Positions 1 through 64,000 of a DNA stretch of 64,000 nt are shown here, piece by piece. Numbering within the stretch: position 1 is the stretch's first letter; each line of letters begins with the position of its first letter. Made by a program: the position numbers and the translations under genes. The notes beneath the pieces are model-generated. The model was not told the origin of the DNA. It did no database searches and worked only from the letters and a program-made list of their open reading frames with translations. Source of the DNA: Prorocentrum cordatum (taxonomy: Eukaryota; Sar; Dinophyceae; Prorocentrales; Prorocentraceae); NCBI GenBank assembly GCA_963575745.1, contig CAUYUJ010006557.1, positions 855,001-919,000 on the forward strand, read 5' to 3'.

Positions 1-1179
1 GATCTCAACATCGCCTTCAACCTCTACGATCCCATGCAATTGCCATGTTTTTCTGCACGCCCCCAGTGGAAGCCTTGCACGATGAAAATCTGTGCCGGGG
101 CCGGGCTCCACCCCCCCTTCTCTGGCGCGGAAGGGGGGGGGGAGAGTGCGAGGATCCCCTCCCCCGTGAAGGGAGGGGTGGGGGGTGGGGGGGTTGGAGG
201 GGTTGTGCGAGCACGCCCTGCCTTCGGCGAGGCTCCCGGGCGAACACGTGTAGAATGTCCGCCCCCCCGGCTGCTCGACCCCCCAACGTCGCCCCCGCTC
301 TCCCCCCCGAAGTCTGCCCTCCCCCCCCCCGCCCTGGCCGGCGAGGGCAGGGCTCGGACCTCGCCGCCGAGACCGGGGGGGGGAGGGAGGCACCGCCCGC
401 GAGCTTGCGCGCCGCCGGATGCGGATCGAGCGGTGCGCCCCTGCCAGCGCCTCCGCGGGCGACCCAGCGGGCGCCCGCGCGGCCGCAGCCTGCGGGGGCG
501 GCCATTGGGGGGGCGTCCAACAGTGGCGGCAGGCGCACGGGGGCAGCGCGCGGGTGGCGGCCTGCTTGAAGGCGGATGAGCTTCGAGGAAGGCACGGGGC
601 CTTCATAGAAGCCCCCACCTGGCTCTCAAGAAGCCCTCTCAGAAGCATCCATCCAGGCCCTTCCGAAGAACTACGAAGCGCGCCGCCCTCTTGGAAGGCC
701 ACCCCCGTCGCGCCACTCCTTGAGGGGACGTCCAAGAAGGGGGGTCGCGAACGGCGACCTGCGAGATTGCACCTCGAGCGTGCCGCAGGGAGGGGCCGAG
801 GCGCCCAGATGCCGGTAGAACGCGCAGAGTGTAAGGAAACTCTGCGCATTCCTGCTCAAGGCTCGTCCCTGAGCTCGTCGCGCCATGCGTGCAAGAGTGC
901 GGCGTGCGTCACACGGTGACGGATGTGTGCGCTCGGACGAATGGGGGGACCACGGGACGTCTCGAAACGAGATGGGGAGCCATGAGATCCTGGGAGGTAT
1001 CGTAGCCCCTGCCACGATATCCACTCCACCTTCATATGATCAATCGCCCTCTTGGACTCTCCCGAAGTCAGGAAGGGATCGACGGCACCCCCTCTTCGCC
1101 GCCCCTCTTGGACGAAGCCGGATCGGATCGAGACAGGCACGAAACCCCGGGAGCGTCCAGACCTGGGCATGCTCGCGTG
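1..1179. other. GC-rich stretch, no gene recognised
   Basis: Homopolymer-rich, G/C-dominated DNA. Open frames on both strands are long but overlap one another and show only Arg/Ala/Pro/Gly-rich peptides without a family motif, as expected from base composition. A short exon at the left edge running in from outside cannot be excluded. Confidence 0.5.
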
Positions 1180-1742
1180 TTTTTCCGACCCCACAACCCC
1201 CGAAAAGGATTTAGAACTGCGGGGCACGGAACAGTTCCCAAGAACCTCAATTGGACGATGGGCAGTGGCAATGCAGATCAATGGTGACGACACTGTGCCA
1301 GGGGGGGTGTTGTGCTGCTCTGCGATGTGCCGCGCCGCACAGTGGCGTGCCAGGGGATGCCCCACTGACCGTGCCAGTGGACGTGCCAGGGGACGTGCCA
1401 GCGAGCCGCACGATGTGCAAGGGGGACGCGCCACAGAACCTGCCCGAACTGATTTGGATCTTAAGCTCGAGCTGCCTGACGGCCTGACTCGCCCAGAGCT
1501 AGCTCAAGCCGAAGGCCGTAGACGCAACTCAGTTCCGAAGCGGGACGAGACGACACGGGGCGCAAGGCACATGGACGCGCCACGGAATGTGCCAGGGGCG
1601 CACTTGGGATGCGCCAGGGCACGTGTCAGGGGACGTGGCAAGGGACGTGCCACGGAACGGGCATGGAAGCGCCAGGGGACAAGCCAGGAAACGCGACAGA
1701 GGACGAGCCAGGGGACGCGTCGAGGGAGGACGGGCATACGCC
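1180..1742 (+). repeat. Composite repeat locus 1, head part (M1-M2-M3-M2)
   Basis: M1 begins near 1185 (ccccacaacccccgaaaagg) and continues through the ttggacgatgggcagtggca block. Around 1350-1430 and 1570-1720 are 12-bp M2 units (gccaggggacgtg type). Between them is M3, with ttaagctcgagctgcctga. M1-M2-M3 recurs in the same order at 34.7, 40.1, 41.0, 50.3, 53.8, 56.9 and 58.8 kb, so the block is one dispersed family. Open frames here are 4-residue periodic peptides caused by the 12-bp unit. Confidence 0.75.
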
Positions 1743-3312
1743 GTCCCGCTGAAGCTTTAGGAACACACCAGATTTCACGCTTGTCCCGCTTTGGTGCATC
1801 AAGAACCCATATCTTTTCACGCTTGTCCCGCTCTGACGCGTTAGCAAACCATGTGTGTTCACAATTGTCCCTCTCTGAAGCGTTGGGACCCCATGCGTTT
1901 TCACGCTTGTCCCGCCTTGGGGCGCTCGGAACATACGTGTTTTCACGTTTACCCCGCTCCCGGGCGTTAGAAACATGTGCGTGTAACGCTTGTTCCGATT
2001 TGGGGCGTTATGAAGCCACGTGTTGTCACGCTTGTCCCGCTCTGGACCGTTAGAAACCTAAGTGTTTTCCCGCGTACCTAAGTGTTCTCACGCGTGCCAT
2101 GCTCTGGGGCGTTAGGCACCCACGTGTTGTCACGCTTGTCCCGATCTGGAGCGTTAAGAACCCATGTGTTTCCATCCACGTGGTCTGACGCTTGTCCCGC
2201 CCTGGGGCGTCATAAATCCATGCGTGTTCACGCTTGTCCCGCCTCGGGGCGTCAAAGAATCACGTGTTGTCATACTTTTCCAAACAAACGTGGTCTCACG
2301 CTGGTCTCGCCTTGGAACGTTCGGAACCCACGTGGTGTCCCGCTCACGTGGTTTCACGCTTGTCCCCATTTTGGCGCGTTAGCAACAAACGTGTGTTCAC
2401 GCTTGTCCCGCTCTGGGGCGTTCGGAACATATGCGTTGTCATGCTGTCCCGCGCTGAGGCGATTGGGACCCACGCGTGTTTGCGCTATCTCTGTGGGGCG
2501 CTCGGAATCCACGCCTTTTCACGCTTGTCCCGCTGTGGGGCGCTGGGGCGTTAGAAACCAACATGGTCTCACGCGTGTCCCGCTCTGGGGCGTTCAGAAC
2601 CCACGTGTTGTCACGGTTGTCCCGCTCTGGACACCCAGCCGCGCGTTGTCAAGCTTGTCCCACTCTGGGGCGTTAGGGACCCACGTGTTTTCACGCTTGT
2701 CCCGCCCTGGGGCGTCAAGGGACCATGCGTGTTCACGCTTGTCCCACTCCGGGACCGTTAGAAACCCATGTGGCGCGTCAGCAACATACGTGTTTTCACG
2801 CTTGTCCCGCTCTGGGGCGCTGGAAACCATATGTTTTCACGCTTGTCCCGCTCTGGGTCGCTGGGAACCCACATGTTTTTCCGCTGTCCCGCTCTGGGGA
2901 GTTAGGAAGCATGTGTTTTCACGCTTGTCCCGCCCTGACGAATCAGGAGCCCATTTGTTTTCGCGATTGCCCCGCTCTGGGGCGTCAGGAACCCATCTGT
3001 TTTCACGCTTGTCCCGCTGTGGGGAGCTAGGGAAACATGCGTTTTCAAGATTGTCCCGCTCTGGGGCGTTAGGAACCCACGTGTGTTCACACTGCTCCCG
3101 CCCTGGAACGCTGTAAACCAATATGATCTCAGGATTGTCTTGCCCTGTCGCGTTAGGAACCCGCATGTTTTCACTCGTGTTCCGCTCTGGGGCCGTCAGG
3201 AACCATCTGTTTCCCGCTCTGGGGTGTTAGAACCCATGCGTTGTCACGTCTGCCATGCTCTTGGGCGCTAGACATCCACGTGCTTTCAAACTTGTCCCGC
3301 TCTGAAGCGTTC
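1743..3312 (+). repeat. 42-bp tandem array, M6 family in reverse orientation
   Basis: About 35 diverged units of 42 bp with core cacgcttgtcccgctctggg followed by gcgttaggaacccacgtg. The reverse complement of this unit is the M6 unit found at 43.5, 46.3 and 54.7 kb (cgccccagagcg, then gcgtgaaaacacgtggg), so the same minisatellite occurs in both orientations in the window. Since 42 is a multiple of three, every frame carries a 14-residue periodic peptide; the 344-residue open frame at 2082-3116 is best explained that way. Each good unit contains the palindrome CACGTG. Confidence 0.85.
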
Positions 3313-4997
3313 GCTGAGGATTTTTGTTTTGGGCGCCGTTGCCCTACCAATTCCGGCAAATCAAGCAGGTCACCGCGACCTGTTCGCGGTCTCCCGCGCA
3401 GCAACGCGGGCACGGATGGCCCCCAAAAGTGGCAGCGGTGCGGCAGAGGCCCGCAGGGCGCTCCGCCGAGCAACCTCAAGCACAATCGTTGCCCCCCTGC
3501 GCTCGACCCTGTCTTCGGGTTCGGCGCACGAGACGGAGACATTTCGCAGCGGGCGCAGGCCTCGTCGCAAACGGGACAGCACCTGCATCCCGCTACCCAC
3601 GCAGCCTGGCTTGCAAAGTGCCGCCAGCTGACGCATCTCGCGTTGAGAGCAGGCTCCGCGCGCAAAAAGGCAGAAACACAGAGGGGCCGCTCGTCCCCGG
3701 CATGCGTGCTCGCCAGCTTGCGCCCGTTCCTGGGCGCCGTCCGTTCCCGGGCGCCGACGCGCGCAACTCAGCCACGCGCTCGGGGAACCCTCCGCAGCCC
3801 AGCTCAGGTCTGTCGTGGAGGGCACCCCCATAGAAATCAAGATAGCGGGCACAGCGGTAGCACCGCAGAGCGGGTTCCCAGGAGTGCCACGACGTCTTTG
3901 TACCAAACATCTTGCGAGGGCGAGACCTCTTAGAGGGCCTCTGGCGAGCAGCCCGGGGAACGCACGGCAGCACGGCCGCGGCCACTCTCGCAACATACTC
4001 GATCTGCCTGGCCGCACACTGAAGTCCTCTGTACTCGGCCTCAGACGGCCTGGGGTGGATCTCGATGGCCTTCTTGGCCTCAAGGTCCGCCCTCCAGTTA
4101 GCCTGTCCGATCCTACGGTCGGGCTGCGGCAGCATGTCTATATCCTCCAGCTTGCGGTGCGCAGGCGCGTGAACAGCTGGGGCCTACTTTCGACTGGACA
4201 CATGGAGAAGGGCACCTCTCCTCACGCCCCAAATTGCCGTTTGGGGGCCATCTGATCCAATGGGGACTTGCTATGCAGTTTCACCGCGTTCAGACTGTCA
4301 CTGCAGCACGTTGTCGCCAGGCCCAGCACAACAATAGGAAACAGCGCGAGCTGCAGCTGCTCCGCAGCCTGGATGATCTGCGGGGGTGATGGCCGCACTG
4401 CACCCCGCGAGACATACTTTTGCTCACCCTGTTCGTTGAAGAAAACACAAGAGCACGCCGCCCGAGATAAATCCCGCATGGTGCGGGGCATACATGATAC
4501 AGCTTCCGCCTGATATATTCAAGTCACGCCAGACACCTTCCACTGAACCACCGTCCCATCACTATCACATAGAACAGGCGCGTGATCGTCACGCATGAGT
4601 GGCCAGGAACTGACAGGATGCTCAATCTTCAACCCTCCATGCATATTTAAATCGCCTCTGATCGCATCCTGGCAGAGAAGCGGTGGTAACTCCAGCGAGC
4701 CCCTCGCCTTGACCACCTCTGCGCGCTGGCTCTGGCGCAACGGCGTCCTACCGAGTCATGTTCCTGACATGTCGGGCACAGTCCAGCCCCGAGGTAGCCA
4801 GCTTTCATCGCGCGATCTTCGGTCCAGAGGCCTTCGTGAAAGGCCAATCTCACAAGATACTTACCCTGGGCCGTAAGGCCGATCGCTTTGGCCCGCGGCA
4901 TCACGAGCCTACGCTCAGGCGCAACACAAGCACGCCCCCCCAAGACTCCAATCCAACTTGGCCGCCAAGGCCCTCTCGTGAAAACGCTGGACCCCAC
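3313..4997 (-). pseudogene. LINE-1 post-RT cysteine motif and RNase H-like region
   Basis: At 4997-4740 the frame reads LWTEDRAMKAGYLGAG then LCPTCQEHDSVGRRC, a CPxC-type motif like that found after the RT in LINEs. From 4491 a region FFNEQGEQKYVSRGAV and QAAEQLQLALF resembles strands 1-3 and helix A of RNase H, with the Glu of the active site. At 4135-3900 come ANWRADLEAKKAIEIHPRP and HSWEPALRCYRC, resembling the C-terminal RNase H end and a trailing cysteine pair. The first catalytic Asp is not recognisable. Frames change at least four times. Confidence 0.6.
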
Positions 4998-5248
4998 TTT
5001 TCCTGAAGGCTGGCGATCATGGACGGGGCGGTGAAGTCAGGCTGTGCTCAACTCCTCTATCGTCAAACCAATCGAGCGGGGCCTCCGCCCTCCATCCGAC
5101 GCGGCCTAAGGAAAGGTGCATCCTACCGGTAGGGCCCCGAGGTTTACCCCAAGTGAGTCCTGCCCTGACCACCTCCCTCCCCATGGCGCGCAGGCCCTGG
5201 ATCGAGCAAAAACGCGACGTTGGGCCTCGCGGCGGCGCTCCACACCGC

Positions 5249-6866
5249 CTAGGCCCCCGCAGTAGCGGGAGCAACCATGCTCCTCCACAAGGGGGTCGCC
5301 CACGACCGCAAGCTTGGCCCTCGTAGAGACACCTGCATGCCGTAAAGCACGCCGCGCGCGCGCTTAAGTTCCCCATCGGTCACGCCAACAATCGCGCCCC
5401 CACACGCGAGGGCGGGTTTGACTCCAGCCGTGTAGATCTTCCCCATGCGGCCCCTGTCCCTGGGAAGGGCCCTCTGGTACCGTCGCAACACGCGGTGCCT
5501 ACGAATCATATCATTAATTCGCTTACGTCGCTGGTCCAGATGTTCCCTCTTATTTCGTTCCCCCGCAGGCGCCAGATCGCATCCGAGAGAAATCGCGCGA
5601 GTGCCATCCTGTCCCGCCAGGGTCCCGAGGCGGTCAGCGAGGCAACGAGCGGCCCCTTGGCCCGACGCAAAATTCACAAGCTTATCAGGCGCGAGACTGA
5701 CCCCCAACTCGCGGGTAAAAGCTCCGTGCAGGTCGCTCGCGGCTTCGCTGGGGGCATCGAGCACATCCTTCCGTTGCCCGTAGCATCTCACCGTGTCGTC
5801 GTCGATATACGACGACGGGTCGACGCTCGGGCTGCGATGCGCAAAGACGTCCGTCGAACGGCTGCGTCGCATACACATTGACAGAAATATCGTTGAAGCA
5901 GGATCCAGCGGGCAGCCCGCTGGTGGCGTGCAAGTTGGCCGAGCTGTGGTCAGAGCCTAGACGCAGGATTCTCGGTCCTCTCCAAACATTAAACGCGACC
6001 TTGACAACGATAGGCCCAAGCCCAGCTTGCACGGCTCTTCTTCTCACAAACCCAAATCAAAACTTCTGTAGTACTTGGCGCCGCCCCAAGAGAAACCCAG
6101 CAGCAATTCCGCCAGCCTCCACTCTGGCTTCCGCCTTGGCCGCCTGGCTCCAGACACGCGCTTCCGCTGACCTCCCAGCCCCGGAGGCCCAATACTTACG
6201 TGGGCGTTGGTTCATCGCGACAGCATGTCCCCCCCCCCCCCCCCCGGGGTTCCCCCACGCGCGCGCAGGAGCAGCGCAGAGGAGCATAGGCCGCAGCCCC
6301 CCTTTTGGTTTTTCGAAGAGGGGGGGGGGGGGCATCCAACGCAACGCCCTGGAGTGCAAGCCGAATTCTCCAATCGTCTGAAAAATGCACGCCGCAGTTT
6401 CCAACCCAGGGCCAATCAGGCACGAAAGCTGTCGCACGTGCACCCCGTCGAGAGATTGAGCTGCGCGCGGCGAGAAGGCCCTGGCGGCCGCGCGGATCTC
6501 GCCTGCAGTCAGCCTAGGCAAACAGTTCCTGTCGGGGGCGTCAACCATCGGCGGCAGGGTCGTCGCATGCCACCTCCTTGGCCAACAAAAACCACGGGTC
6601 GGAAGTAAAAACGCCAGGAGTTTTCTCTGCGACCGTGGGCTCCCATCTGTTTTTGAAGCGGGTGAGGCGGCGCATCTTGCGCACGGAACCTGCCGAGGCC
6701 TCCGCTTGCCATTGGCCCCACCCCTTCTGATCCTTCCCATAAAGTCCTGCGCTCGCCTCCGAGAAGCCCCCATCCCACTCCTCAAGCAACTCGGCAAACT
6801 GGTCAACCCAGTCAGCGAGCCCAGCGCAGGCCAGCTGGCCATCACCCGGGCCTTCGCGACTGTCAC
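5249..6866 (-). pseudogene. LINE-1 reverse transcriptase domain, frameshifted
   Basis: The finger region lies in 6866-6057, with LTAGEIRAAARAFSPRAAQS, LFEKPKGGLRPMLL and the block KYWASGAGRSAEARVWSQA. A middle segment lies in 6047-5900 (LPAGSCFND). The palm motif SSYIDDDTV sits at about 5815-5790 in the next frame; its D-D pair is the metal-binding pair of the RT active site. ELGVSLAPDKLVNFASG and a thumb-like basic region follow. At least three frame changes and a poly-C/poly-G rich patch (6225-6340) break the reading frame. Confidence 0.8.
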
Positions 6867-7309
6867 GCGAGCCTAGGCGATATCCCTTCGGCGCCGAAAG
6901 TCTGCGACGCGATGCGAATCAAATGTCGGGCCGCTTGGGCCTCGTCGTGATAAAAAACTTCTTGCTGCTGGACGGTCAGCCGTTCGCTGGTGCTGAGCAG
7001 ATCCTTACAATTCTGTCGGGGCCAAACCCAGCCCAACCAGACCCCAACATCATCTCCCTCCTTCGGCTGAGGGGGTTGGAGCACCAAGGCCCACCGAGCA
7101 ACGAGCGGCGCGCCTTTCTTAGCCTTACGCTTGATTGGAGCGTCCAACCTACTTTTGGGCTCGAGCCCCATCGCATCGGAGAAAGCTATCCAAGCCTCGC
7201 CCAGCACGCCCCAAGCAACGGCAACATCCTGGGCGTCAGTGACGAGATTGGCCTTCTTCGCAAGAGCCCTGGGCTGGGTCCAATCGCTGGGTTCCATCGA
7301 GGGGCCAAA

Positions 7310-8286
7310 GGGGAGTTCCGTGGGGGGCCTCTGGTGGGAGATGTACACGAGCTGATGTAGCTTGACTGCCCCAGGCCTGAGCTGGAACTGCACAGGCTGG
7401 CGTGGTCGCTTGGCCCAAGACGTCGCCACATCCACATGATGCACGGGCGTGCTGAAGGCGGCGGTGGCCAAAACACAATCGATCGCGGCGTTTGCCTGCG
7501 GCGTGGCGCAGGTCTCCATTGGGGGCCTCGAAGCAAGTAAACTGGCCTTGCGAGGCCGACATTTCCATACACTCAATACGGAAATTCCCTTCAGCGCCGG
7601 GCAGCGCGAGGTGCCTACCCTCCCTCACCTGGCCCGCATTGGCGAGTATGTGAAGGTTTCTCTGACTGAGCCCTTCCCCCGTGCACGCGCGAGCGCTGCC
7701 AACTAGAAGTGGTGGCCATCCGGCAAGAAGGAGCCGATGCGGCACAACAACACCTTTGGCGACGTGCGATGGCCATCGTAATCCGACAATGGTTCGCGCA
7801 CAGATGGCCACCCCAGCGGGGAACTGCCGCTTCTCGCAAAGGGGTCGATGGTGCTGCCGGCGTGTTCCACCCCGTGGCCTTAGCGGCATGCATGCGCGCC
7901 GCCAGCTTCTCCGCGCCCGCTCCTACCTCCTGCGCGCGCACCACAAGTGCCTGCGCATTATCGAGTCGCTTCTTAAATGTGCCCCAACTGTTCCCGTTAT
8001 AACATTCTAAAACATGCTCCACAGAGCCCCCCCACAGGGATAGCTGAACGAGGCGGGCAGCCTACTCTATGAGCAGAAATGTTAAAGCCTGTGCAACGAG
8101 GGTCGGGAGCGAGGCGCACGGCCGAAGACCCCGCGCCGTGCGGGTCGCCAAAACCTGGAGAGCTCCTGGGCGGCAAACCTCGCGCGTCGCCCAAGCCAGT
8201 GGCATGCGAGTGCCGCTTCGCAGGGGCCCTCCCACTTTTCGGGGCATGGGAGCTACAACCAGAAGCTCCCAAATCCAAATCATCAC
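7310..8286 (-). pseudogene. LINE-1 endonuclease domain (EEP superfamily), frameshifted
   Basis: An N-terminal block with LECYNGNSWGTFKKRL and a Gln-Glu strand (VVRAQEVG) lies at 8022-7700. In a second frame follow GVAICARTIVGLRWPSH and GEGLSQRNLHILANAG (7889-7560). In a third frame is the C-terminal block with IDCVLATAAFSTPVHHVDV and RPRQPVQFQLR (about 7490-7350). Together these match the beta-strand landmarks of LINE apurinic-type endonucleases, which nick the target DNA. The catalytic signature near GRHLALPGAEGNFRIE is degraded. Confidence 0.65.
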
Positions 8287-8332
8287 ACTGAGTCTCTGTC
8301 TTCTGCCTGCTCCCTAGGTGGCGAAGCAGCCA

Positions 8333-9500
8333 TCATCCAGCACGCAGCGATGCATATGGGTGGTTCACGAGCCAGTGCTCAAATAGACATACCTCAAACA
8401 AACAACACATATGCTCAGGGATAGCATACCGTGCAATGCGCTCATCTTCATCATGGTCACCTGCGCACATGGAATCATGCTGCTCTCCCGAGCTAAAGGC
8501 ACCGCGTCCGAAGGCGCTGGACCTTGGCCCCCAGGAGCGCGTCCAGGATCGCCCGCTTGTCGCCCTTGTGTTTCTCCCAGAACTGATCAGCGGCCTCCTG
8601 GCTCTCGAAACAATCATCGAACTCCGCGCCCATGTGGACGGGACAGGCTGTCCGATGTGATCATGTTGTTCCGTTCCTGCACGCCCCGCACTCACAGCAG
8701 CGCCAGCGCCATCAGGAGGTGGGCCAGACGCAGGGGGCTTCGCGCGCGCGCGGAACAAGGTTGCGAACTCCTTGAAAGCCGCCGACTCGAACATCTTCTG
8801 GATACCGCCCTTGCCTTGCAGCAGCTCCGAAGGAACGCCAGACCCATCAAGAGCATCGCCTCCATCAACCAGGGGGGGCGACGCCGCGAGCTGCCTCTGC
8901 AGCTCGGCACACGCAGTCTCCGCGGGGATCTTCCATGCCTCCAGCTCGGCACGATCTTGGCGCAGTTGCTCGATCTGCTTGTTCAAGGCACGGGCGCCGT
9001 CGGCAAGCTTCGCCAGCTTCGCCTTCGTACGATGGAACCTGTGCCTCTCATTGTTGCGCTGAGTGAGATCAGGCCTCTTAGACTCGATCTTCGCGCGCAC
9101 CTCCTTGAGCTGCCCCTCGAACAGCTGCCTGGCGGGCGTCATAGCTGCTCATTTGCACGCGGCAATGGCAGCCTCGAGCTGCGTGGCCTCCGCGCGCAAT
9201 GGGCCCTCAACCTCCGCGTCGGTCTTGGGCGAGCCGCCCCTCAGCTACGTGCCCCGCTGCTGCTGGCCAGCGAGTTGCTCCGGCTTCTCGGCCATCTCAG
9301 CCAGCTGACGCTCCAGTCGCGCGTCGCGCTTGGAGCCGGCAGCTGGCAATCAGGGTTTGCTGCCCTCGCGCGCATTTCCGCCACCGGCACCATCGGCGAA
9401 GGAATGCGCCCGCTTGACCAGAGCCGGTGGCGCTTTGACTCCGCACATGCACCGAAGTCGACACGCCCAGTTCGACGTGAGTCCGCACTGCGGACACCCC
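8333..9500 (-). pseudogene. LINE-1 ORF1: zinc motif plus coiled coil, broken
   Basis: Reading from about 9500 towards 8333, a cysteine cluster CPQCGLTSNW...RLRCMCG comes first. A long Gln/Glu/Lys/Leu-rich helical region follows (for example ERQLAEMAEKPEQLAGQQQ, then RALNKQIEQLRQDRAELEA). The last part contains GGIQKMFESAAFKEFATLF. In-frame stops interrupt it upstream of the ATG at 9142; from there an open frame of 269 residues runs to 8333. Zinc/coiled-coil first ORFs serve RNA binding and multimerisation in LINEs; that role is inferred from position and shape only. Confidence 0.65.
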
Positions 9501-9794
9501 TCAAAGGGCGTCTATGGATGGCTCAGTCGAGGCGAGCACTAGTAGCTTAGCGTTGCCCCGAAGAAACAACAGGGTTTGATCTACCCCAAAACTGCAAAGC
9601 CACAGCGGCACGCAGCAGCGACAGCCGGTCTGATTCCTGCTGTCGCAAGCGCAGGGTAAAACGCAAATGGGGTCGAGCCCCAGGAGAGGGGCAATCAAAA
9701 TGACAAAACAATCAACAACCGAAAACGATTACTTTAACATGTGCTTGATCCGCCGGAATCCCAAAAACCAGCGCTTCGCTCGGGACAAGCAAAC

Positions 9795-9955
9795 CACACT
9801 ACAGCGGAGGCCAGTCCACAAGACATCTCCCACGAGAAACCCAAACCTTTGCGCCCAGGACGTCCATCGATTTCTGGCGCGGGCACGTCGCGCCCCCCAC
9901 AGCAGAACCATCGCAACCCAAGAAACCCAAGGCACCCTGGAGGCGAGCAAAGTGG
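9795..9955 (+). repeat. Dispersed repeat, copy 1 (partner at 30020-30180)
   Basis: Shares the landmarks caccaagac.., aggacg.cctcgattt, agcagaaccatcg.aaccca and agaaacc with 30020-30180, in the same orientation and order. Just upstream, 9758-9790 carries an M9-like segment (ccagcgcttcgctcgggaca). The rest of 9551-10548 is GC-rich with no recognised gene. Confidence 0.55.
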
Positions 9956-10548
9956 CAAGCCGCTCTCGGCCTCCGGCGGCCCTCGCCAGGCCCAGGGGCC
10001 GTCGGGAGCCTCGGGGTGGAAAGCCCGCCCCGGCGGAAGTGTCGCCATCCATCCTCCATCGTCCTGCTTCTCCTCCTCCTCCTCCATCTCCTACTCCTCT
10101 CCTTCTTCGCTCCCTCTTCCTCTGTGGAGCGCCCCCATGAATCGGCGACATCTGGCATGGGCCGTGACCAAGATCGGCGCCGAGAGACATCCCGCGACAG
10201 TTCGGTCATGGTGGGGGGAGCGAGAAGGCACCGATACCGCTACTCCCCTGACCTCTCCTTGGGCGCGCCCCGACCAGAATTTCGAAGCGAATCGCGCGCT
10301 GGCGACGAGGGCCTCCCAGGAGGCCCGAAAAAGAGAAAACGGGCGAAGGGTTTTTGTTTGGGCGGCATGGGCGCCAGTCCGAGGCGCCGCCGGAGCCTGG
10401 AAGCCCCTGCGGAGAGGAGCAGGGCCCGACCAGGGAAAACCAAGAAAAAGAGCAGCAGAAACGAGGCGACGAGGCCAGAACCAGGGACGGCCCAGGGACC
10501 CCGAGGAGAGGCGGAGAGGAGAGGAAGAGACGGGCCCCCCGCCCGCGC

Positions 10549-11697
10549 TCAACTGCTCGGAGGCGAAGTCATTGACCCCCCGGGCCTCGCTGCCCTCCGC
10601 CGCCGCCCGCGCCCCGCGGCCGAGCGGGCGCCCCAGCCGCGAGGCGGGCGGGGGCGAGGCGCCCCCGCGGCGCGCCTCGGCGGGCGCGGCCGCGGGCCGC
10701 CACGAGAAAGCCCGACCGCCGCGCCCATGCACCAGGCGCAGCTCTGATGACATCTGCGCTGGCCCAACCACTCCTGGAGGGTCCTGCGGAGCCCGCCTGG
10801 AGGAGCGGCGCCCTGCAGTTCCTCGGCGCCCAGGGCCAGGAGCGCCCTCGCCACCTTGGCGGCCGCCTCCTGAGTCGCGATGGCCATCGTGAGGCGCACG
10901 CTCCGCTTGTCGTACATCTCCTTGATCTAGAAATGCTCGAACTGCTCGAGGAGGTAGGTCTTCTCGCTGATCAGCGCATGGAGCTCCTGGAGCTCGGCCT
11001 TCGAAGGAGCCCCCACGATGGCCTCCATCGTCATCATGGAGCGGATGGCGGCCTCCACCAGGAAGGGGAGAAGCGGCCCCACCCCGTGGACCGCTGGCGC
11101 CCTGCCACGGCGCCTGTCGCTGTAGCTCTTCCCTGCGCCCTTGGTCGACTTGACGAAGTCCGCCGTGCTGGGGGCCTTGAAGCACAGGAATAACGCGGCC
11201 TCCAACTCTCGTATCTGCAGATCGTGGGCCAGCACCAGCCTCGCCATCGACGCCGCCGCCTCCTCGAGGTCGTCGCGACGCGCCGCCGCGCGGCGCTGCG
11301 GCTGGGCCTTGGCACGAGACGCTGGGAGCGGCGCCACCGCCGCCGCCGCCGCGCCCTCGCGCCGAACAAGCGCCGGCCGCTGGCGGACCCGACGGCTATA
11401 CGGGCCCCCCCCGCCCTCCTCGGCCTCGCCAGCCGCCTCGACCGCCGCGGCCTGCTGCTGCGGGGCGCCGCCAGGAGAGCCCAGCGCGGGGCCGCCCCCC
11501 CCTCGGACTGGAGCGGGAAGGCGCGGCGGCAGCAGCACAGGTCGCCTGCCAGCGAAATGCCCCGACAAGAAATGGCTGCAGTGAAGGTCCAAGGTGTCGG
11601 ATTTCCAATCGCATACTGGGCGCGTGATCGCATCTGGAATCCACGACGAGGGAGCTGCATCGCCCTCGGTGCGAACACACTGCGGCAGAAGCCACAT
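10549..11697 (-). pseudogene. Dinoflagellate-type protein of unknown function, one in-frame stop
   Basis: From an ATG at 11697 an open frame runs to a TAG at 10927-10929 and continues in the same frame to 10549. It holds an Ala/Arg/Gly-rich N-terminus, then DDLEEAAASMARLVLAHDLQ, VEAAIRSMMTMEAIVGAP and ISEKTYLLEQFEHF. After the stop it reads IKEMYDKRSVRLTMAIATQE and APPGGLRRTLQEWL. That segmentation resembles multicopy proteins of unknown function in dinoflagellates (my recollection, not a search). The frame after the stop keeps its coding character, so the stop looks recent. A spliced-leader relict lies about 200 bases upstream, which suggests a retroposed mRNA copy. No catalytic motif is visible. 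Confidence 0.55.
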
Positions 11698-11794
11698 TGA
11701 TTCGATAGACAAAGTGACGAGTCAACAGCACGGTACTTGCGAGCGCTGATCTCGCGCCACAGCACCCTACGGTTGCGAAGTTCCCCCTGGGAGA

Positions 11795-11897
11795 CCGGCG
11801 GCTGGCGGTCTCCCAGGAGAAGCCGGCCTTGAAGCCAACTTCCTGGGAGACCGGAACTTTCCTGGGAGACCGGAGTTTTCCTGGGAGACCGGAGATT
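11795..11897 (-). repeat. Minisatellite of about 18 bp in a probable 5' UTR
   Basis: Five to six diverged units, read on the minus strand as tccggtctcccaggaaaact. They lie between the spliced-leader relict and the minus-strand gene at 10549-11697. A related array with the same downstream flank (gcaaccgtaggg) is at 23604-23720 in the opposite orientation. Confidence 0.7.
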
Positions 11898-11914
11898 TTG
11901 AGCCAAAATGGCTA
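11898..11914 (-). other. Relict dinoflagellate spliced-leader sequence
   Basis: On the minus strand these 17 bases read tagccattttggctcaa, identical to positions 4-20 of the 22-base dinoflagellate spliced leader (ccgtagccattttggctcaag). Spliced leaders are joined to mRNA 5' ends by trans-splicing, so a copy in genomic DNA upstream of a gene marks an mRNA that was reverse transcribed and reinserted. A chance 17-base match in 64 kb is very unlikely. The terminal G is missing (caaaatc follows) and the first three bases differ, and there is no SL RNA gene body next to it. Confidence 0.75.
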
Positions 11915-11927
11915 TATACGCAAGAAG

Positions 11928-12214
11928 GAAGGAGGAGGAGGAGGAGGAGGAGGAGGAGGAGGAGGACGAGGAGGAGGAGGAGGAGGAGGATCAGGAGGAG
12001 GAGGATCAGGGGGAGGAGGATCAGGGGAGGAGGAGGGCGAGGAGGAGAAGGAAAAGGAGGAGGAGGAGGAGGAGGAGGAGGAGGAGAGAGAAGAAGGAGG
12101 AGGATGAGGAGGACGAGGAGGAGGAGGACGAGGACGGGGAGGAGGTGCAGGAGGAGGGGGAGGAGAGAGAGAGGAGACGGAGAAGGAGGAGGGAGGAGGA
12201 GCGGAAGCGTTTTT
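11928..12214 (+). repeat. (GGA)n-type purine microsatellite
   Basis: Imperfect gga/gag trinucleotides with occasional tca and cga interruptions. All frames stay open as poly-Glu/Arg/Gly, which is an artefact. Confidence 0.9.
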
Positions 12215-12311
12215 TGTATGTATGTATGTATGCATGCATGCATGCATGCATGCATGCATGTATGTATGATGTATACATATGTATATGTATATGTATATGT
12301 ATGTGCATTTG

Positions 12312-12345
<34 letters not shown>

Positions 12346-12500
12346 TGTATGTATACATGCATGTATGTATGTATGTATGCATGTATGCATGTATGTATGT
12401 ATGTATGTATGCATGCATGCATGCATGCATGCATGTATGTATTTATGTATGTATGTGTAGGTATATATATATATAGACACATACATGTATATATATGTTG
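12215..12500 (+). repeat. Tetranucleotide (TGTA/TGCA)n microsatellite
   Basis: Runs of tgta and tgca repeats with tatatg interruptions, alternating purine-pyrimidine throughout. Frames read as Tyr/Met/Cys or His/Thr/Tyr repeats on the two strands and are not genes. Confidence 0.92.
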
Positions 12501-12514
12501 AAAAACCTCATTAT

Positions 12515-12752
12515 AAGGAGGAGGACGAGGAAGAGGAAGAGGAAGGAGGAGGAGGAGGAAAGCTGCCGCAGGGAGAAAGAGGAAGAAGACCCCCTTGGCG
12601 CCGTCGCGGCGGCGGCGTCGGCAGGCGACGGCGGCGGAGGCGGAAGGAGGAGGAGGAGCAGCAGCAGCAGCAACAGCAGGAGGAGGAGGAGGAAAAGTAG
12701 CCGAGGAGGAACAGGTAGTGCAGGAGGAGGAGAAGGAGGAGGAGGCACGATT
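12515..12752 (+). repeat. (GGA)n and (CAG)n microsatellite
   Basis: gga/gag repeats with a GC-rich patch at 12595-12640 and a short cag run at 12658-12680. It lies just downstream of the methyltransferase stop codon. Confidence 0.85.
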
Positions 12753-12820
12753 GCCCACGACAACAGACGACGCCAGCCGCGGCGCCGCGGTTCTCGTCGT
12801 GCGCCGCCACGCGCAGACCA

Positions 12821-14562
12821 CTAATCACCAGCATTCGACGGCTTCAGGCCCGAAAGCAGGGCCGCCATCACCAAACCTAATTGATTCAAAGCCGTGTCAT
12901 CGCTCAGGAGCCTCACTTCGCTCTCCTTCTCCACGCGCGTGCGAACGTTCAAATCATAGCCCATCAAACTGCACCGCTCCTCTGGAGTCAGAAACCTGCC
13001 GTAGTTGTGTCCTCGGGGTTGAATGCCAAGGAGTCACAAGTTCGGCATGTCGTGGCTTATCTCGACCGCGTCGTCGAAGTCAAACTGGGAAGCAGAGAAT
13101 GACGAGGATGAGGAGGAGAAGGAGGAGGAGGACGAGGAGGAGGAGGAGGAGGAGGAGAAGAAGGAGGAGGAGGAGGAGGAGGGGGAAGAGGGGGAGGAGG
13201 AGAAGGAGGAGGAGGAGGAGGAGGGAGGAGGAGGAGGAGGAAGAGCCCCCCCCCCCCCCCCCCCCCCCCCCTCCCCGCCGCAGCGAAGACGGCCGCTGGG
13301 CCGCTCGCGCCTCCTCCTCCTCCTCCTCCTCCTCCTCCTCCTCCCCCTCCTCTTCCTCCTCTTCGTTCCTCCTCTTCCTCCTCCTCCTCTTCCTTCTCCT
13401 CCTCTTCCATCTCGCCGTGCTCTCCCCGTGCCTCGGTCAGTTCCCCAGGCGCGCGGTCCAGGTCGAACGCGCGCGCCGTGTCGGGGGGGATCCTCTCTTC
13501 GACGGTCTCCAGGGCGGCCTTGTGCATCTGCAGGTTCTTCTCCTTTCGGGGGGTTTCCCTCTTTCGAGGGAACGCGCGATGAGGTTGCGATTAAGTTTCG
13601 ATGAGGTTTCGATGAGGCTGCGACGTCGCAGCCTCGAAACCTCATCGAATCCCGATCGCAACTTCATCTCTCGCGCGTTCCCCCCTGTGGGCCCCTTGAG
13701 GCCTGGAACTCCGTGAGCTCTTGCCGACGGGGGTTCATCCAGTGTGGAGCTTCGCTCTCGTTCAGGAACTCACGCATGCGAGGTTTCTCGATCGTGACCT
13801 CGCTCGCCCTGGTGAGGGGCCCCTGCGTCTCGAAGAACTCGTCGCATCGCCCGCGCACGTGCAGCCTCGGCAGGGGGGGCGAGGAGGAAGAGGAGGAAGG
13901 GGGCTGGGAGAAAGGACATCGGAGAAGGCGACGAGGAGGATATGTTTGATTGCAAGCCTCTGCCGCCGTAGCGGTACCCCACACTGAGCAGCGCTCACTT
14001 TGTCGCACCACAGAGACCAGCCACCTGCAACGTTGTCTGTCAGCCACCGCATGATCTCCTCGGGAGGGGGATCGGAGTCATCTTGAAACTCGCACAGCTC
14101 TGGTTTGAGCTCGATCACGAAAGCGCAGAAATTTGAAATCTTTTTTGTTGCGAACTTGATGTTGGCCAAGACCATGCAGAGTGCACAGCAGTGCGGGTCG
14201 TCCCAATCGATTGTTCCTGCAGAGTCAGGGCATGGCGGGGTGCAGATTGCGACGTCGATGTCGTGAAGCTGGTCGGGACGGTAACTGCAAATGTTCCCAC
14301 TTGTGGGGCCTATGAAGACACCATCTGAACTGCCGTGTTCGAATATCGCCTGGTTCTCAACATGTTTATCAATATCGAATGACATCACTTCCACTTCCAT
14401 GTTAAGTTTCTTGAGTACCATCGGCCCAGTGCACAAACCACAGCATGGCAGCCAGACCTTCAGGATCTCGCCTCTGGATTCTGGCTTGAGAATGTCCATT
14501 GCAGCCGTCTCCCAATCATCATCTACTGGGGTATCTGGTACCCTACGGCGTGGCGGTGCCAT
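12821..14562 (-). CDS. Cytosine-C5 DNA methyltransferase-like gene, four exons
   Basis: Exon 1 (14562 to about 13947, ATG start) carries VWLPCCGLCTGP (motif I, cofactor site), SFDID (motif II), CTPPCPDS (motif IV; catalytic Cys at residue 111), CAFVIELKPE (motif VI area) and QCGVPLRRQR (motif VIII). Exon 2 (13865 to about 13695) reads RGRCDEFFETQGPL and EAPHWMNPRRQEL, probable target-recognition region. Exon 3 (about 13537-13400) contains ALETVEERIPPDTARAFDL. Exon 4 (13084-12821, after a polypyrimidine-cag acceptor) has GRFLTPEERCSLMGY (motif IX-like) and LNQLGLVMAALL (degenerate motif X). The total of about 390 residues fits a catalytic domain without regulatory domains. A TGA at 13034-13036 interrupts exon 4, so the copy may be inactive. 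Splice sites are my inference. It lies 240 bases downstream of the transposase-like gene, same strand. Confidence 0.72.
13100..13425 (+). repeat. Microsatellite filling the third methyltransferase intron
   Basis: gga/gag repeats (13100-13240), a pure C run (about 13247-13271) and a cct/tcc run (13310-13410). The strand asymmetry switches from purine-rich to pyrimidine-rich at the C run. On the gene's strand the block ends in a pyrimidine tract directly before the exon 4 acceptor. Confidence 0.85.
13571..13679. repeat. Near-perfect 109-base inverted repeat (hairpin)
   Basis: Left arm aacgcgcgatgaggttgcg... and right arm ...atctctcgcgcgtt pair over about 54 bases each, meeting at the centre gctgcgacgtcgcagc (13617-13632). 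A few mismatches and a 4-base gap interrupt the arms. The arms contain gatgaggtt units, the same motif as the array at 17645-17935. It lies in the inferred second intron of the methyltransferase gene. Confidence 0.85.
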
Positions 14563-14689
14563 GTCCGTTTCCAGGCTCGAGCCAGTGCGCTCTTACAGGA
14601 GGAGCCCCTGGACATGTCACTGGCCTCGATGCGGGCCTGGTTTACTGCGCGTTCGGTTTGCATTAGAGGTCGGGGGAGGCGAGGGGTGG

Positions 14690-14778
14690 GAGGAAGAAAG
14701 AAAGAGGAGAAGGGGGAGGAGAAGGAGGAAGAGGGGACGAATAAGGAGGAGAAGGATGAGGAGGAGGGCAACGAGATG
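14690..14778 (+). repeat. (GGA)n microsatellite between transposase-like and methyltransferase genes
   Basis: Imperfect gga/gag repeats lying at and just beyond the 3' end of the transposase-like frame and upstream of the methyltransferase ATG. No other feature was seen in 14563-14803. Confidence 0.8.
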
Positions 14779-14803
14779 AGAACGAGGACGCCCCCGATTT
14801 TCA

Positions 14804-15958
14804 TCAACATGCCCAGGCAGAGTTCGGTTCAACGTAAGGCAGCAAACGAACTCTGGTGAAAATACCATGCTCCCACCTTCCATGGGATGCTGCCGAACCT
14901 ATGCCAGCTAAAACGCGGTTAAGCCCCTTCGTCCAGGAAACAATGGAAAAAAACGTGGATTCCCTGTTCTCTTCACATCCAGTGTGAGATGTATAAACAA
15001 GTGAGTCTTAGGCTTCAGGGCTGAATCGTCGACCACCCTCATCATGTTGATAAAACGAACTGCGCATTCCAGCAAGCGGCGTCGGCGATCAGGCTGTATA
15101 ACCCTTGGGGAATTCCTCACAATAGTAAGCCACTCCTGCAATGCAGCGCCTGCCACGGAAAGTTCTTCACTAAATGGGAATCTCTCAGCAAACCGATCGC
15201 GCAGAGAAAGCGCATGCGGTAATAACGAGCCAACTTCGGCAGCTTTTAGCTTTACCTCCCGAGACCAATCGGAGCCCATCATTTTTGGCGTGAGTTTCCG
15301 GAGCTGGTTTTCACGAGGAGTCTTTGCAACGTCTTTGTACCACCGCTGAATGTCCAGTTCAATGCAACGAATGCTCATTTCAATCACAGCAGCTCTGGGG
15401 CCCGAAACGTTCCAAACCTCACCATCAATAGTATTCCACAGCACACACGATAAGAATCGCAAAACTACGCCAAGGTAAACTGCGTGGAGGGCATCGATTT
15501 TCAGAACTCGTTCTGGGCTGCACCCTTGCATTTCGAACAATGGATTTATTTTGAGGACGGCGTCCAATCTACGCTTGGAAGAGCCAGCAACTTCGAAACG
15601 CTCCCTCCAGAACACAATCTCGATCGGCAAAGCAGCCGTGCTGAACTGTGCGACGTCAGCTAGGGTGTCTGACGGTTCTAACCTGTCCCCCTTGCGTAAA
15701 CCCATATCATCGATGTCGTTGTGCAGGATCATTCCCGCGGCTTGTCCACGCTTATCGGAATCGAGCCCACCAAAATGTATAACCCTGTCTCTTTTTCCTG
15801 GTGTGTCAACAAGAACCCGTATCTCGCATTTTTTGCATTCAGAATCATAGTAGTCATCACCCAAACATCCCCATGTGTGCCCGTGCGGCGACACGTCGTC
15901 TAAATCAAAGCCGCTCGCTTCCAAGATAGAATCACTAGGCGTGTTTCGGTGTTCCCGT

Positions 15959-15991
<33 letters not shown>

Positions 15992-16023
15992 ATCGTATTC
16001 GTGATACTAGCAGTAGCAGTAGC

Positions 16024-16055
<32 letters not shown>

Positions 16056-16107
16056 CAGTAGTAGCAGTAGTAGTCGTAGTAGTAGCAGTAGTAGCAGTAG
16101 CAGTAGC

Positions 16108-16157
<50 letters not shown>

Positions 16158-16159
16158 TC

Positions 16160-16198
<39 letters not shown>

Positions 16199-17458
16199 AT
16201 GGTAGTAGTAGCAGTAGTAACGTCCCACCCTTTCCCCCACCCCCTGCGGGCTATCGGAGTTGCGCCAGCTTGAGAAAAGCGATGCTCTGTTGGATAAACA
16301 AAACATACAAGGCCTGTTGATTGATTGCCAAGTCGTTAGCCCGAAGGTTGCACAGTGCTCGCTCCAATCACAGCGAACATCTATCACAACATATCTTGCT
16401 TTCATTCGCATAGGCATGTCAGCGTAAGAACTGCCGTCTGGCCACTTCGAGCGGTCCCATCGTTCCTGTGGCCTCAAACCATGGGCTGCTCCTTCCAAAG
16501 ACCACTTCAGAAAACCGAAGAACGGCCTGAGAGAACACCATCCTCGACACCCGCAGTGACACAACTGTGATTTTTTAAATGCCCCAATGAAATGACGACG
16601 CCCAGAACAAAGGTTATGTATGGTGAAATTGGTTAGACTGTCTTGGGAACCAGGGGATATTGACTTTGTGCACCGTACTCCATCGGCATACAAGGCGACG
16701 GGGTAGCATGGACGTGGGTCGCGTGGAATATGCCTCAGGGGATGCTCCTGAAAATCTGTTTGCCAAGTTTCAGCCTCCAAATACTTCGGCACATCACCAT
16801 CTGCGTCGTTTTCGACTTCGGAATCTAGACATTCATGTGGAGGGGCAAACGCAATAGATTGCTCCTGTGGAAACGCTTACATCTTTTGGTGTGTGTCCTC
16901 CTCCTCCCTCCATCTTCATCTTCCAATCCTTCGACCCCTCTCTCCTACCCTCGTAGTGTCTTCCTATCTAGTGGAATTCTTAGGCCCTACTCAATCCTGC
17001 CGCATGCTATCGACGAACAACGGCAGCTTGAGGTCAACCAATTCTACATCAGAGTTCTGCGGCAGAACGCGGTCCAGATGTTGCTGAAATGATCCCGATT
17101 GATTCTCTGGATTGAAAGCGAGTTTCTTCAAACCAAGTCCCTGGGCCCCTGCTCGAATAGCATGCCATGCAATCGTGCAAAGTGACCTTGCACTCAAATC
17201 ACCATGTGCATATTGCATAAGAAGGAACTCTTCCAGCTCATCACCGTGTTGCTCTTGTTCGTAGGTGCCAGTCTCTGTCGGATTCCGCCTCTCCCACGAA
17301 GCAGCGCTGGCTCCCCCCAGCTCCCAGCTATGGATCCGAACGTGGTCTTCTCGGTAGCGTTTTTTCGAGGTCATAAAATCGCTCGAGCACTCATGGCTGG
17401 ACGGATCGAACAAATAAAGGTTGTCACGAGGTTGAAACCTCTCCCGCAATCAGTTCTA
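14804..17458 (-). pseudogene. Transposase-like gene (DDE type?), three exons, frameshifted
   Basis: Exon 1 (about 17458-16991) reads HGDLSARSLCTIAWHAIRAG and AFNPENQSGSFQQHLDRVL. Exon 2 (16864 to about 16225, after ttccacag) has PVALYADGVR, CHCGCRGWCS and SKWPDGSSYADMPMR. Exon 3 (about 15932-14804, after cgcctag) has KGDRLEPSD, KIDALHAVYLGV and KPKTHLFIHL. FLDEG then LNRVLAGIGSAA appear after two one-base shifts, in an A7 run (14947-14953) and a C4 run (14924-14927). The spacing of Asp (YADG), Asp (IDALH) and Glu (FLDEG) recalls Tnp2/CMC-like transposases, but I cannot confirm the family. It is a multicopy dinoflagellate type by my recollection. The block is less GC-rich than its neighbours. 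Confidence 0.55.
15957..16221 (+). repeat. (TAG)n microsatellite inside an inferred intron
   Basis: About 85 tag/cag triplets, mostly perfect. It separates the second and third exons of the transposase-like gene; protein similarity pattern stops on one side and resumes on the other. Frames through it read poly-Ser, poly-Val or poly-Tyr and are artefacts. Confidence 0.92.
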
Positions 17459-17519
17459 AACTGTTTCAAAACGATACTTCGATCACAGGTTCTGGCGAAA
17501 CCGTCCCAGATCAGTTAAA

Positions 17520-17935
17520 CACCTGTCGGGAACCAGGCAAAACGCGCCGAAAACCGGACAAACCGCCTCAAAACCGGACAAGCACGCAAAAAACCGGCCC
17601 ACAACTAGGCAACATTCACAACTCCGTCAAATAAATAGGAGAAATCCGGCCTCAACGCAACCTCATCGCAACCTCATCGCAACCTCATCGCAACCTCATC
17701 GCAGCCTCATCGGGATGAACATCATCGCACCCTCATCGCATCCTCATCACATGTGCGATGAGGTTGCGATGAGGTTGCGATGAGGCCTCGTCGCATCCTC
17801 ATCGCATCCTCATCGATACTGTGATGAGGTTGCGATGAGGCCTCATCGCATCCTCATCGGTTCCTCATCGCATCCTCATCGTATCCTCATCGCACGTGTA
17901 ATGAGGCTGCGACGAGGGTACGCTGAGGTTGGATC
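17520..17935. repeat. Short repeats aaaccggacaa, then 11-bp cgcaacctcat array with inversions
   Basis: 17535-17610 holds several copies of aaaaccggac. From 17645 an 11-bp unit cgcaacctcat repeats, then flips to gatgaggttgc and back at least twice (17754-17790, 17822-17845), making head-to-head blocks that can fold as hairpins. It lies between the 3' end of the 18.2 kb exon and the 5' end of the transposase-like gene. The same gatgaggttgc motif builds the hairpin at 13571-13679. Confidence 0.8.
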
Positions 17936-18211
17936 AAGGCGTATCAGTAGCTCTGTGTGGTGTATTTGTCATAAGTGTGCGCCCTCTGGGGGCACGCGTT
18001 TCAATATTCGATTCAATATTCTCGAAAACACCAGGAATCTTCAGAATCTGAAGTCCAAAAACTGAAACCACATGAACTCTCGTTACACCACATCCTTTCA
18101 ATCCCCATCGCAAGCTCGCTTGCGTCACGAAATATGTAAGTTCGCCAGCCCCCTGCATCAGAAACCTGTTGCTGCCGACGAACGTGTAGCTCTGCTCGTA
18201 GTGCCCCAAGC

Positions 18212-19460
18212 TCAGGACTGCATCAGCTCCTTCATCTTGCGAATGCGAAGCACCTGGTTGGCGACGTCATCCAAGTTCCCCTTGTGGCTGTCGACGCAGT
18301 GCTGGGAATCGACCTCGCAGGTCTCGAACATCTTGATGTACTCCTTCATGCCGAAGAGAATGACCTTCTGCAGCACCTCGTCATCGTCGATGATCTGCTG
18401 GGCGTGGTTGAAAGACTTGCGCAAGCTCTCTCCGAACTCTGCATTCGCAGCCCACGTCCACTCATCGTGCTTCTTGTCGATCTTGGTGATGATGTTTCTG
18501 GCGGACGTGAGGCTGTTCATGTCCTTGCCCAGGAGCTCCTCCATCTGCTTGTAGATGCTCTTCTCCTTTGCGTTCTGGTTGCGCTTGCCCTGCTTGGTGT
18601 CCCTGCCCTTGCCCTTGCTGCCCTTGGGGTTGCTCTTGCCGCCCTTGGTGTTGCCCTGCTTGCCCCTGCCGCCCTTGGTGGTGCCCTTGCATGGCTGCTT
18701 CAGGTGATCGCTGCTGCTGCCGCTGCAACCAGCAGCGCGTGGTACTGGTGCATGTTCTGCCGGCGGTGGCGTCACTGGTGCTGCAACCCGTCCTTTGCTT
18801 GGCGGCGTCACCTCTTCCTGCGGCTCCTCGATCCTGGCTCGCTGTTGCGGCGGCTCCTCTGCTGGTTCCTCGCGGTCGCGATCGCGACGGTTGCAACCTC
18901 CTCTGTTGAACTCCTCTGTGTGGGTGTCCCAGTTCGTGATCTGCTCCTGGCGGTCTTCCACCATCATGTAGCGGAATAGCAGTCGTCCACTTTGTTGCGA
19001 GACTTGCACCCACGGAGGTCCGCGCCTGATGCAATGCTCGGCGATGCGCATGCAGCCCTTGATCACTGATGGGTAGCGTCCACCTTCCTTCTGGATCATC
19101 GTGTCGATGTTGATGAGCGGATACTTTTTGCTGGCTGTCTCCTGGTATCTGTCTACTTTCTGCCTCCACTTCTGAAGGATCTGGTACTGCTCCTCGGCCC
19201 ACTCTCTGCGCCACTCAGCTTTCTTTGATGGTGCCAACTTGTCGTAGGCATTGCGTTTATCCTCTGCCCAGTGCTTCTTCATATACCTCGAAAACCTGCT
19301 CCCCGCTGTGCCATTAGCTGGAAAGTGAAAGCCGTTGGTCGATAACCAATCAAGCAGGTCGTCGCGTGGCCAATCAGGAGGCTTCCCGACGTCGGTGGTC
19401 TCATCAAACTCCTCGGTTGTCTGGCCGATGCCCTCGAACAATTTCACCAGCTCCTCGGGC
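18212..19460 (-). CDS. Dinoflagellate-type protein exon with HMG-box-like segment
   Basis: A clean frame of over 400 codons ends at TGA 18212. The N-terminal part reads WPEELVKLFEGIGQTTEEF and RFSRYMKKHWAEDKRNAYD, then LAPSKKAEWRREWAEEQYQI, which resembles the helical spacing of an HMG box, though weakly. The middle has HCIRRGPPWVQVSQQSGRL. A low-complexity Lys/Gly linker (18.7-18.55 kb) leads to a C-terminal helical part with MEELLGKDMNSLTSARNII and EFGESLRKSFNHAQQI. I take it as the last exon of a gene. The upstream edge is a pyrimidine tract after a microsatellite, so the start codon lies elsewhere. Function unknown. Confidence 0.6.
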
Positions 19461-19494
19461 CAGGAAAAAAACGACGAGAGAATGACGACATGAG

Positions 19495-19708
19495 AGGGGG
19501 AGGAGGATGAGGAGGAGGAGGAGGAGGAGGATGAGGAGGAGGAGGAAGGGGACGAAGAGGGGGACGAGGGAACGGTGGAGGAGCGGAGAACTACGAATCT
19601 TCACGAGCAGGAGGAGAAGGATGAGAAGGACTAAACAGAGTTGGGGGAGTCAGAGTGTGAGCAGGGAATGCCGGCGCGGAGGGGGATGAGGAAGAGGAGG
19701 AAGATAAC

Positions 19709-19744
<36 letters not shown>

Positions 19745-19812
19745 CGAGAACGTGAGAGAGAGAGAGAAGAGAGAGAGAGAGCGAGGAGGAGGAGGAAGAG
19801 GAGTGCAAGTGA
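19495..19812 (+). repeat. (GGA)n then (GA)n microsatellites
   Basis: gga/gat repeats at 19495-19560, then ga dinucleotide runs at 19700-19790. They lie in the presumed intron upstream of the 18.2-19.46 kb exon. Confidence 0.88.
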
Positions 19813-19867
19813 GAAACGAGAAGGAGAAAGATGCGGATGAGCAGCAGCAGCAGCAGCGACATCAATC

Positions 19868-20304
19868 CTGCTCGAGATCTCGACCGACATTGGTTCCAGC
19901 ACCAGCTGCTGTCGCGAGGCCCCCGGTCTCCTTGCGAAACGCCGAGATCAGCGGGTTGACCGAGGAGAAGGAGGAGGATAAGGAGGATGACCAGGAATGA
20001 ATGAGAGCGAAGGATCGAGGGCCTCATGCTCGGCTGCGGGCTTGGGCTCGGGCTCGGCGGGATCGTCTTGGGCAGCGGGGATCTCCTCGCCAGCGGCGGC
20101 GCCCTTGGCCTCGGGCGCGGGGGTCTCTATCATGGCCTCGGGCACGGGGGTCTCGATCATGGCCTCGGGCACGGGGGTCTCCTCCTTGGCCTCGGGCACG
20201 GGGGTCTCCTCCTTGGCCTCGGGCACGGTGGACTCGAGGGGCCTGCGCGCCGCGGCAAGCTCGGCGCACTCCCCCGCGAGAACCTCGGCGTCGTCGTCGG
20301 GCAC
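19868..20304 (-). CDS. Probable coding segment with VPEAKEETP repeats
   Basis: The frame from 20304 (MPDDDAEVLAGECAELAAAR) contains four 30-base tandem units encoding PEAKEETP/PEAMIETP, then AAGEEIPAAQDDPAEPEPKP, and meets a gga microsatellite at about 19985. After it, in another frame, 19958-19868 reads AFRKETGGLATAAGAGTN and stops. Acidic, repetitive and hypothetical. It may be an exon of the same gene as 18212-19460, judging only by strand and proximity. Confidence 0.35.
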
Positions 20305-20569
20305 AGTGACTGCCTATGTATGTCTCTGGAGACGAGTTCCCCCATCGGCGTCGAAGTCTGGGCCATTCCCAAATGTGGGGATCGCCCGCCTTCGACTGGT
20401 CTTACAGGAGGGGGCTGATTATATGTAAGCGCCTCGCTATCGGCGGCGTCATCTGCCCCCGCGTGGCACCCCGTGCGGCCGCCGACGATGGCGCTGTACT
20501 AGGAAAGGAAATACACACATAGGTTCTATTGCCTCTCCCACCCCCTCGCGGGGGGGGGAGAGGGGGGAG

Positions 20570-20784
20570 GCGCTGCCCCTCGAGGGTTTCAGAGGACCCA
20601 CCAGGTCCTGCAGCCCGAGATGTTTTTCCAGCTGGATCATTTTCTCCGCCAGCTTCATCGGCCCGCGGCGGCCGACGGGACGAGGGCAAGGGGTCCCAGC
20701 TAGCTCGAGTAGAAATACATTGCGGAATTTAGTTGGTAGCATTGGCATGTATTCGGGCGGTTCCTGGGGCACGTTTCTAGGCAT
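20570..20784 (-). CDS. Possible exon of unknown gene
   Basis: An ATG frame reads MPRNVPQEPPEYMPMLPTKF, RNVFLLELAGTPCPRPVG and MKLAEKMIQLEKHLGLQDL before entering C-rich DNA. It has a coding look (amphipathic helix, mixed residues) but no recognised domain. Upstream, 20960-20840 in another frame (MVLDNETPEGGATTPPSTG) may be a further piece. Confidence 0.3.
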
Positions 20785-21039
20785 ATGATGATTTCAAGGT
20801 TTTTGGTCGGCCGATGGCGGGAACAGACGTCTCGGAACTGGAATCCTAGTCCATCCAGCTATCGGGGGGCGGCTGGACGCAGCGGCGCTGCACGGGCGGC
20901 GAAAACGAACGACCAGTGCTCGGTGGCGTGGTCGCCCCGCCCTCAGGAGTCTCGTTGTCGAGCACCATGTTCTCCTCCAGAGAGGAGGAGGAGGAGGGGG
21001 ATCTATTGGAATTCGGAAGTGTTTTCTGTAAAACATCTC

Positions 21040-21312
21040 CGAATTCAAAGGAGGAGAAAGAGGAGGAGGAGGAGGAGGAGGGGGAGGAGGAGGAGGAGGA
21101 GGAGGAGGAGGAGAAAAAGGAGGACGAGGAAACGGAAGGAGGAGGAGGAGGAGGAGGAGGAGGAGGAGTTCCTAGGAGGTCTCAGTCCTCCGCGTCCTGC
21201 CACTCGAGGTTCCTCCTCCTCCTCCTCCTCCTCCTCCTCTTCCCTCTCCTCATCCTCCTCTCCCTCCCTCCTCCTCTGCTCCTCATCCTCCTCTTTCTCA
21301 TCTTATCTGCCT
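21040..21312 (+). repeat. (GGA)n then (CCT)n microsatellite
   Basis: Purine-rich gga repeats (21040-21170) switch to pyrimidine-rich cct repeats (21210-21310) around a short unique centre, the same purine-to-pyrimidine arrangement as in 13100-13425. Confidence 0.88.
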
Positions 21313-21315
21313 CCT

Positions 21316-22306
21316 CATTCTCGGCTCAAGTATCGGTCCTTCTGGATCGCGATCTTGTGGACTGGCATACCTGCTGACGCCTCAGGCTCTGGCTCATCAG
21401 CAGCAGGCTCTGGTTCGTCAGCAGCAGGCTCTGGTTCGTCAGCAGCAGCAGCAGGCCGCTTGCAAGCTGCTGATGGCTTCTTGCTCGGGCCATCAGGTGG
21501 TGTAGCAGCTGCTGGCCGCTTGAGAACCGGCGGCGCACGGTCATCATCATCATCATCACGTGGACGCGCGACTGCGGTCTTCAAGAAGTTGGCCTTGATC
21601 ATCTTCAGCTGCGCATCGTCCTCAGCATCGACTATGCCGTTCTCCAGCGGTGTCCCCATGTGCTCTATCATCCATTGCTTGCAGAGCTCGGCGTTGTCGA
21701 AGAACTTGGCGTTGATCTGGATGACGTGGGTGCCCTCGATGCTCAGCGTGCAGAGGTGGTCTCTGGGTTTGCCTTTCGGCGTGTCCCAGCGGAACTTCAT
21801 CTGCAACTGCAAGCCCTGCGGGGTCTCGGAACTCCAGCTCGACGGGTGCGACAAGCCTGCAGCTTTGGCCTTAGCTTTCGGCGTTGGGGCTCTGGCGTTG
21901 GTGCTGGTGCGTCGGGTGCGTCGGCGTGTAACTGATCCCACTTCTGAACGTGACAGTGCGCGCGCGCGTGCTCGGTGCCGTCGGCCCACACCCCAATCAT
22001 ACTGTGGAACGGCTTGGCGTTCGGAGGCGGCTTCATGTGGCTGGCCATCTCGACAGCTCCTCTCTCGCCTTTGGTGCGGTAAGCCATCCTGAGCTCGCCG
22101 TCCCACGCGTAGATGTAGTCATCGTCGTCGGCCGAGCTCGCACGACGCGCGGGCTGATCGCGCGCGCGTTGCGACCCTGCGGCCGACAAGCTATCCTGCG
22201 AATCCTCATCGATGGCCGTGGCATCCAAGGAGGCCTTGTCCTCGGGCGAGAGGCGAGTGAAGCCCAAGTTCGCGAACCAAGAGGCCCACGTTCTGCGCCT
22301 GGCGAT
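21316..22306 (-). CDS. Dinoflagellate-type protein exon with KRPAAA motifs, one frameshift
   Basis: From a cag acceptor near 22307 the frame reads RRTWASWFANLGFTRLSPED, then DDDDYIYAWDGELRMAYRT and MIGVWADGTEHARAHCHVQ. Near 21895 a one-base shift moves the frame to KAKAKAAGLSHPSSW, QLQMKFRWDTPKGKPRDHL and FFDNAELCKQWMIEHMG. The tail has VLKRPAAATPPDG, ACKRPAAA and three tandem AADEPEP units. KRPAAA-type basic motifs are frequent in dinoflagellate proteins. It is flanked by trinucleotide microsatellites on both sides. Function unknown. Confidence 0.5.
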
Positions 22307-22309
22307 CCT

Positions 22310-22611
22310 CCTCCTCCTCCTCCTTCTTCTCCTCTCCTCTCCTCTCCTCCTCCTCCTCCTCCTCCTCCTCCTCATCATCATCATCATCACCATCATTATC
22401 ATCAACATCATCATCATGATCATCATCATCATCGTCACCATCATCATCGTCATCATCATCATCATCATCATCTCTTCTCTTCCTCATTCTTCTCCTCCTA
22501 GCCTTCTCCTCCTCCACCTCTTCCTTCCTTCCTTCCTTCCTTCCTCCTCCTCTTCCTCCTTCTCCTCCTCCTCCTCTTCCTCCTCCTCCTCCTCCTCCCT
22601 TATCGCCTCTT
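22310..22611 (+). repeat. (CCT)n and (CAT)n microsatellites
   Basis: cct/tcc repeats (22310-22370), cat repeats (22372-22475), then cct/ttcc repeats (22480-22605). It separates two coding-like segments on the minus strand. Confidence 0.9.
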
Positions 22612-22794
22612 CTCTCTGCGAATGTGGTGGCCGACCGCGAAGATGCGAAGCATCATCGTGTCCACCCAGTCGTCGAGCTCCGCACTCGACAAGTGCAGCA
22701 CGTTGTCGACGGCAACACTCACCAGGGCGGCCCTCAAGGGCGGCTTCGAAAGCAACAGCAAGTTGTTGCACTTCTCGAGGTCCAGCAGAAAAGC
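22612..22794 (-). CDS. Probable exon of unknown dinoflagellate gene
   Basis: After a ctgcag acceptor (22795-22796) the frame reads AFLLDLEKCNNLLLLSKPPL, then AVDNVLHLSSAELDDWVDTM and MLRIFAVGHHIRREKRR before a TAA. Mixed, amphipathic composition supports coding. It lies between a ct dinucleotide tract and a cct tract. It could join the 21316-22306 exon. Confidence 0.45.
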
Positions 22795-22811
22795 CTGCAG
22801 AGCAGGGGGGT

Positions 22812-22813
22812 CA

Positions 22814-22878
<65 letters not shown>

Positions 22879-22898
22879 TCTCTTTCTCTCTCCTCACT
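22812..22898 (+). repeat. (CT)n microsatellite
   Basis: About 30 perfect ct dinucleotides followed by ttctct variants, within a presumed intron. Confidence 0.95.
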
Positions 22899-22974
22899 CC
22901 CTCCTCTCCTCTCTGACTTCCTTCCTTCTGCCTTCATCCTGGGACAGGGGTCTGAATACTTTATATACCCCGAA

Positions 22975-23188
22975 GAACCCTGTATTTCTTGATGGCATCC
23001 GAGTTCATCTGCGCCGACGGTTTCGAGGGGTACTGGAAGAAATTGGGTTCCGTGGCGTGCTTCTTGAATACATTCTCCAGCATCGACTGATCTTTACATT
23101 TCGGAGTGCATCTGCTCCCTGGCGGCGGACTCGGGCTGAAAGTCATGTCGCTGGCGACGGGGCGTCTTGAGCCTCCATGCCTGCGCAC
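22975..23188 (-). CDS. Possible exon of unknown gene
   Basis: The frame reads KCKDQSMLENVFKKHATEP, then NFFQYPSKPSAQMNSDAIKK and YRVLRG, followed by gtatataaag, which could be a 5' splice site. It lies just downstream (minus strand) of the (TAG)n block at 23198-23460. No family recognised. Confidence 0.35.
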
Positions 23189-23196
23189 CGCCCACC

Positions 23197-23197
<1 letters not shown>

Positions 23198-23247
<50 letters not shown>

Positions 23248-23271
23248 CTACTACGTAGTAGTAGTAGTAGT

Positions 23272-23321
<50 letters not shown>

Positions 23322-23405
23322 CTGTAGTAGTAGTAGTAGTAGTAGCTACGTAGTAGTAGTAGAAGTAGTAGTAGTAGTAGTAGTAGAAGTAGTAGTAGTA
23401 GTAGC

Positions 23406-23458
<53 letters not shown>

Positions 23459-23575
23459 TTTTGGAACACCATTCCCAAAACAATGCTTGCCGACAGAAGG
23501 AGGAGGAGGAGCTGAGGAGGCGAGAAGGAGGAGGAGGAGGAGGAGGAGGAGGAGGAGGATTGGTGATGATGTTAC
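23198..23575 (+). repeat. (TAG)n microsatellite with inverted centre, then (GGA)n
   Basis: tag triplets with one inversion (gtagtactactacgtag at 23238-23260) and cag interruptions to 23460, then gga repeats at 23500-23560. Poly-Ser, poly-Val and poly-Thr frames are artefacts. Confidence 0.92.
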
Positions 23576-23603
23576 GATGATGTATGATGATGTATATGCA
23601 GCG

Positions 23604-23720
23604 CAACGCTGGGAAGCCGGAGTTTTCCTGGGATGCCGGCGGTTTCCTGGGAGACCGGAGCCAGCGGCATCCCGCTGGGATGCCGGCGGGCAGCGGTCTC
23701 CCGCGGACGCCGGCGCAACC
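23604..23720 (+). repeat. Minisatellite related to 11795-11897, opposite orientation
   Basis: Units of the form ttttcctgggatgccggcgg and tttcctgggagaccgg. They are followed at 23722 by gcaaccgtaggg, the flank also found beside the copy at 11.8 kb. It sits at the 3' end of LINE-2. Confidence 0.65.
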
Positions 23721-23879
23721 GTAGGGCAAGGCGCTCTCCGAGCAGAAGGCAGCGCCACAAACGCCCCCCCCACAAGGTGTCTGGCACGCGAAGTCGAAGA
23801 CCCCGGCGTCGACGAAGGCAGGAGGCCCCCGACCAGGCCGACAAAAGATCACCGTGCAGCGTCCGCCATCGATGCCGCT

Positions 23880-26269
23880 CAGTCGCCCCCGCCACGGGCA
23901 CAAGATAATACTGCGCAGCCCAAGCGCGCGCCAGCAGCACCCGAGGGTCCAGCTGGAGGAACTCGTAGCGCAGCTCGGAGTCCCGCAGGAGCAGCAGAGG
24001 CCGCCGCCCCAAAGAACGCCGCAGATCCTCGCGCTCCGCAGCCACCAAGAGCCGACCCAAGTCGCCCATGAGGCATACGGCCAGGGCAGACGCGCCAGGG
24101 CCCAGGCGGCCCTCCGACGCCAGCACGTCCTGCATGGCGAAGGGCAACTGGCCGAACGAGGCCGCGAGCTCCATCTCCGCGCAGGAAGCCGAGCCTGACC
24201 GCCCGCAGCTCCGTCGCCGCGTCCGCCATCTGCAGGAGCTGGCGCACCACCTGGGCGGGCTGCGCCTTGTGCTGGTAGACGTCACCCACCGCGCCCCCAC
24301 GCGAGGCCCTCGCGCCAAGGGCCGAACGGCCAAGGCGCATGGCCGCGCCCCCCAGCGCCGCAAGGAAGGACTGCGCGGGCACAACGGACGCCGCGCCCGA
24401 GAGGAGCGCACCCAACACCTTGGAGCGGAAGACCTGGCGCACCACCTCGACCGAAACCTCCGACTTCCAGAAGCGCACCATGGCCGCGAAGCCCTTGGTG
24501 GCGGCTGCGATCCTCGCCTTGCCCTCGGGAGCCAGACACCCCCGGCAGTGCAGCAAGGGGCCGAGGTATCGAGCCGCCGTAGCACGATTGCCACGAACTC
24601 CCAGTTTGCCAGCAAAGAAGGCCCGCGTCTTGGACCTGCCCCCCTCGCCACGGAAGGCAAGCCACGCGCTGCTTGGCGACGTTCTGGCGAAAACCTCGAG
24701 GCTCGAGGAGGCGGTCGAATAGCAGGTCCGAGGCGATGTGGTTCTTGATCAACGCATCGTGGCACCAGGAGAAGAAGCGCTCGCAGAGGTCGCCCGCGAA
24801 CTTCGCGAGGTTCCGGTCCAGGACCGCATCCGTCACCACAGGCTTGACCACCAGCAGCTGCGCGCCGGGGCGCCCCAGGTCCTCCACAGCCCAGGCCGTC
24901 GACGCGGGGGAGAAGACCTCGAGGGGGTGGGAGGGGCCGATCGAGTCGCCAATGAGCACCTCCTGGCGAGCCCGCATGCGCAAGATGCCCTCGGCCGTCT
25001 CCATCTCGCAGCGGTAGTCGCGGGCCCTTTGCGCCGCGACAGGGTGGTCCACCCCGCGCGCCGCGCCGTGGAGGCCCTGCGCCATGTCCTCGATCGAGGG
25101 GCACTGGAAGGCCTTACTCAGGTCCTTGTAGCTCGTCAGGACCGAAAGCCCACAGTGCGCGGCCCTCTCCGCTGCCACGGCGGACGCACCACCAAGCCGC
25201 CGCGGCGGACACACCACGAAGCCTAAGTCGTTCGGAGACGCGCCGGGCCGCCCAGCACGCGCCGCCAGCATGGACACGCGAGCCTTGCCGACAGGGCACA
25301 TGACATAAATGATCTTGCCGATGTCCGCCGCCCTGGACTGTGACCAATCCAAGAGGGCCGCCTCGAAGAGCCGCGCAAGGGCGAGGCAATGCAGCAGGCG
25401 TGCCCTGAACGCCTGCATAGTGGGCGCCTCCGCACAGAAGCCGATGCCCTCGCCCCCGCTCGCCTCGGCGATCGGCGCCAAGCCAGCGCTGGAGCGGGCC
25501 GCGGCGGCGCCGCCCTCCGGGGCTGCATCTTCTTCCTGATCCGGACCTCGAGCTCCTCCAGGTCCGTCTCCGCCGCGCGCCAGGCGTCCAGCACCGAACG
25601 GCGCTGCGTCGCCGCAGGGCGGAGCTGCGCGAGGCGCGGCGTCGCGTCAGATCCGTCGCCGAGCGCCCGCCCTCGCACCCCCCCCGCATGAGCGGCTGCC
25701 TCCTCGACGCAGCAGTGTGCTCCAGGCGCGGCGTGGAGTGCGCCCGCCCCCCCGCGCCCGTCGCGCGCTCGCCCGGCAGGTGGGCGAGCCGCCACGCGGC
25801 TGCCGCGTCGCCAAGCCGCTCGGCCTCAGCCAGGGCCTCGCAACGCACCGCCCGCCGCCGCCGCCGCTGAGAGCGTTGTAGGGTGTGCAGCTTCCGCTTG
25901 GCCCCCCGCGGCTCCTTCTCGCGCTTCTCGATCTCCGCCTCCGTTGAGCCGGAGAGCTCCCCCTCGACGACGTGCCGACGGCGGACAGCGGCACGCTCGA
26001 GCAGAAGACGGCGCCGCTGCGCCGTTGTCTCCCCCATCTGCTTCGTGCTCCGCGCCTGGAGGCCAAAATGCGCAAGCCCCGCAGTGCGCAGCGCCGCCGC
26101 CAGCTCATCCCAGGCCGCGCCAGGGCTGTTCTCCTCGTCCAAGGGGGGCCGCTGCATGCACTCGCACGCGGCCTCGAGGTCGGTGAGGAAGCCCAGCTTG
26201 CCCTTCTGCATCTGCAGGGCCTGCATGCAAGCGTCGAGGTCCCACCGCTCGCGCTCCGCCCGCGGAGGA
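23880..26269 (-). pseudogene. LINE-2 reverse transcriptase and downstream region
   Basis: After a basic helical linker (ERAAVRRRHVVEGELSGSTE) the RT shows TSYKDLSKAFQCPS near 25130 (first catalytic Asp), then GILRMRARQEVLIGDSIGPS. KFAGDL near 24800 stands where FADD/YADD is expected; the first Asp of the pair is Gly. HDALIKNHIASDLLFDRLL and GFRQNVAKQRV follow. The post-RT part (RFWKSEVSVEVVRQVFRSKV) is in another frame. At least two frameshifts. Confidence 0.75.
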
Positions 26270-27086
26270 AGCTCAGGGTGGACGGGCTGCGCAAAGACCG
26301 TGGCGCCCAGCGGAGCGTGGTCGCGCCTGCCACGTGCTCGGATAGCCTGCAGGCGATCCCCCACGGCGTAGAGCGGGCGGCACCTGTCGACGCACTCGAG
26401 GAGCGCGCGAGGCAGAGCCACCACATCAGGGCAGTACCTGGCTCCAGTGGGGCCCGAGAACGTGTAGCCCTCGTAGAACGTGTTGGCCGAGGCCAGGTCC
26501 CAGTCCTCGCACAGCTGCCTCCAGGCCGTCCCACTCTCGTGCTCCAGAGCGGGCTCGACCTGACCGATGACCTCCAACCACGGGGAGAAGGCCCCCGCCT
26601 CGTACCTCACCAATCCTAAACCGTCATTGGGATCGGCGCACAGCAACGGCGTACACCGCGTCGGGCAGTCCATGAGGCAGCGCTGCGTCCAGGTGAAGGG
26701 CGCCTCCGCCGCCTGTCGATGTGCCATTGCCCCCCGAACAGGGAAATAGAGAGCCAGCACCAGGATGTCCAGCGCGCCCCTTCTAACGCGGGCGCCTCTG
26801 CCACGACCCCGCAACGCGGGAGACGGCGTCAATAACCCCAGCACCTTGAAGCCCTTCTGGAGAATATGGAGACCCCACAAGTTTTGGTGGTGTGCCCACC
26901 ACGGCCCCATCCCCAGTGCAGCGCGTCATGCATCGGCAGCAACTGCCTCGAAGCGTCGGGGCCTCCACGCCAGCGGAGCTGCGTGCCCTGCAGCGCCACC
27001 ACGTCGTGTGCGCCAAGGGCGGTGCTGATCTCCTCCGCCCGCAGCTTCCTGCACAAGGACAATGGGTTGTAGGAGACCAGTCGCAT
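26270..27086 (-). pseudogene. LINE-2 endonuclease domain (EEP superfamily)
   Basis: It opens with MRLVSYNPLSLCRKLRAEEI and AHDVVALQGTQLRWRGG, the first strands of an EEP nuclease; the usual QE pair reads QG. After a frame change near 26880, ARVRRGALDILVLALYFPV, SANTFYEGYTFSGPTGARY and RGRRDHAPLGATVF follow; SDH-like RDHAP carries the expected His. In LINEs this domain nicks target DNA. The QE change argues against activity. Confidence 0.75.
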
Positions 27087-27560
27087 TCAGCTGGATTTTC
27101 CGCGGCCCTAAGCACCCTTAGGGCCACCGACAATTTTGCAGCTCAGCCACCTCTGCGCCGCAGCAAGCGCGGCCCTCCGCAGAGGGCGCCAGCCTCAGCG
27201 CACCAGGGGCCCCGAGCAGGCACAAGGGGGCGACAGCATCGCGTGGCCCGACCTGCGAAGAACCGCGGGCGCGTGGCGCCGCGGCCCACCAGGCATTGAG
27301 CAAATGGCGACGCTGGGCGAAGGGTAGAGGTATGGGTACCTTTTCCTCCTCTGAATGGGAGTCTTTTCTTCCCTCGGGCAGCGGCCGCGCCAAGGTCACA
27401 GCAGCGCCATGCAGGCAAGCTGGCCACATCGGTTCGTCGGAGTACCGGCAGTGGTACGAGGGAGCCGGGTCCTGGACACCCCAGGGCTTTCCGCAGGACC
27501 AGCTCTTAATCCTGAGAATTTTTGTTGGCGGACGGGGGGGGGGGGCCAAGGAGGGCCCCG
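27087..27560. other. No gene recognised upstream of LINE-2
   Basis: A minus-strand open frame covers most of it (YHCRYSDEPMWPACLHGAA and similar) and may be residual LINE-2 5' sequence. No zinc or coiled-coil motif is visible. Confidence 0.35.
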
Positions 27561-27570
27561 AAAAGGGCGA

Positions 27571-27747
27571 TACAGTCAACCCGCAGAGTAACGATGCGCG
27601 ATAAGGATGCAAGGCCCTTGGACGCCCATCTCGAAGCGTTTCGAGCGGGGCGCGGCCAACGAACGTGTCCAAGGATGGACCCAGGAAGCAAGGATGCAAG
27701 GGTACCCTTGGGAGGGATGCCTATCCTTACTCTGCGGGTCGACTGTA
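27571..27747. mobile_element. Small inverted-repeat element, 177 bp
   Basis: Left end tacagtcaacccgcagagtaa (27571-27591) matches the reverse complement of the right end (27727-27747) with one mismatch in 21. The interior is unique and non-coding. No clear target duplication. Miniature inverted-repeat transposon is the simplest reading; a second copy was not seen in the window. Confidence 0.5.
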
Positions 27748-28189
27748 GACCTCGTGGCCCGCTCCTCTCATAGCCTGTCTGCTCCATGGCGACGGGGCCG
27801 AGTCGGAAAGGACCAGTCGGGACCGACATCGGTTCGACATCGATCGGATCGACGCAAGGTGGTTGTCGGGTCATGACTGAGGCCTCTGGCGGCCGTTCGG
27901 GACCCGAGGCGAAGGGAACCTTCAAGAACTAGCGACAGGTACCTCCCCTAGAGACCTCCCGATTGTGGTCCGAGTAGATCGGGTCAGAAGATCGCGTAGC
28001 ATCGCCGATGCATCGGCGACGTCGGCGCGGAGAAAATCGGGCTCCACGTCGACACGCACGACCGGCCCCCGACAAGCGGTCCCACTCTCGACCCCAAAAA
28101 GGTGGCTGCGCTGCAGGGCGCAGTCACGCTCGCGCAGAGAAGCGATGACGGGGCCGAAGTTGGGAGGCCTGCGTCCCTCCTGAGAGCGG

Positions 28190-28335
28190 AATCGATACAG
28201 TCATCGCCCTGACCTAAGAAACGATACATAAGGAACGAAGCCCCTTTTTGTCCAAGGAAGAACGCATAAGGAACGATAAACAATACATAACGCATAAGGA
28301 ACGATAGACAACGCTTACAACCCCTGAGGAACGAC
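28190..28335 (+). repeat. Short direct repeats cataaggaacgata
   Basis: Four to five copies of ataaggaacga spaced 14-35 bases. The rest of 27748-28800 shows no gene; 28003-28018 is the perfect palindrome cgccgatgcatcggcg. Confidence 0.6.
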
Positions 28336-28800
28336 CGAGCCCCTATTGAAACATAGGTGTTCCTTATTCAAGCCGCTCACTGCATGTCGGATCGGCAAGC
28401 GGAATGAATCGGATCAGCGGAAATCGGAAGCGAAATCGGGAGAAGTCGAATCGACCGAGATCGGTAGGCCAGCAAGGCTTCCATTGAGAAATCTGAGTCC
28501 AGATCGGAATCCCAATAAAGCATTTCTCAAACAACGGGCGTTATGCGGGGGGGCAGGGGGGCATAACGTAACGCCCCCGCCCCCCACTGTGATAGACTGT
28601 GGTGCCAGACGCACTGCGGCAGTGTCCAGGACGCACTTGAGGGGGGAGCGTTACGTTGTGGAGTGGGCAAGGGGGGAAAAAAGGGTGGGGGCATAACGCG
28701 CGTCATGGCCTAAGACGAATCGACTCAATATCGGAAACCACCGAAATCTGATCGAACCGAGCTGGAGCAATTTCGAAACGAGCCCTGCCCTCCTCCTCGT

Positions 28801-29239
28801 GACCGAAAAAGGGGTCCAGCTGAGCGGGGGTGGTGCAGTAGATGTAGGGCAATTGTATTGTAAATGTATTGCGCCAGAGAATTGTATTACATTGTGTTGC
28901 AACTAATGCATCGCACGCGAAGATCCAGCAGTACGTTTGTGCATCGGGATGTATTGCACGCCCCAAATCGAAGGCAACTCCACAAATCTATTGCACCACA
29001 TCTATAGCGCGGGCGCGGCCGCAAGAAATCCTCGCACAATAACCCAAACCTGAAAACCCGCCCGCGAGACGCACCTGAAGAGGAAACCCGGAGCACCCTG
29101 AATGCAGCATCTTCTCTTCGACGGCTGCGGGAAGCCGCCACGCAGCGCGCGGAGCGAAGACACCCAGGGTACCCAGACGAAAAGCATGTGGTATCTTGTT
29201 GCGCGCCCCCACTGTATTGCACCACCCCCTCGTAGCTGG
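28801..29239. mobile_element. MITE family B, copy 1, with about 200-bp insertion
   Basis: The left end (aaaaaggggtccagc, then gggggtggtgcagtagatg) and the right end (tattgcaccaccccct, cgtagctgg) are inverted repeats. The AT-rich centre (gggcaattgtattg, tgtattgcacgccccaaat) matches copy 2 at 36824-37057. Copy 1 carries about 200 extra GC-rich bases (about 29003-29213) before its right end. The right end runs straight into a gga microsatellite. Confidence 0.65.
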
Positions 29240-29568
29240 AGAAGGAAGAGGAGGAGAAAGAGGAGGAGAAAGAGGAAGAGTAGTCGGAGGCGGAGGAGGA
29301 GGAGGAGAAAGAGGAGGAGAACGAGGAGGAGGAGGAGGAGGAGGCGGAGGAGGAGGAGAAGGAGGAGGCGGAAGAGGAGGTAGAGAAAGAGGAGGAAAAG
29401 GAAGACGAGGAGGCGGAGGAGAAAAAGGAGGAGGAGGACGAGCAGGAGGAGGAGGAGACGGAGGAGGAGGAGGCGGATAAGGCGGAGGAAGAGGAGGAGG
29501 AGGAGGCGGAGGAGGCGGAGGAGGAGGAGGAGGCGGAGGACGAGGAGGAGGAGGCCAACGACGAATAA
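29232..29568 (+). repeat. (GGA)n/(GGC)n microsatellite
   Basis: Imperfect gga, gag and gcg triplets over 330 bases. All six frames open as poly-Arg/Glu/Gly or poly-Ser/Pro; not coding. Confidence 0.92.
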
Positions 29569-29679
29569 GCCGGGGGAGCCACGCAGCCTGCGGCCACGGG
29601 TTCGGCATCGGGGCGGCCTCCGGGCCCCTTGCGCGCGCGCGCGCCTCTTCGGACTCCCGAAATGGGTACGGTAAGTTTA

Positions 29680-29831
29680 GGTCGGGCGTGTCCTCGTACA
29701 GGCGGATTTTGGACGAAAAATACAAGATACCCCAAAAAACTAAAAAAAGACAAAAAATACTCAAAACACTGTCCCCAGACTATGTTTTGACTATTTTTGA
29801 ATATTCCTCCTGTAGAAGGACAGGCCCGACT
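29680..29831. mobile_element. MITE family A, copy 1
   Basis: Ends gtcgggcgtgtcctcgtacagg and the reverse complement of cctgtagaaggacaggcccgac form about 22-bp terminal inverted repeats. The AT-rich interior includes ggacgaaaaatacaag and ttttgactatttttgaatat. Copy 2 is at 43168-43338. Both copies are preceded by taag.ttag and followed by ttaacgg/ttacgg, so TTA may be the target duplication. Confidence 0.75.
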
Positions 29832-30019
29832 TAACGGTAGATTCGCGTCGTGCCAACCTTGGCGTTGGTTTCTGACACCGCGCTGGATCGCTCAACCTTG
29901 AATGATCGGCTCTTTCCAGAACGTTGAATCGTTCGACAAATCGATTCTGGGTCGCCAGCGGCGTTCAACGCTGAACGCCTGCGGCGGAATCGCCGCCAGT
30001 CGGTGATGCGAACCTACCG

Positions 30020-30180
30020 TGCAGTAGGAGCTCGACCACAAGAAGCCTTCCACAAGATCACAAGAAACCAAACCCTGAGACCCCAGGACGGCCTCGATTT
30101 GCAGTGTGGGAACGTCACGCTCTCCAGAGCAGAACCATCGAAACCCAAGAAACCATCGAACCCTCGAAGCAAGCATAATG
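30020..30180 (+). repeat. Dispersed repeat, copy 2 (partner at 9795-9955)
   Basis: Contains caccaagac-like, agaccccaggacggcctcga and gagcagaaccatcgaaaccc in the same order as at 9.8 kb. Around it, 29832-31400 contains no recognised gene; open frames there are short and overlapping. Confidence 0.55.
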
Positions 30181-30189
30181 TTTCTTGGC

Positions 30190-31400
30190 ACGGGCTTCCA
30201 CTGTATCGAAAAAGGGGTGCGATGCCCAACAGCAAATGTTGTCCACAACCGACAGCGGCCACTCTTAGGCAGGCGGCCTCCTGTCTCAAGTGGACAAAGA
30301 CCGCGGCGACGCCGGTAGCGAGCCCTGTCCAAAATGAACGTGCAGTTTCGCGCGGCGTCGGCACGCGCAAAGTTCCTTGACACCACGTCGATCATTCAGC
30401 CTTGAACCTGGAACTCCATCGGGTCCAGTGGCGTCACCGCGTCACTCGGTGCTTCCGCGTCGCAGAATTGAACCCTGAACGCCTTTGCTGGCGTCGCCGA
30501 CGGGCCAACGCCGCTTACAGTCGGAATGATTGGACAGGACACCCGAGAGGACACAAGACTCTTCCGACGGCAATGTGGCCCCAGAACACCAGATGACATG
30601 CGGTTTGCACAGGTCCGGATCGATAGGACACAAGGGCACCCTCGATCTGGCATGGTCGACCTACCAGTCAGGGCCGCAGGAACATGGAAAGCGACAACAA
30701 CACCACCAGGGACCACCAGCTGGAGGAGCCAGGGGAGGCCCCCCTGGTGGTGTGGCTCGCCCCTCCCGCCCGAGACATCCCCTATCCCCAGCTCGAGGCC
30801 TCGTGGACCTCCTCGCTGGAGGTGGCCCCCCTGGTTTTGGTGGTGTCGCTTCTCCTTCCCCCGACGACTGTATCCATTTCTGGACGAGCGCACTCACGAC
30901 TCGCAAAGTGGCTACTCGCAATGGCCTGGATCCGCCGCGAGGGACTTGCGATACACCACCTAGAGGACGAAGACCTATTTCTGTCGGACACTTGCGAATA
31001 GACACTTCGCGAGTATCGGGCCGGGCAAAAGGGGGGGATAGCAAAGGAGGGGTTTGAGAATCAGCTCACGTAGCTGACTTTCCCGGCATCTCCCGGCGCC
31101 GGAGGCGGCCACGCATACCGAGGAATGGGCCCCTCGGTGGGGCCGAAACCAGCTGCACGCAGCAGATTTCGTAACCCCCCCTTTCCCAATCCCCCCCCTT
31201 TCGTCCGGCCCGAGAGTAGTGGACCGCGCCCGGTGACTTCCGATCGTCCCGAGCCTCGCGCTCCGCGGCCAGGGCGCGGAAGTCCACGCCTTCCGACATG
31301 GGGAGCCCGGGCGGGGGGGGAGCCCTGGGCGCGGCTCTCCGCGCCCGCGGCGCGCTTGGGCCGAGGCTGGGAACGGACCCTCCTCCACCGTGCTTGCTGA
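30190..31400. other. No gene recognised
   Basis: Moderate-GC DNA with overlapping short frames. 30880-30990 resembles 37890-37990 loosely (both contain ctcgcaa.... cctgg.tccgccgcg), suggesting another old dispersed repeat. A minus-strand stretch near 31300-31240 (DFRALAAEREARDDRKSPG) looks mildly coding but is unsupported. Confidence 0.4.
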
Positions 31401-31559
31401 CGTGTGGCTTCCGCCCCTGCCGAGTCCACCCTCCTCCTGCTGACGCTCCCTCTCCTGGCCCCTCCGGTCTCATCCCTCTCCGCCGCTCCCTTGCACGCTC
31501 CCCCTCCGGTCTCGTCCATGACCCCCCGTCTCCTCCGCCTTCTCCTTCTGATCCTTCTG

Positions 31560-31907
31560 CTTGTCATACTTAATCATCACGGTCACGATCATGATCATCA
31601 CGATCATCATCAGCAGCATGATCATCAGCATCATCATCAGCAACATCAACAACATCATCATCATCCCCAACCATATCATCAATATCTTCATCGCCAGCAT
31701 CATCACCATGATATTCATAACACCATGGTCATCACCATCATACTCAGTTACATCAGCATCACCATCATCGCCACCATCATAATCAGCATTATCATCATCT
31801 GCAGCATCAGCATCATTGTCAGCATTATCATCATCATAATCATAATCCTCATCATCGACATCATCATCATCATCAAAACCATCATCATCATAATCATCAT
31901 CATCCTG

Positions 31908-31968
<61 letters not shown>

Positions 31969-32042
31969 GCATCACCATCCTCATGCTCATCCTCATCACC
32001 ATCATCACCATCATCAACAACACAATTGTCATCCGCAACAGC
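31560..32042 (+). repeat. (ATC)n microsatellite
   Basis: About 480 bases of cat/atc triplets with interruptions, perfect in 31905-31965. Frames give poly-Ile, poly-His or poly-Asp/Met. Confidence 0.95.
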
Positions 32043-32315
32043 ATGTCTCATCGTCGTGTTCAGAGCCATTGTCAATTACCATCGTCGTCATTATCGTCAT
32101 CCCCAACGTCAACCTCATCACCACCTCATCCCTATCTTAAACAATCGGAGATTGGAGGGTGAGATCGCAGTGAAACGGAGACCCCCCACCGGGAAATCGG
32201 TTTCGGTTTCGTGTTCGTGTCGTGCGTGCGGGCGAGGCGAAGCTGCGCGTGATCCTCCTGTAGCTAGGCCGAAGCAGGAGCGAAAATCTGTTCCCGTCCG
32301 CCGGTGGCTGAGAGG

Positions 32316-32462
32316 TGTCCCAGTTGGGCCAGGCGGTGTCCCGGGTGTCCCTGGTGTCAACAGGAAAAAAAATCCGTTTCCCGTCCGCGGGTGGCCGGGA
32401 GGTGTCCCAATTGGGCCGGGCGGTGTCCCGGGTGTCCCGGGTGTCCCGGGCGTCCCGGCGCT
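32316..32462 (+). repeat. Minisatellite of gggtgtccc units with a 90-base duplication
   Basis: cgggtgtccc units at 32338-32360 and 32420-32460. The segment containing ccgtttcccgtccgcgggtggc duplicates the one at 32285-32320. Confidence 0.65.
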
Positions 32463-32494
32463 AACGCATGTCGCTAATTTCATCATTCATGTTT

Positions 32495-33005
32495 TTCGGC
32501 GCCTGCGGCGGGTTTTCTTATCCAATCCAGCTAATCTTCTCCAATCCATCGAGTCCAGTCCCATCCATCTGATCTTATCCAACCCATCTTGTCCCATCAT
32601 ATCTTATCCCACCCAATCCAATTCATTTGTGTATGCACCTGCGGCGGGCCAATCCAACCCATCTTATCATATCCAATACATGTCTTCCAATCCAACCTAT
32701 CTTATCTTATCCCATCCATCTTATCCCATCCAATCCAATGCACCCAACCCATTCCATCAATTCATTTTGTCGGCGCCTGCGGCGGGCTTCCTTATCCAAT
32801 CCAACTAATATTAGCCAATTCATCTTGTCCAATCCAATACATATTATCTTATCCAACCCATTTTGTCCCATCTTATCTTATCCCACCCAATCCAATCCAC
32901 CTAACCTAATCCATCAATTCATTTGTTTCTGCGCCTGCGGCGGGCCAATCCAATCCATCTTGTCTTATCCAATCCGTCTCTTCCAATCCAACCCATCTTA
33001 CTCTG
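32495..33005 (+). repeat. Tandem array, about 137-bp units
   Basis: Four units headed by gcgcctgcggcggg (32499, 32636, 32771, 32930), each followed by AT-rich filler of aatccaaccca/tcttatcc pentamer-like repeats. An (GA)n tract follows. Confidence 0.8.
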
Positions 33006-33007
33006 AT

Positions 33008-33085
33008 AGAGAGGGAGAGAGAGAGAGAGGGCGAGAGAGAGAGAGACAGAGAGAGAGAGAGAGACAGAGAGAAAGAGAGAGATGA
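33008..33085 (+). repeat. (GA)n microsatellite
   Basis: gaga dinucleotides with gaca interruptions. Confidence 0.92.
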
Positions 33086-33191
33086 GATCAAGGTGACAGG
33101 CTGGAGGTCAGTCAGGGTGGGCATTTGATCTCAATCCCACCCAACCTCCTTATCGCCCGCAGGGCGGTCGTACATTTACCTCATGCCATAC

Positions 33192-33311
33192 CTACTGTTG
33201 GGACGCCTTGTAGACCGCCTTCAGGATCTGCAGGGCTTTCTGCAGGAGCTTCTGCGTCTCCTGCTGGTCGACGATGGTAGTCTGGAAGTCCTTGTTCTCA
33301 GCTTCCCTGTC
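33192..33311 (-). CDS. Coiled-coil protein gene, third visible exon
   Basis: Forty codons begin after the acceptor ttgctgag (33312-33313) and read DREAENKDFQTTIVDQQETQ then KLLQKALQILKAVYKASQQ before TAG. The block ENK.FQ.T..DQ..TQ.LL is, to my recollection, a hallmark of a multicopy dinoflagellate coiled-coil family. In that family AGED REKENK is continuous; here the preceding exon (38268-38330) ends in RAGE and this one starts DREAENK, so the join restores the motif. What follows 33192 is either a splice site (caacagtaggtatgg) or the end of a truncated copy; no further exon was found. Confidence 0.6.
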   Translation of the reverse strand, partial: DREAENKDFQTTIVDQQETQKLLQKALQILKAVYKASQQ

Positions 33312-33409
33312 CTCAGCAAGAAATCCCGGCACCCTCCCCTTTCCCTTCTGACTAGTACTCTTCTTCCTTAACCCCACCTGCCCTTTCATTGTCCCCCGCC
33401 TCTCCATGC

Positions 33410-33545
33410 CCTCCACATCCTCCACTGCCGCCCCCCCTCTTCCTTCTTCTCCACTCCTCCTCCCTCTTCTTCTTCCTTCTGGTCCTGATCCTGATCCGTC
33501 TTCCTCCGTCTCATCCTCATCCTCCTCCTCCTCTTCCTTGCCTCG
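33410..33545 (+). repeat. Pyrimidine-rich (CCT)n tract
   Basis: Imperfect cct/ctt repeats. They lie upstream (minus strand) of the 33192-33311 exon. Confidence 0.75.
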
Positions 33546-33639
33546 ACGCTCCAAGGAGGGATCTACTCGCATATGCGCCGGAGCGCGGTCCACCTGGGGA
33601 CGGAGCGGGGGCGCCGCAGCACCATGCATACATTTGATA

Positions 33640-34757
33640 CATCCACGAGCCCTGCGGCGTGAGGCAGCGAGATGGAAAGCAAACCAAGACGGAAGGTGAG
33701 ACACAAGGAAAGACAACACGCGAAGGACCAGGGGGGAGGGGTTCGGTAGAGGAGGAGGAGGCAATGACACTTGTGACATCGATGCATGAGCGCCGAGCGC
33801 CGAGGGGGAGGAGGCAGGAGAAAGACTGACAGAGCCTGCGAGAACACGGCAGACCCGAGCGGCAGCAACCCGAGACGCGCGGTAGCCAGGTCACTGCAGC
33901 CTGGCCCATCGGCCAAGGGCTCCACCGCTGGCCTGGGCTTCTCGTGGCGCCCACTTGTGAATCGAACGCCCTGGCGCCTGGGACGGCCTCGGAGGCCTCA
34001 GAAGCTCGCTTGCGGTCCAGGCCCCAGGAGGTCTCCGCGTCCCCAGAGACCGTCAGACCGCCAGAGTCTGAGGGCCTCATCCTCCTCCCAGGTCTCCAGG
34101 GGCCGAAAACAAAGCCAACGCATCCAAACACATCGAGCCTCGATCCTGCTCATCCTCATCAAGGGAACCGCCGAGGGCGTAGACTGTAGATGGTGCCAAA
34201 CACACCCCATTTGCACCCTTTTGCCCCACCCTCCGACCGCGACGCCTCAGGCCGCAGCCAGGGCTCGGCATCAATGCACCTCTCGCGGGGCATCCTCGCG
34301 GCTCGCTGCCGCCAACGCCGCGGCTGGGCCTCAGGCGAGCGCCAGCCGCGCTTTGGACTGCGCCGCTGCCGCGGCCATCTCAAGCCGCGCATCTCGGCCG
34401 CGCCCTTCTCCGTCGCCTGGTGTCAACACCATTGCGAGAACGGCGCCCATGCACCGTGCCATGCTTGGACTCACTGCAGGCCCCGCTCCAACGCGGTGGG
34501 TTGCGTGGTTGTTCGGCACTGGGGGCCGAGAAATGATGCACCGCACCTTTCCTGGGTCGAGGATAGACGTCGCCTCGGGACACGCCAACGCGGTACGGTG
34601 CACACAGATCGTCCGCGGAAAAACCATGTCCGTCGTCGCGCCCCGCCGTCGCGTCCCGAGGTCGCCATCGCCGGCTGCCCGTGCAACCTCTTGCAGGTCT
34701 CATGTGTGTTTGTCCTGCACAAGCGTTCAATGCACCCAAGACCCCTGGCGTCGTGAA
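33640..34757. other. No gene recognised
   Basis: GC-rich DNA with overlapping frames on both strands, none with motifs. It lies within the inferred 5.0-kb intron of the coiled-coil gene. Confidence 0.45.
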
Positions 34758-35225
34758 AAATATGATCGACCCACGAACCCGGAAAGGGACTGAGTACTGC
34801 GAGACATGGACATGTTTCGGAGGACCTCAATTGGGCGATGGGCAGTGGCGATGCTGAAGATATCGATGGTGATGATAATGTGCCAAGGGCTGTGTTGTGC
34901 TCCGCTGCGCTGTACCGTGCCGCACTGTGACGAGCCAGGGGACGCGCCAAGGGACGTGCCACGGGACATGCCAGGGGGATGCGCCGCGGAACACCCCAAG
35001 GGACGCGCCAGAAGAAGTGTCAGGGGACCTGGCATAGGGGACGCACCGCGGGACGTGCCGAGGGGACGCGCCGAGGATCACCTCGAGCCTCCTAGGATTC
35101 CCGCACCCCATTATTCATCGAGATGTCAAGGGCCACGCGGCCCCTGGTAAATTACACTGCGTCCGCGCTCCCTGGGCTACGATCCATCGTAAACTACGCT
35201 GGGTCCGCACTCCCAGCGCCTAATT
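34758..35225 (+). repeat. Composite repeat locus 2 (M1-M2-M10)
   Basis: M1 from gatcgacccacgaacccgga (34764) to about 34930, M2 12-bp units to about 35070, then about two 42-bp M10 units (gtaaattacactgcgtccgc at 35148). M3 is absent here. Confidence 0.8.
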
Positions 35226-35639
35226 ACCCACCCTTGGCTCGCCGCAAATTGCTGGGCGAAACCCTCGACATGGGACGCAGCCGACGCAGCACTCCATGTC
35301 CATCGCAACGTAAACCTCGCCCATACGCTGCATGGTCTGACCGATCATCAGTCTGGACGCTAGCCTCCGTCAGCGTCTCTCCAACGGAGAAAGGCTGCTG
35401 CTGCTACTGGTCCTTGCAAAAATCGAAGTGGTCCCCGCACCAACGAACTGAGGGCAAACTTCATGCACTCTAGAGCAGAACTGCCATAACATTGGGCGTC
35501 ATGGTCAAACTCGCGCCACGATTATCTGTTGGACGTGGCTGGGAGATCTGCGCTGGATAGGCCCTGAGAACATCGATCAAGATAGATGGACGAAAACAAA
35601 TCCGCTCAAAATCGGTCCCCGGACCCCTTCTGAAATCAA

Positions 35640-36292
35640 AACTGATGAATTTGTCGAGCCGCGTCCAGCCGCGGCGACAAGCAGTGCCTGCCTGCGGGCA
35701 AGAACCAGAGCTGGGCCACATCCGCACCCCAGCCGGCTCCAACGTGCCTGATCCAATCCACCTGCGCCCAGTTCCTCTCAGGCGGGAGCCGGCCCACCAC
35801 GCACACGCCGTCGCAGCCCAATGCCGTCACCGCCTCCTGCGGCCTCTCTCCTCTCCTCCTGGCCGCGACCCTGCGCCGATGACATCGTCCCCGTCGGGGC
35901 CGACGCCGCTGGCTGCCGCTGTCGTCGCCGTCGAGACGCCGCAGACCGCAATCGGCTCCCTCTGCTGCACCGCCGCCCACTGGTCCGACTGCCTCGGCCA
36001 GCGCGGGCACGCGATCCTCGCAGTAGCGCCACTCCGCCTGCCAACCCAGCATCGCGAGCACACGCTCTCTTGCCTTGGCCTCGATGCGGCCCTGGCCCGC
36101 GGAGGCCTCGCCGACCTGTGGCCCCTTGCTGAGGGGGCGCGGAACTGGGCTTCCCAAGGACGCCGCCGTCAGCAGGGACGCCGGCTGGCGCATCCGCAGC
36201 CTGGCCGCGCCCCGTGCGATCCTCGAAGTGCGCACGATGCTCAGACAGCCAACGCTTGCCTCTTCGACCCCACCAGCGCTGAAACGCTTGCA
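35640..36292 (-). CDS. Unrecognised open frame next to a microsatellite
   Basis: From about 36290 the minus strand reads RMRQPASLLTAASLGSPVPR, ERVLAMLGWQAEWRYCEDRV and, to the end, GCDGVCVVGRLPPERNWAQ. The overlapping plus frame is equally long, so strand choice rests on residue mix only. No domain recognised. It could be an old retroelement fragment or a composition artefact. Confidence 0.25.
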
Positions 36293-36294
36293 GA

Positions 36295-36525
36295 GAGGGA
36301 GGAGGATGAGGAAAGAGGGGGAGGAGGACGGGGGGGGATGGAGGAGGACGACGAGGAAGAGGAGGAGGAGGACGAGGAAGAGGAGGATGAGGTGGATGGA
36401 GGAGGACGAGGAAGAGGAGGACGAGGAAGAGGTGGATGGTGGAAAGAGGGGGAGGAGGACGAGGAAGAGGAGGAGGAGGATGAGTTGGATGGAGGAGGCG
36501 GGAAGGAGGATCAAAGATGGAGGAG
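36295..36525 (+). repeat. (GGA)n microsatellite with 36-base higher-order units
   Basis: gga/gat repeats in which gatggaggaggacgaggaag recurs. Confidence 0.88.
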
Positions 36526-36823
36526 AAACCACGGAGGCAAGGGGAGGAACGGGCAGGCCTGCCGATGTGTGCGCACTGCTCTGGAGACATTCGAGGAGCC
36601 TCTGGGCGGCAACGCGCCTCCCGACTCGCCCTGCAGCAAAGATCCAGGTCTAAGCAATAGCAACAAACAAACCAACGAACAATTCCCCCCCCACTTCAAC
36701 TGTATGAGGTCGGCCCGGACTTCTCAGGACAATACGGTCCCCCCCCCTCCCCAATACATTCGCACGGACCGCCGACAGCTTATGTGTATCTTCGGTACCG
36801 AGAGCAATGTTTGACCTTTATGG

Positions 36824-37057
36824 TGGCCCCAAAAAGGGGTATAAGAGGGTGGTGCAATAGGTTTCGGGCAATTGTATTGCAAATGTAGTGCGCCGGAGAA
36901 TTGTATTGCAGTGTATTGCAAGTATTACATTGCACGCGAAAATCAAGCAATACATTCGCGCCCCAGAACGTATTGCACGCCCCAAATGCAACCCCACAAA
37001 TCTATGGCACCAAATCTATTGCACCACCCCCTTGTCGCTGGACCCCCTTTTGGGTCA
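36824..37057. mobile_element. MITE family B, copy 2 (234 bp)
   Basis: The left end ggccccaaaaaggggt...gggtggtgcaatagg pairs with the right end ctattgcaccaccccc...ggacccccttttgggtc as roughly 35-45 bp imperfect terminal inverted repeats. The interior is AT-rich with repeated tattgca words on both strands and no coding capacity. It matches copy 1 at 28801-29239 without that copy's insertion. Confidence 0.75.
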
Positions 37058-38050
37058 ACCCGAGACCTGGCGTGGAAGAAAGGAGTCCTGAGGGAAACAG
37101 GTCCCAAGTGGATCCCGAGGCCTTCACCCACGACCCATTGTCCATCCTCAATTTCTATCTGGCGGTCTCGGGGCCCGTGGAGGGCCCCAGGGATCCGAAA
37201 ACGACCAGAAGCCTCCAGGGCACGTTTCTCTCAAAAACCTTTCGCTCTCATGGCGAGTGGCTTGCTCTGTCGCATCGTTCTCCAGGCCAGAAGACAAATG
37301 GGGAGGAACAGGAAGGGACATGCCGAACTCTTCTTAATTGGAAGCCTCCACACACTTGTATCCTGGTAGATTGCAGATTGGGTCCGAAGATCGCACGGCA
37401 TCGCCGATGCATCGCCGATGCATCGGCGACGTCAGCGAAGAGAGAATCACTGGGCTGGGTATTAAACCGGATTCGCCTGGAGTTGGCGCGATGAAATGGA
37501 ATTCAGCGGGATTATAGGAAGGATCAGGCCGGATTAGGCCCTCTCTTGACCATGGGAACACCAGCGCCGATGCTGAATGTAACCTCCCAAACTTGTATCC
37601 TAACATCTTGGAGGCCTAGACGGGTGGATCAGCAAGGACCTGACGAAACTTCTGTGTCAACACATGGGGGCCTCCAATGCCATCATGCTGGCTCTTGGCA
37701 ATCGGCGCCAATCGACGCTTCTCGACGATAGATCGATGCCAACCGACGCTGTATCGGCGCTTTCTCGTCGACCACCAAACGCTATCACACGCAAGGGCAC
37801 TCGAAAAACGGAATTGCGAAGACATACAAAACTCGCACGACTTGCTACCGAACGAAGCCTCCACAGTCAACACGGAAACAAGCGCGGCCCACTACTCGCA
37901 AAACAACTGCTCGCAATAACCTGGCTCCGCCGCGGTGGACTACGATCCATCATACGTCAAGGCAAACACGTGTTCGACGGAAGTCTGCGAGCATGAATAT
38001 CGTTTAACCGATCCCCATCCCCAGCGGCGTGGCCCGGGCCCCACTGGCTG
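37058..38050. other. No gene recognised; palindrome at 37413-37428
   Basis: 37370-37445 resembles 27965-28045 (both have gatcgc, catcgccgatgcatcggcgacgt). The palindrome cgccgatgcatcggcg is at 37413-37428. The remainder is moderate-GC DNA with short frames. Confidence 0.5.
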
Positions 38051-38052
38051 CT

Positions 38053-38170
38053 TTACCCCCCTAGATGGGGCTGTAGGCCGTTCCCTGCGGGCTTCGAGGG
38101 GTGTATCCCCAACTGGGGTGGTAATTTCGTGGGGGTCTCGAAGGGGATGAGGATGGGGATGGGGGTCGGA
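38053..38170 (+). repeat. Dispersed repeat, copy 1 (partner at 49906-50012)
   Basis: Shares cccctaga.gggg, taggc.gtt, cgggcttcg, gggtgtat/gggtatat and ggatggggatgggggtcg with 49906-50012. A shorter relative is at 49425-49490. Confidence 0.65.
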
Positions 38171-38267
38171 TCAAGAATGCTGCGAGCAAGCACTTCGCTC
38201 GCATGGGGAACGCGCTCTGTGGAACCGTGCCGAGCCGTGCCGGGCGAGCCCGCCGGCCGTGAGCGTC

Positions 38268-38330
38268 CTCGCCGGCCCTCTTGATCTGCACGTGGAGCTC
38301 CGTGATCTCCGCGGACAGGGTCTTCATGGC
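38268..38330 (-). CDS. Coiled-coil protein gene, second visible exon
   Basis: Twenty-one codons between acceptor cgccgag (38331-38332) and a putative GA-type donor (gcgag/gacgctc) read AMKTLSAEITELHVQIKRAG plus E. Both flanking introns show the dinoflagellate habit of short direct repeats at the splice sites: gaggc at the upstream intron, gaggac at the downstream intron. The heptad pattern continues from the exon at 50073-50147 and into 33192-33311, all in phase 0. The exon is far too short for an ORF scan to find; similarity to the AEMQVQLKRAGED motif of the family drew attention to it. Confidence 0.6.
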
Positions 38331-38689
38331 CTCGGCGGGCCAGCAGCGGGGGGGCGGGGGCATCCTCTGTCTCCCTCTCCTGGAACAGCACATCACAGAT
38401 ATGCCATGTATAGATTCATATATAGGTGTGTGCGACCATCGAGCTACCAGAAGGCATGCTGACGAAGGAAGGCGTGCCTGGCCACGGCGAACCTCGGCCA
38501 CGAATATGGGAGGCGTGAGACTGGAGGTCGGGGGACTCGAGTCAGGATTGGGATGACGGAGCTGTCATGACTCCTCCGACGGTAGGACTCCGCACGATAA
38601 CCGGTTTAATTTGCCCCTCGTCATTTCCTCCTCGCCCTGGCGGAGGCCCTCCTCCCGCCCTGTGCTTGGCATCGTCCTCCCTTTTTGTA

Positions 38690-38825
38690 ACCTCCTCCTC
38701 CTGTTACTCCTTCCCTCCTCCTTCTCCTTCTCCTGTTCCTCCTCCTCGTCCTGCTCCTCCCCCTGCTCCTCCTCCTTCGCCGTCCCCGTGTCCTCCTCCT
38801 CCTTCTTCTCATGCACCTCCCCTTC
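38690..38825 (+). repeat. Pyrimidine-rich (CCT)n tract
   Basis: tcc/ctc repeats with tgc and gtc interruptions. 38826-39200 holds no recognised gene. Confidence 0.8.
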
Positions 38826-39204
38826 CGTATGGCCAGAGCACGCATGCCGATGTTCCTTGGCGCCGTCGCCGCCTCGGCGAGCACGGGCGCGTTATCCAAT
38901 GGCCAGATCGCGAAGCCGTCGGGGCAACCCCGCGGGACAGGCCGTTGGGACACCCCCGCGCTAGTGGCCCCTTACCCACCACAAGCACGCGGGCGTTTTC
39001 TTTCAAGGGCAATAAAATTCTACCGACACTGGGCTACCACCCTCCAGCCCAGACGCAAGGGTTTCCCCCTCTGCACGCGATTCGGGCGCGGATGGGTTAC
39101 CACCCGCGCCCCGGACGCAAAAGCCCCCCCTATGCGCCCGATTAGGCCGAAGATCGGTTACTCCCTGGGGAGAAGCTCATCACCTCATTGTGAGCTGATG
39201 GCCC

Positions 39205-39895
39205 GCTCCGATTCGGAAATGGAAGCGGGGGCCCCATAGGGAGGAACTCCCGTTCGAGAGACCTTGCGATACACTCACAGTCTGGCCCGCCGCTCGAGCC
39301 TTCCTCGCCACACAGGCCCGAGGAGCCCAACAGTGGCGACGGTTACAGGGTTGGAATGACCCGCGCGGATTGACACCATGAAGTGTGGGCTCCATAGGGA
39401 GGGGGTTCTCCCTCGAAATCATCCTCGCGATTCACTCGGAGAGGAGGCTCCTGCTCGAGACTTTCTCAGGATTCAGGCCCGAGGAGCCCCAACGCGAAGA
39501 CGACTGCAGGGTTCGGATGACCCGCTCGGATCGGTAACACGAAGTGTGGGCCCCAGAAGGAGGGGCTGCAGCTCGAGACGTTCCAAATATCCAGACCTGA
39601 GGAACCCACAAATGACGACGGCTGCAGGGTTTGGATGACCCGCGCGGATTGGTAACATGAACTGTGAACTCCATAAGAATTTCCCACTCGAGCCTTCCTC
39701 GCGATACACGCACAGACGCGGTCCCCGCTCGGGCCTCTCTCGACATTACAAGCCTGAGGAGCCCAACAGTGGCGACTGTTACAGGATTGGAATGCTCCGC
39801 TCGAATTGGTAACACGAAATGTAGGCGCCATAGCGAAGAAACTCCCGCTCGACACTTTCTCACGATTCCCTCACAGACGGGGCTCCCGATCGATA
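39205..39895 (+). repeat. Tandem array, units of about 117 and 160 bp
   Basis: Four units with ggcgacggttacagggttgg or variants at about 39335, 39495, 39612 and 39770, followed by ggtaacacgaa.tgtgggc and ccgctcgagac. Longer units carry about 40 extra bases (cgatacac.cacag). 39900-40112 holds degenerate gatgatggt repeats. Confidence 0.75.
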
Positions 39896-40114
39896 CCGTG
39901 ACCGATGATTGTGTTGACTGGTGGTCATGATGGGATGGTGATGGTGATGAGTGTGGTATGATGACAATGACGGTAATGGCGAGTGCGAACGCATGGCGTG
40001 GTGACGATGATGGCCGATGATCATGAAGGGATGTGATAAGTAAGGATGATGGTTTGATGGTGATGCTGAGTATGAAAGGAGGAACGAACGAGAGGAGGAG
40101 AGGGTGAGCATGTG

Positions 40115-41045
40115 AAGCATGGCAATTGTTCAAGACACTGAAATTGGGCGACGGGCAATTGTAATGCTCAAGGTGGCGATGATGATGCACAGTGCCAGGG
40201 GCTGTGCTGTTCTTTGCTGTGATGAACTGGGACGCGCCATGCGACGTTGAAGTGATGTGCTCATTTGCATTGTGGATCAGGTCGACCGTGGCGTCAGGAT
40301 CCCAATTAAACTAATCTGGATCCTAAACTTGAACTGCCTGAACGCACGACTCAGATATGACCACAATCGAAACGCGCGGGGCGCTCGACTAGCTCAAGTT
40401 CAAAATCCGAGTCAGTTCGGAAGCAGGACAAACCGAAAATAGGCGAATCTGAACAGTTCCGTGCTTTGTTATGTCGTGGGTCAAATCTTACCTGGCATCC
40501 GAACCCTGACAGAACTGAACTGGGCCTCAAGCTCGAGCTGCCTGGGCACATGTCTCGCCCAAATATGATTGCAATCGAGACCTTCTGAAAGGAATACGTT
40601 CCGCAACAGGGCGGACTGTTAAGGGCGAATCCAAACAGACGCGAAATGCATAGAAGAGGGGGCGGACCGAACCTCCGACGACAACGGTGGCGGACGGCGA
40701 CGACCGCGACCGCGGTTCCAGCTCGGGGCCACTATTTTACATATGTTAGGTATCCACCCCGATGGCCTGGACACGTGAAACACATGGTTCCAGCTCGGGG
40801 GCACCATGTTAGATTCTGCACGGGGAAATCTGGAGAATCACCAGCCGCAGAAACTGTGACAGGTTATTACACACCTGGCGTTGATGTATTGATTGTATTT
40901 GGCTCTTGCGGAGCCCCGCGCAGGGGGCAACCAGACCGGGGCAACCACGTTAGATACCCCTGTTGTGTGGCCTTGAAACGTAAAACACGTATCTCCAGCT
41001 CGGGGCCACCATGTTAGATACCCCCCTGGGTGGCCGGGAGATGTA
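40115..41045 (+). repeat. Composite repeat locus 3 (M1-M3-M4-M5-M4)
   Basis: M1 (degenerate start, gggcgacgggcaattg at 40145), M3 (ggatcctaaacttgaactgc at 40318, second copy near 40525), M4 from about 40725, M5 at 40835-40940 (caggttattacacacctggc) and M4 again to the start of the next M1. M2 is nearly absent. Confidence 0.75.
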
Positions 41046-41800
41046 AGAACATGATCGACCCACGGACCCGGAAAAGGGATTCAGACCTGCGAGGCATGGG
41101 AACGTTTTCAAGCCCATCAACTGGGCGATGGGCAATGGCAATGCTGAAGATATCAATGAGGATGATCTGTTGTCAAGGGCTGTGTTGCGCTGCTCTACGC
41201 TGTGCCGCGCCGCATACTGACGTGCCAGGGACGCGCCACGGGACGCGCCAATGGAAATGCCAAGGGACGCGCCAGGGATATGCCGCGTTGAACTGTGCCG
41301 TGCGCTATTGCATGATGGGTCAAACCGTCCTTGGCGTCAGAATCCTGACCAAATTGATTTGGACCTTGAGCTCGAGCTGTCTGAACGCGTAGAAAGCTAG
41401 TTGCGAAACGCGCGGGGCGCTCGACCAGCTCGAGCTCAAGATCCGACTTTGTTCCGCAGCCCTCGCTCGAGACACCCCAAATAGAGCCAGACGCCCACAT
41501 GTTGGATATCTCCCCGTGTAGCCTAGACGCGTGAAGACGTAGTTCCAGCTCGGGAAAACCATGTTAGGTACCTCCCTGGGCGGCCTGGACACGTGAAAAC
41601 ACATGCTTCCAGCTCGGGGCAACCATGTTCGATACCGCCCTGGGTAGCCTGGACACATGAAAGCAAATGGTTCCTTAGATGTCCACCAGGGTGGCCTGGA
41701 CGCGTGAAAACACGTGGCACCAACTCGGGGCCACCATGATCGACACCCCAATTGGAAATCTGGGAAATCACCAGCCGAAGAAAAAAATCCGCCGGCCCCA
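41046..41800 (+). repeat. Composite repeat locus 4 (M1-M2-M3-M4)
   Basis: M1 starts at 41051 (gatcgacccacggacccgga); short M2 at 41220-41280; M3 at 41335-41480; four 64-bp M4 units at 41500-41740. It then truncates: the M5 start (atcaccagccgaagaaa) is joined directly to an M8-like end (aatccgccggcccc), as if M6-M7 had been deleted. Confidence 0.8.
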
Positions 41801-41989
41801 TTGCGGGGCCATCAGGCTGCGAAGAGTAGGCTTGCAGCTCCCTGTGCCAGTTGCAGTTTCCAGTTTCCACTCTTACAATGCTGCTTTCGCTTCCTTACTG
41901 TAAATTGTTGCTGAACGCGCGGGGGGGGAAGCCGAAAAGCGTCCTGGCTAGCGCCCCCGAATCGCGTTGTCTGAATTACCGGGGGGTCG

Positions 41990-42450
41990 TGGGCCACGGA
42001 AAAATACATGAGATGCGCGTCCCCGGAATCAGAATCTCTAGTAAATTACGCCATAGTCGCGTCCCCGAAGCCATACACCATCGTAAATCATTCAATATTC
42101 GCGTCCTCGAAGCCATAACCCCTTGTATTAAACAATGTTCGCGTCCCCGACGGCGTACACCCTTGCCAAGTACACAAGATTCGCAAAGTACACAAGATTC
42201 GCGCCCCCGATGCCATACACCCTCGTGAATTATGGAATATTCGCGCCGCCGAAGCCATGCACCCTCGTAAAGTATACAGTGTTTGCGTCCCCAGGGCCAT
42301 CAAACATCGCAACTTATACTATAATGGCGTCCACGAGGCCAGAAGTCCGAGTAAAATATCTAAGATTCGAGTCCCCGAAGCCGTAAACCTCTTGCAAATT
42401 ACGCAATATTTGCGCCCCCGAGGCCATAAACCCGTGTACATTCCCCAATC
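41990..42450 (+). repeat. 42-bp tandem array, diverged M10 family
   Basis: About ten units of the form cgtaaattacgcaatattcg followed by cgtccccgaagccataca. They align with M10 (57640-58360) at cgtaaattacg and gcgtcc.cg. A small further group lies at 42900-43040. Confidence 0.8.
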
Positions 42451-42514
42451 AGTGCTTGCACTGAAGGGGTCCTAGCGGAAGTTGAAACATTTGGCGAAAC
42501 TTTCCCGCCGATTT

Positions 42515-42860
42515 TGGTAGCAGGCTGGGTTCCAGGGTTCCTGATACCGGGTTCCCGGGTTCCCGGGTTCCAAGGTTTCCTGGTTCTGGGTTCCTGGTTC
42601 CGGGTTCTTGGGTTCCTGGGCGACCTCCTTATCCACCCCTCTGTGGATCTCATTTTCGATACCAGAGTCGGTCTCCTGATCGATCTCACAATCGATCTCA
42701 CTGTAGATCGCACGAGCGATCTCACGTTCGATCTCCCCATCGACCTCACTGAATCGACTTCACTACTTGTCTCACGATCGACCATACTATCGTCCTAAAT
42801 TTCAATGCAACTATCGATCTCACCATCGATCTCACAATCAATCTCAATGTCCACAACACT
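42515..42860 (+). repeat. Minisatellites: ggttcccg units, then cgatctcac units
   Basis: 42520-42625 has repeated ggttcc(cgg) words. 42640-42850 has about 17-20 bp units around cgatctcac. No gene in 41800-43160. Confidence 0.7.
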
Positions 42861-43167
42861 AAACTTATAACAGTCCACTGATTGGGTCTGAGCTCTGGTT
42901 AATCATTATACAATGTTTGCGTCCTCGAGGCCACACACCCTCGTGAATCTCACAAGATTCGCGTCCCCAACGCCATAAGCCATCGTAACTTACACGAGAT
43001 TCGCGCCACCGAAGCCACAAACCATCGTAAATTCATATTGGCCCTCGCGAGAAGTCCCGACACTGCTTCACGTCAGCGCCCAGACATCCCAACACAGCTC
43101 TGGCAAGTCCCGTTCTAAGAAAGGGGGGCTGGCGGCATGGGGGGCGAAGCCCTTACGGATAAGGTTA

Positions 43168-43338
43168 GGTCGGGCCTGTCCCCGTGCAGGCCGATTTTGG
43201 ACGACAAATAAAAAACAGTCCAAACATACTCCGCAAATGCTCAAAAAACGAAAAAAAAAAAAAAAAAAAAAAACATGGTCCCCTGATAACTGTTTAACTA
43301 TTTTTGAACATCCCTCCTGTAGGGGGACAGGCCCGACT
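43168..43338. mobile_element. MITE family A, copy 2
   Basis: Left end gtcgggcctgtccccgtgca and right end cctgtagggggacaggcccgac are inverted repeats. The interior ttttggacgacaaataaa and ctatttttgaacatccctcc matches copy 1 at 29680-29831. It contains a 24-base A run (about 43250-43274), a possible expansion of an A-rich stretch in copy 1. Confidence 0.8.
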
Positions 43339-43344
43339 TACGGA

Positions 43345-44950
43345 GAAGGTTGTTACTCGCCTGGCGTCGCTGAATTGATTATGTCTGGCTCGTGTGGGCC
43401 CCCACGCTGGGGCCACCCAGACGACCACATGTTGGATACCCCCCGCTGGTGGTCCGCATACGTAAGCAAGACACGCGTTCTGGGTGGGCGCAGCGTGGGT
43501 CCCTGTCGCCCCAGAGCGCAGCACGCGTAAAACCACGTGGGCTCCTTTCGCCCCAGAACGGAGCAAGCTCGCCCCAGAGCGGAACAAGAGTGAACACACG
43601 TGGGTACCTTTCGTCCCAGTGCGGAACAAACGTGAAAACACGTGGGCGCCTTTCGCCGTAGAGCACAACAAGCGTGAAGTTACATGGGTCCATTTCCGCC
43701 CCGGAGAGCAGCAAGCGTGAAAACATGTAGGTCCCTTTCTCCCCAGGATGCAGAAAGCGTGCAAACACCTGGGTTCCCCTCCAGGAAGCCCCGGTGGGCC
43801 TCCGCAGAGCCCCAATGATTATGCATCTAGTGCAGATTCGCTGGGTTTGCTCTGACTTTGTGCCCCCCCTCACATTTGGGAGGGGGGACCGCCCCTGGAT
43901 GGCCAGGACGCGTGACAACACGTGGGTCCCTTGCGGCCCAGGGTGGAATAAAAATGAAATCGCGCTGGTCCCCTTCGCTCAAGAGCGCAGCAAACGCGAC
44001 ACTACGTGGGCCCTTTTCGCCCCAGAGCGGAACAAGCGTGAAAACACGTGGGCCCCTTTCGCCCCAGAGCGCAGCAAGCGTGAACTAGCATGGGTCCCTT
44101 TCGCCCCGGAGCGCAGCAAGCGTGAAAACAGATGGGCTCCTTTCGTCCCAAAGCGGAGACAGCGTCAGAGAGTGATTTCACGCTTGCTCCGCCCTGAGGC
44201 GAAAGGAACCCACGTGTTGTCATTCTTGCTCTGCCCTGAGGCGAAGGGGACCCACGTGATGTCATGCTTGCCGCGCCCTGAGGCGAAAGGGACCCATTTC
44301 ACGCTTGTTCCGCACTGAAGCGAAAAGGACTGGGGCGAAAGGGACGGCCTCTCCACTTCTCCAAAACGAGTATTTCCCTTGAGACATCCTCAACATTTCT
44401 GCGCGCAGGACTCGCCATCCTCTAGAAGAGACGCGGAAAGTAAAACATTCCAGGTTTGGTTGTAAATATTCAAAGTCCCCAGACGAGCATTGACCTAAGT
44501 AACCCCAAATAAGGAGTGAGGCCCCTTTTTCCCGTAAGTAAACTTCGATTTCCCATGGGAAAAGCTCACGAACACCTGAGGCTAACTGTAAAACAATCAA
44601 GGAGCCCCTCCCCAACGAAAAGGGTTCCTCCTTGAGCGCCCCGACTGTATCGCGGATCCTGCAGGAAACGCTTTGCAGCCATTTTTCTGCTACGGAAAAC
44701 GATGGCCAGCGGACCTGGTCATTCATCGCGGATCCAAGAAGGGGGGCGCACGTCTCTCGAGCGGGCACGCGCGGAAAACATGCTTTGAACACAGGATGGT
44801 CTTGAACCTCGTCGTTTACCGCAAATGAGTCCGCCGGCCCATCCCCAACATGAGAGGTCAATAAAATCCACCCCCACAATAACCACCCCGACACGCGTTT
44901 AGTAAACGCCAATTGTCCGGTCTGAGTGGTTTTTCTTCCCCTGAAACATG
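43345..44950 (+). repeat. Composite repeat locus 5 (M5-M6-M7-M6-M8)
   Basis: M5 43345-43480, 42-bp M6 units 43490-43760, M7 at about 43765-43940 (aatgattatgcatctagtgc), more M6 to about 44160, an inverted M6 group to 44330, and M8 from gggacggcctctccacttct (44341) to about 44950. M6 frames encode 14-residue periodic peptides (PERSKRENTWVPFA type) that degrade with indels; I do not treat them as genes. Confidence 0.85.
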
Positions 44951-44984
44951 GCACCAGGGACATGTTACCATACCAAAACAGAAC

Positions 44985-47545
44985 GCTGGGTCCGAGCCCT
45001 CTGTGGGACATGTGGCTCCAGCTAGGGGCCACCATGTTAGATATCCCCCCTGGGCGGCTTGGACACGTCAAAACACTAGGTTGCAGCTCAGGACAGCCAT
45101 GTCAGATACCCTTTTGGTGGCCTGGACACAGGAAAGCAAGAGAGTCCAGCTCGGGGCCACCATGTTGGATACCTCTCTGGGTTGCCTGGGCAGAAGGAAA
45201 TACGTGGTCCAGCTCGAGACCACCATGTTCGATACCCCAGGGGGAGAACTGGAAAATCACTCGCCTGAAGAAGCAGCCGAGCTATTACACAAATGGTGAA
45301 GTTGTTTTGACTTTGTCCAGATCTTGTGGGCCCCCGCGGTTGAGGCGCCCAGACGAGCACCTGTTAGATACCCATCCCGTGGGTGACCCCCACACGTAAA
45401 ACAATTTGTTCCAGCTCGGGACAGCCATGCTAGATACCCATTTCGTGGCCTGGGCACGTGACATCGTCGACCCACAACCCGGAAAAAGATGAAGAAATGC
45501 GAAGCATAACATCGTTTCCAATACGACAATCTTTGGCGACCGGCAATTGCAATGCTAAACGTAACGATAGTGATGCACCGTGCCACAAGCTGTACTGTAC
45601 AACGCCGTACTGCGCCGTGCTGTGCTGAACTCAATGTGTCACGCCGCGTTGAACCGTGACGCGACCGACTGCATCGTGGATCAAGCCGTCCTTGGCGCCA
45701 GAATCGTGGCCGAACTCACTTGGATCTGAAACTCGCACGGCCTGAACGCATAGCTCGGGTTAGTTGTAGTCGAGACGCGCGGGGCTCTCGTCCAGCTCGA
45801 GCTCAAGATCCGATTCAATTCCGACACAATCGCCCGAAACATTCAGTTCCGCAGCGGAGCGAACCGAGCGCGACCACGACAGGCGGGGGAGAAACATCCG
45901 GGGCGTTCAACCAGCTCGAACTCAAAACCCGATTCGGTTCCGAAGTGGGACGAACCGATCAAGGGGCGAACCCGAACCGAAACGAGAAGCACAGAGACGA
46001 CGACAAGGCCCCCTCTCGACACATCCTCGAAAAATACAGAGACCAGCGTTTCGCGAGGGACATGCTGAACACATCCTGCAGAGGGAGCCGTTCGCTGCAG
46101 GCGAGGACCTCGCTCGAGACATCCTCGACAGATCCCGCAGGGCGAGCGTGTCACCCTCGACGCCTTGATCCGCCTGCGCGGCCTGGGCACATAACGACCC
46201 GCGTTTCGCTTGAACCACCTTCAACAAATCCTCGTGCCAAAGATCCGCCGATGCGATGTGGAACAACCTTGAAAACACATTGGTCCCATGCGCACCAGGG
46301 CGGAACAAACGTGAAACCACGCGGGTCCCGTTCGCGCCAGAGCGGAACAAGCGTGAAAACACGTGGGCCCCACTTCGCCCCAGAGCGGAATAAACGTGAA
46401 AACACGTGGGCCCCTTTTGCGGCAGTGCGCAGCATGCATGAATTGCGTGGGACCCTTTCGCCACTGAGTGCAGTAAACGTGCAAACACGTGTGTCCCTTT
46501 CGCCCCAGATCGGACTACGCGTACAAACAAGTGGGCTCCTTTCGCCCCAGAGCGGGACAAGCGTGAAAACACGTGGGCGCAGCTCGCCCCAAAGCGCAGC
46601 TAGAGTGAAATCGCATGGGTCCCTTTGACCCCGGAATGCAGTAAGCGTGAAAACACGCGGATCCCCTCCAGGACGCCCCAGGGGGCCTCCCAGAGCCCTG
46701 AGACGGAGCGTGCCAATGATTATGCATCTAGTGCCGACTCTTGGAGTGTGCTCTGCTGTTGTGCGCTCCCCCAAATTTGGAAGTCTGCCCCTGGGTGGCC
46801 AGGACGCGCGACACTACGTGGGTCCCTTTCGACCCAGAGCGGGGTAGGCGTGAAATCACGTGGGCCCCCTTCGCCCCAGAGCGCAGCAAACGTGAAAATA
46901 GGTGGGTGCTTTCGCCCCAGAGCTCAACGAGCGTGAAAACACTTGGGCCCCTTTCGTCCCAAAGCGGAGACAGCGTAAGGGAGTGATTTCACGCTTGCTC
47001 CGCCCCGTGGCGAAAGGGACATGGGGAGAAGGGGACCCACGTGATTTCACGCTTGCCGCGCCCTGGGGCGAAAGGGACCCACATGTTTTCACGCCTGTTC
47101 CGCCCTGAAGCGAACAGGACTGGGGCGAAAGGGACGGCCTCTCCACTTCTCCCAAACGAGCGTTTCGCTGGAGACATCCTCAAACAATCTGCGCGCAGGA
47201 CGCACCATCATCGAGCAGGGACGCAACGCATCAAGAGTTTAGGGACTCCAGACCACGTTATACTCTGCGGGAAACGCTCCGCACCTTTTCCGTCGTAAAC
47301 AAAGGCTTTGTTTACGACGGAAAACGAAGGTCAGCGGACCTAGTTATTGTGTTATTATCGCGGATGGGAAAAGGGGGAGGCGCACGTTTATCGAATGGGC
47401 ACGCGCGAAACGCATGTTTCAAAAACAGATATGGGGCCTGCTCGTTAATTATCGCGAATAATTCCGCCGGCCTACCCCCAACATGGTACCTAAGAACCGG
47501 TTGACCAACCAAAAGAAAACCCCTGGGCCTATGCCCCTTCCGGAA
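44985..47545 (+). repeat. Composite repeat locus 6 (M4-M5-M4-M1-M3-M9-M6-M7-M6-M8)
   Basis: M4 44995-45240; M5 45265-45350; M4 to 45460; M1 from 45463; M3 45715-45830; a degenerate M9 region 46010-46240; M6 46250-46650; M7 around 46660-46830 (aatgattatgcatctagtgc); M6 to 47110; M8 47130-47545. The order M1-M3-M9-M6-M7-M6-M8 parallels locus 8 but with M9 in place of M4-M5. Confidence 0.85.
47286..47324. repeat. Perfect 19-bp inverted repeat with 1-base spacer
   Basis: ttttccgtcgtaaacaaag, one g, then its exact reverse complement. It lies within M8 of locus 6; the M8 copies at 44.7 and 55.7 kb lack it. Confidence 0.9.
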
Positions 47546-47612
47546 AAATGGCGGCAAATCCGAGTTTCAGCAAACTAGAGTCTTACGTTTCCCCGGGACT
47601 AGGTTCCCCGAC

Positions 47613-48191
47613 CTAGTCCCCAGTCCTAAGGCAAGGAACGACCCGAAAACTATAGCCCCTCCAATGTAGAGAGATGTTGTATGTGCGTGTGTACAACGTA
47701 TATGTAATCATGTATGATGTTATAGCTACAGAAATACACAGCTGCACTAAACAAACCATTCTGGAGGTCCGCGCTGATTTCTTGGGTCGGCGACGGAGGC
47801 GCAGCCAGGAGAGCTCCAGCGCCATCCCAAGAGCTTCACGCGGACCTCCGAACGTTTGTATTATGTGTTGATTGTCTGTTCCCAGTTGTTCAATTTCCGC
47901 ATCATATTCCTCTCGTCGAGCCTTGCCATTCGTCGCGCCAGTGGTTGCTGACGCCACGAAGATGGCCGAAAGCAGGCCTGAGGAGCCAATGAATTGAGTT
48001 GGCGGTGAGAGGCGCGCTCTGTCACATCCCTGGGGGTTTGACGCCGATGCTGCACCAAATTGATCACACCAATTCCCAAACAACTCTCGAAGACCATCTC
48101 TCTCTGGTGGAACCGGGGCTGGACCTTGTCGAAAGGAGTCGAAGAGAAGGGAGATGTCTCGAGTACGTCGCCAAGATGAGGAGCGGACCAT
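47613..48191 (-). CDS. Hypothetical ORF, possible C-terminal membrane segment
   Basis: An ATG at 48191 opens 192 codons with mixed composition in a moderate-GC region: ISLLFDSFRQGPAPVPPERD, ARREEYDAEIEQLGTDNQHI and, near the C-terminus, the hydrophobic MVCLVQLCISVAITSYMIT. No repeat module covers it. No family recognised. It may be an exon or chance frame. Confidence 0.35.
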   Translation of the reverse strand: MVRSSSWRRTRDISLLFDSFRQGPAPVPPERDGLRELFGNWCDQFGAASASNPQGCDRARLSPPTQFIGSSGLLSAIFVASATTGATNGKARREEYDAEIEQLGTDNQHIIQTFGGPREALGMALELSWLRLRRRPKKSARTSRMVCLVQLCISVAITSYMITYTLYTRTYNISLHWRGYSFRVVPCLRTGD

Positions 48192-48314
48192 GTGGGGATC
48201 TGTTCCCTACCTAGGCTCTGCCTAGAAGGGTTCTTACTCTCTTAGCTTCAAGGAGCCGGGCAGTGCTACACGCCCCGGGCGGTTCCCCCGGTCCCCTGGG
48301 AGCGGTTCCCCCCA

Positions 48315-48722
48315 GTCCCCTGGGAGCTTTAGCTTTAGCTTTAGCTTAGCTTTAGCTTAGCTTTAGCTCAGCTTTAGCTTAGCTTTAGCTTAGCTTTAGC
48401 TTAGCTGTAGCTTAGATGTAGCTTAGCTTTAGCTTAGCTTTAGCTTAGCTGTAGCTTAGCTTTAGCTTAGCTTTAGCTTAGCGTTAGCTTAGCTTTAGCT
48501 TAGATTTAGCTTTGCTTTAGCTTAGATTTAGCTTAGCTTTAGCTTAGCTTTAGCTTAGCTTTAGCTTAGCTTTAGCTTAGCTGTAACTTAGCTTTAGCTT
48601 AGCTGTTGCTCAGCTTTAGCTTAGCTTTAGCTTAGCTTTAGATTAGCTCTAGCTTAGCTTTATCGAAACTTTAGCTTAGCTGTGGCTTAGCTTTAGCTTA
48701 GCTTTAGCTTAGCGTTACTGTT
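48315..48722 (+). repeat. 11-bp satellite, unit ttagctttagc
   Basis: About 37 units, mostly exact, with scattered tgtagc, tgttgc and tctagc variants. A tract of ggtcccctgggagcggttccc precedes it. It is unlike the TTTAGGG-type telomere repeat. Confidence 0.95.
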
Positions 48723-49667
48723 ACTACTAATGCTGCTTTCCTAGGGGTTCCAACTCCTAGGTAGGGTCGCACTGGGATATTTTTTCTCATGGGAAGGGAC
48801 AGGCAAACTTCTCGTGGCTCCAAAATACCCCGAGGGAAGGCAGTACCGTCTTTGAGGTCTGAGGGTTCGAGCAAGATCCTGAGGGCTTCGGCAAGAACAA
48901 TCTCCCTGATCCTGCGCACTCCATGAGTAGCACACGCTGCAGGACATGTGGTGCGGGCGCATCTCCTTGCCCTATGAGAGAAAGCAAATGGTTAGGTGGC
49001 GCAGGCACACTGGATCTGCCAACCTCCACAAACAAAGACGATGGGGCTGCGAGTCCCGCCCTTGTCAGTTGGGAGAGGGGAGGGGGAAGGAGCCAACCAG
49101 CGCCTGCAGAAGTCATCGCATTCTCACGCATCAGAACTAGAAGGGGCATGGAGGTCGTAAACCTCACGGTCGCCATCGCATTCTCTATTGTCAGAGCTAG
49201 AGAGGCAGAAAGGGAGCAAGACTCATAGCCGCCATCGTATTCTGACTACCTACCAGACCACCCCAGCCCAACCCCGAAGACCCGAATCTCTGGATTCGGG
49301 GGGAGGGTGCGGGCTTCACGTGTTTTTTCCACGTTCCCGGAAATGGAAGGCAAATCGGCCTTCGGGTTGGGGTGGGGTGGCTTGGTGGGCGGTGAGGCGG
49401 TGGTTTGGGGAGGTTTGGTGGGCATACCCCGACTGAGGTGGTGAGACGGTGGAGCCCGGGATGCGGATGGGGATGGGGGCTGGGGCTACGGCTACACGCT
49501 ACCGAGCATCCTCACGCGTCAGACACCAAACGAGCTGGGCAAGCTCCGAGTGCTTGCGTGGCGCCCGCAGGCCCGCGCTCGACCCGAACGCGCGGACCCC
49601 GATCAGGGCCCCGGCCGCCCCCCCGGATCGGGACAAAAACCGGGCAGAGAGCGGAGGCGCAGGGAGG
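48723..49667. other. No gene recognised; short direct repeats at 49110-49245
   Basis: gccatcgcattctc...tcagagctag recurs three times (49111, 49172, 49230). Frames on both strands are short. 49425-49490 is a partial copy of the 38053/49906 repeat. Confidence 0.45.
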
Positions 49668-49840
49668 AGGAGCAGGGAGGAGGAGGAGGAGGAGGAGGAG
49701 GAGGGGGAGAGGGAGGAGGATGAGGATGAGGAGGAGGAGGAGATAAAGGAGGAGATGAAGGAGGAGATGAAGGAGGAGATGAAGGAGGAGGAGATGAAGG
49801 AGGAGGAAGAGGAGGAGGAGGAGGAGAAGGAGAGGAACAC
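49668..49840 (+). repeat. (GGA)n microsatellite with gatgaaggaggag units
   Basis: gga repeats; 49745-49800 holds four 15-base units (gatgaaggaggagat). Confidence 0.92.
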
Positions 49841-49905
49841 TGCCAGGATGCCGCACTCCAGACCCCTATCCTCCTGGGCGTGGCCTGGGCGTGGCCTGGG
49901 CGATG

Positions 49906-50012
49906 TACACCCCTAGAAGGGGTCATAGGCTGTTTCCTTCGGGCTTCGGGGGGTATATCCACAACCGGGCGCTGAGACGGTGGGGGTCTGGCTGGGGATG
50001 GGGATGGGGGTC
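49906..50012 (+). repeat. Dispersed repeat, copy 2 (partner at 38053-38170)
   Basis: Same landmarks in the same order as copy 1. Both copies lie about 60-100 bases from a coiled-coil exon of the minus-strand gene (50073-50147 and 38268-38330). Confidence 0.65.
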
Positions 50013-50072
50013 GCTTATACTGACAGGAGGAAAAACAAAACCGGGAGGAGGACGAGGAAGACGAAGCGAAGC

Positions 50073-50147
50073 CTCCTCCGCCTCGGAGATCTCGGCCTTC
50101 AGGACCGCCTCCTGGGACTCCAAGCCCTCCCTATCGCGGGTGAAGGC
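50073..50147 (-). CDS. Coiled-coil protein gene, first visible exon
   Basis: Twenty-five codons after acceptor ctccggcag (50148-50149) read AFTRDREGLESQEAVLKAEI and SEAEE, followed by a putative GC donor (gag/gcttcg). Joined to 38268-38330 it gives an uninterrupted charged helix: ISEAEE then AMKTLSAEITEL. The intron between them would be about 11.7 kb and contains composite loci 3-6, a MITE and several minisatellites. Earlier exons were not found to the right, so the gene is partial here. The role of the protein is unknown. A retroposed set of fragments is unlikely because the exon edges carry splice-like direct repeats. Confidence 0.58.
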
Positions 50148-50317
50148 CTGCCGGAGGGATGAGGGAGGAATGGCAGAGGGTAGGGGAGGAAGGGCGGGGA
50201 GCAAGGGAGGCAGTGGACACAGTCAGGGACCGAGGGAGGAAGGTAGGAAGACGGGGCGGAAAGGATCAGCTGACCGCGGGCTCCGACTTTCCGACGGGCG
50301 CCGGCCTTCGCCAACAA

Positions 50318-52190
50318 AAGCATGATCGACCCACGAACCCTGAAAGCAGTATAGAAATGTGAGGCATGGCAACGTTTTCAAGACACCTGATTGGGCGATG
50401 GGCAATTGCAATGCTGAGCCTATCGATATTGATCCGTGCCAAGGGCTGTGCTGTGCTGCGCCGCGCTGAATTGCGATGTGCCATGCCGCGAGTGTGCTCT
50501 ATAACGGTGTGGATCGACTCCTTTGCATCCGAGTCCTGGCCGAAGTGATCTGGATCTTAAGCTCGACCTGCCTGAATAGTAGCTACCCCAGAGCTAATTG
50601 AAGTGGAAACGTGAAGGACATTGAATCAATTCGACCTCAAAAACCGATTCAGCTCCGAAAAAGAACGAAACGATACTGGGCACAGGCTCACGGACGCGCC
50701 ACAGGATGTGCCAGGAGCGCAATGGGGGATGCGCCAGGGGGCGTATCAAGGGACGCATTAAGGGACGTGCCCTGGACGTGTCAGGAACCTGCCACGGGAC
50801 GTGCCAAGGCGCGTGCCATGGGACGGCCAGAAGACGTCATGCCAAAGAACGTTGCAAGGGGCGCGCCACGGAACGGGCAGGGGAAACGTTCGGAAACGCC
50901 TGGGGACGAGCCAGAAAACGCTACAGAGACAGAGGAAGAGCCAGGAAAAGCGCCATGCCGAGTGGCGTGCTAGGGAACGTGCTAGGGAACGTGCCAGGGC
51001 ACGTCAGGCCAGACCGTCGCAAGGGACGCGCCAGGGGACGCGCCAGCGCGCCAGGGGACGCCCCACGGACGGGCGGGGTTGGACTGCGATGCACTCTATT
51101 GCGACAAGTGTTTCGCTCAGACACCCTCAACATATGCTCATGCGAGACACCCACCTACATCCTCAACATATCCTCATGTTAGACATCCACCTGGGCAACC
51201 AGGGCACGTGAAAACATGCGTTTCGCTCGAGAAGTTCTCAACACCTCCTCATGCTAGGCGTCTGCCTGGGCAACCTGGACGCATGAGCACAAGCGTTTCG
51301 CTTGAGGCATCCTCAACACATCTTCATGTTAGAAATCCATCTGGGCAACCTGGGCACGTGAAAACATGCGTTTCGCTCGAGAAGTTCTAAACATCTCCTC
51401 ATGCTAGACATCCGCATGGGCGACCTGGACACATGACCACCAAATTCTCGCTCGAGACGTTCTCAACACATCTTCATGTTAGACATCCGCCTGGGCGACC
51501 TGGGCACGTGAAAACATGCGTTTCGCTCGAGCCGTTCTCAACACGTCCTCATGCTACACATCCGCCTGGGCGACCTGGACACGTGGAACCAAGCGTCTCG
51601 TTTGAGGCATCCTTAACACATCTGCATGATAGACATCCGCCGGGACGACCAGGGTACGTGAAAGCAAGCGTCTCGCTCGAGACATCCTCAACAAATCCTC
51701 ATGCTAGACATCTGCCTGGGCGACCCGAACGCGTGAAAACAAGCGCCTCGCTCGAGACATCCGCAACAAATCCTCATGCTGGACATCTGCCTGGGCAACC
51801 TGGACGCGTGAAGCCAAACGTCTCGCCCGAGACATCCTCAAGACCTGGACACGTGAAAACAAGCATTTCACCTGAGACATTCTCTAAATTCTGGTCCCCA
51901 AGAGAAGAACAATCGATAATACAAAACAAGCGCTTCGCTGGAGACATCCTCAAAACATTCTGCAACACATGTGTTTCGCTCGAGTCATCCGCAACGGACG
52001 AAATTGTGTACTTTACCATATGTTTCATCGATCGGAATTTCCGAAACCAGCGTTTCGCTCGGGACATCCTCAACATCCGAATCCGCCGGCCCCACGCGAC
52101 CTCGTCACTTCTCGCAGAATAATTCCGCCGGCCCTACGCAAATCGATTCCGGGTGTGGGCCCCGAAAGGAGAGCCCTGGGCCCGCGCCCT
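50318..52190 (+). repeat. Composite repeat locus 7 (M1-M3-M2-M9-M8 end)
   Basis: M1 from gatcgacccacgaaccctga (50323), M3 at 50540-50640, M2 12-bp units 50690-51080, then about ten 75-bp M9 units (51105-51880; tttcgctcgagaagttctca at 51221, next units 51296, 51371). It ends at 52030-52190 with gcagaataattccgccggcc and ccctgggccc, the terminal part of M8. Confidence 0.85.
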
Positions 52191-53839
52191 GTCCAGGAGA
52201 CACCGTTGGCGGGTCGCGGAGGTGGATCGAGGGCCCGTCGCCGGGCGGATCGCGAGGCCGGGTTGCGGGGAAGGTTGCCGGAGGCGTCGCTGGGCGCGGG
52301 GCGGCAGGGTGGCGCGGGTCGCGTTGCCAGATGGCGACGACCAGGCGGCGCACTTCGCGTGAGAACGAGGCCCCGCACCGCGGGCCCCCATTCCGGCACG
52401 GCGCCCCTGGGCGGTGTAAGAGCGTTCGGCCCCCTTGCCGATGGCGGGCGGGGGGCGGAGAGGGAGCAGGGCGGAGGGAGGGCACGGGGGAGGAGGGTAA
52501 GGAGGACGAGAGGAGGAGGGCGAGGAGGGCGAGGGGTATGATGACGACGTGCTGGGAGGAAGACGGGGAGAGGGGGATGGTGAGGAAGAGGAGGATGACG
52601 AAGGAGAGGAAGAGAGGGAGGAGAGCAGGAGGGAGGAGGAGAGACGGAAGGTGGGAGGAAGACGAGGACTGACAGGGTGAGACTGCCCGAGGCAGACCCA
52701 AGAGTTGTGGGTGCCAGCTCGGAAACTGGAGCAGCACCCACACACCTGCGGTGCTTCAGAAAATCAATCGCGCAACAATGCCACGTCTCTCCTCGAAAGA
52801 TCGCGAACTCTGTGTTCCTCCTCGCAAAAATATCGTACGTAAGCATGGATGCGTTTCTTGTGCATACTCCCTTTTACCAAACCGGCAGCATTCGCCGATT
52901 CGAGAGATTCCCCGGCTGGACATCAAGCTAGTGATACATATACACAAGCAAGAACAATCGAGTACGCTTGACTGTGAAACTCAACTGAATTGAATTGAGC
53001 TAGCGCTGGAGCCGAGTGTACCTGAGCAGAGTTTAGCTTTAGCACAACCACATCGTGGTATCCTAAGCTAGATGGTGTTTAGCTAAGAGACGCTAAGCAC
53101 ATACAGTGATGGTTGATGTTTTGTTCTGACGTGGGCTCCCCTGGGGATCTCGACCTGCAGTCCATTCGTGTGTATATACGACGTTGGAGGCGATATGCGC
53201 GTAGAGATGATATACAACACGAATGATACGCTAAGGATGACGCACGCTCGTGTAACATTGGCGGGAGAGCGGCAGCACAGAGCGGAATGTGCGAACGCAT
53301 GCGAGCAGGGTGCTATTAAGAGGGCTAGTGGAGCAAACGAAGGGAAATGACGTGAAAGCCAGACGAAGTGAAGACCACGTTAAACATCTGGCGAAACACG
53401 CAATCAAATAGGGAGTGGACCCGGGAAACACTACGCAGAGACGGCGCGAGAGCCTCAGTCTGGAGCTCGTTATCGTGAATCAGCTCCACACATGAATCTC
53501 TCTTCTTGGTCTCGACCTAACACCAGGCAGACAACTGCAACTAGCGATGCCAAGAAGTATCGCGACACCGCCAAACATTGCACAACGCTCTGACGTCGAC
53601 TTCGTTCCCAAGGATCTGAACTCCTGTGCTGGGCAACTGCACGTGTACGTATCTCGCAAGGATGATGGCTCTCCCTTTCGGGAGGTCTTAAACGACAGAC
53701 TCGAAGCGTAGACAAAAGAATGACAATCACATCATGCCATCAATTATGAACACTTGCTTGTGGACGCCAAGAGTCTAGAACGGAACTCAATTTGCAACAT
53801 ACCGACCAACAACACACGTCATACATCATTGTGCAATTC
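52191..53839. other. G-rich tract and unique DNA, no gene recognised
   Basis: 52191-52680 is G-rich with gag/gga runs (52490-52670). 52690-53839 is moderate-GC unique sequence; frames are under 90 codons on either strand and lack motifs. Confidence 0.45.
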
Positions 53840-55990
53840 AACATTATCGACCCACGAACCGGGAACATAATTTAGTCCTGCGAGGCATGGGAACGTTTCC
53901 AAGCGCTTCAATTGGGCGATGTGTAGTGGCAGTGCTGAAGATATCAATGATGATATTTTGCCAAAGGCTGTGTTGCGCTGCTCTACGCTGTTCCGCGCCG
54001 CATGATGTCGAGCCAAGGACGCACCACGGAACGTGCCAATGGAAATGCCAAAAGACGCGCTGGGTGACATGCCGCGTTGAACTGTGCCGTGCGGTATTGC
54101 ATTGTGGGTCGAACCGTCGGCGTTAGAATCCTGGCCAGACTGAGTTGGATCTTAAGCTCGAGCTGCCTCAACAAGAAGCTCGAGCTAGTTGCAGTCGAAA
54201 AACGCGGGGCGCTCGACCAACTCCACCTCAAGATCCGATGTAATTCCGCAACCCTCGCTCGAGACATCCAGACATAGAGCCAGACGACCAGATATCTCCA
54301 AGTGAATCAAGCCTGGACGGGTGAAGACGTGGTTCAAACTCGGGACAACCGTGTTAGATATCCCCCTGCGCGGCCTGGAAAGTGAAAAGACATGGTTCCA
54401 GCTCGGGGCAACCATGTTAGATACAGGGAAGCATGAAAACATGTGACTAAAACTTAGGGCCAGCATGTTAGATATCCACCTAGGTGGCCTGGACACGTGA
54501 AGAGCACGTGGCTCCAGGTCGGGACCGCCATGTGCTTACGTGCGATACCCCAAGTGGAAATCTGTAAATCACCAGCCGAAGAAATCGTGTCAGGTTGTTG
54601 CGCATCTGGTGTAGATGTATTCGTGTTGTCTGGTTGCGGCCCTCCCCACGCCAAGGGCACCCTGACGACGACATGTTTGATGCCCCCCCCCCCCCCCCGT
54701 GGGTGGCATGCATACGTAAAAACACGCGTTCTGGATGGGCGTAGCGTGGGTCCCTTTCGCTCCAGAGCGCAGCAAACGCGAAAACACACGGGCTCCTTTC
54801 GCCAAAGAACGGAGCAAGCTCGCCCCAAAGCGGACAACAGAAATGAAAACACAAGAGTCCATCTCGCGCCAGAGCGGAACAAGCGTGAAAACACGTGGGC
54901 GCCTTTCGCCCCAGAGCGCAGCAAGCGTGAAAGTAGATGGGTCTCTTTTCGCACCAGAGAGAAGCAAGCGTGAAAACACATGGGTCCCTTTCGCCCAAGA
55001 ATGCAATAAGGGTGAAAACACGTGGGTCCCCTCTAGGAAGCCCCAGGAGGCCTCCCCAGAGCTCCAAGACGGAACGAGCCGAGTGATTATGCATCTACTG
55101 TCGATTCGTTGAGTTTGCTCGCTCTGCTTTGTGCCCTCCCTCACACTTGGGAGGGGGGGAGCGCCTCTGAGTGGCCAGGACGCGCGATGACACGAGGGTC
55201 CTTGTCGACCCAGGCCGACAGAATCGTGAAATCACGTGGGTCCCTTTCGCTCCAGAGCGCAGCAAACGTAACAACACGTGGGTCCCTTTCGCCCCCGATC
55301 GGAAGAAGCATGAAAACACGCGGGTGCCATTCGCCCCTGCACGCAGCAAGCGTTAAAACACGTGGGCTTCTTTCGTCCCGAAGCGGAGCAAGCGTAAGGA
55401 AGTGACTTCACGCGTGCTCCGCCCGGAGGCGAAAGGAACCCACGTGTTCTCATTCTTGCTCTGCCATTGGGCGACTGGGACCCGCGTGATTTCACGCTTG
55501 CCGCGCCCCGGGGCGAAAGGGACCCACGTGTTTTCACGCCTGTTCCGCCCTGAAGCGGAAAAACTGGGGCGAAAGGGACGGCCTCTCCACTTCTCCAAAA
55601 CGAGCGTTTCGCTCGAAATATCCTCAACATTTCTGCACGCAAGACGCGCCATCCTCGAGCGGGGACGCAAAGTGTCGACATTTCTTTATCTCTTCTACAA
55701 AATATTATTGTATACAAACCGTGTCATGTATTACGGATCCTGCGGAAAACGCTCCGCACTCTTCTTTTACGGGGGGAAATCAAGGTCAGCGGACCTCGTT
55801 ATGTATCGCGGATCCGAGATGGGGGGCGCACTTTCCTCGAGCGGGCACGCGCTAAACGCATGTTGTAAAAACAACATGGGGCTTTACATCGTTGTTGATC
55901 GCGAGAAATTCCGCCCGCCTGACCCCAGAGGTGCAACCAAGGACAAGTTCACGAAGTAAGAGAACCCTGGGCCTAAGCCCTTTCCAGGAA
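53840..55990 (+). repeat. Composite repeat locus 8, the most complete unit
   Basis: All modules in order over 2.15 kb: M1 53847-53995, short M2 to 54075, M3 54120-54260, M4 54290-54545, M5 54550-54720, M6 54725-55020, M7 55020-55210, M6 (with a reversed group from about 55395) to 55560, and M8 55565-55990. The M5 segment includes a C17 run (about 54683-54700). There is no internal gene-like frame outside the 42-bp array. Useful as the reference copy for this family. Confidence 0.85.
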
Positions 55991-56892
55991 GAAACGATGT
56001 CACAGTGTGTTCATGCTGTGGGCAGCCATGCAAAGCCAGACCTATTGAATGCAATCCTTCACGCTCCACTCGAACTCATCAAGATGATCACACATGCAAC
56101 TGATGATAAATAACATGGTGAATTCAAGGTGCACTCCACCATACAAGATGAGAAGGGAAGAGCAAGTCCCAAATGAACGCACCTGCTTCTCATCCAGCAA
56201 CTCAGATATCAACGTGTTGATAGCCTGCCGGTTACATGCGTATGTCCGTCCCTGCATGCGACGACCGCAAACCTGTTCCGCCTTTAAACTCCCCTTGCGA
56301 TCGAACCGGAAAATTTCCCCTATTCGTGGAAAACGAGTGCGACTGTCATAAGGCACCGAACTCTATCCACCGACGCATTTCTGGCCCTGCACTGCAATTT
56401 GCACAAGAAACAGGTCCTGGTGTATACGGGATCCTGGCGTACACAATATACACGCTTCGCTGTTTCCTGGCAAACGATATCACAAGGTACACTCCACACC
56501 ACCCCGACGTCGCCCCCGACCATCAATGCCTTGAAATTGAGAAACAGCCCGCCACTGGTCATGTATATTTTCCAGTTTCCGATTTCATGGGATCGGGGTG
56601 TCTGAAGCGCGCATTCAAGAGCCCCCACCGCTGTCCAGAAGACGTCGGCGGATCCGAGGCAGGACTCGCTGGCGACATGGGGTGAGACACGCAAGGGGCA
56701 GGACAGCACAGAGAAGCGGAGCTGAGTTGCAAATAACGAAACGTTCAAGGAGACACCCATCTAACGAAATCCTCCTCCTCCTGAGGTTTGGGAGAAGCTG
56801 TATGCGCGACGAACGTGAACTGACGTGATGTCTCTGCCCGTTTCCGTCCGAGTGCGCAGTTCACAAGGCTGCTATGTCACAAGCATGTATGA
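55991..56892 (-). CDS. Hypothetical coding segment(s) in unique DNA
   Basis: The minus frame 56760-56320 (ATG start, 146 codons) reads FWTAVGALECALQTPRSHEI, GNWKIYMTSGGLFLNFKAL and VVWSVPCDIVCQETAKRVYC. A second frame at 56356-56042 reads MQGRTYACNRQAINTLISEL then LDEKQVRSFGTCSSLLILY. Composition is less biased than in repeats, and no module covers the region. They could be two exons. No family recognised. Confidence 0.3.
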
Positions 56893-58700
56893 AACATGAT
56901 CGGCCCACGAACCCCCGAAGAGACTGAGAACTGCGAGGCACGGAACCCTTTCTATGGACCTCAACTGCAAATACAAGTATGCATACCAGGGGGACATGCC
57001 AGGGGACGCGCCGCGGAACCTCCCAAGGGACGCGCCAGGGGACGCGCCAGAAGGCGCGCCAAGGGACATGCCATGGGGACGCACCGCGGGACGTGCCAAA
57101 GGGACGCGCTACGGAACGTGCCAATGGACGCGCCACGGAACGTGCCAAGTTGCAAAGCTGAATGTATCGATCCTGATGTACCGTACCAAGGGCTGTGCTG
57201 TGCTGCGCCGTGCTGACTTGCGATGTGCCATGCCGCGGTTGTGCTCTGTAGCAATGTGGATCGAGTCCTCCTCTGCATCCGAGTCCTGACCGAACTGATC
57301 TGGATCTTAAGCTCGCGCTACCTAAGCACATAATAGCTGCCCCTGAGCTAATTGACAGGGGGGCATGCCAAGGGGACGCGCCGCGGAACATCCCAAGGGG
57401 ACGCGCCGCGGAACCTCCCAAGGGACGCGCCAAGGGACGTGCCATGGGGACGCACCGCGGGACGTGCAAAAGGGACGCGCTACGGAACGTGCCAACGGAC
57501 GCGGGGTGCGACGTGCCAGGGGAACTCGCCACTGGACGCGCCACGGAACGTGCCAGGGAACATTATAGGGGACGCGCCAGGGAACGTGCCAAGGAACGCG
57601 TCAGGGAACGTGCCACGGGACGTCCCTGACCCAAGGCCAAGATCCCGCGTAAATTACAAACGTCCGCGCTCCCAATGCCACGATCCATCGTAACGCTGCG
57701 TCCGCGCTCCCAGGGCCACGATCCCTGGTAAAACACTGCGTCCGCTCTCCCTGGGCCACGATCCCTCGTAACCTACGCTGCATCCGCGCTTCCAAGGCCG
57801 CGCTCCCTCGTGAATTACGCTGCGTCCGTGCCCCGAGGGCCACGTTCCCTACGAAACTACGCTGCGTCAGCCCCCAAGGGCTATGATCCCTCGTAAAGTA
57901 CGCTGCGTCCGCGCTCCCAGGGCCGCGCTCCCTCCCGAATTACACAGCGTCCGCGCTCCCAGGACCACGTCCCCTAGTGAATTACGTTGTCCGCCCCCCC
58001 AGGGCCAAGGTCCCTCGTAAATTTCACTGCGTCCGCGCTCCCAGGGCTACGATCCATTGTACAATACACTGCGTCCGCGCTCCCAGGGCAACGATCCCTT
58101 GCAAATTACGCTGCGTCCGCTCTCCCAAGGCCACGATCTCGCAAAAAGTGCGCTGCGTCCGCGCTCCCAGGGCCGCGCTCCCTCCTGAAATAAACAATGT
58201 CAGCGCTCTCAGGGCCACGTCCCCTCGTGAATTACCCTGTGTCCGCCCCCTCAGGGCCAGGATCCATTGTAAATTATACTGCGTCTGCTCTCCCTGAGCC
58301 ACGAGCCCCGTCCAGGCTCCGAGGACCACGATCCCTTGTAAATTACGCTGCGTTCGCACTCCCAGGGGCCCCTGGGGCATCCTCGAGCATCCAGGTGTTT
58401 TGGAAGTCTCCAAAACAAGCGTTTCGCTCAAGACATCCTCAACACATTATGCAAAACAAACGGTTCGCTCGAGACATCCGCAACAAACGAGCATGCTCAC
58501 TTTACCCTCTGTTTTATCGATCGGACTTTCAAATCGAAAACAAGCGTTTCGCTCGGGACATCTTCAATTTCTAATTCGCTGGCCCTACGCGACCTCGTAT
58601 CTATCGCAGAATAATTTCGCCCGCCCGTCTCAAGACGCTTCTGTGGATAATCAACTAAAAAGTAATCCTGGGCCGACGCCGATTCCGGAACAAAAATAGG
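56893..58700 (+). repeat. Composite repeat locus 9 (M1-M2-M1-M3-M2-M10-M9-M8 end)
   Basis: M1 start at 56897 (gatcggcccacgaacccccg), M2 56985-57150, M1 second half 57150-57290, M3 57290-57350, M2 57360-57630, about seventeen 42-bp M10 units 57640-58375 (gcgtccgcgctcccagggcc), M9 58410-58570, terminal M8 part to about 58700. Confidence 0.85.
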
Positions 58701-60155
58701 TATCCGTGCCCCTGGAGAGAGCCTATCTATAGGCACATACGAGAAAACACATGGCCCCTGGAGAGAGCCACGCTATGGGCACATACTCGAAAACACACGG
58801 ATTCGTGTCCCTGGAGAGGGCCAATCTCTAGGCACATACGTAAAACATGATCGACCCACGAACAGAAAACATGGATATAGAAATGTAATACATGGCAACG
58901 TTTCAAAGACTCCTGATTGACCGGCGGGCAACTGCAATGCTGAATGTATCGATCTTGCTGCACCGTGCCGAAAGCTGTGCTGTGCTGCGCCGTGCTGACT
59001 TGCGATGTGCCATGCCGCGGTTGTGCTCTATAGTGTTGTGGATCGAGTCCTCCTTTGCATCTGAGTCCTGACCGATCTGATCTGGATCTTAAGCTCGAGC
59101 TGCGTGAACACATAGTAGCTGCCCCAGAGCTAACTCACAGGGGGGCATGCTAGGAGGACACGCCACGGAACGTCCCAAAGGACGCGCCACGGAACGTGCC
59201 AGGGGACGTGTCATGGGGACGCACCGCGGGACGTACCATGGGGACGCACCGCTGGACGTGCCAATGGTGGACGTGCCACGGGACGTGCCAATGGACGCGC
59301 CGCACAACGTGCCAGGGGGACTCGCCACAGGACACACCACGGAACATGCCAAGGAGCGTGCCAAACTGCAATGCTGAATGTATCGATCTTGATGTACCGT
59401 GCCGAAAGCTGTGCTGTGCTGCGCCGTGCTGAACTGCGATGTGCCATGCGGCGATTGTGCTCTAGTGTTGTGGATCGAGTCCTCCGTTACATCCGAGTCC
59501 TGACCGAACTGGTCTGGAGCTTAAGCTCGAGCTGCCTGAGCACGTAGTAGCTGCTCCAGGGCTAATTGATAGGGGGAACATACCAGGAGGATGCTCCGCA
59601 GAACGTCCCAAGGGACGCGCCAAACGACGTGCCAGGGGACGTGCACGTGCCACGGGGACGCACCGCGGGACTTGCCAAGGGGACGCGCTACGGAACGTGC
59701 TGGCGACAAGCGTTTCGTTCGAGACATCCTGCCAAAATCCTCATGCTAGACATCCGCCTGGCCGACGTGCAAACAAGCGTTTCGCCCCACGCATCCGAAA
59801 CACATCCTCATGCTAAACATCCGCATGGGCGAACTGGACACGCGACATCATCAACACACATTCATGTTAGACGTCCGCTCCAGGCTTCCAGGAAGATCAC
59901 AGGAGGCCCATGTTATATACCCACGAGGTGGCCTGGAAACGTTAAAGCACCTGGTTCCACCTTGTTAGATACTCCCCTGGGAGGCCTGGACACATAAAAC
60001 CACGTGGTTCCAATTCAGGACAGTCATGTTAGATACCCCCCTGTGTGGCCTGGACATGTAAAAACACGTGGGGCCAGCTCTGGGCACCCATGTTAGATAC
60101 ACCCCTGGGTGGCCTGGACACGTTGAAACATGTGGTCCTTGCTCGGGGCAACCGG
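58700..60155 (+). repeat. Composite repeat locus 10 (58-bp units-M1-M3-M2-M1-M3-M2-M9-M4)
   Basis: Three units of about 58 bp (cccctggagagagcc...gggcacatac) at 58708-58845, M1 from 58849, M3 near 59080-59140, M2 to 59350, second-half M1 59345-59480, M3, M2 59580-59700, two M9 units, and M4 59880-60150. It abuts LINE-3 with no M8, so the LINE or a deletion has replaced the end. Confidence 0.8.
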
Positions 60156-60559
60156 GTGCCATCGCGCGCGGGCCTTCGCCGGGGCCCTGAGCCGGGGCGA
60201 TCTGCGCGGGGCGCATGGGCGGCGGCATTGCAAGGGCCAACCAAGGCGCCGGGGTTGCTCGAGAGCTGTCCGCGGGAAGCCAAGCTCGAGCATCCGGGGG
60301 GCGCGGCGGGCCAGTCGCGACGGTCGCCGCGGCTCGCGGCGCGAGCGGGCGGGGAGGGCGAATCTAACGGCGGGAGCCCGCCGCGCAAGGGGATCCGATC
60401 GGGCGGCGCCCCGGCGGCCGCCCTCGCGCCTGGCCCGCGCGCCGCCGACGGCGACGCGGCAAATGCGCAGCCTGGAAGTTGTCGCTGGCGCTGCTCTCTG
60501 CGAGGCGGCGCGGCTGCCCAGCCCCGCCATCCGGGGCGTCGCTGGCGGGCTCTGCGGCA

Positions 60560-63035
60560 GCGGCTCAGCCCAGCGACCCCTCGCCCTCTCGACCCAAGCA
60601 GTGGCTCGCGGCGCTCGATTCTCTGCCCGTTCCCAGGCGGGGCGCCCTGGACAGCCGACCTGGCCCAGGCGATCATCCAGACGATGACTAAGATGAAGGC
60701 GCCTGGCTACAACTGCTGCCGGGCAATCGCAGAGCTGCACATGCTGCCCTCGGAACTGCGCGTATGCGTCGCGGAGCTCTTCGAGGGCGTCGAGCAGACC
60801 GACCGTCGGCTCTGGTAATTGCGTTAGCCCGATGACACACTGCCCCCCGACCGACCCCGGCGACGGCGGCCCCATGGACCGAAGGCCAATGCGGCTGCCC
60901 CCATGCTGCACCGCGAGCGGGCCGCAGGCCGGGAGCAGCGGTTGCGCGATGGCGCGCGGCCTGGGGCGACGCCGACGGCTGCGCCGGGTCCGAGGAGTTC
61001 GCGCGGGACCTCGCGCTGGAGCTCGAGGCCGCACAAGCAGCTGGAGATGCCATCTCTGGCAACGCCCTGGAGTGGCGCAAGGCCTGCGACCGCGTCAGCC
61101 TGCAGCTCCTGGAGCGCGTGCTGACGCGCGCCGGCGTTTCCGCGTAGATACTCGGCCCGCTCCTGCCCACCGACTCGGCGCCCCGAAGGCTGCGCGTTGA
61201 GGCCCTCGGCAGCCCGAGGGAGCCGACGAGCGGGGGTCCCCCCTGGCTGCGTCTTCGTGCTCGGCGTCCTGGTCAGGCCGCGGCGCCGGCGCACTGGGCG
61301 CTTGCGGGATGGTCTGAAGCGCAGCGCGCACGTCGACGACCTCACGCCGAGGGCGCGCGGCGACCCGACGACGCCGCCAAGGCAGTCGCGGAGGCCCTGC
61401 AGGTCACCCGGTCTTGCGAGGCAGACGTGGACTGGCGGCTGCACGAGGTCAAAAGTATACAAATATGCCAACTTGGCCTCGGTGCGGCGTTGGCTGCAGC
61501 ATAAGATGCCTTCGTTTTCCGCCGGGGCCAACATCTGCGACCTCGGGGTCGTCGCGGTCGCCGGCAAGCGGCGCAAGCGCCCTGCTGTGGCCGCGACGCG
61601 GGTGAAGCTGGCCTACGGCCGCTCTGTGCGCCTTCGCCGCCTGTCCGTGCCACTCCGCCGGCGATGTCTTCTGGAAGCACCCACCGGCACGGACGCGGGC
61701 TCCGGCGGCTCCTCGCGCGGTCGCCCGGCCGCTGGCGAGCTCGAGCGGCTGCGCCTTGCTGCCAGGGCCGCCGTCGGCCGCGGGCCCAGGGCGGCCGCCG
61801 AAATCGTGCTCGGCGCGCTCAGCCCCGCGTGGCGCCTGGTCCCCAAGGCGGCGGCGAGCGTCGCCCCAGTGCTGTAGGCAGCGCGGACGCTCCGGGGGTG
61901 TCAGCTCGACCTCTACTCGAAATTGTAGCGTTGCCTGCGCTGCTCGCTGCCCTTGCGGAGGCCACCGGGGGCGAGGACCCGCAGCTCTCGCCCCAGGCCG
62001 TGCTGCTCCCAGATGCGCCCCGTCGCAAGGTGTGGAGAGATGGGGCACGCCTCCACCGCGTTGACCGGCTGCTTGCGCGAACGGCATGGGGCGGGCCTGC
62101 GGGCCCAGAGTCCGGCAGCTCTCAACCTCACGGGCCTGGTCGATGGGCTGCAGACCGCGCAGCGGGCCGAGGACACTGCCGTGGTGGCTGCGGCTCGCGT
62201 TATCGGCGGCCCAATCGAACTTGCCTCGGGAAGCCAGTGCGTCGTGCGGGCGTGCGCGCAGATAGTGGCTGGCGCCGACGCGCGGGACTGGGAAGACGCC
62301 GACCTGTGGCAACAGGTGGCGGGCGCCGTGCACAGCGGACGACTCCGGGCCCGCTGGGTGCCAGTGCAGAGGACGACTGGCAGATATGCGGCGCCTGGGG
62401 CTGAGCGAGCGGGGCCGCCTCGGCAACGCGGTGGCCAACGGCAACGCTGGCGCCGCAGCTGCAAGTCGGGCCCCGCCTCCTGAGCTGGTGCGCTCGCGCC
62501 GCCGGAAGCTGGAGCTGCTGGAAACTGCGCAGCGCGCCCTTGCAGCCGCGTAGCAGGCCCTCTAGGCGGCGGCGCCACCGGCCGCGCGCCGCCGGCGGCG
62601 CGACTGGCGCGGAATCCGCCGCGGGGCTCGGGCGCGCGCCACGTCTGCCCTGGCGGCAGGCTCCACCGCCTACCGGCCGTCGCCAGCGCCCTGCCCGCGC
62701 CAGACCGCTGCGGGCACGCCTGTCAGCAAAAGGCGAAATGCTGACCGCGATCTTCGCCGGATGCGCTGGCGCGCGGGCCCGAAGGCGTCTTGTGCCTCCG
62801 CTGCGGCGGCAGCGTGGCGGCGGCAGCAGATATGCTCAGGAGCGGGTGCCCATCGTGGCGGGAGCGTCTGCTGGCGCGGTGCCAGGAGGCTTTGCTCTTG
62901 GGCGACCTGCCCTACGCCGGGGGCAGCCCGGCGGTTTTTGCACGCCTGGCGGTGCAGTCGATCGCGCAGCTGCCCAAGGTGCCGGACGAGGCGCTGCTGG
63001 TCTGGGCGCCCGCGGCTGCGCGCAGCGCCTGACGT
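60560..63035 (+). mobile_element. LINE-3: 5'-truncated, decayed non-LTR retrotransposon
   Basis: Plus strand. RT start DLAQAIIQTMTKMKAPGYNC (60660-60720) and AELHMLPSELRVCVAELFEG; AHVDDLTPR at 61326-61352 is the palm motif (YVDD degraded to HVDD); then EADVDWRLHEVKSIQ. Thumb-like DLGVVAVAGKRRKRPAVAAT is at 61540-61600. RNase H-like GLVDGLQTAQRAEDTAVVAA and DARDWEDADLWQQV are at 62125-62330, with RLGNAVANGNAG near 62430. A trailing cysteine pair MCLRCGGSVAAAADML is at 62790. About 500 bases between finger and palm are missing or scrambled compared with LINE-1. Many frameshifts; dead copy. 60160-60560 is GC-rich and may be more of it. Confidence 0.7.
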
Positions 63036-63364
63036 CGCGAGTCAAAACGTAGCCCACTCTTCTCCCGTCAGCTATCATGGGTATCGTTTCTGGATGGGCA
63101 AACCCAGACATGCGACGTCCTGATTTTTTCAGGACGGCGTCCCTGGAAGTCCCGACCCGTTCCCCGGGAACGGTTTTTCGTCCTGATTCGTTGTTTTACG
63201 GTCCCGAGGCCCAGCGAGGCCCCCGGGGGCAGAAAAGAGCCAAAAACCTCCAGTCCTGATTTTTATACGACGTTATCATGTCTGGGAATAAGGAACCCGT
63301 GGTTGTAAAAGTGCCCCGCCCGCCCCATGGATCTGTGGCTGGCCTATACGCCTCTGGCATCCTG
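63036..63364. other. No gene; small hairpin at 63116-63136
   Basis: cgtcctga, five t, tcaggacg forms an 8-bp stem. cgtcctgatt recurs at 63179 and near 63252. No coding frame. Confidence 0.5.
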
Positions 63365-63480
63365 TCTTCCTCCTCCTCCTCCTCCTCCTCCTCCTCCTCC
63401 TCCAGCCCCTCCTCCAGCCCCTCCTCCTCCTGCTCCAGCTTCTCCTCTTCGAGCTCCTCCTCCTCCTCCTCCTCCTGAGC
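63365..63480 (+). repeat. (CCT)n microsatellite
   Basis: cct triplets with agc interruptions; poly-Ser/Pro frames are artefacts. Confidence 0.92.
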
Positions 63481-63611
63481 CGCAGTCTCCCCCCTGAAGA
63501 CGTCCAGCAATAATGCTCAACAAATACACCCTGAGATCCGACGCTGCGAACGAAAACAAATAATCACATCCAAAAACCCGTACCCCATCTTTCTGTGGAA
63601 ACAGACCGATA

Positions 63612-63790
63612 TGTGAGGTCCCTGGGGAACGAAACAGGGCGACATCGCCCAGTGTGGGAACCTTGCAGCGTGCAAATCTCTGTGGCAATATTTGAAATAG
63701 ATCAATCTGTGAGGGTCACGGGGCCCGTCCCGAAACAAGGCGACATCGCCCAGTGTGGAAAAATTGCAACGCCGAAGCCTCCAGGTTGCT
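63612..63790 (+). repeat. Direct duplication of about 100 bp
   Basis: ggcgacatcgcccagtgtgg occurs at 63638 and 63741, each preceded by gaaaca and followed by a t-g-caac stretch. The remainder to 64000 shows no gene. Confidence 0.65.
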
Positions 63791-64000
63791 CAAATACTAT
63801 GCGTGTAGCCTAACCACCACACGATGACAACAATCCGAGTCAGCGATCGGTCCTGCTCTCTTCGCTCAAACCCCCTCTGGCCTGCGGGCCGCAGCCCCTG
63901 ATCCACACCGAAGAGAAATATAACATGCCTCTGATGGCCGCTCCCGGCCGCCATCGCGGGCGGGTCCGTGAAAGGAGACGACCCTGCAGTGCAGAGAGGG

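Follow-up and report, generated by a model that had tools for sequence, protein, structure and literature searches.

A cut-and-paste DNA transposon family of Prorocentrum cordatum with a C5-type methyltransferase gene beside its transposase gene

Results

The 64,000-nucleotide stretch of Prorocentrum cordatum DNA analyzed here (the window) contains, with a probability that we put at about 0.9, a dead member of a family of roughly 12-kb cut-and-paste DNA transposons in which a transposase gene is followed by a gene for a C5-type methyltransferase. Elements of this family are bounded by terminal inverted repeats (TIRs) that start CCCT and by 2-bp target duplications, the order from transposase to methyltransferase is fixed, and subfamilies that have diverged strongly still share the pair. 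In the window copy, neither gene is intact.

Boundaries and copies of the element

The element lies right to left in the window, spans 11,962 bp, and contains at least one ORF in addition to the transposase and the methyltransferase (Table 1). Its TIRs are 13 bp long and perfect. The right end was located by copy-to-copy comparison; a first TIR scan, which covered right ends up to 20600 only, had found nothing above controls except a GATGAGG minisatellite, the true end being at 23726. At the left, the homology of four other copies ends no more than four bases from the 3'-end TIR. One additional TCCTGGGAGACCG subterminal repeat is found at 23645, near the element end opposite the cluster of five.

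Two further complete copies of the window subfamily occur elsewhere in the 4.13-Gb genome, making three in all. A second subfamily, with a transposase 38% identical and a methyltransferase 28% identical to those of the window subfamily, is represented by two complete elements of 12 kb with 11-bp TIRs, 2-bp duplications, and unchanged gene order. The termini in both subfamilies are CCCT..AGGG, and the target duplication is 2 bp in all five complete copies, one of which fits 3 bp as well. A sequence-only reading of this DNA had placed the gene pair at 12821..17458 and proposed either a cut-and-paste element carrying its own methyltransferase or a methyltransferase gene captured beside one. The pair is where it was placed, and the five complete copies, in which inverted repeats and target duplications take in both genes, bear out the first proposal. 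The element itself is larger than the interval given for the pair. The same reading had seen no reverse transcriptase here, and no such domain was found in the seven ORFs scanned.

Table 1. Features of the transposon copy in the window
Feature	Position	Strand	Evidence or remark
Target duplication, left copy, 2 bp (CA on +, TG on -)	11763..11764	.	
Whole DNA transposon	11765..23726	-	TIRs and end of homology between copies
3'-end TIR, CCCTACGGTTGCG on + strand	11765..11777	+	13/13 inverted match with 23714-23726
Five subterminal repeats of TCCTGGGAGACCG, at most one mismatch; four share an orientation and the fifth has the opposite one	11785..11891	.	
Methyltransferase last exon, motif IX/X-like residues	12821..13075	-	Second subfamily matches too
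Methyltransferase further exon (likely)	13450..13536	-	In four other copies, 83-90% identical
Methyltransferase middle exon (likely)	13685..13801	-	Unchanged in four other copies
C5-methyltransferase exon: motifs I, II, IV (PPC), VI (altered), VIII	13933..14562	-	
Transposase exon 3: D.LH..LG, H(3)H, last Glu	14804..15960	-	Exon borders approximate
Transposase exon 2: first catalytic Asp D187, CGCRGWC knuckle, second Asp D292, C(2)C	16250..16864	-	Motifs common to relatives; border at 16250 approximate
Transposase exon 1	16997..17374	-	Aligned to 15 relatives
462-aa ORF, unassigned function, strand shared with transposase and methyltransferase	18215..19600	-	Homologous copies span the ORF
5'-end TIR, CCCTACGGTTGCG on - strand	23714..23726	-	Copies on C19450 and C16000 share this 5' end
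Target duplication, right copy, 2 bp	23727..23728	.	

The transposase

Both genes are on the minus strand where the sequence-only reading had put them, and both proved real, by protein matches and by a profile score set against controls. The transposase gene has three exons, with its Met near 17374, its stop near 14804, and an intron after exon 1 (16865-16996) whose borders are GA..AG. The joined protein has 18 protein matches at E-values of 8.3e-27 or better, eight of them covering more than 90% of the query length. In 16 aligned transposases both catalytic Asp residues are invariant and the C(2)C motif nearly so. Seven of the 18 relatives have H(3)H and [DG]ExxN together, P0013 has H(3)H alone, and the remainder end earlier or differ. 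Three exons, the knuckle and the Asp/Asp pair had all been described correctly from the sequence; the Glu, also claimed, falls where the window frame is broken twice, in a region kept in two of the three other close copies read.

No Pfam model matched the transposase family. A fold search in BFVD returned nothing at or below E 0.001, and the window ORFs gave only stray weak matches when scanned against Pfam and NCBIfam. The motif layout of the family is D-D-C(2)C-H(3)H-E, with a spacing that we take to be similar to that of RAG1, and the CGCRGWC knuckle, the TIR, and the 2-bp target duplication presumably set the family apart from RAG1/Transib. Structure prediction supports a RAG1/Transib-like fold for the transposase core; the likeness to RAG1/Transib (PDB 6oep, 6pqx) includes motif order and, by prediction, the fold of most of the core, but identity is only 10-12%. 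In the clade of CMC, Transib and RAG1 (CMCT), target duplications are 2 to 5 bp and termini are mostly 5'-CA..TG-3' (PMC12730594). The predicted core fold and the 2-bp duplications agree with this description but the CCCT..AGGG termini do not, so we describe the family only as working like the CMCT clade and do not file it as EnSpm/CACTA or Transib.

The methyltransferase

The methyltransferase Met lies near 14562, leaving the gap of about 240 bases after the transposase stop that had been claimed. The exon at 13933..14562 aligns over 150 columns with a profile built from ten C5 methyltransferases of phages (hhalign probability 73, E 3e-5); the controls, which were 30 shuffled versions, the reversed sequence and three further ORFs of the window, stay at probabilities of 7.7 or less. 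Of the C5 motifs named by the sequence-only reading, I, II, IV and VIII are present, and IX appears only as IX/X-like residues in the last exon. Pfam model PF00145 matches nine of ten ORFs of the methyltransferase family, nine diverged relatives scoring above the curated cut-off; the window methyltransferase and its close copy L022 have no Pfam match. The methyltransferase of the element is C5-type. A single-sequence homologue search with the window protein found nothing, and a tblastn search of phages with the last exon gave eight weak matches, no C5 enzyme among them. Near kinship to the other C5 enzymes of the genome was considered and rejected: tblastn against eight of the loci among their 129 PF00145 matches gave a best E-value of 0.75.

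An in-frame TGA interrupts the 3' exon of the window methyltransferase, and four other close copies read have no stop there. Codon-position counts among close copies showed no coding constraint and so gave no sign of selection on either gene. The catalytic Pro-Cys of motif IV is present in the window copy, and motif VI reads IELK in place of ENV, so that Glu is kept while Asn and Val are lost. Among the diverged members read, L029, L034, L035, L037, L042 and L048 keep both PPC and ENV; in L028, L032, L038, L044, L046 and L050 motif IV is PPS or PPL and ENV is replaced, with the R-x-R of motif VIII retained. At least one branch thus lacks the catalytic cysteine, and the protein may be partly a DNA binder. 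Two near-identical elements of the Cys-less group, L043 and L044, share 99.4% identity over 12 kb, which indicates that this group spread recently.

Pairing across the genome, and what it may mean

Merging reduced the genome-wide matches from 116 to 115 genes for the transposase and from 86 to 81 for the methyltransferase. A methyltransferase match was found within 6 kb downstream and on the same strand at 42 of the 115 transposase genes, a floor because the window methyltransferase is an insensitive query, and at none of the 115 was one found upstream or on the other strand. None of eight control methyltransferase loci showed the pairing with a transposase; a third control of the count used 48 of 129 PF00145 places. 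The expectation that the two genes would be neighbors at many loci was thus upheld. The sequence-only reading had also named two kinds of counterexample. Transposase copies without a methyltransferase seemed common, with 73 of the 115 genes unmatched by the window query, yet more diverse queries found a methyltransferase at three of four such genes picked for rechecking; the fourth, on C13829, has none within 2.5 kb. No methyltransferase kept in a conserved host gene order away from the transposase turned up at the loci examined, in a survey of the 30 of 86 matches that became loci. One small methyltransferase subfamily (L035, L036 and L041) has no transposase beside the gene, as checked over 6 kb for L035 and L036.

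Dinoflagellate genes lie in unidirectional arrays, according to PMC11453091, and two adjacent genes on one strand might there be neighbors by chance. We reject that explanation, whose probability is negligible: TIRs and target duplications enclose both genes, the counts of 42 downstream, 0 upstream and 0 opposite are lopsided, and the controls are empty. It is improbable, too, that the methyltransferase was captured just once or twice and rides along as a passenger that does not serve the element. The unmatched transposase genes and the locus on C13829 are what such a history would leave, but order and strand are unchanged between subfamilies whose transposases and methyltransferases share only 28-38% identity, and three of the four apparent negatives have the gene after all; a gene that did nothing for the element should have decayed over so much divergence.

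A closer contender, possible though we do not favor it, takes the methyltransferase domain to be mainly a DNA-binding subunit, serving in end recognition, target choice or as an inhibitor, with catalysis ancestral and lost in at least one branch. The six Cys-less members with R-x-R intact, and the recent spread of their group, would fit such a role, as would the ELK that stands for ENV beside the PPC of the window group. Against it, the six diverged members with PPC and ENV suggest that some of the family still has catalysis, and the six Cys-less members may represent a single loss. Under the preferred reading, a transposon with the methyltransferase as an accessory gene, the transposase would cut at the TIRs and, with a stagger of 2 bases, join the ends to target DNA; the methyltransferase would act on methylation of the element's DNA, at the subterminal repeats or on its own copies, allowing the element to coexist with, hide in, or resist host DNA methylation. 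In the Cys-less branch the protein would keep a DNA-binding or partner role only. Bolder still, and to our minds short of an even bet, is the idea of a previously undescribed RAG1/Transib-like superfamily with the C5-methyltransferase as its core second gene, where in at least one lineage the protein lost catalysis and came to assist the transposase by binding DNA, a RAG-like recombinase working with a methyltransferase fold.

Comparison with known systems

Mobile elements that carry DNA-modifying enzymes include retrotransposons with a methyltransferase and fungal DNA transposons with TET/JBP. Among the matches listed in the open-access literature, we found no earlier report of a eukaryotic TIR-bounded cut-and-paste element with a C5-methyltransferase. 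The present family is of this kind, brings its own DNA-marking enzyme, retains it across diverged subfamilies, and adds a transposase lineage related to RAG1 in predicted fold. With its many copies, some having the catalytic residues and others lacking them, the benefit to an element of marking its own DNA becomes directly testable.

The fungal TET/JBP transposons are likewise cut-and-paste elements with a cytosine-modification enzyme, but their cargo oxidizes methylcytosine whereas the present cargo is a methyltransferase, and their termini are CA..TG as against CCC..GGG here. SymbioLINE-Dnmt and SymbioDIRS-Dnmt3, as presented in PMC5890265, also place a cytosine methyltransferase on dinoflagellate mobile elements; those are retrotransposons, in contrast to the present family, which combines a DDE-type transposase with TIRs and 2-bp target duplications. 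The same paper mentions a like combination, DNA transposons with DNA methyltransferases in marine viruses. Scans of viral contigs with either protein, and with an alignment of the transposases, yielded nothing. In the fungus Zymoseptoria tritici a DNA methyltransferase gene has also multiplied within a genome, an amplification given as transposable element-mediated in PMC6710886, with 23 copies, all inactivated. That was one recent event, whereas in the present family the gene has stayed next to the transposase in many diverged subfamilies.

Transposase and methyltransferase form one mobile unit

The transposase and the C5-methyltransferase constitute one mobile unit. When the window was compared with four close copies, members of its own subfamily, homology ended at 11761-11765 in all four. 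The sequence CCCTACGGTTGCG stands at the 11765-side end of the element and its perfect inverse at 23726, with subterminal TCCTGGGAGACCG repeats just inside both ends. Complete copies with both ends identical to those of the window element lie on contigs C19450 (12,501 bp) and C16000 (11,989 bp); for the copies on C17647 and C14146, the 5' end was absent from the stretches compared. A second subfamily, picked because its methyltransferase shares just about 28% identity, was followed outward at C15099 and C336; the elements at these two loci are 99.4% identical over 12,026 aligned columns, end sharply in the terminal inverted repeat (TIR) CCCTGAGGCTC with 2-bp duplications, and keep the gene order of transposase then methyltransferase. 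TIRs and a 2-bp target duplication bound both genes, as the sequence-only reading had proposed to check for a cut-and-paste element, at five of five complete copies from the two subfamilies; in a control with boundaries moved by up to 5 bases, 34 of 600 placings gave a 2-bp duplication. The C19450 copy aligns to the window element with a self-overlap near the 3' end, which would fit a duplicated stretch there.

Co-occurrence of the two genes

The two genes are neighbours at many loci. Thirty loci, taken from 86 methyltransferase matches and representing 29 copies including that of the window, have a transposase upstream on the same strand in 27 cases (26 of 29 copies), counting L037, where only the transposase tail lay in the first stretch and the remainder in the adjoining one. 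Control C5-methyltransferase loci had a transposase upstream in 0 of 8. No transposase occurs within 1.5 kb of loci L035, L036 and L041, nor over a further 4.5 kb at L035 and L036; this branch is possibly domesticated or differently mobile. Its members, on contigs C14605, C19540 and C14211, have a longer methyltransferase ORF of 569-594 aa.

Across the assembly (4,128,499,153 bases, 21,875 contigs), in which the window occupies 855001-919000 of contig C6557, matches merged from two separate genome-wide searches give at least 115 transposase genes and at least 81 methyltransferase genes, counts that are lower bounds because both searches score best candidates only. At least 42 pairs have the methyltransferase no more than 6 kb downstream on the same strand, the matched stretches lying 337-3,698 bases apart; among the matches found, none has it upstream or on the opposite strand. 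Four transposase genes without a match were picked for searches with diverse queries: three proved to have a methyltransferase, and at one none was found within 2.5 kb. The whole genome holds 129 matches to Pfam family PF00145, with clusters of them on individual contigs (C16350, C14772); none of the first 48 has a member of this transposase family within 8 kb, and other methyltransferase expansions therefore exist.

The transposase gene

The three exons read from the sequence all lie on the minus strand, upstream of the methyltransferase, and the spacing of about 240 bases between the genes agrees with that reading.

Positions of the two genes in the window
Feature	Position	Strand
Transposase exon 1	17374-16997	minus
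Transposase exon 2	16864 to about 16250	minus
Transposase exon 3	about 15960 to 14804	minus
Methyltransferase start Met	near 14562	minus

The first transposase intron has GA..AG borders, a type that PMC11453091 describes from dinoflagellates. Database proteins matched by the joined transposase number 18, with E values from 5e-74 to 8e-27 and identities of 25-32%. The Asp/Asp and knuckle landmarks noticed earlier hold up across 16 aligned sequences, with little or no variation at the first and second Asp, the CGC-GWC knuckle, C(2)C, DRLE and H..LG. Close to the C-terminus, seven of the 18 relatives have H(3)H and [DG]ExxN; P0013 has H(3)H without [DG]ExxN, and the rest differ or stop earlier. 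Pfam scans of single members returned no transposase family, only one stray match for each of three members (best E 0.0054).

Identity of the methyltransferase

The window methyltransferase exon by itself matched no Pfam family and no homologue in the database search; its assignment to the C5-methyltransferases, made in the sequence-only reading and borne out here, comes from a phage-profile match and a chain closed by PF00145 matches of same-genome relatives. By tblastn at E 10 or better, the exon found five phage records (two phages, one of them in four records) and three plasmid records, among which all five phage (E about 1) and two of three plasmid records are C5-methyltransferases. An hhalign comparison with a profile built from ten phage enzymes gives a colinear match from motif I through motif VIII, with probability 73 (E 3e-5) versus a highest value of 7.7 among 34 controls. 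The same-genome search returned at least 86 matches: the window, five more close copies, one of them split in two pieces, and a diverged remainder at 23-38% identity. PF00145 matched nine of ten family ORFs tested, the sole miss being the close copy L022; the top score (9e-28) belongs to L035, of the branch without transposase, and L048, L037, L034 and L029, with transposase adjoining, score 3e-20 to 7e-15.

Searching with the family alignment brought up 17 proteins with E of 0.01 or less, each of which carries PF00145; two are clear outside relatives, P0019 (3e-54) and P0020 (2e-29). These two come from short contigs and score far above the other 15. Foldseek with a predicted model of the window exon (pLDDT 74.5) placed M.HhaI in its first three rows (best E 1e-7), with many further class I methyltransferases close behind, a fold match that is partly circular because C5 enzymes are present in the alignment behind the model.

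Catalytic residues and proposed working

The PPC of motif IV is indeed present in the window methyltransferase, and its group keeps PPC with IELK at motif VI. PPC and the ENV of motif VI occur together in L029, L034, L035, L037, L042 and L048; PPS is found with IEAL in L028 and L032 and with IETL in L038, L044 and L050, and L046 has PPL with IETL. Motif VIII keeps its R-x-R in all 12 of these diverged enzymes. Those that lack the catalytic Cys are alike, and that Cys may therefore have been lost only once.

To judge from the transposase clade, the TIRs would be cleaved and the element then inserted with a 2-base stagger. Where PPC and ENV remain, the methyltransferase would most likely (probability about 0.5) affect methylation of the element's own DNA. 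Where the Cys is gone, the protein may instead have a DNA-binding role, a more tentative suggestion. Dinoflagellate retrotransposons with methyltransferases capable of de novo CG methylation provide a precedent (PMC5890265); the same paper mentions DNMT-bearing DNA transposons in marine viruses. Among the matches listed, the open-access literature describes retrotransposons with methyltransferases, fungal DNA transposons with TET/JBP and a DNMT gene that multiplied in a fungus to 23 inactivated copies (PMC6710886), and no DNA transposon combining this transposase with a C5-methyltransferase.

State of the window copy

The window copy is dead and its subfamily was recently mobile. Its transposase has two frame breaks around the last catalytic Glu, a part that reads in one frame in two of three other close copies, and its last methyltransferase exon has an in-frame TGA, with no stop at that site in any of four other close copies read. 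Over ungapped columns the close copies share about 98% identity, and third positions are not enriched among the differences between them.

Within the element, a 462-aa ORF (18215-19600) has no convincing Pfam match; homologous copies span it, and the second subfamily's element has no match to it. A GATGAGG-type minisatellite occurs in both orientations, at 17650-17897, between this ORF and the transposase, and at 13572-13646, inside a methyltransferase intron. Elsewhere, 41000-59700 and 1743-3311 hold long internal repeats, direct and inverted, about 65-89% identical.
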